DNA of 45,216 nucleotides from Armatimonadota bacterium (GTDB lineage: Bacteria; Armatimonadota; Hebobacteria; GCA-020354555; CP070648), in contig CP070648.1 in the NCBI GenBank assembly GCA_020354555.1, positions 4,266,478 through 4,311,693 on the forward strand, written 5' to 3'. The position numbers and the translations under genes were made by a program. Positions 1-45,216 of the stretch are shown one piece after another (positions within the stretch are counted from its first letter, which is position 1; the number at the start of each line of letters is the position of its first letter). Below the pieces are notes generated by a model. That model was not told the origin of the DNA. It ran no database searches and worked only from the letters and a program-made list of their open reading frames with translations.

Positions 1-580
1 CACCCTCCAGGTACGGCACCACCTCCTCGCGCACGAACGGCAGGCGATCAGCCGGCACGTCGTTCAGCAGCAGGCCCGCCATGCGTTCGCCAAGCGCTTC
101 CCGCGCCGCGAAGATGCCGTCAACGGAACGCTCAGACTTGTACGGGGCCACGAGCAATGCACGGCAGTCCAGCAGGTCGGTGAGCCGCCGCGCCTCCGCC
201 CCCAGCGCCCTGCCCGTCACCGTCACTTCGCCGATCCCGCCGACCAGCATCACCTCGCGGTTCTGCGATAGGCTGGCATACGCCTGCGCGATCCGCGCCC
301 GGATGCCTTCGCCGACATCCTCGGCCATCGCCTTACGGTATAGCTCCTCGTTCACGATGACCGGCGACAGCTCACCCAGGGGGTCGGGCAACTCGAGCAC
401 GTCGCGGATGAACGCCGCGTCCTCGTCAACTACCTGGCCCTCCACGCGCGCGGGCAGGAAGCCAAGCGGCTTGAAGTAGCCGACTCGCTTCCCCTTTTGC
501 TTGAGCTTGAGGCCGAGTACGATGCAGACCAGGCTCTTGCCCCCATAGGGCTCCGTGGAGCCGACAAATACTCCTATCAT
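1..580 (-). CDS. BioD-like/DRTGG-family P-loop protein, 3'-truncated by window edge
   Basis: The first 193 codons are visible, starting at the ATG whose first base is 580; the rest lies outside the window. The N-terminus reads MIGVFVGSTEPYGGKSLV, a P-loop of the dethiobiotin synthetase-like (AAA_26) family. It continues with YFKPLGFLPAR and DEDAAFIRDVL, as in the N-terminal part of phosphotransacetylase/DRTGG proteins. It is clearly paralogous to the gene at 24898-25962, with the same order of GKSL, YFKP, DEDA.FI and VGG.G motifs. Only one base separates it from the acetyl-CoA synthetase stop, so the two are almost certainly cotranscribed. The family often sits beside acetyl-CoA/acetate genes, but its reaction is not established. 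A role in nucleotide-dependent regulation or cofactor handling is only inference. The C-terminal DRTGG domain cannot be seen here. Confidence 0.85.
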   Translation of the reverse strand, partial: MIGVFVGSTEPYGGKSLVCIVLGLKLKQKGKRVGYFKPLGFLPARVEGQVVDEDAAFIRDVLELPDPLGELSPVIVNEELYRKAMAEDVGEGIRARIAQAYASLSQNREVMLVGGIGEVTVTGRALGAEARRLTDLLDCRALLVAPYKSERSVDGIFAAREALGERMAGLLLNDVPADRLPFVREEVVPYLEG

Positions 581-581
581 C

Positions 582-2708
582 TTAGCCTCCGTGAGCGGCC
601 GAACCGCCCTCCTGCTCCGCAATAGTGATGCGGGAATCAATGGCGACCACCCCCCGGCCCGGCTCCAGCGCCGCCAGGGGATTGATGTCCATCTCCAGGA
701 TCTCGGGGTAGTCCAACGTCAACTGCGATAGACGCAGCAGCGCCTCGACGATCGCATCGGTGTCGGCAGGTCGCTCGCCGCGCACGCCGCCGAGGAGCGC
801 CGACGCCCTGATCTCCTCGAGCATTCCTCGGGCGTGACGCCGGTCAACCGGGGCGACGCGGAACGCGACGTCCTTCAGCACCTCGACGTAGATCCCGCCT
901 AGGCCGAACAGGATGCGCGATCCGAACTGCGGGTCGCGGCTCGCCCCCAGGATCACTTCCTTGCCCCCGCGTATCATCTCCTGCACCAGTACCCCGCGCA
1001 GTTGCGCACTCGCCATGTAGCGCTGCGCCCGCAGCATGATGAGGTCGAACGTGTCTGCCACCTGTTCCGGCCCCGAGATATTCACCCGCACCGCGCCAAT
1101 GTCTGACTTATGCAGGATGTCCGGCGACGAGATCTTCATCACCACGGGATAACCGATCTCCTCCGCCATCTGCACCGCATCCTCCGCCGAGTGCGCCAGC
1201 CGTGCCTCGGGAACGCGGAAGCCGTACGCGGACAGCACCTCCCGCGCCTCGACCTCCCCGAGGTTCACACGCGACTGCGCCCGCACCGCGTCGAAGACCT
1301 GCTTGACCTTGCTCCGGTCCGCCGCGAACTCGACTGCCTCCGGCGCGGGCTCGCCCAGCCACTGCCGGTAACGAACCATCGCCGCGAGCGCGCCCACCGC
1401 TTGCTCGGGATACGCGTACGACGGGATGCGATGCTCGTCGAGCAGACGGTCGCCGGCGCGCATCCGATGCCCGCCCATCATACACGCCAGCACCGGTTTC
1501 GCATCCGCCGCGGCCGCCTCGTAGATGGCCCGTGCCGTGTGCTCCACCTCGGTCATCGCCTGCGGCGCGAGCAGCGGCACCACCGCGTTGACGTTGGCGT
1601 CCGCCAGCACGCTCTCCATCGCGAATCGGTAGCGCGCCGCGTCCGCGTCGCCGAGCACGTCGATCGGATTGTAGAAGTTCGATGCCGGCGGCAGCTTCTC
1701 GCGCAGGCGCTCCACGGTGGCCTTCTCCGGCGACGCGAGATGGAGAATCCCGCTGCGCTCGCACGCGTCCGTCGCCATGATGCCGGGCCCGCCCGCATTG
1801 GTGACGATCGCCATCGCCGGCCCCTCCGGCAGCGGCTGATAGGCGAAGGCAAGCGCGTAATCGAACAACTCGCTGATCGAGTGAGCGCGGATCACTCCCG
1901 TCTGGCGGAACGCCGCGTCATAGGCCTGCTCCGAACCGGCGAGGCTGCCGGTGTGCGACGACACCGCGCGCGCGCCCGCCGCCGTGCCTCCGGACTTGAG
2001 GATGATCACCGGCTTGACCGCGGTGACCTCGCGCGCGATCCTCATGAACTCGGCGCCGTCGCGCAAGCCTTCGATGTAAGCGACAATGACGGACGTGTCC
2101 TCGTCGTCTTTCCATGCCCGCAGCAGCTCCAGCGTTTCAACGTCGACCCCGTTGCCGAAGCTCACGAACTTGCTGAAACCGACGCCTTGCTCCAGCGCCC
2201 AGTCGAGGATCGCCGTCGCAAGCGCTCCGGACTGCGACATCAACGACACGTTACCCGCCTGCGGCATGCCGGGAGCAAAAGACGCGTTGACCCCAAAGCG
2301 CGGCGTGATCAGGCCGAGACAGTTCGGCCCGAGCACCCGGATGCCGTGTTCGCGCGCGATGCCCCCGACCTCGCGCTCCAGCTGCGCGCCCTCCGGCCCA
2401 GTTTCCTTGAAGCCGGCGCTGATGATGATGACCGAGTCTATGCCCTTCTCCCCGCACTGGCGCATGACCGCGGGCACGAACTTGGCGGGCACGACGATCA
2501 CGGCCATGTCCACGTCGCTCGGCACCTCGGCGACGCTTGGGTAGCACTCGTGCCCCAGCAGGCTTTCCGCGTTCGGGTTGATGGGATAGACGACACCCCT
2601 GAAGCCGGACGAGATCATGTTGCGAAACACGGCGTGGCCGACTTTGGCCGGGTCGGTTGAGGCTCCGATCACCGCCACTGAGTTCGGTTGAAAGAAGTGC
2701 TCTAGCAT
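582..2708 (-). CDS. acd: Acetate--CoA ligase (ADP-forming), fused alpha-beta subunits
   Basis: This 708-residue protein converts acetyl-CoA + ADP + Pi to acetate + ATP + CoA, a one-step substitute for phosphotransacetylase plus acetate kinase. The alpha part (about 1-460) has the CoA-binding Rossmann motif SVAVIGAS at 10-17, GPNCLGL near 128 and the phospho-histidine in SSHTGS (His252). The beta ATP-grasp part follows, with VVMKISSPDILHKSDIGAV carrying the second histidine, then VLVQEMIRGGKEVILG. An in-frame ATG-less extension reaches 3044, but it is low-complexity Arg-rich sequence. The family start MLEHFFQPNSV at 2708 is therefore chosen. It lies 133 bp after the AcsE-like gene and 1 bp before the DRTGG gene. 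With the Wood-Ljungdahl genes nearby, the likely direction is acetate formation with ATP gain. A broader acyl-CoA range is possible. Confidence 0.93.
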   Translation of the reverse strand: MLEHFFQPNSVAVIGASTDPAKVGHAVFRNMISSGFRGVVYPINPNAESLLGHECYPSVAEVPSDVDMAVIVVPAKFVPAVMRQCGEKGIDSVIIISAGFKETGPEGAQLEREVGGIAREHGIRVLGPNCLGLITPRFGVNASFAPGMPQAGNVSLMSQSGALATAILDWALEQGVGFSKFVSFGNGVDVETLELLRAWKDDEDTSVIVAYIEGLRDGAEFMRIAREVTAVKPVIILKSGGTAAGARAVSSHTGSLAGSEQAYDAAFRQTGVIRAHSISELFDYALAFAYQPLPEGPAMAIVTNAGGPGIMATDACERSGILHLASPEKATVERLREKLPPASNFYNPIDVLGDADAARYRFAMESVLADANVNAVVPLLAPQAMTEVEHTARAIYEAAAADAKPVLACMMGGHRMRAGDRLLDEHRIPSYAYPEQAVGALAAMVRYRQWLGEPAPEAVEFAADRSKVKQVFDAVRAQSRVNLGEVEAREVLSAYGFRVPEARLAHSAEDAVQMAEEIGYPVVMKISSPDILHKSDIGAVRVNISGPEQVADTFDLIMLRAQRYMASAQLRGVLVQEMIRGGKEVILGASRDPQFGSRILFGLGGIYVEVLKDVAFRVAPVDRRHARGMLEEIRASALLGGVRGERPADTDAIVEALLRLSQLTLDYPEILEMDINPLAALEPGRGVVAIDSRITIAEQEGGSAAHGG

Positions 2709-2841
2709 GGGGATCCGATGGTTGTGTCGCGCGGCAATGACGTTTCTCCACTCGTCAAGCGCGCGGGACTCGGCGCGCCGCGGGGCGGCCGATACGGGGG
2801 GCCGACGGCGCCCCGTGATCTCCGCATCCCTCTTTCTGCCC

Positions 2842-3639
2842 TCAGCGCAGCAGACCTGCGCGATGCGCGGACAGATACTCCGCGCAGTACTCGTCCGTTC
2901 CCAGCAGCGCGCAGCCGGCGCGCAGGGTGGCCATGAGAGCATCATCCAGCGGGTCGACAATCGCCGCGTCCAGCCCCATCGCCAGCGCCATTGCCAGGAA
3001 CGTCCGGTTGAGTAGGTGCCGCTGAGGCAACCCGAAGGAGACATTGCTCAGGCCGCATACGACGTGCACTCCCGGCACGGAATCGCGGATCGCGCGCACC
3101 GCCTCCAGAAACTCGCGCCCCTGCCCGCCCTCGGTGCTCACCGGGCGCACCAGGGGGTCAATATACAGCCGGTCAGTCGCAACACCGTGCTTCGCCGCGA
3201 GGTCCGCGATCGCCACCGCGAGGTCGCGACGGTCCGCCGCCGTCGTCGGCAGCCCTTTCTCGCTCATCGTGAGCCCGACGACCCGAGCGCCGCGCTCACG
3301 CACCAGCGGCAGGAGGCGCTCCGCCCGTTCGGGGTCGGCCGTGATCGAGTTGATCATCGCCTCACCGCGCGCCGCCTCCAGGCCCGCCGCGATCGCCTTG
3401 GGGTCGGGTGAGTCTATGCACGGCGGCGCGTCAACCGCATCCTGCACGACCCCGATCATCCACTTGAGATCGTCAATCTCCTGCGACACGCGCGCGGCCG
3501 CATTGACGTCAATGAAATCCGCACCCGCCTGACTCTGGCGGATCGCCTCGTCTCTCACGAACTCCTCGTCGCGCGCCGCGATCGCGGCCGCTACCCTGTC
3601 GCGAGTGGAATTGAGCCGCTCTCCAACTACGGTGATCAT
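2842..3639 (-). CDS. AcsE-like methyltetrahydrofolate:corrinoid methyltransferase paralogue
   Basis: A 265-residue TIM-barrel protein of the pterin-binding (DHPS-like) methyltransferase family. It starts MITVVGERLNSTR, comparable to MYVIGERINGMF of the true acsE at 27129. Shared family blocks are DFIDVNAA, CIDSPDP, INSITAD, LTMSEKGLP, YIDPLVRP and VVCGLSNVSFG. It should bind a methyl-pterin and move the methyl group to or from a corrinoid protein. No corrinoid partner is encoded beside it, so the acceptor is unknown. An AGGAGG sits 11 nt before the ATG at 3639; the GTG at 3648 is only 2 nt from it and is rejected. The panE stop lies just upstream (3641-3643), so translation is probably coupled. 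The sequence diverges clearly from acsE, suggesting a different role rather than a recent copy. Confidence 0.85.
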   Translation of the reverse strand: MITVVGERLNSTRDRVAAAIAARDEEFVRDEAIRQSQAGADFIDVNAAARVSQEIDDLKWMIGVVQDAVDAPPCIDSPDPKAIAAGLEAARGEAMINSITADPERAERLLPLVRERGARVVGLTMSEKGLPTTAADRRDLAVAIADLAAKHGVATDRLYIDPLVRPVSTEGGQGREFLEAVRAIRDSVPGVHVVCGLSNVSFGLPQRHLLNRTFLAMALAMGLDAAIVDPLDDALMATLRAGCALLGTDEYCAEYLSAHRAGLLR

Positions 3640-3640
3640 G

Positions 3641-4609
3641 CTACTCACTGCCTCCTGAGAACCCGGTGATGTGGCGGTCGTAGGTGCGCTCGACTGCGCC
3701 GACCAAAGCAGCTAGGGCGGCGTTGACGGGGGTCGCGACGCCGACGGCGGCGCCTGCCCGCGCAACTGCGCCGTTGATCGCGTCCACCTCCGTCCGCCGC
3801 CGGCGCAGCACGTCCTGGAGCATTGAGTTCAGGTTCTCTGCCGTTGCGCGGCAGACCTCCCGCGTGTGAGCTGCCGGATCGTCGTGGGCGAGGGTCACAC
3901 CTCCTGCCGCAGCCACGGCGGCCGCCTCCTCGACCGCCGCGCGCAGCACCTGTGCCGCGCCGGGGTCGTCGGCCAGCGCTCCGTTGGGGAGACGCGTCAA
4001 TGCCCCCACGGCGTTGATGCCGCAGTTGACCACGACCTTGCTCCAGATGGCGGAATCGAGGTCGGCCGTCGTTTCGGTCTCAATCCCGGCGCCGCGCAGG
4101 ACCTCGGCCAATGCCTCCAGCCGGGCGCTGCGAGCACCAGGCGACTCGCCGATGATCGTCGGGCCGATGCCCGCATGGCGGACGCGTCCCGGCGCCACTT
4201 CCGTCGCGCCATGCGCCGTCGTGCCGCCGATCACGCGCTCCGTGCCGAACCGTGCCGCCAGTGTCTCCACGTTCCCCAGCCCGTTCTGCAGCGTGACGAC
4301 AGGAGTTTCCGGGCCTGCGAATGCCGCCGCAGCTTCCGCCGCGGCGGCGGTGTCATATGCCTTGACGAAGATGAAGATGAAATCGGGCGCCGATACCTCG
4401 GCGGGGTCGGTGGTCGCATTGGCGGCGACGCGGAAAGAGCCGCCTGCACCCTCGACGACAATGCCGTGCGCGGCAACCGCGCTCACGCACTCCGGGCGGC
4501 TGTCAAGCGTCCACACGGCGTGACCGACGCGTGCGAGGAGCGCGCCGAAGAGCGCCCCCATGGCGCCGCAGCCGACGATGGCAATGTGTCTCCGCGCCGG
4601 TTCGGTCAT
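3641..4609 (-). CDS. panE: 2-dehydropantoate 2-reductase (ketopantoate reductase)
   Basis: A 322-residue NADPH-dependent reductase of the PanE/ApbA family. It reduces 2-dehydropantoate to pantoate in pantothenate, and so CoA, synthesis. The N-terminal Rossmann motif is IAIVGCGAMGALFG (glycines at 13-18). LQNGLGN lies near 108, and the catalytic region is WSKVVVNCGINAVGAL, with Lys191 and Asn195 in the expected K-x3-N spacing. The length matches the family (about 300-320). It starts at the ATG at 4609, 9 bp after the HPS-RraA stop, and ends just before the AcsE-like start. A CoA-biosynthesis gene next to an acetyl-CoA synthetase is metabolically reasonable, but some family members act on other 2-oxoacids. 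Confidence 0.9.
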   Translation of the reverse strand: MTEPARRHIAIVGCGAMGALFGALLARVGHAVWTLDSRPECVSAVAAHGIVVEGAGGSFRVAANATTDPAEVSAPDFIFIFVKAYDTAAAAEAAAAFAGPETPVVTLQNGLGNVETLAARFGTERVIGGTTAHGATEVAPGRVRHAGIGPTIIGESPGARSARLEALAEVLRGAGIETETTADLDSAIWSKVVVNCGINAVGALTRLPNGALADDPGAAQVLRAAVEEAAAVAAAGGVTLAHDDPAAHTREVCRATAENLNSMLQDVLRRRRTEVDAINGAVARAGAAVGVATPVNAALAALVGAVERTYDRHITGFSGGSE

Positions 4610-4618
4610 TCCTCAGCG

Positions 4619-5920
4619 CTACCCCGCCTTCTCCCACCGCATGAGGTGCGTTACCGAGCTCAGCGTGCTGCCCTCCTGGATCTCCTTGCGGATGCGGTTC
4701 TCCTGCTCCAGCACGCCTTGGGCGCGGTTGGCATACTCGGCGGCCTTCTCGCGGGGCACGACGCAGACACCGTCGTCATCCCCGACTACCCAGTCCCCCG
4801 GCCGCACGACCACACCGGCGGCCTTGATCGGCACCCCGATCTCCCCGAAACCGCGCGGCTCTCCGGCGTTGGGCATGATCAGCCGCGCGAAGGCCGGGAA
4901 ACCAACCCTCCGAATCTCCGGCGTGTCGCGGATCGCCCCGTCAATCACCAGCCCGGCCACCTGCTTGTTCAATGCGCTGTACGTCGCCAGCTCACCCCAC
5001 AGGGCCGGCCCGACGCCACCCGCGTCAATGACGATGACGTCTCCCTGCTGCGCCTCGTCAATCGCCTCCACGGGCTTAGCCCAATCACCCGGCGCGCTGC
5101 GCACCGTCAGCGCAGGCCCGCACATCCGCGCGCCCGGGGTGATCGGGTAGATTCCCGGCAACACGCCGCCGCGATGCAGAGCATCGGAGAGATTGGCCGT
5201 CGAGACCTTCGACAGCACCTCCCGAATGTTCTCCATGGTCGCGCGTTTGTAGAGGTCGGTCGCGACCTTCGCGCCGGTGTCGATCGCCTGGCGGATGGCC
5301 TCGGTCGCGGCCTTCGCTTCCGCCGACTTCGTGATCGCCCCGCCGACAATGACGACGCGCGCGCCGGCAGCGACCGCTTCGGTCGCGTTCTCGGAGTGTA
5401 TGCCTCCCGCGGCAGCCACCGGGATGTTGACCGCCTTGCACACCTGCTCCAGCACGTCGAAGGCATGTACCCCCTGCATCTGCACGTCAATCGCGGTGTG
5501 ACACGCGATATAGTCCGCGCCGAGCTGTTCGATCTGCCGCGCGCGCTCGACCGGGCTGCCGCAGCTGATCAGGTCAACGACGACCTTGTTGCCATAGTTG
5601 CGGGCCGCCTCGATGCACTCGGCGATGGTCGAATCGGCGGCGGCACCCAGGACGTCCACGATGTCCGCCCCCGCCTTCGCCGCCGCCTCGAGTTCCGTCC
5701 GCCCGGCGTCCATGATCTTCATGTCCGCTACAATCGTACGATCCGGGAACTTCTCCCGCAGCGCGCGGACCGCGTCGAGGCCCTCGCTCTTGATCAGTGG
5801 CGTTCCCGCCTCCAACCAGTCCGCGCCGCCCGCAACCGCCTCCGCCGCGCACTTCAGCGCGCGGTCGAGGTCAACGAAATCCAGGGCGACTTGCAGAATC
5901 ACCCGTTCCCTGTCAGGCAT
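4619..5920 (-). CDS. Hexulose-6-phosphate synthase fused to RraA-like domain
   Basis: A 433-residue two-domain protein. Residues 1-215 are 3-hexulose-6-phosphate synthase (orotidine decarboxylase superfamily), with ADMKIMDAG (Asp66, Lys68, Asp71), WLEAGTPLIKSEG and AAAGGIHSENAT. It condenses formaldehyde with ribulose 5-phosphate, or runs in reverse to make ribulose 5-phosphate. Residues 230-433 are an RraA-like/demethylmenaquinone methyltransferase-like domain, with NLSDALHRGG, GDVIVIDAGG, LVIDGAIRDTPEI (Arg331, Asp332 metal-site residues) and GDWVVGDDDGV. RraA-like folds include aldolases, so the C-terminal domain may be catalytic rather than an RNase regulator. Such fusions are known in other prokaryotes. 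The start at 5920 has an AGGAAGG about 9 nt upstream. It is first gene of the minus-strand operon, behind a promoter at 6098-6126. No 6-phospho-3-hexuloisomerase is visible nearby. Confidence 0.9.
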   Translation of the reverse strand: MPDRERVILQVALDFVDLDRALKCAAEAVAGGADWLEAGTPLIKSEGLDAVRALREKFPDRTIVADMKIMDAGRTELEAAAKAGADIVDVLGAAADSTIAECIEAARNYGNKVVVDLISCGSPVERARQIEQLGADYIACHTAIDVQMQGVHAFDVLEQVCKAVNIPVAAAGGIHSENATEAVAAGARVVIVGGAITKSAEAKAATEAIRQAIDTGAKVATDLYKRATMENIREVLSKVSTANLSDALHRGGVLPGIYPITPGARMCGPALTVRSAPGDWAKPVEAIDEAQQGDVIVIDAGGVGPALWGELATYSALNKQVAGLVIDGAIRDTPEIRRVGFPAFARLIMPNAGEPRGFGEIGVPIKAAGVVVRPGDWVVGDDDGVCVVPREKAAEYANRAQGVLEQENRIRKEIQEGSTLSSVTHLMRWEKAG

Positions 5921-6088
5921 GCTATGTTACCTTCCTGTGGCCCACACTGGGTAGCGCACGTCTTCTCCGCAAACGCCACGCGGGCTTCGGTGTGCGCAGT
6001 TGCGGATTTCGTCGGAGGGCCGACCGACCGGAGAACTGCGCTGACGCACCTCACCCCGGACAAGTCTCGGCCCCTTGGCCAATAACGT

Positions 6089-6108
6089 GTCGCCATAATT
6101 ATAGCGAC
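6089..6108. promoter_or_regulatory. Palindrome over the -10 of the minus-strand operon (possible operator)
   Basis: GTCGC and GCGAC arms flank the self-complementary ATAATTAT, giving a 20-bp palindrome with a single C/A mismatch pair. It covers the -10 hexamer, so a bound dimeric repressor would block the promoter. No regulator gene is encoded nearby, so the binding protein is unknown. Confidence 0.35.
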
Positions 6109-6126
6109 GCATGCTCGTGCGAACAA
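6098..6126 (-). promoter_or_regulatory. Sigma70-type promoter for the HPS-RraA/acd operon
   Basis: Read on the minus strand, TTGTTC (6126-6121) and a perfect TATAAT (6103-6098) are 17 nt apart. Transcription would start near 6091, about 170 nt upstream of the HPS-RraA start. The -35 is weak (TTG plus mismatches), which fits a regulated promoter. Confidence 0.5.
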
Positions 6127-6132
6127 GCACAA
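6115..6132. promoter_or_regulatory. Weak Rex-like inverted repeat at the -35 of the minus-strand operon
   Basis: TCGTG-N8-CACAA differs by one core base from the TTGTG-N8-CACAA pattern found at 9865, 29648 and 29810. It covers the -35 of the HPS-RraA promoter, where a repressor would act. Overall match to TTGTGAA-N4-TTCACAA is only 9 of 14, so it could be chance. Confidence 0.2.
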
Positions 6133-6330
6133 ATACTGCGCCCCGAACGGTCGCAGCATAGACAAGCGCCGTTTCTCGCGGGGATTGCGTTCCCGCGTCG
6201 TGGTGCTTGATCCTGAATCGGTTCGATCCCGCTGCGGGTCACATCTTGGACTGCTCGGTAATCCTGAGCGGCCGAGCGAGTCAATCGCGTCCGAACAACA
6301 AGACGTGACGGAGCAATCCTATCGGAATGC

Positions 6331-6352
6331 AATACAGTATTGGCGATCGCCA
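6331..6352. repeat. Two abutting perfect palindromes upstream of the CPBP gene
   Basis: AATACAGTATT (6331-6341) and TGGCGATCGCCA (6341-6352) are both perfect palindromes sharing one base. They sit just upstream of the -35 of the CPBP gene and could be operators. I see no second copy that would strengthen this. Confidence 0.3.
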
Positions 6353-6363
6353 CGGCTTGTCGC

Positions 6364-6392
6364 TTGCAGTCGTTTGTCGTTTTCAGGATAAT
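6364..6392 (+). promoter_or_regulatory. Putative promoter of the CPBP protease gene
   Basis: TTGCAG (6364-6369), a 17-nt spacer and GATAAT (6387-6392). The predicted start near 6399 leaves a leader of about 16 nt before the ATG at 6415. The -10 is good (5 of 6), the -35 weak (3 of 6). Confidence 0.4.
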
Positions 6393-6414
6393 CAGTCAGG
6401 AGTGTCCACCTGAA

Positions 6415-7293
6415 ATGGGAGATCTCGGAAAGCATCGCCAGTTGTCAGATTCAATACTGATCAGATCTTGGAAACGCATACCACTGGTTGTGCGATCCAT
6501 AGTCGTAGGGTTTCTGGTCTACGCGATTACCGGTGCTGTCATTTGGGCACTCGTATTGGCTGTGATACCGGCACCGTGGTCTTTGGCTGTTATGCTTGGT
6601 GTACTGGTGGTCTTTTGGAAGTACTTCAGCGGAGATTGGGGGCACAAGAAGACGGCTGAGAGCCGCAGAAGGTACTTCCGTGGGACAAAGCTGCCCACAA
6701 ACACGTGGATCTGGAGCATGGCTGCGGCGATGCTCGCTGTGGTTGCAGTTGAAGCTGGCTTTGTCATCACTTTTCGGGCAGTTCAGTTTCCGGCGGATGA
6801 GTGGGCTTTGGGATACGATTTCAGTTCTTTCCCAACCTGGTTGGTCTGGCTGTACATCGTGATGGCCGCATGTGTCGCAGGTATTACCGAGGAAGTGGGT
6901 TTCCGTGGATACATGCAGTCGCCGATCGAGGGTCGATACGGCCCCGTTGTCGGGGTGGCGGCGGTTTCAATCGTGTTTACGGTGATACATCTCAACCAGG
7001 CCTGGGCGCCGCCGGTCTTGATCGTTATCTTCTCGATAAGCGTACTGTGGGGAATCCTTGCCTACGCTTCTCGTTCGCTCATACCGGGAGTCGTGAGCCA
7101 CATTGCCGCGGACATCATCAACTTCTCTTACTGGTGGACGGATGTGGCAGGCAAGTTCGAGAGACAACCGATTTCCCAAACGGGGATCGATGCACACTTC
7201 GTTTGGTGGGTTCTGATTCTACTAGCAGCTCTCGTTTTGTTTGCTTGGACTGCTCGAAAGACTCTGGAATCCCACAATGAGTCGCCGCAGTGA
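6415..7293 (+). CDS. CPBP-family intramembrane glutamic endopeptidase
   Basis: A 292-residue polytopic membrane protein of the CPBP (CAAX protease/bacteriocin-processing, Abi) family. Motif 1 is ITEEVGFRGYM (Glu159, Glu160, Arg164), motif 2 is the His in VIHLNQ (His192), and the last motif is GVVSHIAADII (His229 with Asp233). Hydrophobic spans lie around 25-68, 100-122, 142-157, 178-192, 201-226 and 268-285. The ATG at 6415 is chosen because it follows CAGGAG at a workable distance and gives a family-like N-terminus; an in-frame ATG at 6340 adds unconserved sequence. Composition is markedly less GC-rich (about half G+C by eye) than the genes on both sides. It also has more A/T-ending codons, so recent acquisition is likely. 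The substrate is unknown. It is convergent with gatA and is not part of the C1 operons. Confidence 0.88.
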   Translation: MGDLGKHRQLSDSILIRSWKRIPLVVRSIVVGFLVYAITGAVIWALVLAVIPAPWSLAVMLGVLVVFWKYFSGDWGHKKTAESRRRYFRGTKLPTNTWIWSMAAAMLAVVAVEAGFVITFRAVQFPADEWALGYDFSSFPTWLVWLYIVMAACVAGITEEVGFRGYMQSPIEGRYGPVVGVAAVSIVFTVIHLNQAWAPPVLIVIFSISVLWGILAYASRSLIPGVVSHIAADIINFSYWWTDVAGKFERQPISQTGIDAHFVWWVLILLAALVLFAWTARKTLESHNESPQ

Positions 7294-7456
7294 GAGCCGC
7301 CTGACCCCCGCTCCAACCCGCCGCGATGAGCACGGCGCTTCTGACGCGACTTGATAGCCGGATCGATCGCGCGGGCGGCGGTTGCTGGTTGGCCCCGCGC
7401 GGCGGAGGATTGACGCTCTACTGTGCCCGGGCCTTACCGCAGGGCATCTCCAGGGC

Positions 7457-8995
7457 TCAGCGCTGCCCGCGCCGCTCCCATGCGACCACCGCGCGTACAC
7501 CATCACGGCCTGGCGCGTCGAGCGGTGCCAGACGGTGGAAGTCCGCGGCCTGCTGGAAAGCGTACGCCGCGCGCAGCACCGTCGCTTCATCGAGCGGCTT
7601 GCCGATGATCTGCAGGCCGATGGGCAGGCCGTCCGCATAACCCGCAGGTATCGAAATTGCGGGCAAGCCAGCCATGTTGGCGGCGATCGTGCACACGTCG
7701 GAGATATACATCTGCACCGGGTCGTCGGTTTTCTCGCCGAGGCGGAACGGCAGGCTCGGCGTCACCGGCGCCACGAGCAGATCGTGATTCTCGAACGCCT
7801 TCTCGAAGTCGCGGCGAATCAGCGTGCGCACCTGGGACGCCTTGAGGTAATACGCGTCATAGTAGCCCGCGCTCAGCGCATAGGTGCCCAGCATGATGCG
7901 GCGCTTGACCTCGGGCCCGAACCCCTCCTCGCGCGTTTCCTCATATAACTCGATGACATCTGCGGCGCCTCGCGGCGTGCGGTGACCGTATGCCACGCCG
8001 TCGTATCGCGCCAGGTTGGAACTCGCCTCCGCGGGCGCGATGATGTAGTACACCGGTATGACGTACTGGAGATGCGGGGTCGAGACCTCGTCGCACGCCG
8101 CCCCGAGGCCCTCGAATACGCGCGCCGCCGCGCGCACGGCGTCCTCCACCTCGCCAGACACGCGGCTGCCGCGATACTCGAAGAACTCCGTGGGCACGCC
8201 GACGCGCAGGTCCTTCACGCTGTCTTCGAGAACCGCAGCGTAGTCCGGCACAGCAGCCGCAATGGAGGTCGAATCCAACGGATCGTGGCCGGCCAGCACC
8301 TGGAGCAGCAGCGCGCAGTCCCGCACATCGCGCGCCATCGGCCCGATCTGATCGAGGCTGGAGGCGAACGCCACGAGGCCGTACCGCGACACCCGACCGT
8401 ACGTCGGCTTGAGCCCGGTCACGCCGCAGAACGCCGCCGGCTGGCGGATCGAGCCGCCGGTGTCGGTGCCGATTGCCAGCGGCGCCTCGAGCGCCGCAAG
8501 CGCTGCCGCCGAGCCGCCGCTGGAGCCGCCGGGAACGCGCGCCAGATCCCACGGGTTGTGCGTCGGCCCGAATGCGCTGTTCTCGGTTGACGAGCCCATC
8601 GCGAACTCGTCCATATTGGTCTTGCCCAGAAAGACGAGGCCGGCCTGCTTGAGGCGCTGGATCACCGTCGCGTCGTACGGCGGCACGTAGTTCTCGAGGA
8701 TGCGCGAGCAGCAGGTGGTCGGCACGCCGCGCGTGCACAGTATGTCTTTGAGGGCGATCGGCACGCCGGCCAGCGGCCCCAGGTTCTCCCCGGCGGCCAT
8801 GCGGCGGTCGATCTCCGCGGCCTGGCTCAGCGCGAGGTCGTCCGTGACCCGCACGAACGCGTGCACATCGCCTTCGACCGTTCGCATGCGCTCGAGGCAC
8901 GCGCGGGTGAGTTCAACCGATGATAACTCGCGGGCGGCGATCAAGCGCCCGGCTTCGGCGGCGGTCAGCAGCAGTTCGTCCGGCACGCGCGTCAC
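7457..8995 (-). CDS. gatA: Asp-tRNA(Asn)/Glu-tRNA(Gln) amidotransferase subunit A
   Basis: A 512-residue amidase-signature protein. As the glutaminase subunit of GatCAB it releases ammonia from glutamine for amidation of mischarged Glu-tRNA(Gln) or Asp-tRNA(Asn). The Ser-cisSer-Lys triad is visible: Lys83 in PIALKDIL, Ser158 in [12 protein letters not shown] and nucleophile Ser182 in [16 protein letters not shown]. The following [20 protein letters not shown] is typical of GatA rather than of generic amidases. It starts at a GTG (8995) that overlaps the gatC TGA stop as GTGA, implying translational coupling. gatB is not in the window. The downstream gap to the convergent CPBP gene (7294-7456) shows no clear terminator. 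Confidence 0.95.
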
Positions 8996-9279
8996 TCCAC
9001 CACCCGCGGTACGCGGAAGCTATCGCCGGCTCGCTCGGGAGCGTTTTCCAGGACATCGTCAACCGGCAGCGATGGTCTCGCTTCGTCTGCGCGCAGCACG
9101 TTCGACATCGGTATCACGTGCGATGTCGGCTCCACATCCGTCGTGTCCAGTTCGCCGAGCTGCTCGTAGAAACGCATGATGTCATTGAGCTGGGTCGTCA
9201 TGCGCTCGCGCTCTTCATCGGTCAGCTTGAGGCGCGAGAGCAGTGCAATATGCTCGACTTCCTGTTGGCTGAGACGCAA
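8992..9279 (-). CDS. gatC: Asp-tRNA(Asn)/Glu-tRNA(Gln) amidotransferase subunit C
   Basis: A small protein of about 95 residues that stabilises the GatA-GatB interface in the tRNA-dependent amidotransferase. The family pattern is clear: [21 protein letters not shown], then [17 protein letters not shown], and a Pro-rich C-terminal half ending VENAPER-like ([20 protein letters not shown]). No ATG is available. I place the start at the TTG at 9279, which begins the conserved region and follows a GGGGGAT ribosome-binding-like stretch. A TTG at 9294 would add five residues. The stop overlaps the gatA GTG start. No strong promoter is apparent upstream. Confidence 0.9.
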
Positions 9280-9354
9280 TTGGCTATCCCCCAATTCGGC
9301 TTCGTGTGTTGCCGCAGGGCCGGCAGACCGAAGATTGCAGGCTCGCGGACCCCG

Positions 9355-9434
9355 GTGAGGCTTGGCCTCACTCCACCATCCCGCAAAGCGGGATCACGGA
9401 AGAGTCTCGGCTTCTTCTGTCATGCCCGAGACTC
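9355..9434. repeat. Cluster of three perfect inverted repeats
   Basis: Three stem-loops in series: GTGAGGC-TTG-GCCTCAC (9355-9371), ATCCCGC-AAA-GCGGGAT (9378-9394), and GAGTCTCGG/CCGAGACTC arms (9402-9410 and 9426-9434) around a 15-nt loop. They lie between the divergent gatC and cooS promoter regions. On the minus strand they would be in or before the gatC leader. No T-run follows on either strand, so they are not standard terminators. Confidence 0.55.
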
Positions 9435-9654
9435 CAACGGAGCGGTGCGGCGGCCTATTCCCGGACCGCGACGACGACAGTTCTGCAGCAGGCATCCGAT
9501 GTCCTGCGCGGCACGTTCGGGCGATGTCATGCCGAGCGCAGCGTGCATCTCTTCCGGAAGGCCGGCGCCCGCCGGCGGTGCGCACGGCATCCCTTGCCGA
9601 CTCGTCGGGGCGGGTGCCCGACGAATCCGCGGTCACGGGGGCCCGTCCGCGCGG

Positions 9655-9682
9655 TTGACATCTGCGCGGGGAGTGGTAATAT
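9655..9682 (+). promoter_or_regulatory. Promoter of the Wood-Ljungdahl (cooS) cluster
   Basis: A perfect TTGACA (9655-9660) and TAATAT (9677-9682) with a 16-nt spacer, the best -35/-10 pair in this region. Transcription would begin near 9690, leaving a leader of about 310 nt to the cooS ATG. Confidence 0.6.
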
Positions 9683-9864
9683 AAGGTTGGACCGCTTGGG
9701 TTCATCCGGGTCGGGGACTCGTGTCGCCGATCCGTTGGGATACGAAGGACATTCAACCGTCGTCCCGCGCCGTATGTCGCCCGCGATGCTTGCTGCGCGG
9801 GCGGGCCCGATGAGCCCCACGGCTTCAGCGTCGCACGAGAATCTTTTTGCGCTGTCAGCAGGAC

Positions 9865-9882
9865 TTGTGCGAGGCTTCACAA
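9865..9882. promoter_or_regulatory. Rex/CRP-like palindrome in the cooS leader
   Basis: TTGTGCGAGGCTTCACAA matches the Rex operator pattern TTGTGAA-N4-TTCACAA at 12 of 14 positions. It also matches the CRP/FNR-type TGTGA-N6-TCACA at 9 of 10. It lies about 120 nt upstream of the cooS start and downstream of the predicted promoter, where it could act as a roadblock. Alternatively it could serve a second promoter I cannot define. Confidence 0.4.
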
Positions 9883-10001
9883 AATAGATTTCTGTGATAC
9901 ACGGGCCGGGCCCGGGGCGGCGCGGCTGGCACTCATGCCGGCCCTGCGTCGGCCGCGGGGTTCGCGTCCCGCAGTATGCGCCGAACAGAAGGAGTCAACG
10001 A

Positions 10002-11951
10002 ATGGCTGACAAGCAGCCGCGGAGCATTGATCCGGCGACCGAATGCACGCTGGAACTCGCTGCGCAGCGCGAGATACGCACCGTGTGGGATCGCTACGAC
10101 GCCATGCAGCCCCAGTGCGGCTTCGGCAAGCTCGGAATCTGCTGCCGCGTGTGCAATATGGGGCCGTGTCGGATTGATCCCTTCGGCGACGGGGCAACCG
10201 TGGGCGTGTGCGGCGCCACGGCGGATACGATTGCCGCGCGCAACCTGGCGCGCATGATCGCCTCCGGCGCCGCCGCGCACTCCGATCACGGTCGGGACGT
10301 CGCGCACACCATGCTCCTCATGGCGAAGGGGGAGGCGAAGGACTACCAGGTCAAGCACGAGCGCAAGCTGCGCGACGTCGCCGGCTACTTCGGCATCGAG
10401 GGCGCCGACGGCAAGGACGTGCAGAAGCTTGCGCTCGAGGTCGCCGAGGCAGCCTACGCGCAGTTCGGCCAGCAAGAGGGCGAGTTGACGCTGCTCCAGC
10501 GTGCGCCGAAGAGGCGCCAGGACCTGTGGCGCAAGCTCGGCCTGTGGCCCCGCGGCATTGACCGCGAGGTCGTCGAGATCATGCACCGCACCCACATGGG
10601 CGTCGACACGGATTACCGCAACATCATCATGCACGGTATCCGCGCCGCGCTCGCCGACGGCTGGGGCGGCTCGATGATCGGCACCGACCTCCAGGACATC
10701 ATGCTCGGCTGTCCCACGCCGATCCGCGCCAAGGTCAACCTGGGCGTGCTCGGCGAGGACAAGGTTAACATCGTCGTCCACGGCCACGAGCCGATTCTGT
10801 CCGACATGATCGTCGAGGCGAGCCGCGACCCCGAGCTGCTCAAGCTCGCCGAGGAGAAAGGCGCGACAGGCATTCAGCTCGCGGGCATCTGCTGCACCGC
10901 GAACGAAGTCCTCATGCGCCAGGGCGTCCCCTCCGCCGGCAACTTCCTGCAGCAGGAGGTCGCCATCGCCACCGGCGCCGTCGAGGCCATGATCGTTGAC
11001 GTGCAGTGCCTCATGCCCTCGCTCGACGAAGTGTCGAATTGCTTCCACACCAAGCTCATCACCACGTCGCCCAAGGCGAAGATGCCCGGCGTCGAGCACA
11101 TCGAGTTCGACGAACGGCGCGCCCTCGACATCGCCAAGCAGATCGTTCGCACCGCCATCGAGAACTTCCCCAACCGCAAGCCGGAGTTGGTGAGTATCCC
11201 GCAGGACTCGATGGATCTGGTCGCGGGCTTCACCGCAGAGTACGTGTTCGAGATGCTCGGCGGCAGATTCCGCTCCTCGTACCGGCCGCTCAATGACGCC
11301 ATCATCACCGGCCGCATTCGGGGCGTCGCCGGCGTCGTCGGATGCTGCAACCCCAACGTGCTCCACGAGAGCTGCCACATCGGCATGGTCAAGGAACTGA
11401 TCAAGCACGACGTGCTGGTGGTGCAGACCGGCTGCTCGGCGGTGACGTGCGCCAAGCACGGGCTGCTCCAGCCCGAGGCGGCCGTCGAGTACGCCGGCAA
11501 GGGGCTCCAGGAAGTGTGCGAGGCGGTCGGCATGCCGCCCGTGCTCCACGTCGGCTCCTGCGTGGACAACAGCCGCATCCTCATCGCGTGCTGCGAGATG
11601 GTGAAGGAGGGCGGCCTCGGCGAGGACATCAGCGACCTGCCGGTCGCCGGCGCCGCGCCTGAGTGGATGAGCGAGAAGGCGGTCGCGATCGGCATGTACG
11701 TCGTCGGCTCCGGCATCTTCACCGTATTCGGCACGCCGCTGCCGGTGCTCGGGTCGCAGGCGGTCACGGACTTCCTGTGCGGCGACGAGCTGGAGGACAT
11801 GGTCGGGGCGCGGTGGGCGTTCGAGGTGGATCCGATCAAGGCGGCGCACTTGATGATGGATCATATCGAGAAGAAGCGCGCCGCCCTCAAGCTGCGCCCG
11901 ATGATGTATCCCTCGGAGCGCGATGAGAAAAAGGAGGCGGCGGCGGCCTAG
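10002..11951 (+). CDS. cooS: Carbon monoxide dehydrogenase catalytic subunit (Ni-Fe-S)
   Basis: A 649-residue anaerobic Ni-CODH that interconverts CO + H2O with CO2 + 2H+ + 2e-. All cluster ligands are present: D-cluster Cys39 and Cys47, and B-cluster Cys48, Cys51, Cys56 and Cys70. The C-cluster set is His262 in VVHGHEP, GICC at 295-298, Cys336 in VDVQCLMP, GVVGCC at 444-449, GCSAVTC at 477-483 and Cys520 in HVGSC. N-terminal cluster numbering coincides with that of characterised CooS enzymes. The ATG at 10002 has AGAAGGAG upstream; an in-frame extension to 9894 is not conserved. It leads the cluster and is followed by a CooF-like ferredoxin and fhs. With acsB in the same cluster it probably supplies CO to acetyl-CoA synthase (an AcsA role), though free CO oxidation is also possible. 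Confidence 0.97.
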   Translation: MADKQPRSIDPATECTLELAAQREIRTVWDRYDAMQPQCGFGKLGICCRVCNMGPCRIDPFGDGATVGVCGATADTIAARNLARMIASGAAAHSDHGRDVAHTMLLMAKGEAKDYQVKHERKLRDVAGYFGIEGADGKDVQKLALEVAEAAYAQFGQQEGELTLLQRAPKRRQDLWRKLGLWPRGIDREVVEIMHRTHMGVDTDYRNIIMHGIRAALADGWGGSMIGTDLQDIMLGCPTPIRAKVNLGVLGEDKVNIVVHGHEPILSDMIVEASRDPELLKLAEEKGATGIQLAGICCTANEVLMRQGVPSAGNFLQQEVAIATGAVEAMIVDVQCLMPSLDEVSNCFHTKLITTSPKAKMPGVEHIEFDERRALDIAKQIVRTAIENFPNRKPELVSIPQDSMDLVAGFTAEYVFEMLGGRFRSSYRPLNDAIITGRIRGVAGVVGCCNPNVLHESCHIGMVKELIKHDVLVVQTGCSAVTCAKHGLLQPEAAVEYAGKGLQEVCEAVGMPPVLHVGSCVDNSRILIACCEMVKEGGLGEDISDLPVAGAAPEWMSEKAVAIGMYVVGSGIFTVFGTPLPVLGSQAVTDFLCGDELEDMVGARWAFEVDPIKAAHLMMDHIEKKRAALKLRPMMYPSERDEKKEAAAA

Positions 11952-12033
11952 CTGGGCTTGGCGCTGCGGCGCCGCCGGTCACGGCCGCCCTTCGGCATCA
12001 CGCGGTTGTGACGCACGCCGCCGGATACGAGCG

Positions 12034-12525
12034 ATGGCGAAAGACGATAAGCGGATCTTTGCGGATAGCAGCCGATGTCTCGCGTGTCGGGCGTGCGAGA
12101 TCGCGTGCGCGCTGTGCCACTCCGAATGCGCGGAGGTGACCGAAGCCGTGCTGGAGCAGCCGCGCGCGCGCCCGCGCGTCGTCGTGCGCGAGACCAAAGG
12201 CAAGATCGCGCCGGTGCAATGCATGCAGTGCGCGCGCCCGAAGTGCGTCGAGGCGTGCGAAGCCGGTGCCCTGACCAAGGACGAGGAGTCGGGTCTCGTC
12301 GTGCTCGATGAAGGCAAGTGCACGGGCTGCTGGTCTTGCGTCGAGGCCTGCCCGTTCCACGCCATCCATGCCGACGAGGAGCGCGGCGTTGCCTGCAAGT
12401 GCGATATCTGCGGCGGCGATCCTGCGTGTGTCGCCGCCTGCCCGACGGGCGCGCTGTTCTTCGGCACGCGCGGGGAGTTCCGCGCGCGCAGCGCCGAGCG
12501 AGAGCCGGTGACAAGCGGGGACTGA
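12034..12525 (+). CDS. CooF/HycB-like polyferredoxin (four [4Fe-4S] clusters)
   Basis: A 163-residue electron-transfer protein with four cysteine groups: CLACRACEIAC, CMQCARPKCVEAC, CTGCWSCVEAC and CDICGGDPACVAAC. This is the arrangement of CooF, HycB and related 16-20 kDa iron-sulfur subunits. It lies 82 bp after cooS and before fhs. Its likely job is to carry electrons between CODH and a partner such as the hydrogenase encoded at 14393-16904. The ATG at 12034 gives MAKDDKRIFADSSRCLACRAC, a standard start for the family. An in-frame extension to 11923 is Arg-rich and overlaps the cooS end. Confidence 0.9.
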   Translation: MAKDDKRIFADSSRCLACRACEIACALCHSECAEVTEAVLEQPRARPRVVVRETKGKIAPVQCMQCARPKCVEACEAGALTKDEESGLVVLDEGKCTGCWSCVEACPFHAIHADEERGVACKCDICGGDPACVAACPTGALFFGTRGEFRARSAEREPVTSGD

Positions 12526-12629
12526 ACGCCCGCGTCCGGGCGACGGCGGGATGCCGCGCCCGTGGTCGGGCGGCTGATATCTTGGCGCGCTGGGGCTGAT
12601 CCCGGCGCCGCCACAGGAGGGTGCTTCCA

Positions 12630-14324
12630 GTGCTCAGCGATCTCGAAATTGCGCAGCAGGCCAAGCTCAAACCGATCCTCGAAATCGCCGAAGCTCTCGG
12701 CATCAAGAAGGACGAACTCGAACCCTACGGCTGGTACAAGGCCAAGGTCCACCTCGATGTCCTCGACCGCCTCAAGGGCCAGCCGAACGGCAAGTACATT
12801 GACGTCACCGCCATTACGCCCACCCCGCTCGGTGAGGGCAAGACGGTCACGACGATCGGCTTGTCCCAGGCGCTCGGCCACATCGGCAAGCGTGTGTTCA
12901 CCTGCATCCGCCAACCCTCGCTCGGGCCCGTGTTCGGCATCAAGGGCGGGGCCGCAGGGGGAGGCCACTCACAGGTCATCCCGATGGAGGACTTCAACCT
13001 CCACCTCACCGGCGACATCCACGCCGTCAGCATCGCCAACAACCTCCTCGCCGCGATGATTGACGCCCACCTGAAGCACGGCAACCAGCTCAACATAGAT
13101 CCGGCCAACATCTCCTGGCGCCGCGTCATTGACCTCAACGACAAATGGGCTGTGTACAACATCGTCTCGGGCCTCGGCGGCGAGGGCCGCGTCCCGCGCG
13201 AGACCGGCTTCGACATCACCGTCGCCTCCGAGATCATGGCCATCCTCGCCCTGGCCTCCGACCTCAAGGACCTGCGCCAGCGCCTGAGCCGCATCATCGT
13301 CGGGCAGACTCGCGACGGCAAGCCCGTGACCGCCGAGGAACTCAAGGCGGCGGGCGCGATGTGCGTCCTGCTCAAGGATGCCGTCATGCCCAACCTGATG
13401 CAGACGCTCGAGCACACCCCGGTCTTCGTCCATGCCGGCCCGTTCGCCAATATCGCCCAGGGCAACTCCTCCATCATCGCCGACCAGATCGGCATCAAGC
13501 TCGCCGACTACCTCGTGACCGAGTCCGGTTTCGGCGCCGACTGCGGCATGGAGAAGTTCTTCAACATCAAGTGCCGCGCCAGCGGCCTCGTCCCCAACTG
13601 CGTCGTCATCGTCGCTACCGTGCGCGCGCTCAAGATGCACGGCGGGTTGGGCAAGGTCGTGGCCGGCAAGCCGCTGCCCACCGAACTCGTCACCGAGAAC
13701 TTGCCCGCGCTCGAGAAGGGCTGCCAGAACCTGGTCAAGCACATCGAGAGCGCCCGCATGTTCGGCGTGCCTGTCGTCGTCGCGGTCAACCGTTTCACGC
13801 AGGATACCGAGGCCGAGATCGAGCTCATCCGCGAGCAGTCTGTCGCTGCGGGTGCCGAAGGCGCCTTCCTGTCCGAGGTATGGGCCAAGGGCGGCGAGGG
13901 CGGCGTCGAACTCGCCGAGGCGGTGGTGACCGCGTGCGAGAAGCCGAGCGACTTCAAGTTCCTCTACGACCTCGACGCACCGATCAAGCAGAAGATCGAA
14001 GCCATCGCCACCAAGATCTACGGCGCCGACGGCGTGGACTACGAGCCATTGGCCGAGCGCAAGATCGAGACCTTCACCAAGTGGGGCCTGGACAAGCTGC
14101 CGATCTGCATGGCCAAGACCCACCTGTCGCTGACCCACGATCCGGCCATCAAGGGGCGGCCGCGCGGATGGCGCGTGCCCATCCGGGACGTGAGGCCGTC
14201 GGTCGGCGCCGGCTTCCTGTACCCGCTGTTGGGCACGATGTCCACCATGCCCGGCCTGCCCTCGCGCCCGGCGGCGGTGGACGTTGACATTGACGAGGAA
14301 GGCAAGACCGTCGGGCTGTTCTGA
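12630..14324 (+). CDS. fhs: Formate--tetrahydrofolate ligase
   Basis: A 564-residue formyl-THF synthetase that makes 10-formyl-THF from formate, THF and ATP, the only ATP-consuming step of the methyl branch. The nucleotide-binding motif [15 protein letters not shown] lies at about 63-77. The stretch [28 protein letters not shown] is characteristic, as are [22 protein letters not shown] and [15 protein letters not shown]. Start choice: AGGAGG at 12615-12620 directly abuts the GTG at 12621 but is 9 nt before the GTG at 12630, which is therefore preferred. Length fits the family (about 555-565). A compact inverted repeat (GCCCG/CGGGC) lies in the preceding gap. Confidence 0.97.
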
Positions 14325-14392
14325 GAGTTGACGCGGTCCTGTGATGCGGCGCCGCGCATGCGGCTGCCGGAACGCTTGAGGAGGTTGATCTC

Positions 14393-15343
14393 ATGCCCAG
14401 GAGGGCAAGGACGAGAAGGCCAAGAAAGAAGGAGTACCCCGCGATCTGGCTCCAGTGCGCGGGATGCTCCGGCTGCTCTGTCGCGCTGCTCAACGCCGAA
14501 AGCCCCACGGCGAAGAACTTCGTCGTGGATCAGCTCGTGCCGGGCGCGCACGTGAGCCTGCGCTTCCACCCGACCATCATGGCGGCGTCTGGCGAAATGG
14601 CGCTGACCATGACCGAAGCGCCCGCCGTGCCGGAATCCGGGTACCTGCTCGTGGTCGAGGGCGCCGTGCCCACCGCCCACGAGCGCTACGGCGGAGTCGG
14701 GGAGAAGGCGGGTCGCCACCTCGACATGTTGAGCAAGGTGCGCGAGCTTGCGCAGAACGCGATGGCCGTCATCTCGGTCGGCACGTGCAGCTCCTTCGGC
14801 GGCATTCCGGCGGGTCACCCGAACCCGACCGCGTGCAAGCCCGTGACCGAAGTCCTGGAAGAAGTCGGCATCTCGACGCCGGTCATCAACATCCCCGGCT
14901 GCCCGCCGCACCCGGACTGGTTTGTGGGCGCCGTCGCGTCGCTGCTGCTGTTCGGCATGCCTCAACCCGCGGATCTCGATGTCTTGCGCCGGCCGAAGCG
15001 CTTCTTCGGCAAGCTGATCCACGAGAACTGCCCGCGCCGCGCGGACTTCGAGGCCGGGAAATTCGCGCGCGCCATCGGCGAGCCCGGGTGCCTCTACGAG
15101 CTTGGCTGCCGCGGCCCGATCACCAGCGCCGACTGCCCGGAGCGGATGTTCAACTCGGCCATCAACTGGTGCATCAAGGCCGGCTCGCCGTGCATGGGGT
15201 GCGTCGAGCCGGAGTTCCCGGACGTGGTAAGCCCGCTCTACCGCAAGACGCCCGAGCAAGAGCTGCCCCACATCAGCGTCGGCGCGGACGGATCCCTCGT
15301 CGCGTGCAAGCGACCGACGGGTGGGCCCGAGGAGCAGGAGTAG
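14393..15343 (+). CDS. [NiFe] hydrogenase small subunit, cytosolic (no Tat signal)
   Basis: A 316-residue hydrogenase electron-transfer subunit with three predicted Fe-S clusters. The proximal cluster is from CAGCSGC (Cys22, Cys25), VGTCSSFGG and PGCPPHP. The distal cluster is from LIHENCPR and GCLYELGC, and the medial from CPERMFNSAINWC plus SPCMGC. The N-terminus is basic (MPRRARTRRPRKKE) but has no hydrophobic region after the arginines and no S/T-RRxFLK motif, so export by Tat is unlikely. GAGGAGG lies 10 nt upstream of the ATG. It is followed after 4 bp by the large subunit. By sequence style it belongs with group 1/2 enzymes rather than with F420- or NAD-linked group 3. Its position between fhs and metV suggests it feeds electrons to the pathway. 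Confidence 0.92.
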   Translation: MPRRARTRRPRKKEYPAIWLQCAGCSGCSVALLNAESPTAKNFVVDQLVPGAHVSLRFHPTIMAASGEMALTMTEAPAVPESGYLLVVEGAVPTAHERYGGVGEKAGRHLDMLSKVRELAQNAMAVISVGTCSSFGGIPAGHPNPTACKPVTEVLEEVGISTPVINIPGCPPHPDWFVGAVASLLLFGMPQPADLDVLRRPKRFFGKLIHENCPRRADFEAGKFARAIGEPGCLYELGCRGPITSADCPERMFNSAINWCIKAGSPCMGCVEPEFPDVVSPLYRKTPEQELPHISVGADGSLVACKRPTGGPEEQE

Positions 15344-15347
15344 CGCA

Positions 15348-16904
15348 ATGGCAACCATCAACATAGACCCGGTCACTCGCATCGAAGGTCACCTCAAGGT
15401 CGAGGTCGTTACCGACGGGGGCGAGGTCAAGGAGGCCCGCTGTTCGGGTACCCTCTACCGCGGCTTCGAGCAGATCATGGTCGGCCGCGATCCTCTCGAC
15501 GCGCCCATCATCACGCAGCGCGTGTGCGGCGTGTGTCCCGCAGTGCACGCGACGGCGTCGGCCCAGGCGGTTGACGCGGCGCTCGGCATTGCCGGCAATG
15601 TGCCCGACAATGGGCGCATCATGCGCAACCTCATCCTCGGCGCCAACTACCTGCAGTCACACATCCTGCACTTCTACCATCTCGCCGCGCTCGACTACGT
15701 GGATGTGACCAAGGTCGCCCGGTATCGGGGCTCGGACCCGACGCTGCGGTCGGTCAAAGACTTCATCCGCCGCGGCGAACTCGCCCCGTTCGTGCCGCGC
15801 TACGAGGGAGACTACCGCCTCGCCGACAAGGTGGATCGCGAGGCGGTAGCTCATTACGTGCAGGCGCTGGACATGCGCCGCCGGGCGCACGAAATGCTCG
15901 CCGTCTTCGGCGGCAAGATGCCCCACCAGTGCGGCATCGTCGCCGGCGGCGTCACCTCCGGCCCCAACGCGGATCAGATCGCGGACTTCCTGTGGCGGCT
16001 CAACCAGATCCGCGGCTTCATAGACTCGGTGTACCTGCCGGATGTCATCGCCGTCGCCAAGGCGTACGCGGACTACGCCGAGATCGGGAACGGCGTCGGC
16101 CGTTGGCTCGCCTACGGCGTCTTCGACATGGGCACGACCGATGCCGGTGTCGCCGAGCGCGAGCGCTTCATGCCGCAGGGCGTGACCGACTCGTCGCTCC
16201 AGGTGGCCGATGTTGACGACCAGGCGGTCAGCGAAGAAGTGACCCGTTCGTGGTATCGTGACGGCGGCGCCGCGCACCCGTCCGCGGGCGAGACCGTGCC
16301 CGAGCCGGACAAGGCGGCGGGCTACAGCTGGCTCAAGGCGCCGCGCTACAACGGCAAGCCGTACGAGGTCGGCCCTGCCGCGCGCATGATCGTGGGCTAC
16401 ATCCGCGGCGTCGAGCCGATCAAATCCGCGGTCGAAGGCTTGCTGGCGAAGCTCGGCCTCAACGCGGGGGCGCTCAACTCGGTGTTGGGACGGCACGCCG
16501 CGCGCGCGCTCGAGGCCAAGCTCGTGGCCGACGAGATGGCGGAATGGGTGACACAGCTCAAGCCTGGCGAGCCCTTCTGCGCGGCACAGGATATTCCCGA
16601 GGCGGGCCAGGGCGCGGGCATGGCGGACGGCCCGCGCGGCGCCCTCGGGCATTGGGTCAGTCTGGACAACAGCCGGGTCAATCGCTATCAACTCGTCGTG
16701 CCGACGACGTGGAACGCCTCCCCGGCGGACGGCACCGGGCAGCCGGGGCCAATCGAGCAGGCGCTGTTGGGGACGAAGATTCGCGACGAGGCGAACCCGT
16801 TTGAGGTGGTCCGCATCGTACGCAGCTTCGATCCGTGCCTCGCCTGCGCGGTGCACCTGATCACGCCGGCCGGGGACGAATTGTCGAGATTACGTGTGCT
16901 GTGA
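15348..16904 (+). CDS. [NiFe] hydrogenase large subunit (group 1/2-like)
   Basis: A 518-residue catalytic subunit that splits or forms H2. NiFe ligands are Cys60 and Cys63 in RVCGVCPAVHA, and Cys497 and Cys500 in SFDPCLACAVH. A 15-residue tail after His503 is the expected cleavable C-terminal peptide, so the protein needs the endopeptidase encoded next. The ATG at 15348 gives MATINIDPVTRIEGHLKVEV, the family N-terminus. The DPCLACAVH ending resembles group 1 and 2 enzymes. No cytochrome b subunit or Tat-bearing partner is present, so a soluble cytoplasmic enzyme is inferred. Its electron partner could be the CooF-like protein or MetV/MetF. Confidence 0.95.
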   Translation: MATINIDPVTRIEGHLKVEVVTDGGEVKEARCSGTLYRGFEQIMVGRDPLDAPIITQRVCGVCPAVHATASAQAVDAALGIAGNVPDNGRIMRNLILGANYLQSHILHFYHLAALDYVDVTKVARYRGSDPTLRSVKDFIRRGELAPFVPRYEGDYRLADKVDREAVAHYVQALDMRRRAHEMLAVFGGKMPHQCGIVAGGVTSGPNADQIADFLWRLNQIRGFIDSVYLPDVIAVAKAYADYAEIGNGVGRWLAYGVFDMGTTDAGVAERERFMPQGVTDSSLQVADVDDQAVSEEVTRSWYRDGGAAHPSAGETVPEPDKAAGYSWLKAPRYNGKPYEVGPAARMIVGYIRGVEPIKSAVEGLLAKLGLNAGALNSVLGRHAARALEAKLVADEMAEWVTQLKPGEPFCAAQDIPEAGQGAGMADGPRGALGHWVSLDNSRVNRYQLVVPTTWNASPADGTGQPGPIEQALLGTKIRDEANPFEVVRIVRSFDPCLACAVHLITPAGDELSRLRVL

Positions 16905-17383
16905 GCGACACCTGTCCCATTCTGGTGTTGGGAGTGGGCAATCTTCTGCGCAGCGACGAGGGCGTAGGGGTCCATGCGGCGCGTGCGCTGGAGCCGAGCA
17001 AGCTGCCTGCGGGCGCGAAGGTGGTTGACGCGGGGATCGCGGTAGCCGACGCGCTGAGCAGCTACAAGAGCATCGGCAAGCTCGTGGTGGTGGACGCGGT
17101 TGACGCGAAGGCGGAGCCCGGCTCGGTCTTCCGCTTCAGGCCGCGCGATGTCGAGCGGCGCCGCGCGCTGCTGCGCTCGCTGCATGAGCTCGATCTGTTC
17201 GACGCGCTGGAGATGGCGGAGCGCGGCGGATGCACGGTCGGCGAGGTGATCGTCGTGGGTGTGCAGCCCAAGACGATTGATTGGGGCATGGATCTTTCGC
17301 GCGAGGTGCGCGAGCGACTGCCGGACGTCGTGCGCCTGGTGGAATCGGAGCTGTTGCCGCCGGGCCAGGAGGGTGAAAAGTAG
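16901..17383 (+). CDS. [NiFe] hydrogenase maturation protease (HyaD/HupD family)
   Basis: A 160-residue endopeptidase that removes the C-terminal tail of the hydrogenase large subunit once nickel is inserted. Family motifs are VLGVGNLLRSDEGVGV (with the nickel-binding acidic residue), DAGIAVADAL, VVVDAVDA and VVGVQPKTIDWG. It begins at a GTG (16901) overlapping the TGA of the large subunit, so translation is coupled. No better ATG exists in the conserved N-terminal part. Placement directly behind the large subunit defines its substrate. It differs clearly from the second protease at 33845, which belongs with the group 4 enzyme. Confidence 0.92.
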   Translation: MSDTCPILVLGVGNLLRSDEGVGVHAARALEPSKLPAGAKVVDAGIAVADALSSYKSIGKLVVVDAVDAKAEPGSVFRFRPRDVERRRALLRSLHELDLFDALEMAERGGCTVGEVIVVGVQPKTIDWGMDLSREVRERLPDVVRLVESELLPPGQEGEK

Positions 17384-17384
17384 C

Positions 17385-18056
17385 ATGATCGCATCCGAGA
17401 TCAAACCGACGGACGAAATCCTCAGCCATATGGATGGTGAAACCAGCATCTTCATCCTCGGCTGCGCCGGGTGCCCGGAAGGGTGCGACACCGGCGGCGA
17501 AGAGCAACTCGCGCGCTTCGAGGAGGAGTTGGAAGCGGCGGGAAAGACCGTCGTCGGCCGCGCCAGCGTGGACTTCCTGTGCAATAAGTCTCTGGTCGCG
17601 CTGCGCCTGATGCGCCATCTCGGGGAAGTGGCGCAGGCCGACGCGCTGCTCGTCGTCTCGTGCGGCGTGGGCGTGCAGGCGACCGCCGCCGTGATTGACA
17701 AGATGGTGCACCCCGCCCTCAACTCCGTCTACCTCGGCGGGTTCCAGGGTCTATGGCGCGGGAGCGAGCGCTGCGCCGAGTGCGGCGAATGCCTGCTCGA
17801 CTACACCGGCGGCATCTGCCCCATCACCGCCTGCACCAAGAGCTTGCTCCACGGCTCGTGCGGTGGCAGCGACAAGGGCAAGTGCGAGATTGACCCCGAC
17901 ATTGACTGCGGTTGGACCAGGATCTACGAGCGACTGAAGGCGATCGGGCGGCTCGACATTCTCAAGCGGCTCCCGCCGGAACGCGATTACCAGAAGATGA
18001 TACCGTCGGCGGAACTGAGGCAGAAGAGCATCTATGCCTTGGAACGCGAGGTGTAA
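17385..18056 (+). CDS. metV: MetV, methylenetetrahydrofolate reductase C-terminal (zinc/Fe-S) partner
   Basis: A 223-residue Cys-rich protein of the MTHFR C-terminal-domain family. In acetogens it forms a complex with MetF and relays electrons to methylene-THF reduction. Cysteine groups are FILGCAGCPEGCDTGG (27-37), then RCAECGECLLDYTGGICPITAC and the C-terminal pair LLHGSCGG and CEIDPDIDCGW. AGGAGGG lies 9-10 nt upstream of the ATG at 17385, 1 bp after the protease stop. metF follows after 129 bp. In other acetogens metV-metF sit with rnfC2 or hdrABC-mvhD genes; here the neighbour is a [NiFe] hydrogenase, so the electron source may be different. Confidence 0.9.
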   Translation: MIASEIKPTDEILSHMDGETSIFILGCAGCPEGCDTGGEEQLARFEEELEAAGKTVVGRASVDFLCNKSLVALRLMRHLGEVAQADALLVVSCGVGVQATAAVIDKMVHPALNSVYLGGFQGLWRGSERCAECGECLLDYTGGICPITACTKSLLHGSCGGSDKGKCEIDPDIDCGWTRIYERLKAIGRLDILKRLPPERDYQKMIPSAELRQKSIYALEREV

Positions 18057-18073
18057 TCGGCGCCTGCGGTCGA

Positions 18074-18090
18074 GCGCGATCGGATCGCGC
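18074..18090. repeat. Perfect inverted repeat between metV and metF
   Basis: GCGCGATC-G-GATCGCGC, an 8-bp-arm palindrome shortly after the metV stop. It has no T-run, so it is more likely an RNA processing or stability element, or chance in GC-rich DNA, than a terminator. Confidence 0.35.
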
Positions 18091-18185
18091 GCCGCCCGCG
18101 CGCTGCGCCCCGGCTCGGGCTGGGCGGCGGCGCGGCGACCGCGCGGCAGCGAGGCGAAATCCCGCCGCTAGGAGGCGAGCGTCAA

Positions 18186-19052
18186 ATGGGCTTGCGAGAA
18201 GCAATAGACTCAGGGAAGTTCATCGTCACCTCGGAGGTCGGCCCACCCAAGGGCACGGATATCCATCACGTGCTGGAGGATGCGGAGCTCGTCCGCGGCC
18301 GCGTGGACGGCATCAACGTCACCGACATCCAGGCCTCCGCGATGCGCCTGGGCTCCATGGTGACGTGCCATCTGCTGCGGGAGGCCGGCTTCAACCCGAT
18401 CTTCCAGATGACGTGCCGCGACCGCAATCGCCTCGCGCTGCAGTCGGACCTGCTCAGCGCGTCCGTCCTCGGCATTACCGACGTGCTGTGCCTGACCGGC
18501 GACTACACCACGCTCGGCGACCATCCGCAGGCGAAGCCGGTCTTCGACCTCGACTCCGTCTCCCTGCTGCGCGCCGCGAAGGGGTTGACGGAGGGGCGCG
18601 ACATGGCGGGCAATGAGCTGCAGGGCGCGCCGCCGTTCACCCTCGGCGCGGTCGTCAACCCCGGGGCCGAGCCGCTCGAGCCGCAGATCATCAAGCTCGA
18701 GCAGAAGGTTGAAGCAGGGGCGCAATTCATCCAGACTCAAGCGGTGTACGACGTGCCGGCCTTCGAGCGATTCGTCAAGGCCGCGAGCCATATCAACGTG
18801 CCCATCTTGGTCGGCATTGTGCTGCTGAAGTCCGCGGGTATGGCGAAGTATATGAACCGCAGCGTCGCCGGCGTCTTCGTCCCCGACCCGTTGATCCAGG
18901 AGATGTCCGACGCCGAGGACAGAGTCGCGGCCAGCGTGAACATCGCAGCGCGGTTGATCAAGGAATTGGGGCCGATGGCGAGAGGCGCGCACATCATGCC
19001 CATCGGCTGGGACAAGCACGTGCCGAAGGTGCTCGACGCGGCGGAGCTGTAG
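18186..19052 (+). CDS. metF: Methylenetetrahydrofolate reductase
   Basis: A 288-residue TIM-barrel flavoprotein that reduces methylene-THF to methyl-THF, the last step of the methyl branch before transfer to the corrinoid protein. Family features are FIVTSEVGPPKGTD near the N-terminus (catalytic Glu in SEVGPP), INVTDIQASAMR, MTCRDRNRLALQSDLLSA, LTGDYTTLGDHP and QTQAVYDV. A strong AGGAGG sits 10 nt before the ATG. The short form without a C-terminal regulatory domain is normal for bacteria, and its MetV partner is encoded just upstream. Confidence 0.95.
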   Translation: MGLREAIDSGKFIVTSEVGPPKGTDIHHVLEDAELVRGRVDGINVTDIQASAMRLGSMVTCHLLREAGFNPIFQMTCRDRNRLALQSDLLSASVLGITDVLCLTGDYTTLGDHPQAKPVFDLDSVSLLRAAKGLTEGRDMAGNELQGAPPFTLGAVVNPGAEPLEPQIIKLEQKVEAGAQFIQTQAVYDVPAFERFVKAASHINVPILVGIVLLKSAGMAKYMNRSVAGVFVPDPLIQEMSDAEDRVAASVNIAARLIKELGPMARGAHIMPIGWDKHVPKVLDAAEL

Positions 19053-19074
19053 CGCGCGATCGGGCATGTCGTAA

Positions 19075-19092
19075 GGCGCTCCGAGGAGCGCC
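19075..19092. repeat. Hairpin between metF and acsB
   Basis: GGCGCTCC-GA-GGAGCGCC, 8-bp arms with a two-base centre in the 80-bp gap before acsB. There is no T-run, so read-through into acsB is expected; it could stabilise one side of a processed transcript. Confidence 0.4.
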
Positions 19093-19132
19093 GGTCCTGG
19101 CCCAGAAGCGTATTAGAGAGAGGGAGTGACGA

Positions 19133-21352
19133 ATGTCTAAGATCGTAGCCGCAGCCGCCGTGCGCGGCTCGCACCAGATATTCAAGGAAGCGGAGGACAT
19201 GCTCAACGCCGCCGCCGCCGAGCGCGGCGAGAGCTGCGAGATCGCTTTCCCGGAGACCGCATTCTATCTGCCCATGGCCAACGCGCTGCTGGGGATAGAC
19301 GCGACCACCCTCGCCGACGCGAAGCAGATCCTGGAATACGCGCGGACCCTGCTGCACGAGGAACCCGGCGATAAGCTGTGGCTGCCGTATCTGCCGAGCG
19401 CCCTCGACGCGGGCATCTGCACGCTGCTCTGCGAGGAACTGGTCGAGGCCCTGCGTTACCTCAACGGCACCGAGCCGCAGGACAACTGGCACGGCTTCAT
19501 CTCCGACACCATCCTGCGCACCCTCGGCATACAGCTCGTGGACGGGCGCCTCCCCGGCTTCGCCGCAGTCATCGGCGCCGCGCCGGATAACGAGACCGCC
19601 GTGTTCCTCATCCGCGAACTGCAGAAGCGCAACATCCTTACCTTCCTGTGCGGCAACCACGAGGGCCGTACGATGCGCGACCAGCTCGTCGAGGAGAACA
19701 TCATCCCCGGCGACCCGTCGCAGACCGAGGACGGCGACCTCAAGAAGGCCTGGTGGGGGATGTATATCGTGCCCCTCGGGCCCGACACGCACTCCGTGAT
19801 CTACGCCCTCAACTGGGCCATCCGCGGCGCCCTCACCTTCGGCGGCCACAAGAAGGGCGAGTGGCTCAACAACCTGTTGTACTGCAAGAACCGCATCTTC
19901 GCTTTCGGCCTCGGCCTGGGTACGATTGACGACCTCAAGTACGCAACCGGCGCCGGCGCGATCAACATGGGCTTCCCGGTTATTGCCGACACGCCGATTC
20001 CGGAGATCCGCCCGACCGGCGTCACCACCTACGAGGAGCTGGTGCACGAGCTGGATCACAAGAAGATCATCCCGACCTGCGTCGAGGTGCGCGGGGTCAA
20101 GGTCACGGTGAAGGATCTCGATATTCCCGTGCCCGTCGCCGCCGCGTTCGAGGGCGAGACCGTGCGCCGCGAGGACATGCAGGCGCAGTTCGGCGGCAAG
20201 TACTCGACCTGCTTCGAGTACCTGCGCATGCGCGAGTTGAACGAGGTGGAGGACGGCAAGATCGAGCTCCTCGGCCCCGACGTGGACACCGTCGAGGAGG
20301 GAGGGCATCTGCCGCTCGCCTTCCTAATCGAGGTCGCGGGCCGCAAGATGCACCGCGACTTCGAGCCCATCCTCGAGCGCCAGGTGCATACCATCGTCAA
20401 CCACGCCATGGGCATCTTCCACATGGGCCAGCGCGACATCCCGTGGGTGCGCATCAGCAAGGAGGCCTTCAAGTCCGGCTTCCGCCTGCGCCACTTCGGG
20501 GAATTGCTGCGCGCAGAGTATCTCAGCAAGTTCCCGGCTCTGGTGGATAAGGTGCAGGTCACCGTCTTCACCGACGATGACAAGATGGCGCCGATCCTGG
20601 ACGAGGCGCGCAAGGCCTGGACCGCGCGCGACGAGCGCATCGCCGGCATGACCGACGAGAGCGTGGACATCTTCTACTCCTGCACGCTGTGTCAGTCGTA
20701 CGCGCCGAACCACGTCTGCATCATCAGCCCCGAGCGCCTCGGGCTGTGCGGCGCCTACAACTGGCTCGACGGGCGCGCCGCCTACGAAATCAACCCCGCC
20801 GGCCCCAACCAGCCGGTGCAGAAGGGCCGCGTCATAGACGAGGTCAAGGGCCAGTGGGAGGGCGTCAACGAGTTCGTTTACAACACCTCCAACAAGAACG
20901 TCGAGCGCTTCAACGCCTACTCGCTGATGGAAGATCCCATGACCTCGTGTGGGTGCTTTGAGTGCATCATGGCCATTCTGCCGGAGTGCAACGGCGTCAT
21001 GATCGTCAACCGCGAGTACCCCGACATGACGCCGTGCGGCATGCCCTTCACCACCCTCGCGGGAAGCGTCGGCGGCGGCCTGCAGACGCCCGGCTTCCTC
21101 GGCATCGGCCGCCTCTACATCTCGAGCCCTAAGTTCATCTCCGCCGAGGGCGGGCAGCCGCGCATCGTGTGGATGCCCAAGGAACTCAAGGAGGATATCG
21201 CCGAGCGCTTCGCCAAGCGTTGCGCGGAGATCGGCGAGCCGGATCTGCTCGACAGAATCGGAGACGAAACCACGGCTACTACGACGGAGGAACTGGTCGC
21301 GCACCTCCAGGAGAAAGACCATCCCGCGCTGAAGATGGACCCGTTGTTCTAG
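19133..21352 (+). CDS. acsB: Acetyl-CoA synthase (CODH/ACS alpha subunit)
   Basis: A 739-residue enzyme that joins CO, a methyl group and CoA at its Ni-Ni-[4Fe-4S] A-cluster. The six ligands are visible as Cys517, Cys520, Cys529 and Cys539 in SCTLCQSYAPNHVC followed by LGLCGAYNW, and Cys606/Cys608 in TSCGCFEC. The spacing equals that of the Moorella enzyme (506-509-518-528 and 595-597) with an 11-residue offset. The N-terminal domain that docks on CODH in bacterial enzymes is present; archaeal CdhC lacks it. The C-terminal region TPCGMPFTTLAGSVGGG is intact. GGGAG precedes the ATG at 19133. The gene sits between metF and acsC. Confidence 0.97.
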   Translation: MSKIVAAAAVRGSHQIFKEAEDMLNAAAAERGESCEIAFPETAFYLPMANALLGIDATTLADAKQILEYARTLLHEEPGDKLWLPYLPSALDAGICTLLCEELVEALRYLNGTEPQDNWHGFISDTILRTLGIQLVDGRLPGFAAVIGAAPDNETAVFLIRELQKRNILTFLCGNHEGRTMRDQLVEENIIPGDPSQTEDGDLKKAWWGMYIVPLGPDTHSVIYALNWAIRGALTFGGHKKGEWLNNLLYCKNRIFAFGLGLGTIDDLKYATGAGAINMGFPVIADTPIPEIRPTGVTTYEELVHELDHKKIIPTCVEVRGVKVTVKDLDIPVPVAAAFEGETVRREDMQAQFGGKYSTCFEYLRMRELNEVEDGKIELLGPDVDTVEEGGHLPLAFLIEVAGRKMHRDFEPILERQVHTIVNHAMGIFHMGQRDIPWVRISKEAFKSGFRLRHFGELLRAEYLSKFPALVDKVQVTVFTDDDKMAPILDEARKAWTARDERIAGMTDESVDIFYSCTLCQSYAPNHVCIISPERLGLCGAYNWLDGRAAYEINPAGPNQPVQKGRVIDEVKGQWEGVNEFVYNTSNKNVERFNAYSLMEDPMTSCGCFECIMAILPECNGVMIVNREYPDMTPCGMPFTTLAGSVGGGLQTPGFLGIGRLYISSPKFISAEGGQPRIVWMPKELKEDIAERFAKRCAEIGEPDLLDRIGDETTATTTEELVAHLQEKDHPALKMDPLF

Positions 21353-21367
21353 CAACATCCCGCGGTG

Positions 21368-21432
21368 CGCAGTCCGGCCTCGAATCGCAGGCGCGGTGTG
21401 CCGCGCCTGCGGACTTCGGACCACGGACTGCG
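21368..21432. repeat. Nested long inverted repeat between acsB and acsC
   Basis: An inner hairpin has perfect 11-bp arms (CGCAGGCGCGG at 21386-21396, complement at 21401-21411) and a TGTG loop. An outer 9-bp stem CGCAGTCCG (21368-21376) pairs with CGGACTGCG (21424-21432). Together they fold most of the gap. With no T-run, a role in differential expression of acsB versus acsC is more likely than termination. Confidence 0.6.
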
Positions 21433-21463
21433 GCATCCGGATCACGAAGATGAGGAGCATGAT

Positions 21464-22801
21464 ATGGGACTCACCGGGCTCGACATCTACAAGCACCTGC
21501 CCAAGACCAACTGCGGCGATTGCGGCGTGCCGACGTGCCTCGCCTTCGCCATGAAGCTGGCGCAGAAGCAGACGTCGCTCGACAAGTGCCCGCACGTGAC
21601 GGACGACGCGAAGGCCGCGCTCGAAGGCGCCTCCGCGCCGCCCGTCAAGCTCGTCACCGCCGGCGTCGGCGACGCCAAGGTGGAGGTCGGCAACGAGACC
21701 GTGCTCTTTCGCCACGACGAGACGTTCTACCATCCGACCGCGCTCGCAGTAACGGTGGACGCAGCGCTGCCCGAGGATCAACTCGTCGCGCGTGTCAAGC
21801 AGATCAACGAGCTCGTCTTCGACCGCGTCGGCCAGCGCATCGGCGTCAACATGGTTGCCCTCCAGAGCGGCGCTGACGCCGCCCAATTCGCCGCGGCGGC
21901 GAAGGCCGTAGCCGCGAACACGGATCACGCGCTGGTACTCATCGCCGACGACCCCGCCGCAATGGAGGCCGCGGTCAAGGAGGTCGCCGACCGCAAACCG
22001 CTGATCTACGCCGCGACCGCCGATAACGCCGAGGATATGGCGCGCATCGCGAAAGAGAACTCGTGCCCGCTCGCCCTCCGCGCGGACGGCCTGGAGGCGC
22101 TCGCGGCGCTGAGCCAGAAAGTGCAAGGTCTGGGCGTCACCGATCTCGTGCTCGACAGCGGAGCGCGCGAGCCGGTCAAGGTGCTGGCCGATCAGACGCT
22201 GATCCGCCGCGCCGCCCTGCGCAAGAAGTTCCGCCCCCTGGGGTTCCCGACCATCGCCTTCACCGCCGCCGACTCGCCCGAGGAAGAGGTCGTGCAGGCG
22301 ACCGAATACGTCGCCAAGTACGCCGGCATTCTGGTCATGAACGCCGACCAGCCGTGGCAGCTCATCGCCATCCTCACCGCGCGGCAGAACATATTCACCG
22401 ACCCGCAGAAGCCCATCCAGCTCGACGCCGGCCTCTATCAGGTCGGCGAGCCGGATGCGAATTCGCCGGTGCTCACGACGACCAACTTCTCCCTGACCTA
22501 CTTCACCGTCGAGGGTGATGTCGAGGCGAGCCGCGTTCCGTCCTGGATCGTCGTCGTGGATACCGAGGGCACTTCCGTGCTCACCGCCTGGGCGGCCGAG
22601 AAGTTCACCGCGGATACCATCGCCGCCGCGATCAAGAGCAGCGGCATCGAGGACAAGGTCAGCCACCGCAAGCTCGTCATCCCCGGCGGCGTGGCCGTGT
22701 TGAGCGGCAAGCTCCAGGAGGCCTCCGGCTGGCAGGTGCTGGTGGGGCCAAGGGAGTCCAGCGGCATACCGACCTATCTCAAGACGACCTGGCAGGGGTA
22801 G
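21464..22801 (+). CDS. acsC: Corrinoid iron-sulfur protein large subunit
   Basis: A 445-residue subunit of the corrinoid Fe-S protein that carries the methyl group from methyl-THF to acetyl-CoA synthase. The N-terminal [4Fe-4S] module has Cys17, Cys20, Cys25 and Cys42 in NCGDCGVPTCLAF and SLDKCP, as in other CFeSP large subunits. A TIM barrel and a C-terminal cobamide-binding part (FSLTYFTVEGDVEASRVPSW) follow. The ATG at 21464 has GAGGAG upstream; in-frame extension to 21365 is repeat DNA. Its small subunit acsD is unusually distant (26114), separated by acsV and a DRTGG gene. Confidence 0.95.
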   Translation: MGLTGLDIYKHLPKTNCGDCGVPTCLAFAMKLAQKQTSLDKCPHVTDDAKAALEGASAPPVKLVTAGVGDAKVEVGNETVLFRHDETFYHPTALAVTVDAALPEDQLVARVKQINELVFDRVGQRIGVNMVALQSGADAAQFAAAAKAVAANTDHALVLIADDPAAMEAAVKEVADRKPLIYAATADNAEDMARIAKENSCPLALRADGLEALAALSQKVQGLGVTDLVLDSGAREPVKVLADQTLIRRAALRKKFRPLGFPTIAFTAADSPEEEVVQATEYVAKYAGILVMNADQPWQLIAILTARQNIFTDPQKPIQLDAGLYQVGEPDANSPVLTTTNFSLTYFTVEGDVEASRVPSWIVVVDTEGTSVLTAWAAEKFTADTIAAAIKSSGIEDKVSHRKLVIPGGVAVLSGKLQEASGWQVLVGPRESSGIPTYLKTTWQG

Positions 22802-22810
22802 CGCCGCAGG

Positions 22811-22877
22811 CCGTGGTCACACGTCCGTCGTCCGCAATGCGGACATCGAGGCTAGGACCGCGGACGACAGGCCACGG
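22811..22877. repeat. Alternative hairpins between acsC and acsV
   Basis: Arms GTCGTCCGC (22827-22835) and GCGGACGAC (22860-22868) can pair, extended by CCGTGG (22811-22816) with CCACGG (22872-22877). The left arm also forms a local hairpin GTCCGC-AAT-GCGGAC (22830-22844), so two mutually exclusive folds exist. This resembles the repeat between acsB and acsC in style. Confidence 0.5.
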
Positions 22878-22889
22878 ACCACCAACGAC

Positions 22890-24782
22890 ATGCATATCGT
22901 CGTCTTCTATCCCGAAGGCAAATGCGTGGAGGTGTCGCCCGGCACAACGCTGCTCGAAGCAGCGCAGCAGGCGGGCGTCTCCATTGACTCGACTTGCGGC
23001 GGCGTCGGCGCCTGCGGCAAATGCAAGGTCATCCTGCACCTCGGCCGCGCTCACGTCGAACCGGGGCCGTTCCTGTCGCCCGAGGACATCGAGCAGGGGC
23101 ACGTTCTTGCGTGCCAGACTCGGGTGGAGGAGGACCTGGTGGCGGAGGTGCCCACGGCGTCGCAGCTTGGCGAACTGCAGATGCTCGCCGGCGACCTCGC
23201 GCAGCCGGGGGTGGCCACCGCGATCCCGCTCGTCCAGCGCCTCGCAGTCGAAGTGCCCGAGCCGACGATAGACGACAACTCCTCCGACCTCGAGCGCCTC
23301 CACCGCGCGCTGCGAGCCCGCGACGCCGATTACGACGACTTCGACATAGATCTCGCGCCGCTGCGCGCCGTGCCGCGCACGTTGCGCGACAACGATTGGC
23401 GCGCGTGCGTTTCTATCGCCGACTTCGACGGCCGAGGACGAATCATCGCCGTCGGGCCATCGTGTGAAGCCGAGCAGTCCTACGGCCTCGCCGTTGACGT
23501 CGGCACGACGACCGTCGCGGCGCAGCTCGTGGACATCGACTTCGCCATGGCCGTGCGCGCCGACGCTGCCCTCAACGAACAGATCGCTCACGGCGAGGAC
23601 GTCATCGCCCGCATGATCTACGCCGCGGAGCACGACGGCGGCCTCGACGAGCTTCAGCGCGAGATCATCAGAACGGTCAACCGCCTGACCGAAGCGATGT
23701 GCCAGGAGCAGGGCATAGACTGCGAGCAGATCACCAGCGCCTCCTGCGCCGGCAATACCGTGATGACGCATCTCCTGCTCGGCCTCGATCCGGCGGAGAT
23801 CAGGCGCCACCCCTACGTGCCGCTCACGCGGCAGTTCCCGCTCGTGCGCGCCGGCGAGATCGATTTGCGTGCCAACCCGATGGCGCCGGTGTACTGCGCG
23901 CCGTGCGTCAGCTCGTACGTCGGCGGAGATGTCGTCGCCGGCGCGCTTGCCACCGGCCTCGCCGAGGTTGACGATCTGTGGATGCTCGTGGACATGGGCA
24001 CCAATGGCGAGGTCGCGCTGGGCAACCGCGAGTGGCTGATGTGTTGCTCCTGTTCCGCGGGACCGGCGTTTGAGGGGTCAGGTATCGAATACGGCATGCA
24101 CGCCAGCGTCGGCGCCATCGAGCGCGCGCGCTACGACCCCGCGAGCGATACGCTCGAATACGCCACCATCGGCGGCGCGAAGCCGAGGGGTATCTGCGGC
24201 TCGGGATTGATCGATGTGCTCGCGACGCTGCTGCGCGCCGGAGTCATCGACCGCGCGGGCCGGATAGACCTCGGCTATTCGAGCCCCCGCGTCCGCGTCG
24301 AGCAGGATCAGGCGCAGTTCGTTCTCGTCTGGGGGCGAGAAGTCGGGCGCGAAGACGATATCGCGCTCGCCGATGCCGACATCGAAAACCTGATCCGTTC
24401 CAAGGCTGCCGTATTCGCCGGCGTACAGGTGCTGCTCCACAGCGTCGGCCTGGCGCCCGCGGACCTCAACCGGGTCATGGTCGCGGGCGCGTTCGGCAAT
24501 TACCTCGACGCGGATAACGCCGTCACCATCGGCTTGCTGCCGGACGTGCCGCTCGAGCGCATTCGCTTCGTTGGGAACACATCCGTCGCTGGCGCGCGCA
24601 TGACCCTGGTATCGAGAGGGGCGAGGCGCCGCGCAGCCGAAATTGCCTCTCGCATGGCGAATCTGGAACTGAGCGCCGTCACGACGTTCATGGACCGCTA
24701 CGTCGCGGGGCTGTTCCTGCCGCATACGGACATGAGCCTGTTCCCGTCGGTCGCCGGGAAGCTGGCGAGCGCGGGGCGGTAA
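22890..24782 (+). CDS. acsV: Reductive activator of the corrinoid Fe-S protein (RACo)
   Basis: A 630-residue protein that uses ATP to push the CFeSP cobalt from inactive Co(II) to Co(I). The N-terminal [2Fe-2S] ferredoxin domain has Cys36, Cys42 and Cys45 in STCGGVGACGKC and Cys75 in LACQT. The large C-terminal half is an ASKHA-type ATPase: GLAVDVGTTTVAAQLVD, ASCAGNTVMTHLLLG, LVDMGTNGEVALGN, FEGSGIEYGMHA, GICGSGLIDVLATL and VAGAFGNYL. Its location next to acsC supports CFeSP as substrate. Related proteins activate other corrinoid methyltransferases, but neighbourhood makes AcsV the natural call. Confidence 0.93.
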   Translation: MHIVVFYPEGKCVEVSPGTTLLEAAQQAGVSIDSTCGGVGACGKCKVILHLGRAHVEPGPFLSPEDIEQGHVLACQTRVEEDLVAEVPTASQLGELQMLAGDLAQPGVATAIPLVQRLAVEVPEPTIDDNSSDLERLHRALRARDADYDDFDIDLAPLRAVPRTLRDNDWRACVSIADFDGRGRIIAVGPSCEAEQSYGLAVDVGTTTVAAQLVDIDFAMAVRADAALNEQIAHGEDVIARMIYAAEHDGGLDELQREIIRTVNRLTEAMCQEQGIDCEQITSASCAGNTVMTHLLLGLDPAEIRRHPYVPLTRQFPLVRAGEIDLRANPMAPVYCAPCVSSYVGGDVVAGALATGLAEVDDLWMLVDMGTNGEVALGNREWLMCCSCSAGPAFEGSGIEYGMHASVGAIERARYDPASDTLEYATIGGAKPRGICGSGLIDVLATLLRAGVIDRAGRIDLGYSSPRVRVEQDQAQFVLVWGREVGREDDIALADADIENLIRSKAAVFAGVQVLLHSVGLAPADLNRVMVAGAFGNYLDADNAVTIGLLPDVPLERIRFVGNTSVAGARMTLVSRGARRRAAEIASRMANLELSAVTTFMDRYVAGLFLPHTDMSLFPSVAGKLASAGR

Positions 24783-24897
24783 CGCGCCCGCCCCGCCGCA
24801 GGCCGCGGGGCAGAACCGAATGGGGGCTGACGCCAAACGACATCGCGGTGAGCGAACGGCGGTTGACGCGAATACGGGATCTGCGAGTGGATAGTCG

Positions 24898-25962
24898 ATG
24901 ACACCGATCTACATAGCATCCATAGGGTCGTACGCCGGCAAGTCGCTGACCGCGCTGGTGTTCGGGCTGCGCCTGCGCGACCGCGGGCTGAAAGTCACCT
25001 ACTTCAAGCCGGTCGGCACGCTGCCGGTGCGCGAGCAAGGCGCGGTCACTGACGAGGACGCCCTGTTCATCGCGCGCGCCCTCGGCTTCGAGGGTCCCGT
25101 CGGCGCGCTGTGTCCGGTGCTGCTGACCGGCGACCTGGCTGAGCGGGCGCTCCGGGGCAACGCCGAGAAGCTCGACGAGCGCGTCGTGGAGGCGTATCGC
25201 ACCGTGTCGCGCGGAGCCGATGTCACCGTCGTCGGCGGCGTCGGCACGGTGTCGCGCGGGGCGCTGGTCAATCTCTCCGCGCGGCGCGTCGCGGAGCTGC
25301 TCGATGCGCGGGTGGTCGTGGTCGCCCGCTACGAGTCCGATACGACGGTGGAGGAGGTGCTGCTCGCGCGCGACGTGTTGGGCGAGCGGCTGGCTGCGGT
25401 GGTCTTCAACTACGTGCCTGAGGAGGCGCTCGAGCACGTGCGCGGGCCGGTGCGCGAGTTCCTGGAGCGGCTGGGGATCGCCGTCATCGGCGCGGTGCCG
25501 CACGACGACGTGTTGGGCTCGGTGACGGTGCGCGAACTCGCCGAGCAGCTCAACGCCAAGGTGCTGTGCTGCGAAAACCGGCTCGACGACCTCGTCAAGC
25601 ACTTCGTCATCGGCGCCATGAATGTGACGAGCGCGGTGAAGTACTTCCGCGAGTTGGAGGAAAAGGCGGTTATCACCGGCGGCGACCGGCCGGACATCCA
25701 GCTCGCGGCGCTGCAGACGCCGACCAAGGCCGTCATCCTGACCGGCAATCTGCACCCGAGCAGCGTCCTCGTCAAACGGGCGCAGCAAGTCGGCGTGCCC
25801 ATGCTCTTGGTGTCCGCCGATACGCTGAGCACCGTGGAGCAGATTGACCGCATCATCGGCCGGCTGCGCGTGCGCGAGAGCGCGAAGGTTGACCGCGCGC
25901 GAGAGCTGCTGGAGAAGAACCTGGATTTCGACCGTCTGTCCGCCATTATTGGCGTCAGCTAG
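24898..25962 (+). CDS. BioD-like/DRTGG-domain protein (phosphotransacetylase N-terminal-like)
   Basis: A 354-residue protein. The N-terminal P-loop domain (about 1-210) starts IYIASIGSYAGKSLTALV and continues with TYFKPVGTLPV, TDEDALFIARAL and VVGGVGTVSRGALV. The C-terminal DRTGG-type domain (about 215-325) contains VITGGDRPDIQLAAL and KAVILTGNLHPSSVLV. The same architecture forms the N-terminal regulatory part of some phosphotransacetylases; here the catalytic Pta domain is absent. It is embedded between acsV and acsD, with a paralogue beside acd at 1-580. A nucleotide-binding sensor or assembly factor for acetyl-CoA metabolism is plausible but unproven. It starts at the ATG at 24898 after a 115-bp gap, with no strong ribosome site. 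Confidence 0.85.
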   Translation: MTPIYIASIGSYAGKSLTALVFGLRLRDRGLKVTYFKPVGTLPVREQGAVTDEDALFIARALGFEGPVGALCPVLLTGDLAERALRGNAEKLDERVVEAYRTVSRGADVTVVGGVGTVSRGALVNLSARRVAELLDARVVVVARYESDTTVEEVLLARDVLGERLAAVVFNYVPEEALEHVRGPVREFLERLGIAVIGAVPHDDVLGSVTVRELAEQLNAKVLCCENRLDDLVKHFVIGAMNVTSAVKYFRELEEKAVITGGDRPDIQLAALQTPTKAVILTGNLHPSSVLVKRAQQVGVPMLLVSADTLSTVEQIDRIIGRLRVRESAKVDRARELLEKNLDFDRLSAIIGVS

Positions 25963-26113
25963 TGGGATTCGTGCATCATCGCAGGGCGCGTGGAGTGGAG
26001 GATGACGCTCGCGGATCCCATTCCGGAAGAGTCTCGGCCACTACTGTACACTACTGCAATAGGCGAAACTCCACAGGGGCGCGGTCGCGCGCCCCCGCAG
26101 AAAGGGGAGCGAA

Positions 26114-27079
26114 ATGAGCTTCGAAGTCCCAGTCGAGAAATGGAGCACCGCGGTCAGCACCATCACGCTCGGTGCAACCGCAGACAACGGAGGCACACGG
26201 ACCTCGACCGTGACCTTGGGCGGCGCAGCCACACTGCCCTTCCTTCACTTCGAGGGGCAAATCCCCAACCGGCCCGTGGTCGCGATGGAAGTCCTCGATA
26301 CGCAGCCCAAGGAATGGCCGGAGGCGCTCGCCAAGCCCTTCGGGAACGTGCTCGGCGATCCTGCGGCGTGGGCGCAAAAATGCGTCGAGGAATTCGGCGC
26401 CGAGGCGATCTGCCTGCGCCTCACGAGCGCCCACCCGGACAATGAGGACACCGGCCCGGATCACGCCGCCGAGGTGGTCAAGAAGGTCCTCGGCGCGGTC
26501 GGCGTTCCGCTCATCATCTGGGGCTGCGGCGACGATGCGAAGGACAACGAGGTCATACCCCGCGCCAGCGAGGCCGCAGCGGGCGAGAACTGCGCGCTCG
26601 GCACCGCGCGGGAGGACAACTACAAGACCATCACCGCCGCGTGTCTCGCCGACGGGCATAAGCTCATCACCGAGGCGCCGATAGACATCAACATCGCCAA
26701 GCAGGTCAACATCCTGGTTTCCGACATGGGCCTGAGCACCGACCGCATCATCATGTACCAGGCGACCGGCGGTCTGGGCTACGGCATGGAATACGCCTAT
26801 TCCATTATGGAGCGCGCCCGGCTCGCTGCCTTGGGCGGCGACAAGATGCTGTCCATGCCCATGCTCGCCGTCGTTGGCTCCGAGGCGTGGCGCGCCAAAG
26901 AGGCCAAGGCGCCGGATGCGGAGGGCGCCCAGTGGGGGCCGCAGGCCAAGCGCGGGCCGATCTGGGAGGCGGTCACCGCGAACTGCTTCCTCCACGGCGG
27001 CGTGGACACGGTCATCATGTGGCACCCCGAGGCGGTCCAGCTGGTCAAGCAAGCGATTGACAAACTGATGCAGCACTGA
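26114..27079 (+). CDS. acsD: Corrinoid iron-sulfur protein small subunit
   Basis: A 321-residue TIM-barrel subunit of CFeSP that pairs with AcsC to bind the cobamide and dock the methyltransferase. Typical stretches are FEVPVEKWSTAVSTITLGAT at the N-terminus, PFLHFEGQIPNRPVVAMEV, LRLTSAHPDNED, IIWGCGDDAKDNEV and MYQATGGLGYGMEYAYSIMER. AGGGGAGCG precedes the ATG at 26114. acsE follows after 49 bp. The upstream 151-bp gap holds only a short repeat-like string and no clear promoter. Confidence 0.95.
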   Translation: MSFEVPVEKWSTAVSTITLGATADNGGTRTSTVTLGGAATLPFLHFEGQIPNRPVVAMEVLDTQPKEWPEALAKPFGNVLGDPAAWAQKCVEEFGAEAICLRLTSAHPDNEDTGPDHAAEVVKKVLGAVGVPLIIWGCGDDAKDNEVIPRASEAAAGENCALGTAREDNYKTITAACLADGHKLITEAPIDINIAKQVNILVSDMGLSTDRIIMYQATGGLGYGMEYAYSIMERARLAALGGDKMLSMPMLAVVGSEAWRAKEAKAPDAEGAQWGPQAKRGPIWEAVTANCFLHGGVDTVIMWHPEAVQLVKQAIDKLMQH

Positions 27080-27128
27080 GCGGCACCGACGGAATCACGG
27101 TCGCGCCCCGACAAGGAGGGTACGTGTA

Positions 27129-27923
27129 ATGTACGTTATCGGTGAACGAATCAACGGGATGTTCAAGGACGTGCGCCAGGCCATCCAGGCGCAGGACAAA
27201 GGCATCATCCAGGACCTCGCCAAGAAGCAGCTCGCGGGCGGCGCTCACTGCCTGGATGTCAACGTCGGCCCCGCCTCCGACGACCCGGTCTCGACCGTTC
27301 AGTGGCTCGTCGAAACCATTCGCGAGGTGACCGATGCCCCGCTCGCCATTGACACGACCAAGCACGATGTGATGGCCACCGGGATCAAAGCTGCGGGCAA
27401 GGGATCGGTGATCAACTCCACGACCGGGCAGCAGGAGAAGCTCGACGTGCTCCTTCCGCTCGCGGCCGAGAACGATGCCTCGCTCATCGCGCTCACCATA
27501 GATGAGAAGGGCATTCCGCGCGACGCCAACGGCCGCGTCGAGATCGCCCTGCGCGTCGTCGCGGGGGCCATGGAGCACGGCATCTCCCCAGATCGCATCT
27601 ACGTCGACGGCGTCATCATCCCCGTCAGCGCCGACCAGATGACGCCGACACATGTGCTCAACACGATCAGCCAGTGCAAGATGCTCGCCGACCCGCCGCC
27701 GAAGACCATCCTCGGCCTGAGCAACGTCAGCCAGGGCGCGGTGTACCGCGAGCTGATCAACCGCACCTACATGGTCATGGCTCTGGCGCACGGCCTCGAC
27801 GCGGCGATCTTGGACCCCATGGACACGGAACTCATGGACGCCCTGATCACCGCCGAGTTGCTGCTCAATCGCAACGTGTACTGCGCCGATTTCCTGAAGG
27901 CATATCGGGCCTCGGCTGCGTGA
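27129..27923 (+). CDS. acsE: Methyltetrahydrofolate:corrinoid/Fe-S protein methyltransferase
   Basis: A 264-residue methyltransferase that moves the methyl group of methyl-THF to Co(I) of the corrinoid Fe-S protein. Key blocks are MYVIGERINGMFKDV, CLDVNVGPASDDP, AIDTTKHDVM, VINSTTGQQEKLD, LTIDEKGIPRD, YVDGVIIPVSADQ and LGLSNVSQGAVYRELINRTY. The conserved Asp and Asn of the pterin site are retained. It starts at the ATG at 27129 with AGGAGG about 10 nt upstream, directly behind acsD. It matches canonical AcsE better than the paralogue at 2842-3639. Confidence 0.95.
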   Translation: MYVIGERINGMFKDVRQAIQAQDKGIIQDLAKKQLAGGAHCLDVNVGPASDDPVSTVQWLVETIREVTDAPLAIDTTKHDVMATGIKAAGKGSVINSTTGQQEKLDVLLPLAAENDASLIALTIDEKGIPRDANGRVEIALRVVAGAMEHGISPDRIYVDGVIIPVSADQMTPTHVLNTISQCKMLADPPPKTILGLSNVSQGAVYRELINRTYMVMALAHGLDAAILDPMDTELMDALITAELLLNRNVYCADFLKAYRASAA

Positions 27924-27956
27924 CCACACGCGGCCGCGGCACAAGGGCGTTGAGCC

Positions 27957-27975
27957 GGGCGCGTGTGACGCGCCC
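27957..27975. repeat. Hairpin between acsE and the first cooC
   Basis: GGGCGCGT-GTG-ACGCGCCC, perfect 8-bp arms with a three-base loop, 33 bp after the acsE stop. There is no T-run. It may act in transcript processing like the other intergenic hairpins of this cluster. Confidence 0.45.
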
Positions 27976-28035
27976 AGGGGCGAGGGCGCGACCCGCTGTG
28001 CCCCCGCTGAACGAGACGCGAGCCTGGTGTGGACG

Positions 28036-28821
28036 ATGAAGATCGCGGTCGCCGGCAAAGGGGGGGTAGGCAAGACCACGCTGTGCGCGGGGTTGGCCCA
28101 CGCCTTCGCCCGCCAGGGGCGCGCGGTCATGGCGGTGGACGCCGACCCCAACAACTGCCTCGGCGCGGCCCTGGGGTTTCCCGCCGAGCTTGTGGAGTCC
28201 GTCACACCGGTGTGCGAGATGCGCGAACTGCTGTGCGAACGTGCGGGCACCTCCCAGGGCGGCGGCTTCTTCGCCCTCGATCCGGCGGTGGACGATCTCA
28301 TTGATCGGTTCAGCGTCACTCACGCCGGCATCCGCCTGCTCGTCATGGGCACCATCACGCAGGGCGGCGCCGGGTGTGTCTGCCCGGAAAGCACCGTGCT
28401 GCGCGCGTTGACGCGCGAGGTCGTGACGTCCGCGGAATCGGTGCTGCTCATGGATATGGAAGCGGGGCTGGAGCACCTCGGGCGCGGCACCTCGCGTCAC
28501 ATGAATGCGCTGCTCGTCGTCGTCGAGCCCACCCGGGCAAGCGTTCGCACCGCACAGCGCATCGCTGCCCTCGCCGGCGACTTGGGCATGCGCAACCTAT
28601 TCGTCGTGGCCAACAAGGCGCGCGCGCCCGCCGACGTCGCATTCGTCCGCGATCACATTCCGCTCCCCGTCGCGGGAGAGGTGCCGTTCCTTCAGGGGCT
28701 GGGCTGGACCGGAGGCGAGCAGCCGGGACCGGGGTTCACCGCGGCCGTCGAGAACGTCAAGGCGTTTCTCGAGCGCGAGGTGGAGCAACGGCCGACCCGG
28801 CCGCCGGCGGAGGATTCCTGA
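28036..28821 (+). CDS. cooC: CooC-type nickel-insertion ATPase, copy 1
   Basis: A 261-residue P-loop ATPase of the MinD/CooC family, which delivers nickel to CODH (CooC) or to acetyl-CoA synthase (AcsF). The deviant Walker A is AGKGGVGKTTLC (6-17). The CxC metal-binding motif at the dimer interface is GCVCPES (Cys114, Cys116), and MDMEAGLEHLGRGT is family-typical. The ATG at 28036 is preferred to an in-frame GTG at 28027. It is separated by only 1 bp from a second paralogue. One copy probably serves CooS and the other AcsB; which is which cannot be told from sequence alone. Confidence 0.92.
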   Translation: MKIAVAGKGGVGKTTLCAGLAHAFARQGRAVMAVDADPNNCLGAALGFPAELVESVTPVCEMRELLCERAGTSQGGGFFALDPAVDDLIDRFSVTHAGIRLLVMGTITQGGAGCVCPESTVLRALTREVVTSAESVLLMDMEAGLEHLGRGTSRHMNALLVVVEPTRASVRTAQRIAALAGDLGMRNLFVVANKARAPADVAFVRDHIPLPVAGEVPFLQGLGWTGGEQPGPGFTAAVENVKAFLEREVEQRPTRPPAEDS

Positions 28822-28822
28822 T

Positions 28823-29584
28823 ATGCCCACCACCATCGCGGTTACCGGCAAAGGGGGCACCGGCAAGACGACGGTCGCCGCGCTGACCGTCCGGGCGCTC
28901 GTCGAACGCGACCTCACGCCCGTGTTGGCGGTGGATGCCGACCCGAATCTGAACCTCGACGCCGCTCTCGGCGTCGAGGTGTCCTTTACCGTGGGCGATG
29001 TGCGCGAGGAGGGGCTGCGCCAGATTGATTCCCTGCCCGCCGGCATGAGCAAGACGGAGTTCCTGCGCTACCGCGCGGCGCAGGCGCTGGTTGAATCCAA
29101 GGGCTTCGACCTGCTCGCCATGGGGCGCCCCGAAGGCCCCGGCTGCTACTGCTACGCGAACAATGTCTTGCGCGCGGTGGTGGATCAGATCGCCGATCAG
29201 TATCGCTTCGTCGTCATGGATTGCGAGGCGGGCCTGGAGCATCTCAGCCGTCGCACGACCCGCGGTGTGGACCTCCTGTTCCTGTTGAGCGACGCCTCAG
29301 TCCGGGGCGTCGAGACCGCCGCCCGGGCGCTGGAGCTGATTCGCGAGTTGAAAACCACCGTCGGCAGACACATGCTCGCCCTGACCCGGGTGGACGGCGT
29401 CCCCCCGGAGATGGAGCCCGCGATTCGAGAGCGCGGACTCGAGGTCGCGGCGACGATCCCCGAGGACGAGGAGCTGCGCGGGCTCGACGCGGCCGGCCGC
29501 CCGCTCGTGGAGGTCAGCGCGGCCAGCCCGGCACTGGTCGCGGTGGTTGGCATGCTCGAAAACGCGGGTGTCATTCCGACGTAA
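28823..29584 (+). CDS. CooC-type nickel-insertion ATPase, copy 2
   Basis: A 253-residue paralogue of the previous gene, with Walker A TGKGGTGKTTVA (8-19), VDADPNLNLDAALG and the CxC motif GCYCYANN (Cys108, Cys110). DCEAGLEHLSRRTTRGVD follows, then a C-terminal region distinct from copy 1. Overall identity to copy 1 is moderate, so the pair is old. It starts at the ATG at 28823, immediately after the copy 1 stop. It is the last gene of the Wood-Ljungdahl cluster; a 329-bp gap with a new promoter follows. Confidence 0.92.
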   Translation: MPTTIAVTGKGGTGKTTVAALTVRALVERDLTPVLAVDADPNLNLDAALGVEVSFTVGDVREEGLRQIDSLPAGMSKTEFLRYRAAQALVESKGFDLLAMGRPEGPGCYCYANNVLRAVVDQIADQYRFVVMDCEAGLEHLSRRTTRGVDLLFLLSDASVRGVETAARALELIRELKTTVGRHMLALTRVDGVPPEMEPAIRERGLEVAATIPEDEELRGLDAAGRPLVEVSAASPALVAVVGMLENAGVIPT

Positions 29585-29647
29585 CGGAGTCCGTGGGCTA
29601 CGGCCGCGCCGGCAATCAGGCTGGCGGCGCTCCAGTATAGGGCAACT

Positions 29648-29665
29648 TTGTGACAAAAGGCACAA
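29648..29665. promoter_or_regulatory. Upstream Rex/CRP-like inverted repeat
   Basis: TTGTGACAAAAGGCACAA shares the TTGTG-N8-CACAA core with the sites at 9865 and 29810. It matches TTGTGAA-N4-TTCACAA at 11 of 14 positions. Its centre is exactly 162 bp from that of the strong site at 29810, so both could be bound by the same regulator. Confidence 0.4.
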
Positions 29666-29716
29666 TCTCCGCAGGGAGCCACGTCGCTTTCCCTTGACAA
29701 GCGTTGCTCTGGCGCA

Positions 29717-29737
29717 GCATTCCGAGGCCCGGAATGC
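29717..29737 (+). terminator. Weak terminator-like hairpin after the cooC genes
   Basis: GCATTCCG-AGGCC-CGGAATGC, perfect 8-bp arms, with a T6 run 14 nt further on (29752-29757). The gap between stem and T-run is too long for a standard intrinsic terminator, but it lies between two transcription units. Confidence 0.3.
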
Positions 29738-29809
29738 TGTCACGGAGAGCTTTTTTCCGCGTACGAGAGGTTTACAGAGCATGGCGGCGTATGATAAGAT
29801 TAACGTCGG

Positions 29810-29839
29810 TTGTGAAATTATTCACAAGCATGCTATAAT
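29810..29839 (+). promoter_or_regulatory. Promoter with overlapping Rex operator, molybdoenzyme/hydrogenase operon
   Basis: The palindrome TTGTGAAATTATTCACAA (29810-29827) has perfect 7-bp arms and fits the published Rex consensus TTGTGAA-N4-TTCACAA completely. It also fits the CRP-type TGTGA-N6-TCACA. A perfect TATAAT follows at 29834-29839. The operator's own TTGTGA serves as -35 with an 18-nt spacer. A repressor bound here would cover the -35 and spacer. Predicted start is near 29846, 68 nt before the ATG at 29914. Rex is released by NADH, so this operon would be induced when NADH accumulates. No rex gene is in the window. Confidence 0.65.
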
Positions 29840-29913
29840 GGGACGGCGCGCCGTCGCGTCACGTCATAGTCGAGCCGATGTGACGCGGCAAGTGTCCCCA
29901 AAGGGTACCCTCA

Positions 29914-31911
29914 ATGGCTAACGTCTTGACCGCGTGCCCGTTCTGCGGGTCGGGATGCAACTTGTATCTCAAGGTGGAGGATGGTCAGCTCACCGGCGTC
30001 CTCCCGAGTTCTTCTCACCCGACAAGCCGCGGAAAGCTGTGCATCCGCGGGTGGCATGCCCACGAGTTCGTCTCCCATCCCGAGCGCCTGCGCTCGCCCA
30101 TGGTTAGGAAGGGCGGCAAGTTCGAGCGCGTCTCGTGGGAGGAGGCGCTTTCGCTCGTCGCCGGCCGGCTGGGGCGGGGGGCGGACGTCGGCGTGGTGGG
30201 TTCGGCTCGCTGCGCCAACGAAGATAACTTCCTGCTGATGAAGCTCGCCCGATGTGTCTTGGGCACCGACAACGTGGATTTCTCGAGTCGCCCCCAGCGC
30301 ATCGCGGATCTGGCGGCGCTAAGCTCTACGCTGGGAGTCAACTGCGCCACCAATCCCGCGCCTGAACTCGCCGGCGCGGATGTCATCGTCCTCGTCGGCG
30401 CCGACCTCGTGCCCGAGATCACGATGATCGCGTCGCTCGTCTACGAGGCCGTCGCACGTGGCGCGAAGCTGGTCGTCATCTCTCCCGTACGCACCGAGCT
30501 TGCCGAACTCGCCGAGGTGTCACTCCAGCCGCGGCTGGGCACCGAGCCGGTGCTGCTGTGCGGATTGCTCAAATCGGTCGTGGATCAGGGGCTCATTGAC
30601 TCCTCGCTTCTCGACCGCGACTGGGACGCGTACGATCAGTTCGCCACCGACCTCTCGCAGTTCACGCTCGACAGCGTCGAGCAGCGCACCGGCGTCGCGG
30701 CGGACGCGATCACTCGCGCCGGGCGGCTCTACGGCGAGGCACGCAGGAGCGCGGTGCTCTACTCGTCGGGGCTCGCGCAGCACCCCGCCGCAGCCGCGAT
30801 GGCGACGGCACTCGCTGACCTCGTCGCCCTCACCAACCACCTCGGGCAGCCCTCGATGGGGCTCTACCCCCTGGCGCGGCAGAACAACTTTCAGGGCGCC
30901 CTCGATATGGGGCTCGCCCCGGGGATGCTGAGTGGTGGGCAGAGCCTGGGCAGCGCTGAGGTCCGCCAGAGATTCGAGCAGGCGTGGGGGTGCCGGCTGC
31001 CGGAGCCGGCGTGCAAGTCGCTCCCGGACATGCTCGGCGGCGTGAAGAGCCTGTACGTCATGGGCGCGGACATCGTGGGCGGTGCGGCGGATCCCGCGCA
31101 GGCGCGCCGCGACATCGAGGCGCTCGATCTCCTGGTCGTGCAGGAGCTGTTCATGACGCCGACCGCGGAACTCGCCGATGTCGTTCTGCCGGCTGCTGCG
31201 TACGCCGAGAAGGACGGCACCGCCACCTGCGCTGATCGGCGCGTCCAGCGACTGCGCAAGGCGGTTGATCCGCCCGGCGAGGCGCGCGCCGACTGGCAAA
31301 TCATCCAGGAGTTGGCCGGGCGGCTGGGCGCATCGTGGCGCTACGACTCTGCGGGCGCGATCTGGGCGGAAATCGCGTCGCTCACGCCCTCCTATGCCGA
31401 TATCACATACGACAAACTGGACGCCGGGTGGGGCGCATACTGGTCGAGCGCGAACGGCGCGGGGGAGCGGCTCCAGCTCAAAGGGCTGTCACTGCAGCCC
31501 GTGGAGTGCCCGCCGCCGCCGGTGACCGATGCGGAGCATCCGTTCCTGCTCGCCCTCGACCCGGCGGCCGAGCGATGGACGACGGACGCGACAACTCTCC
31601 ACTCCGATAACCTGCGCCGTGAGTATCAGATTGCGGCGGCGGATTTCCCTGCGGGGCACGTCGAGATGCACCCGGACGACGCCCAGGAACTCCAGTTGCG
31701 GCAGGGCTTCCGGGTCAAGCTGGCGTCGGCGCACGGCGAAGCCGAGCTTCAGCTCAAGCTCAGCTCCGACGTGTTGCCGCGCACGCTGGTCGTGCCGTAC
31801 CATCTTCGCGACACGGTACGCGATCTCTTCGGCGGCCCGGCGCCAGGCCAGGTCGAAGGCCACCTGGTGTACTCGCCCGTGGCAGTAAGCGTCGCCGCCG
31901 CCCAGCGGTAA
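29914..31911 (+). CDS. Formate dehydrogenase-like molybdopterin oxidoreductase lacking the Sec/Cys ligand
   Basis: A 665-residue protein of the formate dehydrogenase/NuoG superfamily. The N-terminal [4Fe-4S] site is CPFCGSGC plus KLCIRG (Cys8, Cys11, Cys15, Cys43). The MGD-binding domains resemble FdhF, e.g. SARCANEDNFLLMKLAR, GLYPLARQNNFQGALDMG, ELFMTPTAELADVVLPAAAYAEKDGT and a C-terminal molydopterin-dinucleotide-binding fold. Where FdhF has the metal-binding Sec followed by His (ARVUHGPS), this protein reads SRPQRIAD, with Gln128 and Arg129. No nearby Cys can replace the ligand, so ordinary formate oxidation is doubtful. An electron-transfer subunit as in NuoG, or another substrate, is possible. 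It heads an operon with HydB- and HydG-like subunits. AAGGG lies 8 nt before the ATG. Confidence 0.85.
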   Translation: MANVLTACPFCGSGCNLYLKVEDGQLTGVLPSSSHPTSRGKLCIRGWHAHEFVSHPERLRSPMVRKGGKFERVSWEEALSLVAGRLGRGADVGVVGSARCANEDNFLLMKLARCVLGTDNVDFSSRPQRIADLAALSSTLGVNCATNPAPELAGADVIVLVGADLVPEITMIASLVYEAVARGAKLVVISPVRTELAELAEVSLQPRLGTEPVLLCGLLKSVVDQGLIDSSLLDRDWDAYDQFATDLSQFTLDSVEQRTGVAADAITRAGRLYGEARRSAVLYSSGLAQHPAAAAMATALADLVALTNHLGQPSMGLYPLARQNNFQGALDMGLAPGMLSGGQSLGSAEVRQRFEQAWGCRLPEPACKSLPDMLGGVKSLYVMGADIVGGAADPAQARRDIEALDLLVVQELFMTPTAELADVVLPAAAYAEKDGTATCADRRVQRLRKAVDPPGEARADWQIIQELAGRLGASWRYDSAGAIWAEIASLTPSYADITYDKLDAGWGAYWSSANGAGERLQLKGLSLQPVECPPPPVTDAEHPFLLALDPAAERWTTDATTLHSDNLRREYQIAAADFPAGHVEMHPDDAQELQLRQGFRVKLASAHGEAELQLKLSSDVLPRTLVVPYHLRDTVRDLFGGPAPGQVEGHLVYSPVAVSVAAAQR

Positions 31912-31922
31912 GAGGTGAGACG

Positions 31923-32981
31923 ATGAGCCGAGCGCTGAAACTGCAGAAGAGCCGCTGGCCGGAATGGGTGGCGGCGCTCCAAAGGACCGCGGCGGTCATC
32001 GCTCCGGTCCGCCTGCACGGCGAAGACGTCGCCTTCGAGCGCATCACGTCGCCGAGCGAGATTACCCTCGACTTCGACAACACCGCCGATCCGCCCAAGC
32101 GGTTCCTGTTCCCCCAGGTCGAGCCGCTGCTCCGTTATCGGCGTAACGGCGGCTACGCGGTGGAGCCGGTCTACGATGAAGAGCCGCGGGTGTTCTTCGC
32201 CATTCGCTGTTGCGACGTCAGCGCCGTACGTTTCTTCGACTTCACTCTCGGCGCGCAGGACTTGCCCGACAGCTACTACACGGCCCGGCGCGCCGGCACC
32301 GCACTCATCGCCCTCGCCTGCCACGAGCCGTGCCAGTCCTGCTTCTGCGTGTGCGCAGATACCGGTCCTTTCTTGCCCCCGGGGGGCGGCTACGACATCC
32401 AACTGACCGATCTCGGCGGCGAACACTACCTGGCCGAAGTGGACACGGACAAGGGCGAGGCGCTGGTCGCCGCCGCCGCCGAGCTGTTCGCGCCGGCCTC
32501 GGACGACGACCTCGCGCAGCGCCGGGCGCTCGAGGAGGCGTCGGAGAAACGGTTCCCGTCCGAGCCGCGCCTCTACTTCGCGGCGTCCAGCCGCAAGGTT
32601 TCGCTCGATACGGCGGAAGCGGAGCTGTGGCAGCGCATGGCGCGGTGGTGCGTTGCCTGCGGCGGCTGCACCCACATCTGCCCGACCTGTTACTGCTTCA
32701 ACGTGACGGATGCCCAGCGCAACGGCGATGGCCTGCGCAGCCGGCGCTGGGACTCCTGCCAGTACGCCGGCCTCACTCGTGAGGCGTCGGGCCATAACCC
32801 GCGACCGGAGCAGTCGGATCGCGTCAAGCGGCGCGTGTTCCACAAGATCAGCTATCAGTATGTCGCGCGCGACGGCATGCAGGGCTGCGTCGGCTGCGGC
32901 CGCTGCACCCGCATCTGCCCCGGCCTGCGCCTCGGTCTCCCGGAGGTCGGCGAGGCCATCAGGAGAGCGGAATGGAAGTGA
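31923..32981 (+). CDS. HydB/AsrA-like 4Fe-4S dicluster electron-transfer subunit
   Basis: A 352-residue iron-sulfur protein of the family that includes sulfhydrogenase beta subunits (HydB) and anaerobic sulfite reductase subunit A. An N-terminal domain of about 220 residues contains FFAIRCCDVSAVRFFD and ACHEPCQSCFCVC. Two ferredoxin-type sites follow: CVACGGCTHICPTCYCF and CVGCGRCTRICPG near the C-terminus. It would pass electrons between the HydG-like flavoprotein and the molybdopterin subunit. It begins 11 bp after that gene and its stop overlaps the next start. Comparable FdhA-HydB-HydG sets are known in some Thermococcales. Confidence 0.85.
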   Translation: MSRALKLQKSRWPEWVAALQRTAAVIAPVRLHGEDVAFERITSPSEITLDFDNTADPPKRFLFPQVEPLLRYRRNGGYAVEPVYDEEPRVFFAIRCCDVSAVRFFDFTLGAQDLPDSYYTARRAGTALIALACHEPCQSCFCVCADTGPFLPPGGGYDIQLTDLGGEHYLAEVDTDKGEALVAAAAELFAPASDDDLAQRRALEEASEKRFPSEPRLYFAASSRKVSLDTAEAELWQRMARWCVACGGCTHICPTCYCFNVTDAQRNGDGLRSRRWDSCQYAGLTREASGHNPRPEQSDRVKRRVFHKISYQYVARDGMQGCVGCGRCTRICPGLRLGLPEVGEAIRRAEWK

Positions 32982-33811
32982 TGGAGAAGAGGCCCAACAT
33001 CTACCTCCCTGAGATCGCGCGCATCGTCGAAGTGCGCGACGAGACGCCCGACACCAAAACCTTCGTCTTTCGCTTCCGCGACGACCAGTTCCACGACTCG
33101 TTCGCCTGGCGTCCGGGGCAGTTCGTCGAGCTGTCCGTGTTCGGGCTCGGTGAAGCTCCGTTCGGATTCGCCTCGTCGCCGACGCGCAAGGAAAGCTTCG
33201 ACATCACCATCCGCGCGGTCGGCGCGCTCACCCGCGCGCTGCACGCCATGGGCACCGGCGACGAGGTCGGCATTCGCGGCCCGCTCGGCAATCATTTCCC
33301 GTTCGATGACGTGCAGGGCCGAAATATCCTCTTCATCGGCGGCGGCATCGGCCTGCCGCCGCTGCGTTCGCTCATCCACAACATGCTCGACGAGCGCGAC
33401 AAGTTCGGGGAAATCACGATTCTCTACGGCGCGCGCACCCCGACCGACCTCGTCTACAAAGAGGAACTCAAGGAGTGGGAGCAGCGCTCCGACGTCAAGT
33501 TCATCGTCACCGTTGACCGCTCCGAGCCGGGCTGGGAAGGCAACGTCGGCCTCGTGCCCATGCTGTTTTCCAAGGCGGACATCAAGCCGGACGGCACGAC
33601 CGCCTACATCTGCGGCCCGCCCGTGATGATCCGCTTCGTCATCCAGGACCTGGTGAGCATGGGGTTCGCGGAGGAGAACATCATCTCCACACTCGAGCGA
33701 CACATGAAGTGCGGCGTGGGGAAGTGCAATCACTGCTGCATCGGTCACAAGTACGTGTGCCGGGACGGCCCGGTGTTCAGCTACAAGCAGATGAAGGGGC
33801 TGCTGGAATAG
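32972..33811 (+). CDS. HydG/AsrB-like FAD/NAD(P)-binding oxidoreductase subunit
   Basis: A 279-residue flavoprotein of the ferredoxin reductase/PyrK-AsrB-HydG type. The FAD domain has FAWRPGQFVELSVFG and FGFASSPTR. The nucleotide domain has ILFIGGGIGLPPLRSLIHNM, ILYGARTPTDLVYKEEL and TAYICGPPVMIRFV. A C-terminal [2Fe-2S] site, CGVGKCNHCCIGHKYVC, completes the family pattern. It would oxidise or reduce NAD(P)H and exchange electrons with the HydB-like protein. AGGAGA is 6 nt from the ATG at 32972, which overlaps the upstream stop; ATG at 32981 is less well placed. NADH versus NADPH preference cannot be decided here. Confidence 0.9.
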   Translation: MEVMEKRPNIYLPEIARIVEVRDETPDTKTFVFRFRDDQFHDSFAWRPGQFVELSVFGLGEAPFGFASSPTRKESFDITIRAVGALTRALHAMGTGDEVGIRGPLGNHFPFDDVQGRNILFIGGGIGLPPLRSLIHNMLDERDKFGEITILYGARTPTDLVYKEELKEWEQRSDVKFIVTVDRSEPGWEGNVGLVPMLFSKADIKPDGTTAYICGPPVMIRFVIQDLVSMGFAEENIISTLERHMKCGVGKCNHCCIGHKYVCRDGPVFSYKQMKGLLE

Positions 33812-33844
33812 CCTCGGCCTGATCCGGGGCGGTCGGATCTTCCA

Positions 33845-34372
33845 TTGGAGAGAGATGACGGAGCAGCCGGAATAGGGTCCGGCCTGATTCAGGATTTGCG
33901 GCGGGCAGTGCGCGGAGAAGCGCTCGTGGTCGGAGTCGGCAATCCTGACCGCGGCGATGACGGCGTCGGGCCGGCCGTAGTGGAGGAGTTGTGCGCCGCG
34001 GACGTCGAGACGCTCGACGTGGGGGACGCCCCGGAACGCTACCTGGGGCCGATGACGGAATCCGGCGCGCGGGTGTTGGTGTTCGTGGACGCGGTGGACT
34101 TCGGCCGCACGGCGGGGGAGGCGGTGCTGCTGGAGGAGGCCGACTTGCCGCAGCGGAGTTGCGTCACGCACCGCTCTTCGCTGGCGTTGGTGATGCGCTA
34201 CGCGCGTGAGCAGGCGCACCAGCGATCGGTGTTGATCGGAGTGCAGCCGGGCTCGATGGAGTTCGGACAGGGGCTCACACCGGCGGTGCAAGCGGCGGTC
34301 AAGGCGGTCGCCGCCGCTCTCAGCGAAGCGCTGGGTGGGCGGAGCCGCCGCCCGCAGCAAGAGTCCGGCTGA
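33845..34372 (+). CDS. [NiFe] hydrogenase maturation protease (HycI-like), 5' end uncertain
   Basis: A protein of about 160-175 residues with the family core LVVGVGNPDRGDDGVGPAVVEEL, LDVGDAPERY, VFVDAVDFG, THRSSLALVMRYA and VLIGVQPGSMEFGQG. It should trim the C-terminus of a hydrogenase large subunit, most likely the group 4 enzyme at 39849. The 5' end is odd: the only well-placed start (GGAGAG then ATG at 33855) is in another frame and hits a stop after six codons. The correct frame offers only TTG at 33845 without a good ribosome site. A frameshift between about 33870 and 33890, natural or an assembly error, is possible. Confidence 0.8.
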   Translation: MERDDGAAGIGSGLIQDLRRAVRGEALVVGVGNPDRGDDGVGPAVVEELCAADVETLDVGDAPERYLGPMTESGARVLVFVDAVDFGRTAGEAVLLEEADLPQRSCVTHRSSLALVMRYAREQAHQRSVLIGVQPGSMEFGQGLTPAVQAAVKAVAAALSEALGGRSRRPQQESG

Positions 34373-34437
34373 CGCGGCCAAGCCCGCCTGGGGGCGGTAC
34401 GTTCGCCTCAGGCGAGCAAGCGTGCAGAGGTGAGAGG

Positions 34438-35922
34438 ATGCTAGCAATCCTAATCCTGTTGATTCTGCTGCCTGTGTTGAGCGCGGTCGTTATCCTCGCG
34501 CTGCGCCCGACGGCGGTGCGCGTCATCGCCGCCGCCACTGCCGCGGTCACCCTCGGGTTGGCCGTTTGGGCCGTGACTCAAGCGTTCCCGGGGACCGTCA
34601 GCTACGTCTTCGGGCAGATGCCGTGGCTGAAGGAGTTGGAGCCGGTCGGCCTCTTCGGCGTCCTGCTCGATCCTCTCGCGAGCCTCGCACTCATCGTCAT
34701 CATCGGCGTCGGCTTTCTCGCCGCGCTGTTCTCGACCGCCTACGTCAGTGACCGCAACCGCGAGCACGCGCTCGGCGAAGGCCAGCAGCGCTATTACTTC
34801 TGGCTGCTCCTGCTCATCGCCAGCATGGTCGGCGTCGCGCTCTCGCCGAACCTGCTGCAGCTCTTCATCTTCTGGGAACTCAGCACCCTCTGCTCCTGGG
34901 TGCTGATCGCGCACACCCAGGAGGAAAAGACGATGCGGGCGGGCTTCAAGGCCCTCATCGTGACGCACATCGGCGGCCTGTTCTACCTGGTAGCGCCGTT
35001 CATCCTGTTCATCGCCACCAGGTCGTTCGGGTTCACCGCTGCCGCCAAGCTCGCGCCCGGGCTGAAGAACCTGGTGTTCCTCTTCCTGCTCATCGCGGCA
35101 TGGGCGAAGGCAGCTCAGATCCCGTTCCACACCTGGCTCCCGGACGCTCACGCCGAGGCGCCGAGCCCGATCAGCGCCATGCTCTCCGGGGTCATCGTCA
35201 AGGTCGCGGTGTACGCCCTCGCGCGCATCGTCACCGCCTTCTACGTCTCGGGAACCGGCGTCGGCGTCGCCGCCGTCGGCCTGGTTGCGGCCATCATGGC
35301 GCTGGTGACCATGTTCATGGCACTTATCCTCTACTTCGCCCAGGACGACCTCAAGCGGCTGCTCGCCTACTCCACGATCGCCCACCTCAGCTTGATACTG
35401 CTGGGCATCGGCATGGGGATCCTCGGCTCCGGCCTGGCCTTTCGCGGGTCAGTTCTGCACATGATCACTCACGCGTTCGCCAAGACCACCCTTTTCCTGT
35501 GTGCAGGAGCCGTGGTGTACACGACCGGCACGCGCTCGATCAGCCAGATCAGCGGCCTGGGGCGCAAACTTCCGCTCGTCGGCGTGGCGTTCGTGATCGG
35601 CGTGCTGGCATTGACCGGGGTGCCGCCTCTGGGGTGCTTCTGGAGCAAGTTCTACCTGCTCGCGGGTACGCTCCAGGTCGCCGGAGGGCTGGGTCCCGTG
35701 ACTCTCGCCCTCGTGCTGCTGGAGAGCTTGGTTTCCTTCGCCTGGATGCTGAGGGTGACGCAGAAGGTCTTCCTCGGGGAACCCTCGGAGCCCGTGTTGG
35801 CGATTCAGGGCACCCCGCTGCCCGCGGCGATGACCGTAGTGCTGTCGGTGCTCATCGCCATGTGCGTTCTAGCGCCTGCCGTCGGGATCCCGCTGGTGGC
35901 GCGTATCCCGTATCTGCCCTAG
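34438..35922 (+). CDS. NuoL/MrpD/HyfB-like antiporter subunit, tandem copy 1
   Basis: A 494-residue polytopic membrane protein of the proton-translocating antiporter family shared by complex I, Mrp and group 4 hydrogenases. Pump residues are present: Glu147 in FIFWELSTLCSW, Lys in LIAAWAKAAQIPFHTWLPD and Lys in SGVIVKVAVYALAR. A later Lys is in CFWSKFYLL. About 13-14 hydrophobic spans are visible. The segment HAEAPSPISAMLSGVIVKV is of the NuoM/HyfB type. It is strongly similar along its whole length to the next gene (36117), including the ribosome site GAGGTGAGAGGATG, so the two arose by tandem duplication. It follows the maturation protease after 65 bp. Confidence 0.9.
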   Translation: MLAILILLILLPVLSAVVILALRPTAVRVIAAATAAVTLGLAVWAVTQAFPGTVSYVFGQMPWLKELEPVGLFGVLLDPLASLALIVIIGVGFLAALFSTAYVSDRNREHALGEGQQRYYFWLLLLIASMVGVALSPNLLQLFIFWELSTLCSWVLIAHTQEEKTMRAGFKALIVTHIGGLFYLVAPFILFIATRSFGFTAAAKLAPGLKNLVFLFLLIAAWAKAAQIPFHTWLPDAHAEAPSPISAMLSGVIVKVAVYALARIVTAFYVSGTGVGVAAVGLVAAIMALVTMFMALILYFAQDDLKRLLAYSTIAHLSLILLGIGMGILGSGLAFRGSVLHMITHAFAKTTLFLCAGAVVYTTGTRSISQISGLGRKLPLVGVAFVIGVLALTGVPPLGCFWSKFYLLAGTLQVAGGLGPVTLALVLLESLVSFAWMLRVTQKVFLGEPSEPVLAIQGTPLPAAMTVVLSVLIAMCVLAPAVGIPLVARIPYLP

Positions 35923-36116
35923 GCGTCGGCGCTTCAGCGAGCGCCCGAGCGCGGAGGCAGTAAAGAGGTTGATGCTATTGGCTGTAGTTTTGTCGGAAGG
36001 GTCAGTGATCGGCGTCAGCACGGCCTTGGGGGCTGCCCCGGTCATGTCAGAGCGGCGCAGCCGGTTGCCGCTGGCGGAAGCCAGCGCGAGGCGCGCACGC
36101 GTACAGAGGTAAGAGG

Positions 36117-37586
36117 ATGCTCTCAATCCTTGTTCTGCTGATTCTGCTGCCGATACTCGGTGCCGCGGCCGTGGCCGGGCTGCGTCCGCGCGGCGTGCGC
36201 GCGGTTTCGACGGTCGCGGCGCTGGTCACTCTCGGCCTCGCCCTCTGGGCGGTCATCCGTGCCTATCCTGGGACGTTCGAGTCCGTCTTCGGACAGATGC
36301 CCTGGCTCAAGAGCCTCGAGCAGGTGGCCCTCTTCGGCGTCCTCATTGATCCGCTAAGCAGCCTCATGCTCGTCGTCATCACCGGCGTCGGCTTTCTGGT
36401 GGTGCTGTACTCGACCGCCTACCTGAGCGACCGCAACCGGGAGCACGACCTCAGCGAGGGCCAGGGCCGCTACTACTTCTGGCTCCTGCTCTTCATCGGC
36501 GCCATGGTCGGCGTCGCGCTGTCGCCCAACCTGTTGCAGTTGTTCATCTTCTGGGAGCTGACGACGCTGTGCTCGTGGGCCCTGATCTCCCACACCCACG
36601 AAGAGAAATCCCTGCGCGCGGGCTTCAAGGCCCTCATCGTGACGCACATCGGCGGCATCTTTTTTCTCGTCGCTCTGTTCGTTCTCTTCATCGTTACCAA
36701 GTCGTTCAGTTTCACGGCGCTCGCGGATCTCTCCCCGGGGCTGAGGAACCTGATGTTTGTATTCCTGCTCATCGCAGCGTGGGCCAAGGCGGCGCAGATA
36801 CCGTTCCACACCTGGCTCCCCGACGCGATGGAAGCGCCGACACCGATCAGCGCTTACCTCCACGCCGCGGCGATGGTCAAGGCTGGCGTCTACCTCATCG
36901 CGCGCGTCGTGTCGGCGAGTTGGTGCATACCGCCCGGGCTGGGTTTGCTGACCGCGATCCTGGCGCTGGTGACGATGTTCATGGCGCTCGCGCTCTACTT
37001 CGCGCAGGATGATCTGAAGCGGCTGCTCGCCTATTCGACGATCGCGCACCTCGGCTACGTCCTGTTGGGCATCGGCATGGGCATGCTCGGCTCGGAGCTG
37101 GCCTTCCGCGGCGGGGTCCTGCACATCATCAACCACGGGTTTGCGAAGAGCACGCTGTTCCTCGCCGCGGGCGCCGTGGCGTACGCCACGGGCACGCGCT
37201 CGATCAGCCGACTCGGCGGCCTGGGGCGCAAGTTGCCGCTGGTCGCCTTGGCCTTTCTCGTCGGCGTGCTGGCGGTGACGGGGGTGCCGCCGCTGGCGTG
37301 CTTCTGGAGCAAGTTCTACCTGCTCGTGGGCGCGTTCCAATTGGGGGGTGGGCTCGGCCCGGCGATCCTGGTGCTGGTGCTGCTTGAGAGTTTGATCTCG
37401 TTCGCCTGGATGCTTAGGGTGGCGCACAAGGTATTCCTCGGGCAACCCACGGAGCCCGTGCTGGCGGTGCCGGAGAATCCGCTGTCGGTGCAGATGACGA
37501 TCGTGTTGGGCGTGTTGCTCATTATGTGCGTGCTGGCGCCGCTCGTGGGCATCCCGCTGGTTGCGCACATTCCGTACATGCCGTAA
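36117..37586 (+). CDS. NuoL/MrpA/HyfB-like antiporter subunit, tandem copy 2
   Basis: A 489-residue paralogue of the previous gene, near-identical in long stretches (e.g. FGVL-DPL-SL, SPNLLQLFIFWEL, ALIVTHIGG, LLAYSTIAHL, GLGRKLPLV, FWSKFYLL). Pump residues Glu in FWELTTLC and Lys in AAWAKAAQIPFHTWLPD are kept. The TM7-TM8 segment differs: here it is MEAPTPISAYLHAAAMVKAGVYLIAR, here quoted by its parts MEAPTPISAYLH and AAMVKAGVYLIAR, which is the MrpA/NuoL subtype. The ribosome site GAGGTAAGAGGATG is duplicated with the gene. A 194-bp spacer without clear signals precedes it. Confidence 0.9.
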   Translation: MLSILVLLILLPILGAAAVAGLRPRGVRAVSTVAALVTLGLALWAVIRAYPGTFESVFGQMPWLKSLEQVALFGVLIDPLSSLMLVVITGVGFLVVLYSTAYLSDRNREHDLSEGQGRYYFWLLLFIGAMVGVALSPNLLQLFIFWELTTLCSWALISHTHEEKSLRAGFKALIVTHIGGIFFLVALFVLFIVTKSFSFTALADLSPGLRNLMFVFLLIAAWAKAAQIPFHTWLPDAMEAPTPISAYLHAAAMVKAGVYLIARVVSASWCIPPGLGLLTAILALVTMFMALALYFAQDDLKRLLAYSTIAHLGYVLLGIGMGMLGSELAFRGGVLHIINHGFAKSTLFLAAGAVAYATGTRSISRLGGLGRKLPLVALAFLVGVLAVTGVPPLACFWSKFYLLVGAFQLGGGLGPAILVLVLLESLISFAWMLRVAHKVFLGQPTEPVLAVPENPLSVQMTIVLGVLLIMCVLAPLVGIPLVAHIPYMP

Positions 37587-37588
37587 GC

Positions 37589-37677
37589 AAGGCGGCGCGG
37601 CGCGCCGCTCCGAAACGCGCCGGAGAGCGCGTCAAGGCGGCGCCGAGCGCCGCTCCGGAACGCGGGGTAGGCGCGTC
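37589..37677. repeat. Tandem 45/44-bp direct repeat before the third antiporter gene
   Basis: Two adjacent copies, 37589-37633 and 37634-37677, both beginning AAGGCGGCGC and ending GCGCGTC with CGCCGCTCCG in the middle. They differ at a few positions and by a one-base gap. Each copy contains a short GC hairpin. They fill the gap between antiporter copy 2 and the gene at 37693. Confidence 0.7.
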
Positions 37678-37692
37678 AATGGAGACAGGCTG

Positions 37693-39738
37693 ATGTTATC
37701 GGAGATACTGTCGTCGGAACTGATACTCTACGCCATCGGTATCCTGGCGGGCGGCGCCGTTGTGTCCGCCGCTATGTACCGCAATCGGCGCAGCGCGGGC
37801 TGGGCCGCGTTTCTGTTCGTCGCCCTCGCGACCCTCGTCGTGCTCAGCGTGGCGCTGCCGGTGCTCGTCAGCGGCCAGCCGGCGGAGTACGCGTCGGAGA
37901 TAGCCATCCCGGGGCTCGAAGCGAAGCTCGACCTCTCAGTTGACACGTTGAGCGCGCTCTTTCTACTCATGATCGTCATCGTATCCGCGGTGGCGACCTT
38001 CTACTCGATCGGCTACATGGATTCGTATCCGCAGGAGAACGTGGCGCGATACTACGGCCCCCTGCTCCTCTTCATCGGCGGCATGATCGGCGTGGTTTCC
38101 GTGTCCGACTGGTTCTTCTTCCTCGTGTTCTGGGAGTTCATGACGCTCGCCAGCTATTTCCTGGTGATCTTCGAACACGACAACCCGGTGAGTCTGCGCG
38201 CCGGCTTCAAGTACTTCCTGATCACCCATGTCGCCACCGGCCTCATGTTCGCCGCCGCCATCATCACGTGGCAGTCGGGCGCCGTGCGCGGGTTCGATTT
38301 CGCGACCTCCCAGCAGTCGCTGGCGACGGTGGCTGAGGCGCGGCCGTGGCTGCTCCACCTGGTGCTCGGATTGTGGTTCGTCGGCTTCGGCACCAAGGCG
38401 GGCATGTACCCGTTCGGCGACTGGCTGCCCGATGCCCACCCGGCCGCCCCCTCCAGCGTGAGCGCCATGCTCTCGGGCGTGATGATCAAGATCGGCGTCT
38501 ACGGCATCGCCCGCGTCTTCCTGTGGACCGCCTTCAGCATGCTCACCCGCGAGGCCGTCATCGCCTGGGGCATCGTGATCGCGACCTTCGGCGTCGCATC
38601 GGCGGTGGTGGGCAGCATCGCGGCGGTGCAGCAGAATGACTGCAAGCGCCTGCTTGCCTTCTCGAGCATCGGCCAGATGGGATACATCCTCATGGCCCTC
38701 GGCATGGGCCTCGCCTTCCTCCGGATCGCGCCGCTGTTCGGGGCGCTCGCGCTGCTTGCCGCTTTCTATCACATGGTCAACGACGCAGCCTTCAAGTCGC
38801 TCCTCTTCTTGAACGCCGGCAGCGTCGTCTATCACACCGGCAGCCGCGACCTCAACCGGATCGGGGGCCTCTCCGGCGTCATGCCCGTCGCCGCGGCGAC
38901 CGCCGTGATCGGCGCGCTCGCCCTCGCCGGGCTGCCGCCGCTCAACGGCTTCGTCAGCAAGTGGATACTCTACCAGACCGCCATCATCGGCGGCCTCAAC
39001 TACGCCGTCTTCGTCGTGCTCGGGTTGATCGCGCTGTTCGTCAGCGTCGTCAGCCTCGCCTACGCGATGAAGTTCGTCGGCGTCGCGTTCATGGGCAAAG
39101 AGTCGCCGACGAAGTCGGCGCACGCGGGGCCGCTGCCGTGGACGATGAATGCGGCGCAGGTCGTGCTGGCGCTGATCTGCGTCGGCCTCGGCCTGGCGCC
39201 GGTGTGGGCGTCGCACGCGATTTACGGCGTCCTTCGCGCGGGCCCCGTGGCGCTGGCGGAGTCGGGGCAGGTCCTGGCCGGCACCGGCGTGACTCTGGCG
39301 CTCGCGCCCGGCGGGCTGGCGACCGCGGCGTGGAACCCGGTGCTGCTCGCGGTGCTGTTCGGCGGGCTCATGGTGGTGGCGTACGGCGTGATGCGCAGCG
39401 CGGGTGCGCCGGTGCGCGAAGTCGGATCCTGGTACTGCGGTGAGGAGCATGCGGACGAACTCGTGCGCTTCCGTGCGCAAGGGCTCTTCGCGCCCTTCAA
39501 CCGCGCGTTCTCCGGCATCTACCCGACCATCCGCGTGCCCCGCGTCAGCTTCCCGCGCATCGTGGAGCGCGTGTTCGATCTCGACGGGTGGCTGTACGGG
39601 CCGCTGATCCGAGGCGGGGGTAAGCTCGCCGAGCGTTTGAGCCGCACTCATATCGGTATCCCGCAGATGTACATGCTGTGGCAGGTGGTCGGGATGATCG
39701 TTGTGCTGGCCCTGCTGTTCCTGCTGCTGCGGGTATAG
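37693..39738 (+). CDS. HyfB-like large antiporter subunit of the group 4 hydrogenase
   Basis: A 681-residue membrane protein, longer than the two preceding copies because of a C-terminal extension of about 180 residues. It matches the HycC/HyfB type: FLVFWEFMTLASYFLVIFEHDN (channel Glu in WEF) is seen in pieces, then FVGFGTKAGMYPFGDWLPDAHPA, SAMLSGVMIKIGVYGIAR, SIGQMGYILMALG and LPPLNGFVSKW. The extension contains EVGSWYCGEE, FRAQGLFAPF and a last transmembrane helix (VVGMIVVLALLFLLL). The ATG at 37693 is taken; the in-frame extension to 37561 is repeat DNA. It links to the catalytic large subunit 110 bp further on. Confidence 0.9.
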   Translation: MLSEILSSELILYAIGILAGGAVVSAAMYRNRRSAGWAAFLFVALATLVVLSVALPVLVSGQPAEYASEIAIPGLEAKLDLSVDTLSALFLLMIVIVSAVATFYSIGYMDSYPQENVARYYGPLLLFIGGMIGVVSVSDWFFFLVFWEFMTLASYFLVIFEHDNPVSLRAGFKYFLITHVATGLMFAAAIITWQSGAVRGFDFATSQQSLATVAEARPWLLHLVLGLWFVGFGTKAGMYPFGDWLPDAHPAAPSSVSAMLSGVMIKIGVYGIARVFLWTAFSMLTREAVIAWGIVIATFGVASAVVGSIAAVQQNDCKRLLAFSSIGQMGYILMALGMGLAFLRIAPLFGALALLAAFYHMVNDAAFKSLLFLNAGSVVYHTGSRDLNRIGGLSGVMPVAAATAVIGALALAGLPPLNGFVSKWILYQTAIIGGLNYAVFVVLGLIALFVSVVSLAYAMKFVGVAFMGKESPTKSAHAGPLPWTMNAAQVVLALICVGLGLAPVWASHAIYGVLRAGPVALAESGQVLAGTGVTLALAPGGLATAAWNPVLLAVLFGGLMVVAYGVMRSAGAPVREVGSWYCGEEHADELVRFRAQGLFAPFNRAFSGIYPTIRVPRVSFPRIVERVFDLDGWLYGPLIRGGGKLAERLSRTHIGIPQMYMLWQVVGMIVVLALLFLLLRV

Positions 39739-39848
39739 TTAATGTAGTTAAGATAATCCCGGCGCGGCCGCTGCGTCGGCGCGCAGGGCGAGGAACGTCT
39801 GCGTGCGGGTAATGAAAGCGGCCGCGGTTGCGGGAGGAAACGGAAGAG

Positions 39849-41561
39849 ATGTACTTCTCCAATAACGGGCTGCTGACACAGATCAAGCAGCGCGCGGGAG
39901 GCGCGTTCGTCGAGGCTTACGAACCGGTCGAGCGCAAGCTGTACGTCAAGCTGCGCAAGGACGCCGTGAGGCCGATGGCGGACTACCTCTTCAATGAGGC
40001 GGGCGCGCGCTTTCTCATCACCTCCGGCACTGACCGCCGCGATGCCCTCGGCACGTTCGAGATCAACCATATCTTCGCGATGGACGAGGAACACGGTTAC
40101 GTGTGCCTGCTCGCCGAGGTGCACCCCGATGACGCGAAGATCGACTCCATCACGCCGGTGGTCCCAGGAGCGGGCTGGTCGGAGCGGGAGTTTCGCGATG
40201 TCATCGGCGTCGACCCCGTGGGGCACCCTGACCCCAGGCGGCTGGTGCTCGCCGACGACTGGCCGGAAGGTGTGCACCCGCTGCGCAAGGACTTGCCGTA
40301 TGACTACAAGCCGCCCGCCGCGCCGGAGGCCAGGATGCAGTTCAAGGAGGCGCCGGAAGGCACGACGGTGCTCCCCATCGGCCCCTTCTTCCCCGTGCTC
40401 GAGGAGCCGGCGCAGCTCCGCTTGTTCGTGGACGGGGAGCGGGTTGTCGGTTGCGACTACCGCGGGTTCTACAACCATCGCGGCATCGAGAAGCTGGGCG
40501 ACACCGTCCTCAACTACAATGAGATCCCGTTCCTCGCCGAGCGCATCTGCGGCATCTGTGGGTTTATCCACTCCAGTTGCTACTGCCAGGCGGTGGAGGA
40601 CGCGGCGGGGATCGAAGCGCCGATTCGCGCCCGCTACATCCGCACCATCATGCTCGAGATGGAGCGCGTCCACTCCCACCTGCTGTGGCTCGGCATCGCC
40701 ACCCACATCATCGGCTTCGACACCCTGCTCATGCAGTCGTGGCGCATTCGCGAGCCCATCATGTGGCTCAGCGAGGAGATCTCGGGCAACCGCAAGACCT
40801 ACGGCATGAACATCATCGGCGGCGTCCGCCGCGACATCCCCGAGGAGGTGCACCCCAAGATCCTCGCGGTCCTCGATAAGATCGAGAAGGAAACGCTCGC
40901 CGTCGCCGACGCGCTGCCCGGCGACTCGACGCTCATGTTGCGGCTGCGCAACGTCGGGCCGCTCACCCACGACCACGCGCGCGCGATGTGCGCGGTGGGG
41001 CCGACGGTGCGCGGCTCGGGCCATCCGCGCGATGTCCGCGTAGATCACCCCTACGCCGCGTATGCGGAGATCGAGCCCAAGGTCTGCTACCACGACGAGG
41101 GCGACGTCCTCGCGCGCACCCTGGTGCGAGTGGAGGAGACCTTCGAGTCCATTCGCCAGATCCGCAAGGGACTCGCCGACATGCCCGATGGACCGATCGT
41201 CACCCCCATCGAGGACGAGATACCGGCAGGGCGCGAGGGCATCAGCATGGTTGAAGCGCCGCGCGGCGAGGCCATCCACTACGTGCTCACCGGCGAGAAT
41301 AACCGCCCCGAGCGGTGGCGTGTGCGTGCGCCGACGTATCCCAACCTGCAGTGCATCCCGGCCATGGTGCAGGGCCAGGAGGTCGCCGACGTCCCCATCA
41401 CCCTGGGCAGCATTGACCCCTGCTTCTCCTGCACCGAGCGGGTCGAGGTGGTTGACGTCAACAACGAGCGGAAGAGAATCTACACCAACGACGAACTCGT
41501 GGCCCTCTCGCGCGAGAAGGCGTGCGCTGAGCGCAGTCGACGGGGCCACCGGAGGGACTAA
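39849..41561 (+). CDS. Group 4 [NiFe] hydrogenase large subunit (HycE/HyfG-like)
   Basis: A 570-residue fusion of a NuoC-like N-terminal domain (about 1-165, with GWSEREFRDVIGVDPVGHPDPRR in part) and a NuoD-like catalytic domain. All four nickel ligands are kept: Cys234 and Cys237 in ERICGICGF, and Cys525 and Cys528 in DPCFSCTER. It is therefore a true hydrogenase subunit rather than NuoCD of complex I. The 42-residue segment after the last Cys resembles the HycE/HyfG tail that is processed by HycI, matching the protease gene at 33845. GGAGGAAA lies upstream, and the ATG at 39849 starts MYFSNNGLLTQIKQRAG. The stop directly abuts the next start. Confidence 0.93.
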   Translation: MYFSNNGLLTQIKQRAGGAFVEAYEPVERKLYVKLRKDAVRPMADYLFNEAGARFLITSGTDRRDALGTFEINHIFAMDEEHGYVCLLAEVHPDDAKIDSITPVVPGAGWSEREFRDVIGVDPVGHPDPRRLVLADDWPEGVHPLRKDLPYDYKPPAAPEARMQFKEAPEGTTVLPIGPFFPVLEEPAQLRLFVDGERVVGCDYRGFYNHRGIEKLGDTVLNYNEIPFLAERICGICGFIHSSCYCQAVEDAAGIEAPIRARYIRTIMLEMERVHSHLLWLGIATHIIGFDTLLMQSWRIREPIMWLSEEISGNRKTYGMNIIGGVRRDIPEEVHPKILAVLDKIEKETLAVADALPGDSTLMLRLRNVGPLTHDHARAMCAVGPTVRGSGHPRDVRVDHPYAAYAEIEPKVCYHDEGDVLARTLVRVEETFESIRQIRKGLADMPDGPIVTPIEDEIPAGREGISMVEAPRGEAIHYVLTGENNRPERWRVRAPTYPNLQCIPAMVQGQEVADVPITLGSIDPCFSCTERVEVVDVNNERKRIYTNDELVALSREKACAERSRRGHRRD

Positions 41562-42485
41562 ATGGCTCACGCGGTACTGGTGGGGATATTCCAGATACTG
41601 CTGGTGCTTCTGCTGTCGCCCCTGCTCGAGGGGGTGATCCGCAAGCTCAAGGCGCGGATCCACTCTCGCCAGGGGCCGCCGATTACCCAGCCCTACCTGG
41701 ACCTCATCAAGTTGCTCGGCAAGGAGGACCTGCGGCCCACGGGCGGCCTCGTCTTCCGCCTCGCGCCCATCGTCACCATGGCCGCGGTGCTCATGATCGC
41801 GCTGCTCATTCCGATGGGGGCCGGCGCGCCGATCGGCCAGTCAGCCGATCTCATCGTGCTGCTCTACGTCATGAGCATTGCCGCGGTCGGTATCATCGCG
41901 GCGGGCTTCGCGTCCGGCAGCCCCTACGCGTCACTCGGCGCGGGGCGCGAGATGATGATGGTGCTGACCACCGAGCCGGTGGTCGCGGTCGCCCTCATCG
42001 TCGCGGCGCTCAAGTCGGGGACGCTGATGCTCGACGGCATGGTCGGCTGGCAGCTCAGTCACCCGTGGCCGCTCACCGACCCCGTGGGACTGTCCATGCT
42101 GGTCGCGGGCGTCACCTTCTTCCTCGCGCTTCAGGCGCAGGTCGGCAAGTTGCCGTTCGACATCGCGGAGGCGGACCAGGAGATCATGGGCGGGCCGTTC
42201 GTCGAGTTGAGCGGCCCGCGGCTGGCGCTCATCAAGTGGTGCTTCCACATGCGCCTGCTGCTGTTCTCGGTGCTGTTGGTGCAGATCTTCGTGCCCTGGC
42301 CGGACCTCGGGCTGGCCGCGCTGAACGTCGTGATGACGCTGGTCAAGGCGTTCGTCGTGGTCGTCCTCGTCGGACTGATAGATGTCGTCAACCCGCGATT
42401 GCGCATTGACCAGTCAATGAGCTACTTCGCGCGGATCATCGTCGTCGCGCTGGTCGCCGTGGCGCTGACGGTGATCAAGGCGTGA
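41562..42485 (+). CDS. HyfC/HycD (NuoH-like) membrane subunit
   Basis: A 307-residue membrane protein of the complex I subunit 1 family, anchoring the hydrogenase catalytic domain. About eight hydrophobic spans are visible. Family landmarks are GVIRKLKARIHSRQGPPITQPYLDL near the N-terminus (quoted in part: RIHSRQGPPITQPY), LLGKEDL, SLGAGREMMMVLTTEP, LPFDIAEADQEIMGGP and a C-terminal RIDQSMSYFA. The loop with the acidic residues (DIAEADQEI) is the quinone/hydrogenase interface in relatives. It starts immediately after the large subunit stop with GGAGGG upstream. Confidence 0.92.
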   Translation: MAHAVLVGIFQILLVLLLSPLLEGVIRKLKARIHSRQGPPITQPYLDLIKLLGKEDLRPTGGLVFRLAPIVTMAAVLMIALLIPMGAGAPIGQSADLIVLLYVMSIAAVGIIAAGFASGSPYASLGAGREMMMVLTTEPVVAVALIVAALKSGTLMLDGMVGWQLSHPWPLTDPVGLSMLVAGVTFFLALQAQVGKLPFDIAEADQEIMGGPFVELSGPRLALIKWCFHMRLLLFSVLLVQIFVPWPDLGLAALNVVMTLVKAFVVVVLVGLIDVVNPRLRIDQSMSYFARIIVVALVAVALTVIKA

Positions 42486-42498
42486 GAGAGGAAGCGAG

Positions 42499-42975
42499 AT
42501 GTTCCTGAGCAAGCTGAAGGAAGCGCTCATTTGCCTCAAGGCGGGCAAGGTGACCCTGCCGTACCCGCTGGTACCTATGGAGGCGCCCGAGGGGTTCCGC
42601 GGGCGGGTGGAGATCGACGTCAACAAGTGCATCGGCTGCGGCGGCTGCGCCGAGGTGTGCCCGACGCGGCTGATCAACATCTTCGACCTGTCGCAGGAGA
42701 CGCGCGTGCTCGAGTTCGAGTTGGAGCGCTGCGTGCACTGCGGGCGCTGCGAGGAAGTCTGCCCGGAGAACGCGATCACGCTCACCCGCGAGTTCGAGAC
42801 CGCGACGGCCGATAACATGCAACTGCGCATGCGCGCCGAGGTCTTCATGGCCACTTGCCAGCGCTGCGGGCGGTGTTACGTCCCGCCGACGGCGCTCGAC
42901 GAGATGCAGGTCACCGGCTTCCGTCCGCCGGCACCTGACGAGGAAGAGACAGCGGCGGCCGGGGCGGCCCAGTGA
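42499..42975 (+). CDS. HyfH/NuoI-like ferredoxin subunit
   Basis: A 158-residue iron-sulfur subunit with two [4Fe-4S] sites: CIGCGGCAEVCP (Cys44, 47, 50, 54) and CVHCGRCEEVCP (Cys78, 81, 84, 88). These carry electrons to the NiFe site. A further three-cysteine group CQRCGRC (Cys120, 123, 126) lies near the C-terminus, as in some HycF/HyfH proteins; it might bind a metal. The tail is Ala/Glu-rich. It begins 13 bp after the HyfC-like gene. The NuoB-like small subunit (HyfI) expected in such a complex is not in the window and may lie beyond the end. Confidence 0.92.
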   Translation: MFLSKLKEALICLKAGKVTLPYPLVPMEAPEGFRGRVEIDVNKCIGCGGCAEVCPTRLINIFDLSQETRVLEFELERCVHCGRCEEVCPENAITLTREFETATADNMQLRMRAEVFMATCQRCGRCYVPPTALDEMQVTGFRPPAPDEEETAAAGAAQ

Positions 42976-43034
42976 CCCCGGCGCGCGTCCGTGGCAGCGC
43001 CAACCATCGAGTGCATCACAGGGAGACTCGCTAG

Positions 43035-43703
43035 ATGTACAACGAAAGTCTGATTGGGACTTTGAGCCTGATAATGATTGCGACTTCGGTCAGCGCGGTG
43101 GAGGCGCGGAACCTGCGCGTCTCGGCGTTCGCGTATGCGGCGCAGGCGCTGCTCATCTGCGGGCTCATCCTGGCGTTCGCGGTGGGCAGCCGCAACGTCG
43201 CGCTCTACGGCTGGGCGGCGGTCGCATTCGGCACCAAGGTGGTGCTCACGCCATGGCTCCTGTTCGCGTACGTCCGCCGCACCACCGACCGCGAAGTGCG
43301 AGCCATCATCGGCTTCGGCCCCTCGGTCATCATCGCGGTGCTCATCTTGGTGAGCTTCTATAAGCTCACCCATACCTACGCCGACTTCATGGCGCCAACC
43401 ACCGCCGCGATGCACGGCGTGTTTCGCACCAATCTCGCCGTCGCGCTGACCGTGTTCGTCATCGGCATCTACGCCATTCTGTCCCGCCGCGACGCGATTA
43501 AGACCGTGGTCGGGCTCTGCCTGCTCGAAAACGCCGTGCACTTGAGCCTGGTGAGCCTGGCGCCCGGGATTCGCGAGACCGCGCTGATCGGTATCGCCAC
43601 CGAGGTCGTGCTCACGGTGTGGCTGCTGCTCTACATCATCTCCGCAATCCACCAGAAGTTCGGCTCGACCGATACGTTTAAGTTGTCGGAGCTGCACTGG
43701 TGA
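43035..43703 (+). CDS. HyfE-like (NuoK-related) membrane subunit
   Basis: A 222-residue membrane protein with about seven hydrophobic spans. It matches the hydrogenase-4 subunit E family, whose C-terminal half is NuoK-like; VVGLCLLENAVHLSLVSLAPG carries the conserved Glu of the proton path. The length is as expected for HyfE. It sits between the ferredoxin subunit and the last antiporter-like gene, the normal Hyf neighbourhood. A GGGAGA ribosome site precedes the ATG at 43035. The following 158-bp gap has a small hairpin GGCCCG-ATAC-CGGGCC (43821-43836) and nothing else I recognise. Confidence 0.88.
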   Translation: MYNESLIGTLSLIMIATSVSAVEARNLRVSAFAYAAQALLICGLILAFAVGSRNVALYGWAAVAFGTKVVLTPWLLFAYVRRTTDREVRAIIGFGPSVIIAVLILVSFYKLTHTYADFMAPTTAAMHGVFRTNLAVALTVFVIGIYAILSRRDAIKTVVGLCLLENAVHLSLVSLAPGIRETALIGIATEVVLTVWLLLYIISAIHQKFGSTDTFKLSELHW

Positions 43704-43861
43704 GTCGCAGTCGGTCGCGAGATCACGGCGCTCTGCGTCCGGATACGGACAACCCAACCGGGGTCCGATTGGTGAGATTGGTCGCTGCAGGACAACGGCG
43801 CGTCACAATGCCGCGCCTGGGGCCCGATACCGGGCCGAGATATCATCCCGGGAGTTGCTAG

Positions 43862-45216
43862 ATGCCCGATCACGTTGTGTCCATACTGCCTGCTCTGGTG
43901 TTTATCGTTCCCGCCCTATTCGGCGTCGCCGCATACTACGCGGGCGCCAAGATCGGCGTCGCAGCGCGCAACGCGGTCGTGCTCGTCGGCGCCTGCGCCA
44001 CCGCCGCGCTCGCGATCGGCATGCTCTACCAGATGTTTGCGTACGAGGCCGTGCTCACGACGTGGGGGGAGGAGTTGCTCGTTGACGGCCTGAGCATGGT
44101 CATGGTGTTGGTCATCAGCGGGGTCGGCCTGTTTGCCGCGGTTTACGCCATTCGCTACATGCGGCATCAGACCGCGATCCACTGGCGCGACATCACCGAG
44201 CAGCGCCTCAACGTCTTCTATCTCTTCCTCATGCTGTTCATCGCCACCATGCTGTGGGGCGTCGTCACCAACAACGTCATCATGCTCTACGTCGCGGTGG
44301 AGGCGACGACCATCGCGTCGGGGCTGCTCGTGGCGTTCTATTGGGATCGCCGCGGGCTCGAGGCGGGCTACAAGTACCTGATGCTGCTCACCACCGGCAT
44401 CACCTTCGCCCTCTTCGGCTGCGTGCTCATATACGCCTCCTCGACGTCCTACCTGGTCGGCTTCGACGCGCTCCTCATCAGCAAGATCAAACTCATCGCT
44501 GGGAAGTTTCCGCACAGCGTCGTCATTGCCATCTCGGCGGGGCTCATCGTCGGCTTCGGCACCAAGGCGGGCATCGCGCCGTTCCACCCCTGGCTCCCCG
44601 ACGCCCACGCCGAGGCGCCGAGCCCGGTCAGCGCGCTCCTCTCCGGCGTCATGATTAAGATGGCGGTGTACGCGCTCGCCCGCACGATCACGATTTTCTT
44701 CCCGGCGTGGCCGGCGCTCAAGGTCTTCCTCGTCGGCCTCGGCGCGTTCACCATGGTGCTCGGCATCGTCATGGCCATCGTGCAGACCGACATCAAACGC
44801 CTCCTCGCCTACAGCTCGGTGAGCCAGATGGGCTACATCGTCATGGCCTTCGGCATCGGCACCTACCTCGGGGTCTATGGCGCCATCTTCCACCTCATCA
44901 ACCACGGCATCTACAAGGCCTTGCTCTTCCTCGGCGCGGGCGCCATCATGTACAGCACCGGTATCCGCAGCCTGCACGACCTGGGTGGCCTCGGGCGCAA
45001 GATGCCGGTGACCTCGGCCTGCTTCTTCGTCGGCACCCTGGCGATCAGCGGGTTCCCGCTCTTCAACGGCTTCATGAGCAAGATCACCATCTTCCTCGCC
45101 GCGGCGCAAGCCCACATGTGGTGGGCCGCCATCATCGCCATCGCTACGGGAGTGCTGACCCTCGTCGTGATGGTGCACGCGGCGTATGCCATCTTCTGGG
45201 GACGGCCCAGGACGAG
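43862..45216 (+). CDS. HyfF/NuoM-like antiporter subunit, truncated by window end
   Basis: The first 451 codons of a membrane antiporter-like subunit are visible from the ATG at 43862 (GGGAG upstream); no stop is reached. It reads MPDHVVSILPALVFIVPALF and has the channel Glu in MLYVAVEATTIASGLLV. GFGTKAGIAPFHPWLPDAHAEAPSPVSALLSGVMIKMAVYALAR is recognisable in its parts GFGTKAGIAPFHPWLPD and SGVMIKMAVYALAR. Later come SVSQMGYIVMAFG, FNGFMSKITIFL and the helix ending in FWGRPRT. It resembles HyfF (hydrogenase-4 subunit F). Counting this gene, four antiporter-like subunits are encoded in the region. Confidence 0.92.
   Translation, partial: MPDHVVSILPALVFIVPALFGVAAYYAGAKIGVAARNAVVLVGACATAALAIGMLYQMFAYEAVLTTWGEELLVDGLSMVMVLVISGVGLFAAVYAIRYMRHQTAIHWRDITEQRLNVFYLFLMLFIATMLWGVVTNNVIMLYVAVEATTIASGLLVAFYWDRRGLEAGYKYLMLLTTGITFALFGCVLIYASSTSYLVGFDALLISKIKLIAGKFPHSVVIAISAGLIVGFGTKAGIAPFHPWLPDAHAEAPSPVSALLSGVMIKMAVYALARTITIFFPAWPALKVFLVGLGAFTMVLGIVMAIVQTDIKRLLAYSSVSQMGYIVMAFGIGTYLGVYGAIFHLINHGIYKALLFLGAGAIMYSTGIRSLHDLGGLGRKMPVTSACFFVGTLAISGFPLFNGFMSKITIFLAAAQAHMWWAAIIAIATGVLTLVVMVHAAYAIFWGRPRT

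Follow-up and report, generated by a model that had tools for sequence, protein, structure and literature searches.

A formate dehydrogenase-like protein lacking the metal ligand is encoded with an NAD(P)H-type module and a group-4 [NiFe] hydrogenase in Armatimonadota

Introduction

NuoG, a subunit of complex I, has the formate dehydrogenase (Fdh) fold but no Mo site and connects the NAD(P)H module of the complex with its proton-pumping membrane part, which is related to group-4 hydrogenases; how complex I came by a molybdoenzyme that lacks its metal has long been asked. StnC of the Sporomusa Nfn enzyme was annotated as a formate dehydrogenase and showed no formate activity when tested (PMC7483475), and the Fdh-like CISM protein DET0187 of Dehalococcoides has Ser in place of Sec/Cys and is thought to link a hydrogenase with another enzyme (PMC5736913). 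An Fdh combined with a group-4 hydrogenase constitutes formate hydrogenlyase (PMC2432063), Fdh3 of Thermococcus onnurineus is an Fdh with Fe-S and NAD(P)-binding subunits (PMC8965080), and a complex I-like enzyme without NuoEFG has been discussed (PMC11238625).

Here we report FdhL, an Fdh-alpha-like protein encoded in a 45,216-nucleotide stretch of the genome of an Armatimonadota bacterium (hereafter, the window), next to genes for HydB- and HydG-like subunits (HydBG) and a group-4 hydrogenase. FdhL resembles NuoG in having the Fdh fold without the metal ligand and, by gene order, in its place beside both kinds of module, whereas NuoG has extra N-terminal Fe-S domains and is partnered by NuoE/NuoF instead of HydB/HydG. 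In StnC and NfnABC a domain resembling NuoG is likewise part of a complex linked to NAD(P) (PMC7483475), but this is a soluble bifurcating transhydrogenase with a fused GltD-like domain and no hydrogenase. DET0187 is linked to the Hup hydrogenase and a reductive dehalogenase, whereas FdhL is encoded with HydBG and a group-4 hydrogenase presumed to pump protons. Formate hydrogenlyase (E. coli FHL, Thermococcus Fdh2-Mfh2) shares with the FdhL cluster an Fdh-type subunit and a group-4 hydrogenase, but its Fdh is catalytic (Sec/Cys) and it has no HydBG; loci of that form occur in the same phylum (L096, L098). Fdh3 and the HydB/HydG-linked Fdhs, which we found as sets of a Cys/Sec Fdh with HydB and HydG (L003, L062, L167, L232, L233), differ from FdhL in keeping the catalytic Cys-His-Arg and in having no hydrogenase. 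While ligand-less relay subunits with the Fdh fold are already known from NuoG, StnC and the Dehalococcoides CISM protein, our literature searches, which covered passages of papers, returned no account of such a subunit in a group-4 hydrogenase or of its combination with HydBG. The passages of PMC9469722 and of PMC10290634, the latter on acetogenic Armatimonadota, contain nothing on ligand loss.

Results

The features of FdhL and the genes that follow it in the window are given below.

29914..31911, + strand: FdhL, Fdh-alpha-like protein of 665 aa without metal ligand; one [4Fe-4S] site (C8, C11, C15, C43); starts with ATG
30295..30297, + strand: codon CAG for Gln128 at the Sec/Cys position, followed by the codon for Arg129 at the His position (by alignment)
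31923..32981, + strand: HydB-like subunit (Fer4_22, 4Fe-4S dicluster; sulfhydrogenase beta/AsrA type; domain and model matches)
32972..33811, + strand: HydG-like subunit (FAD, NAD(P) and 2Fe-2S domains; sulfhydrogenase gamma type; domain and model matches)
33845..34372, + strand: HycI-type hydrogenase maturation protease (TIGR00072 above cut-off; HycI domain PF01750)
34438..35922, + strand: HyfD-like proton-antiporter subunit, copy 1 (NF005097, 462.5 bits, cut-off 430)
36117..37586, + strand: HyfD-like proton-antiporter subunit, copy 2 (NF005097, 548.5 bits, cut-off 430)
37561..39738, + strand: HyfB-like antiporter subunit (open reading frame from TTG; the true start may be internal)
39828..41561, + strand: HycE/HyfG-like large subunit with both CxxC nickel motifs (RICGIC, DPCFSC)
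41562..42485, + strand: HyfC/NuoH-like membrane subunit (model match)
42499..42975, + strand: HyfH/NuoI-like 2x[4Fe-4S] subunit (model match)
43035..43703, + strand: HyfE/NuoK-like membrane subunit (Oxidored_q2; domain match)
43862..45216, + strand: HyfF-like antiporter subunit, running beyond the window into an N gap (L102:2339-3823)

Comparison of FdhL with five PDB formate dehydrogenase chains by phmmer placed Gln128 on the Sec/Cys ligand and Arg129 on the residue after it, with no gaps around position 128; in the PDB chains that next residue is His in three cases and Gln in two, both Bacillus ForC entries. Aligning 19 ligand-less with 28 Cys/Sec proteins in MAFFT gave the same placement. 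An earlier note on this DNA had claimed that Gln and Arg, with CAG and not TGA as the ligand codon, replace the ligand and the His while the [4Fe-4S] cysteines are kept, and both alignments and the presence of all four cysteines confirm this. A misalignment that hides the true Cys was rejected because the alignment is ungapped in all five PDB pairs and consistent across the 47 aligned proteins; a search for a Cys or Sec ligand after proper alignment found none, and Gln128 stays on the ligand position. Selenocysteine was also rejected, since position 128 is encoded by CAG and the genome's own top match to tRNA-Sec is a tRNA-Ser. One motif had been misread in the earlier note: the block quoted as GQNN-QGA-DMG reads LARQNNFQGALDMG (ARQNN, not GQNN) and has Ala321 where 28 of 28 compared Cys/Sec homologues have Arg, which we take to be R333 of FdhF. 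A third catalytic residue of FdhL is therefore missing too.

The best curated model for FdhL was that of the formate dehydrogenase alpha subunit (TIGR01591), at 491 bits and below its cut-off of 666.25, while the NuoG model (TIGR01973) scored 146.3 bits, below its cut-off of 470.05; FdhL is thus far closer to Fdh than to NuoG. Its Pfam domains are Fe4S4, molybdopterin and C-terminal dinucleotide-binding, and Molybdop_Fe4S4 begins at residue 3, with no NuoG-like N-terminal Fe-S domains ahead of the Fdh part. The AF2 model has the Fdh fold (pLDDT 78.7, pTM 0.79) and matched E. coli FdhH (1aa6, Z 42.0), NuoG of complex I (8e9h, Z 31.0) and NfnABC (9bov, Z 30.3). MGD-loop regions had low pLDDT in models of a ligand-less protein and of a Cys/Sec control alike. 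FdhL shares with NuoG the missing Mo ligand and, by gene order only, the coupling to a complex-I-like membrane arm.

The HydB/HydG pair has the FAD, NAD and Fe-S domains expected of the NAD(P) module of a group 3b hydrogenase. Both proteins fall below the equivalog cut-offs of their best curated models (HydB-like, 175.9 bits against 690; HydG-like, 276 against 395), so the nucleotide partner is a presumed one. An N gap just beyond the window interrupts the hydrogenase cluster, and the minus-strand open reading frame at 43916-45178 is the antisense of the HyfF-like gene. A hydrogenase small subunit with the proximal Fe-S motif is not encoded in the window, but a candidate lies elsewhere beside an N gap (G000:C1:530669, G000 being the window's genome); in the relatives L046 and L085 this gene is inside the cluster. 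N gaps split genes and part operon members at several places in the 4.88-Mb contig (4775111; 530669/L234; 16S pieces at 3736807 and 206379), which seems to be a gapped scaffold, and the absence of a gene from this genome is therefore weak evidence. Upstream of FdhL are the Wood-Ljungdahl genes CdhD, AcsE-like and CooC-like and, farther upstream, genes for formate-THF ligase, a CODH-type protein, MTHFR and a second [NiFe] hydrogenase, whose small and large subunits lie among the Wood-Ljungdahl genes at window positions 14393-16904. The FdhL-hydrogenase cluster also adjoins CdhD, AcsE and CooC-like genes in the distant relatives L085 and L086, and the linkage to Wood-Ljungdahl genes is therefore shared.

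The cluster was found in at least 19 of 291 phylum genomes, a lower bound because part of the phylum matches were read, and both ligand and His were missing in all 19. When a profile of the 19 ligand-less proteins was searched against the 291 genomes, those 19 came out on top and Cys-type Fdhs below them. Of 14 genomes searched from the class to which the window belongs, 10 carry the ligand-less protein; the exceptions are G002, G004, G006 and G013, the last of which (55% complete) has a Cys-type Fdh with HydBG. The earlier note had raised conservation of the Gln among homologues. This was not found: the ligand position is Q in 4 of the 19 phylum loci, Y in 9, D in 2, and E, H, R and A in 1 each. 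The His position is never His in these proteins, and the four Fe-S cysteines are kept in 19 of 19. In every one of these loci HydB, HydG and hydrogenase genes are present and adjoin, with the HydB-like gene next to FdhL. Among 31 Cys/Sec loci, by comparison, six had HydBG only, two had hydrogenase genes only and none had both, a zero weakened by the short flanks of many loci. The neighbour scan comprised 55 loci, of which two without the motif region were set aside together with L101, a nitrate-reductase-type protein whose Cys was missed by the search pattern. In other phyla, 100 loci were read from the top-scoring matches only; Sec was present in 61 of them, Cys in 33 and Tyr in 2, and the remaining 4 were members of other families. 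The two Tyr loci (L230:9876-12590 in G686 and L231:3219-5918 in G487) have neither HydBG nor hydrogenase genes; each encodes a 900-aa Fdh-like protein with Tyr for Cys, adjoined by NuoE-/NuoF-like genes and, judged by eye, apparently two methylenetetrahydrofolate reductase genes, and we regard them as a separate case.

We consider it likely, from these sequence comparisons, that FdhL is a former Fdh alpha subunit that does not oxidize formate, most likely does not bind the molybdopterin cofactor and joins, as wiring and scaffold, an NAD(P)H-oxidizing module to a group-4 [NiFe] hydrogenase that pumps protons, a place like that of NuoG in complex I. From gene content and order we infer a physical complex, the path of the electrons, the nucleotide used, the direction and the pumping as follows. 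Electrons from NAD(P)H would enter the FAD and 2Fe-2S of HydG, pass to the 4Fe-4S clusters of HydB and then to the single 4Fe-4S of FdhL, and would reach the NiFe site through HyfH and HyfI. Their flow would be coupled to the antiporter subunits, conserving energy, and the direction would be reversible and set by H2 pressure. It seems unlikely that the true electron input is ferredoxin, or an NAD(P)H/ferredoxin bifurcation, with FdhL as a docking partner. A dead NuoG/Fdh-like subunit does work in the bifurcating Stn enzyme (PMC7483475), and NfnABC is among the fold matches; however, the cluster has no NuoF-type bifurcating subunit, and HydG has both FAD and NAD-binding domains.

Retention of the cofactor site was scored on the columns that are near-invariant in the 28 Cys/Sec proteins. 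The ligand-less proteins keep 88-95% of these columns in the Fe-S domain and 37-51% in the ligand loop; in the C-terminal domain, whose near-invariant columns are presumably MGD-binding, the 13 proteins of the window's group keep 33% and the six of a Tyr subgroup 51%, and the pair formed by the window's protein and that of G001 keeps 31% of 26 columns. In the 13-member group, positions 549 and 558, which are Gly in Fdh, are each D/E in 12 of 13 proteins, and these acidic residues would repel an anionic cofactor. MoeA inserts the metal into the molybdopterin cofactor, and we used its gene as the single cofactor-gene marker. No MoeA match was found in six ligand-less genomes that are 97-100% complete (G018, G086, G230, G231, G237, G238), five of which belong to the Tyr subgroup and not to the window's. 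G086 has two matches to P0001 at E 1e-40, and each of the other five has just one, FdhL. MoeA was found in 11 of the 14 genomes with a read Cys-type Fdh motif (G001, G003, G005, G007, G010, G012, G022, G263, G264, G275, G276) and not in the other three (G008, G013 and G223; 86, 55 and 88% complete), so that a missing match need not mean that the gene is truly absent. FdhL probably works without a Mo/W cofactor in the six near-complete genomes lacking MoeA. MoeA is present in the ligand-less genomes G009, G011 and G236 and in the window's own, where cofactor loss therefore rests on the loss of the motifs; on that basis it is most likely for the window's FdhL too.

It is quite unlikely that FdhL still binds the molybdopterin cofactor with another protein ligand or none and has other chemistry, a reading most plausible for the Tyr subgroup. 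The six proteins of this subgroup keep the Arg equivalent and the DPR-like, GEN and H..TGT-M motifs and have a uniform Tyr-Asp at the Sec/Cys-His positions, but MoeA gave no match in five of their six genomes (97-99% complete), where FdhL is also the sole P0001 match at that threshold. The window's group lacks these motifs, and the ligand position varies among its orthologues. The window's protein has largely lost its cofactor-binding motifs and is for that reason unlikely to be an enzyme with other chemistry, one of two options offered by the earlier note. The other option, an electron-relay subunit of Fdh descent, is supported by the cluster of NAD(P)H module and group-4 hydrogenase, the variable ligand position, the invariant Fe-S cysteines and the six near-complete genomes without MoeA.

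One other molybdopterin-oxidoreductase match was found in the window's genome, an ordinary Fdh represented by its 3' half beside an N gap (G000:C1:4775111; L002), whose ligand position falls outside the assembled sequence. Seven class mates with the cluster have a separate Cys-type Fdh (G001, G003, G005, G007, G008, G010, G012); none was found in two further class mates with the cluster, G009 and G011 (80 and 74% complete). These comparisons indicate that FdhL is not the formate dehydrogenase of the cell, and the second Fdh and the seven class mates speak against the earlier suggestion that it occupies the position expected for an acetogen's own Fdh.

In the phylogenetic tree, which was built without the ligand loop and the C-terminal part and is unrooted with long branches, all 28 Cys/Sec proteins formed one clan (SH-aLRT 95.3, UFBoot 98) with the ligand-less ones outside it; branching among the latter was weakly supported. 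A single loss of the ligand is the simplest reading of this tree, though not a proven one. Between G000 and G001, dN/dS was 0.21 for FdhL, 0.16 for HydB, 0.14 for HydG, 0.16 for CdhD and 0.25 for HyfD copy 1; FdhL is under purifying selection, with a value near its neighbours' 0.14-0.25. The nearest relative of FdhL (71% identity), from a different genus, has Gln-Arg at the same place, which together with this dN/dS excludes a sequencing accident. That FdhL is a decaying pseudogene inside a working hydrogenase operon is very improbable: it diverges faster than HydB, HydG and CdhD, but its frame is open in 19 of 19 genomes, its Fe-S cysteines are invariant, and its dN/dS is far below 1 and similar to that of HyfD copy 1.

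Discussion

The lineage may have re-invented NuoG, an Fdh in a hydrogenase complex having shed metal, cofactor and substrate upon gain of an NAD(P)H module to become a hydrogen-linked analogue of complex I; we neither favor nor reject this scenario. Its presumed building blocks are extant in relatives, as Fdh with hydrogenase (L096, L098) and as Fdh with HydBG (L062, L003). A conversion similar to that of NuoG seems to have taken place separately here, and Cys/Sec and ligand-less forms coexist in one phylum, so that the order in which the ligand, the catalytic residues and the cofactor were lost can be compared and tested. There is a practical caution as well: genes like that of FdhL, which automated pipelines would label as formate dehydrogenase, are no basis for inferring formate use, even in an acetogen-like cluster.

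In G022, the gene for the group-4 large subunit (L053:1-1665, - strand) has an in-frame TGA at each of the two cysteines of its nickel motif 1 (RI-TGA-GI-TGA-GFIHS), these being the only stops in the frame. G022 has a tRNA-Sec, and this hydrogenase may be a [NiFeSe] enzyme with two selenocysteines in the first nickel motif.

Follow-up and report, generated by a model that had tools for sequence, protein, structure and literature searches.

We find that a gene block at positions 29914 to 45216 of the window, the whole 45,216-nucleotide stretch of Armatimonadota DNA that was analysed, probably encodes a single membrane complex: an NAD(P)H-linked, Hyf-type group 4 [NiFe] hydrogenase in which FdhL, a dead formate dehydrogenase subunit, would act as a NuoG-like wire or scaffold. 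The original prediction of a complex I-like, NAD(P)H-linked hydrogenase gains support from the synteny of the block and from the dead FdhL; that the parts co-assemble into one physical complex, that NAD(P)H is its partner, that it pumps ions and that it is reversible is what we infer.

Gene block and hydrogenase core

Profiles and translations bear out both the genes originally named in this region and their order, all on the forward strand. The block opens with FdhL (29914..31911), an FdhA-like subunit assigned by Pfam and NCBIfam profiles, site comparison and an AF2 model, followed by a HydB/AsrA-like Fe-S subunit (31923..32981; about 175 bits against NF040833/NF040829, below the equivalog cut-offs), a HydG/AsrB/PyrK-like NAD(P)H-FAD-[2Fe-2S] subunit (32972..33811; PF00175, PF10418, PF00970) and a HycI-type hydrogenase maturation protease (33845..34372; PF01750 at 56.6 bits; TIGR00072 at 109.5 bits, above cut-off). 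Then come two antiporter-like subunits, the extra HyfD1 (34438..35922; NF005097 at 462 bits, above cut-off) and HyfD2, the typical HyfD of the family (36117..37586; NF005097 at 548 bits); the long antiporter-like HyfB (37693..39738; NF005086 at 451 bits), whose start, picked by homology, is probably at 37693; HyfG, a fused large subunit of the NuoC+NuoD type (39828..41561; PF00346, PF00329, PF00374); the NuoH-like membrane anchor HyfC (41562..42485; PF00146 at 207 bits); the ferredoxin-like HyfH (42499..42975), with two 4Fe-4S motifs (CxxCxxCxxxCP in the translation) and 49–84% identity to syntenic homologues; the membrane subunit HyfE (43035..43703; syntenic homologues 38–82% identical); and the antiporter-like HyfF (43862..45216, running on to about 45349 past the window; cf. 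L004:4340-5827), 45–78% identical to its homologues. A consensus scan of 29500-45216 gave four promoter-like matches, three of them at 29771-29839, including TTGTGA-18-TATAAT with TG before the −10 element (29810..29839, forward strand; a consensus match only), about 75 bases 5' of the FdhL gene; the scan gave no match between 29840 and 41451 and no terminator-like sites in the intergenic gaps of the block.

The assignment to group 4 holds, as HyfG has both Ni-Fe CxxC motifs intact (RICGIC...H and DPCFSCTER) and the membrane arm genes are present. The nearest solved chain to HyfG is E. coli HycE (7z0s_E, 444 bits), and the HyfB/C/D/E/F arm and the HycI protease are those of Hyf/FHL-type enzymes. 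Energy-converting hydrogenase-related complexes (Ehr) are defined by absent Ni-Fe ligands (PMC6349859), which are present here. In some HyfG homologues the first Ni-binding motif contains a TGA codon (selenocysteine); an Rfam search of four such loci gave no match at the gathering threshold.

The NuoB-like small subunit, at first expected beyond 45216, is not encoded downstream; the small subunit typical of Hyf/FHL-type group 4 hydrogenases, HyfI, was instead found elsewhere in the genome (G000:C1:530.5 kb), adjoining hypF/hypC/hypD and about 1.1 Mb from the block. It is 90% identical to the HyfI beside HyfF in genome G001, and because HyfF, HyfI, HypF, HypC and HypD stand contiguously in the sister genome, HyfI was separated from the cluster by rearrangement. 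The further claim of one more pump than in Hyf stands for the window, with its second HyfD, and not for the family, as no genome but this one showed a fourth antiporter; HyfD2 is present in nearly all relatives. HyfD1 is 72% identical to HyfD2 and has a HyfF/NuoM-like motif, WLPDAHAEAPSPISAML; gene conversion from HyfF was considered and found unconvincing (same codon at 19/25 positions in the segment versus 74/121 elsewhere).

The lost catalytic site of FdhL

The suspicion that the Fdh-like subunit is inactivated extends well beyond the window: in all 35 readable FdhL copies the Cys/Sec metal ligand is absent and the four 4Fe-4S cysteines are present, and Cys/Sec-His and Arg are kept in all 16 comparison formate dehydrogenases (15 from loci plus E. 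coli FdhF). In the window, FdhL has SRPQR and PLARQNN instead of the ARL(C/U)H and PLRGQNN of formate dehydrogenases, keeps cysteines C8, C11, C15 and C43, and scores 491 bits against TIGR01591 (cut-off 666; active relatives 822–861), so that it falls outside formate dehydrogenase alpha by both catalytic residues and score. Its AF2 model (pLDDT 87) finds formate dehydrogenases as top PDB fold matches, with NuoG far lower, and it is under purifying selection (dN/dS about 0.22). A dead site combined with retained 4Fe-4S cysteines fits a wire or scaffold and not a formate dehydrogenase.

In the phylogeny, dead FdhL proteins form one clade nested in active FdhA (SH-aLRT 99), with the FdhA of FdhA-HydB-HydG formate dehydrogenases as nearest relatives; the clade persists with the catalytic sites masked, and we therefore reject its being an artefact of the dead site. 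HydB proteins of the module likewise form a single clade (95), which groups with their counterparts in the active FdhA-HydB-HydG trios (97). Module branches are poorly resolved in the HydG tree (support 29), which neither confirms nor contradicts this picture, and in the HyfG tree a genome with active FdhA (G058) sits among module members and long branches meet.

FdhL could instead retain Mo/W chemistry with another substrate or ligand (Asp, cf. NarG), in which case the complex would be a hydrogenlyase, NAD(P)H serving as its second port. FdhL does retain the fold and a large part of the cofactor domain; in a few members (L048, L050, L253, L257 and L259) the ligand position is occupied by Asp, in some of them with an adjacent His, and six members keep the Arg. 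Yet the site varies by lineage with no new conserved pattern (SRPQR, ARVQC, QRIHS, GRTEW and ARLDA, and equally SRLYD, GRSRL, ARLTH, VRYDH and others), the Fe-S cysteines are invariant despite this variation, and the branches of dead FdhL are long; we regard retained chemistry as unlikely.

The predicted NAD(P)H side and its probable bond to the hydrogenase

The nearest solved chains to the HydB- and HydG-like subunits belong to P. furiosus SHI (beta, 9nez_B, and gamma, 9nez_C, E 5.9e-67, respectively), and the Fe-S cysteines of the former (alignment A1) and the [2Fe-2S] cysteines of the latter (C247, C252, C255 and C263) are invariant. Against the group 3b sulfhydrogenase profiles they reach 175 bits (HydB; equivalog cut-off 750) and 233 bits (HydG; cut-off 650), and a Pfam search found no HydA/HydD-type genes in the block. 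A reading as anaerobic sulfite reductase AsrABC was rejected: AsrA (134 bits, cut-off 323) and AsrB (206 bits, cut-off 289) fall short, and the siroheme subunit AsrC scores above cut-off in one of 14 class genomes, which is not that of the window.

In the complex that we propose, NAD(P)H would feed, or be fed by, the hydrogenase through HydG (FAD, [2Fe-2S]) and HydB (4Fe-4S), and HyfH and HyfI would carry the electrons on to the Ni-Fe site of HyfG; FdhL, once a formate dehydrogenase, would have been retained to link HydB to the hydrogenase as an Fe-S wire or as a scaffold, and the long antiporter arm of the Hyf type would be the ion pump. From H2 to NAD(P)+ the reaction could conserve energy at high H2; from NAD(P)H to H2 it would require low H2 or an ion gradient. 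The N7 cluster of NuoG lies off the electron path, and by analogy the single 4Fe-4S cluster of FdhL may do so too. Several points count against this proposal: the NAD(P)H/H2 couple yields little free energy for an arm of three or four antiporters, HydB and HydG score under the equivalog cut-offs of the profiled enzymes with shown NAD(P)H use, HyfI is unlinked in the window's genome, and one locus (L097) has no recognisable FdhL.

NAD(P)H by itself is a weak donor for H2, and HydB and HyfH are ferredoxin-like, as would suit an exchange also or mainly with ferredoxin, with both ferredoxin and NAD(P)H confurcated to H2, or with bifurcation in the reverse direction. Yet the block has one PyrK-type flavin subunit, a Pfam search found no second flavin site such as bifurcating enzymes typically have, and no extra subunit is conserved, all of which makes such an exchange distinctly improbable.

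The order FdhL-HydB-HydG-HycI-Hyf is contiguous in 11 Armatimonadota relatives, seven more and 12 KSB1/Calditrichota loci, and likewise in Acidobacteria, Aminicenantes and one deltaproteobacterium, where Hyf genes again adjoin HydG; kept in dozens of genomes, this order is far beyond chance. Hyf genes adjoin module-type HydG in 19/19 Armatimonadota genomes and 12/12 KSB1/Calditrichota loci inspected, and, as the original prediction implied, no module-type HydG was found there apart from the hydrogenase. In G058 (L057), a related hydrogenase is accompanied by active FdhA and a HycB-like ferredoxin, with no adjacent HydB/HydG, so that formate and NAD(P)H inputs seem to replace each other. That the block merely sets two enzymes side by side, FdhL-HydB-HydG as a soluble oxidoreductase and a Hyf hydrogenase of the ordinary kind linked to ferredoxin or formate, is very unlikely: related FdhA-HydB-HydG trios without adjacent Hyf genes do exist (L100, L110 and L118), and the window has gaps of 65 bases between HycI and HyfD1 and 194 bases between the HyfD genes, but those trios have an active Cys-His-Arg site and dead FdhL occurs only with the hydrogenase, no HycB/HyfA-type input gene was seen in the block, and stop and start codons overlap at the HydG-HycI-HyfD junctions in several relatives.

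Known systems and evolutionary meaning

E. coli hydrogenase 4 (Hyf, FHL-2) and FHL-1 (FdhF-HycBCDEFG) share with the block the HyfG/HyfH/HyfI core, the HyfC anchor, the HyfB/D/E/F arm and HycI, whereas the block has added HydB and HydG and a second HyfD, and has neither the active formate dehydrogenase nor the HycB/HyfA ferredoxin of a formate hydrogenlyase. Group 3b hydrogenase (P. furiosus SHI) has homologues of HydB and HydG, but is soluble, with other large and small subunits and no antiporters. Trees of both FdhA and HydB place nearest to the input module the FdhA-HydB-HydG trios, presumed formate dehydrogenases linked to NAD(P), which differ in their active site and in having no adjacent hydrogenase core; T. 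onnurineus Fdh3 was set aside as a characterised example, its NADP subunit looking to be of another type (PMC8965080). Respiratory complex I also has a dead subunit derived from formate dehydrogenase (NuoG), flanked by an NAD(P)H flavoprotein on one side and by a NuoB/C/D/H/I core with antiporters on the other; in the block, however, the input flavoprotein is HydG and not NuoEF (a Pfam search found no NuoE/NuoF genes), the hydrogenase site is intact, and FdhL is closest in fold to true formate dehydrogenases.

The original prediction was made unaware of any described complex of exactly this composition. A similar cluster had in fact been noticed in 2019 in Saganbacteria RX5A, with a group 4 hydrogenase, Mrp-like subunits, an unclassifiable molybdopterin oxidoreductase, cooF, asrA and asrB; an Mbh-like function was proposed, and the lost formate site, the NAD(P)H role and the spread were not reported (PMC6349859). 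Its gene content, going by the description in the text of that paper, agrees with that of the window's block, and it is probably of the same kind (PMC6349859), noticed there and left unexplained.

We lean, if only somewhat, towards the view that an NAD(P)H input like that of complex I evolved a second time, when an NAD(P)-linked FdhA-HydB-HydG formate dehydrogenase joined a Hyf hydrogenase, lost its formate chemistry once and spread through several phyla as a fixed unit; the product would be an ion-coupled NAD(P)H:H+ oxidoreductase, in some members with selenocysteine at the first Ni-binding motif. The resemblance of NuoG in complex I to a dead formate dehydrogenase has long called for an explanation, and a second case, flanked by extant formate-active relatives and by a hydrogenase that still looks active, would open each step to direct study. 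If true, anaerobes with CODH/ACS genes would have a new route of NAD(P)H/H2 exchange at the coupling membrane, present in several little-known bacterial phyla, and genes called 'Asr sulfite reductase' or 'formate dehydrogenase' in such genomes may be parts of a hydrogenase.

Content and distribution of the hydrogenase block

All genes named in the original prediction between positions 29914 and 45216 were found, in the order it gave, in an Armatimonadota source genome consisting of one 4.88-Mb contig with 66% G+C, on which the window spans G000:C1:4266478-4311693. The order FdhL-HydB-HydG-HycI-HyfD-HyfB-HyfG-HyfC-HyfH-HyfE-HyfF is repeated in relatives, where the HydB-HydG, HydG-HycI, and HycI-HyfD junctions touch or overlap. 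Scans of the window, which are weak evidence, grouped promoter-like sites just 5′ of FdhL and returned no terminator-like sites in gaps between genes. An alignment search of the whole phylum with HydG yielded 19 Armatimonadota genomes at ≥418 bits (next step down, 384), and Hyf genes adjoin this module-type HydG in all 19; within the class, module-type HydG was not found in 3 of 14 genomes (G002, G004, and G006). The synteny extends to the phylum of G292 (KSB1, Calditrichota), where 14 of 82 genomes have module-type HydG and all 12 loci inspected carry the block. Among the matches listed, the block occurs in at least Acidobacteria (L092, L094), Aminicenantes (L117), Calditrichota (L096), KSB1 (L099, L112), a deltaproteobacterium (L098), and Zipacnadia or other Armatimonadota (L128, L139), a lower bound on its true spread. 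One uncultured bacterium (L097, ~9900-21000) has a HydB-HydG-HycI-Hyf block with no recognisable FdhL. In L212 (5500-16600; G223), FdhL is immediately preceded on its own strand by a run of complex I genes (NuoD-, H-, I-, K-, L-, M-, and N-like).

The large subunit HyfG of the window has both Ni-Fe motifs and, among solved chains, best matches E. coli HycE (444 bits), followed by P. furiosus Mbh (285 bits); the nearest solved chains to HydB and HydG are the beta and gamma subunits, respectively, of sulfhydrogenase I. Upstream of the block lie CODH/ACS subunits, AcsV, a methyltransferase, a MetF-like gene, and CooC-like ATPases. Genes for both subunits, small and large, of a NiFe/NiFeSe-type group 1 hydrogenase (14393-16904) precede the CODH/ACS genes. 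Elsewhere in this genome, a complex I run without evident NuoE/F/G-like genes adjoins a CODH-like gene (G000:C1:3949000-3963000; L233).

A maintained subunit without its catalytic site

FdhL aligns with formate dehydrogenases across almost its full length, with SRPQR replacing ARL(C/U)H and PLARQNN replacing PLRGQNN in the window. It had been described as inactivated looking, and indeed the ligand position is occupied by neither Cys nor Sec in any of 35 readable module FdhL sequences (25, the window's included, plus ten more); the neighbouring His is retained in 5, the Arg in 6, and all three residues in none, compared with Cys/Sec-His and Arg in 16/16 formate dehydrogenases, including E. coli FdhF. 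The four Fe-S cysteines are retained in all 35. The dead FdhL proteins form one clade within active FdhA (SH-aLRT 99), also with these sites masked, nearest to FdhA of HydB/HydG trios in which no Hyf core was seen (L100, L110, L118), and the HydB tree has the same pattern. Between the window genome and its sister G001, dN is 0.21 and dS 0.95, so FdhL is being maintained as a protein. Its AF2 model (pLDDT 87, pTM 0.90) best matches formate dehydrogenase folds.

Variation in the hydrogenase core

The NuoB-like gene sought beyond the window end was not found after HyfF, which is followed by an alpha-galactosidase-like ORF, dnaA, and dnaN (named from inspecting translations). A genome search placed this gene, HyfI, next to hypF, hypC, and hypD at 530.5 kb. 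In G001, a member of the same family, HyfB-HyfG-HyfC-HyfH-HyfE-HyfF-HyfI-HypF-HypC-HypD is contiguous, with HyfI 90% identical to that of the window genome, and HyfI is immediately 3′ of HyfF in G003, G007, G008, G009, and G010; the window genome thus has a rearranged copy.

The two tandem antiporters, HyfD1 (34438-35922) and HyfD2 (36117-37586), are 72% identical, and the HyfD of G001 is nearer HyfD2. Relatives whose HyfD-HyfB interval is readable have a single HyfD; G001, where the contig breaks off at this point, is not counted. A segment that is NuoL-like in all other readable HyfD is HyfF/NuoM-like in HyfD1 (WLPDAHAEAPSPISAML-SGVIVKVAVYALAR), making HyfD1 a possible chimera, with no convincing sign of gene conversion.

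In known [NiFeSe] hydrogenases, selenocysteine sits in the second motif. In HyfG-type large subunits, in-frame TGA occupies both Cys positions of the first (L1) motif in L098 (12364-12375) and L058 (976-987, minus strand), and the second L1 Cys in L096 (10546) and L112 (16739), as well as in ten related loci (L248-L252, L255-L259). A hairpin lies ~12 bases 3′ of the TGA, and L058 shows a paired change in it. SelA was found in 4/4 TGA-bearing genomes tested and is absent from the window genome. This pattern points to selenocysteine at L1, not at L2 as is usual.

Earlier accounts and a possible electron path

Saganbacteria RX5A has a gene cluster, termed enigmatic by its authors, with a group 4 hydrogenase, Mrp-like subunits, an unclassifiable molybdopterin oxidoreductase, cooF, asrA, and asrB (PMC6349859). 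For Hebobacteria and Zipacnadia, a group 4b hydrogenase, formate dehydrogenase, and Asr were given as separate items (PMC10290634). Since AsrC is above cut-off in just 1 of 14 class genomes, genes of HydB/HydG type may in part underlie the sulfite-reductase inference published for Hebobacteria (PMC10290634). Our search of the open-access literature found no paper naming the complex, its dead subunit, or a NAD(P)H port for it.

The E. coli FHL relay is FdhF-HycB-HycF-HycG-HycE (PMC9474812). In G058, a related hydrogenase has an active FdhA and a HycB-like ferredoxin, with no HydB/HydG adjoining; the formate-type and HydB/HydG versions seem to be two input options for a single type of hydrogenase. 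In the latter, electrons would pass from NAD(P)H through the FAD and [2Fe-2S] of HydG, the HydB clusters, possibly the FdhL cluster, HyfH, and HyfI to the Ni-Fe site. The FdhL cluster may be on or off this path; the N7 cluster of NuoG is off the electron path. Coupling of the antiporter arm would resemble that in FHL and complex I. The potentials of NAD(P)H and H2 are −320 and −414 mV, respectively; the reaction between them is near equilibrium in nature, and reversibility and few ions per H2 are therefore expected.
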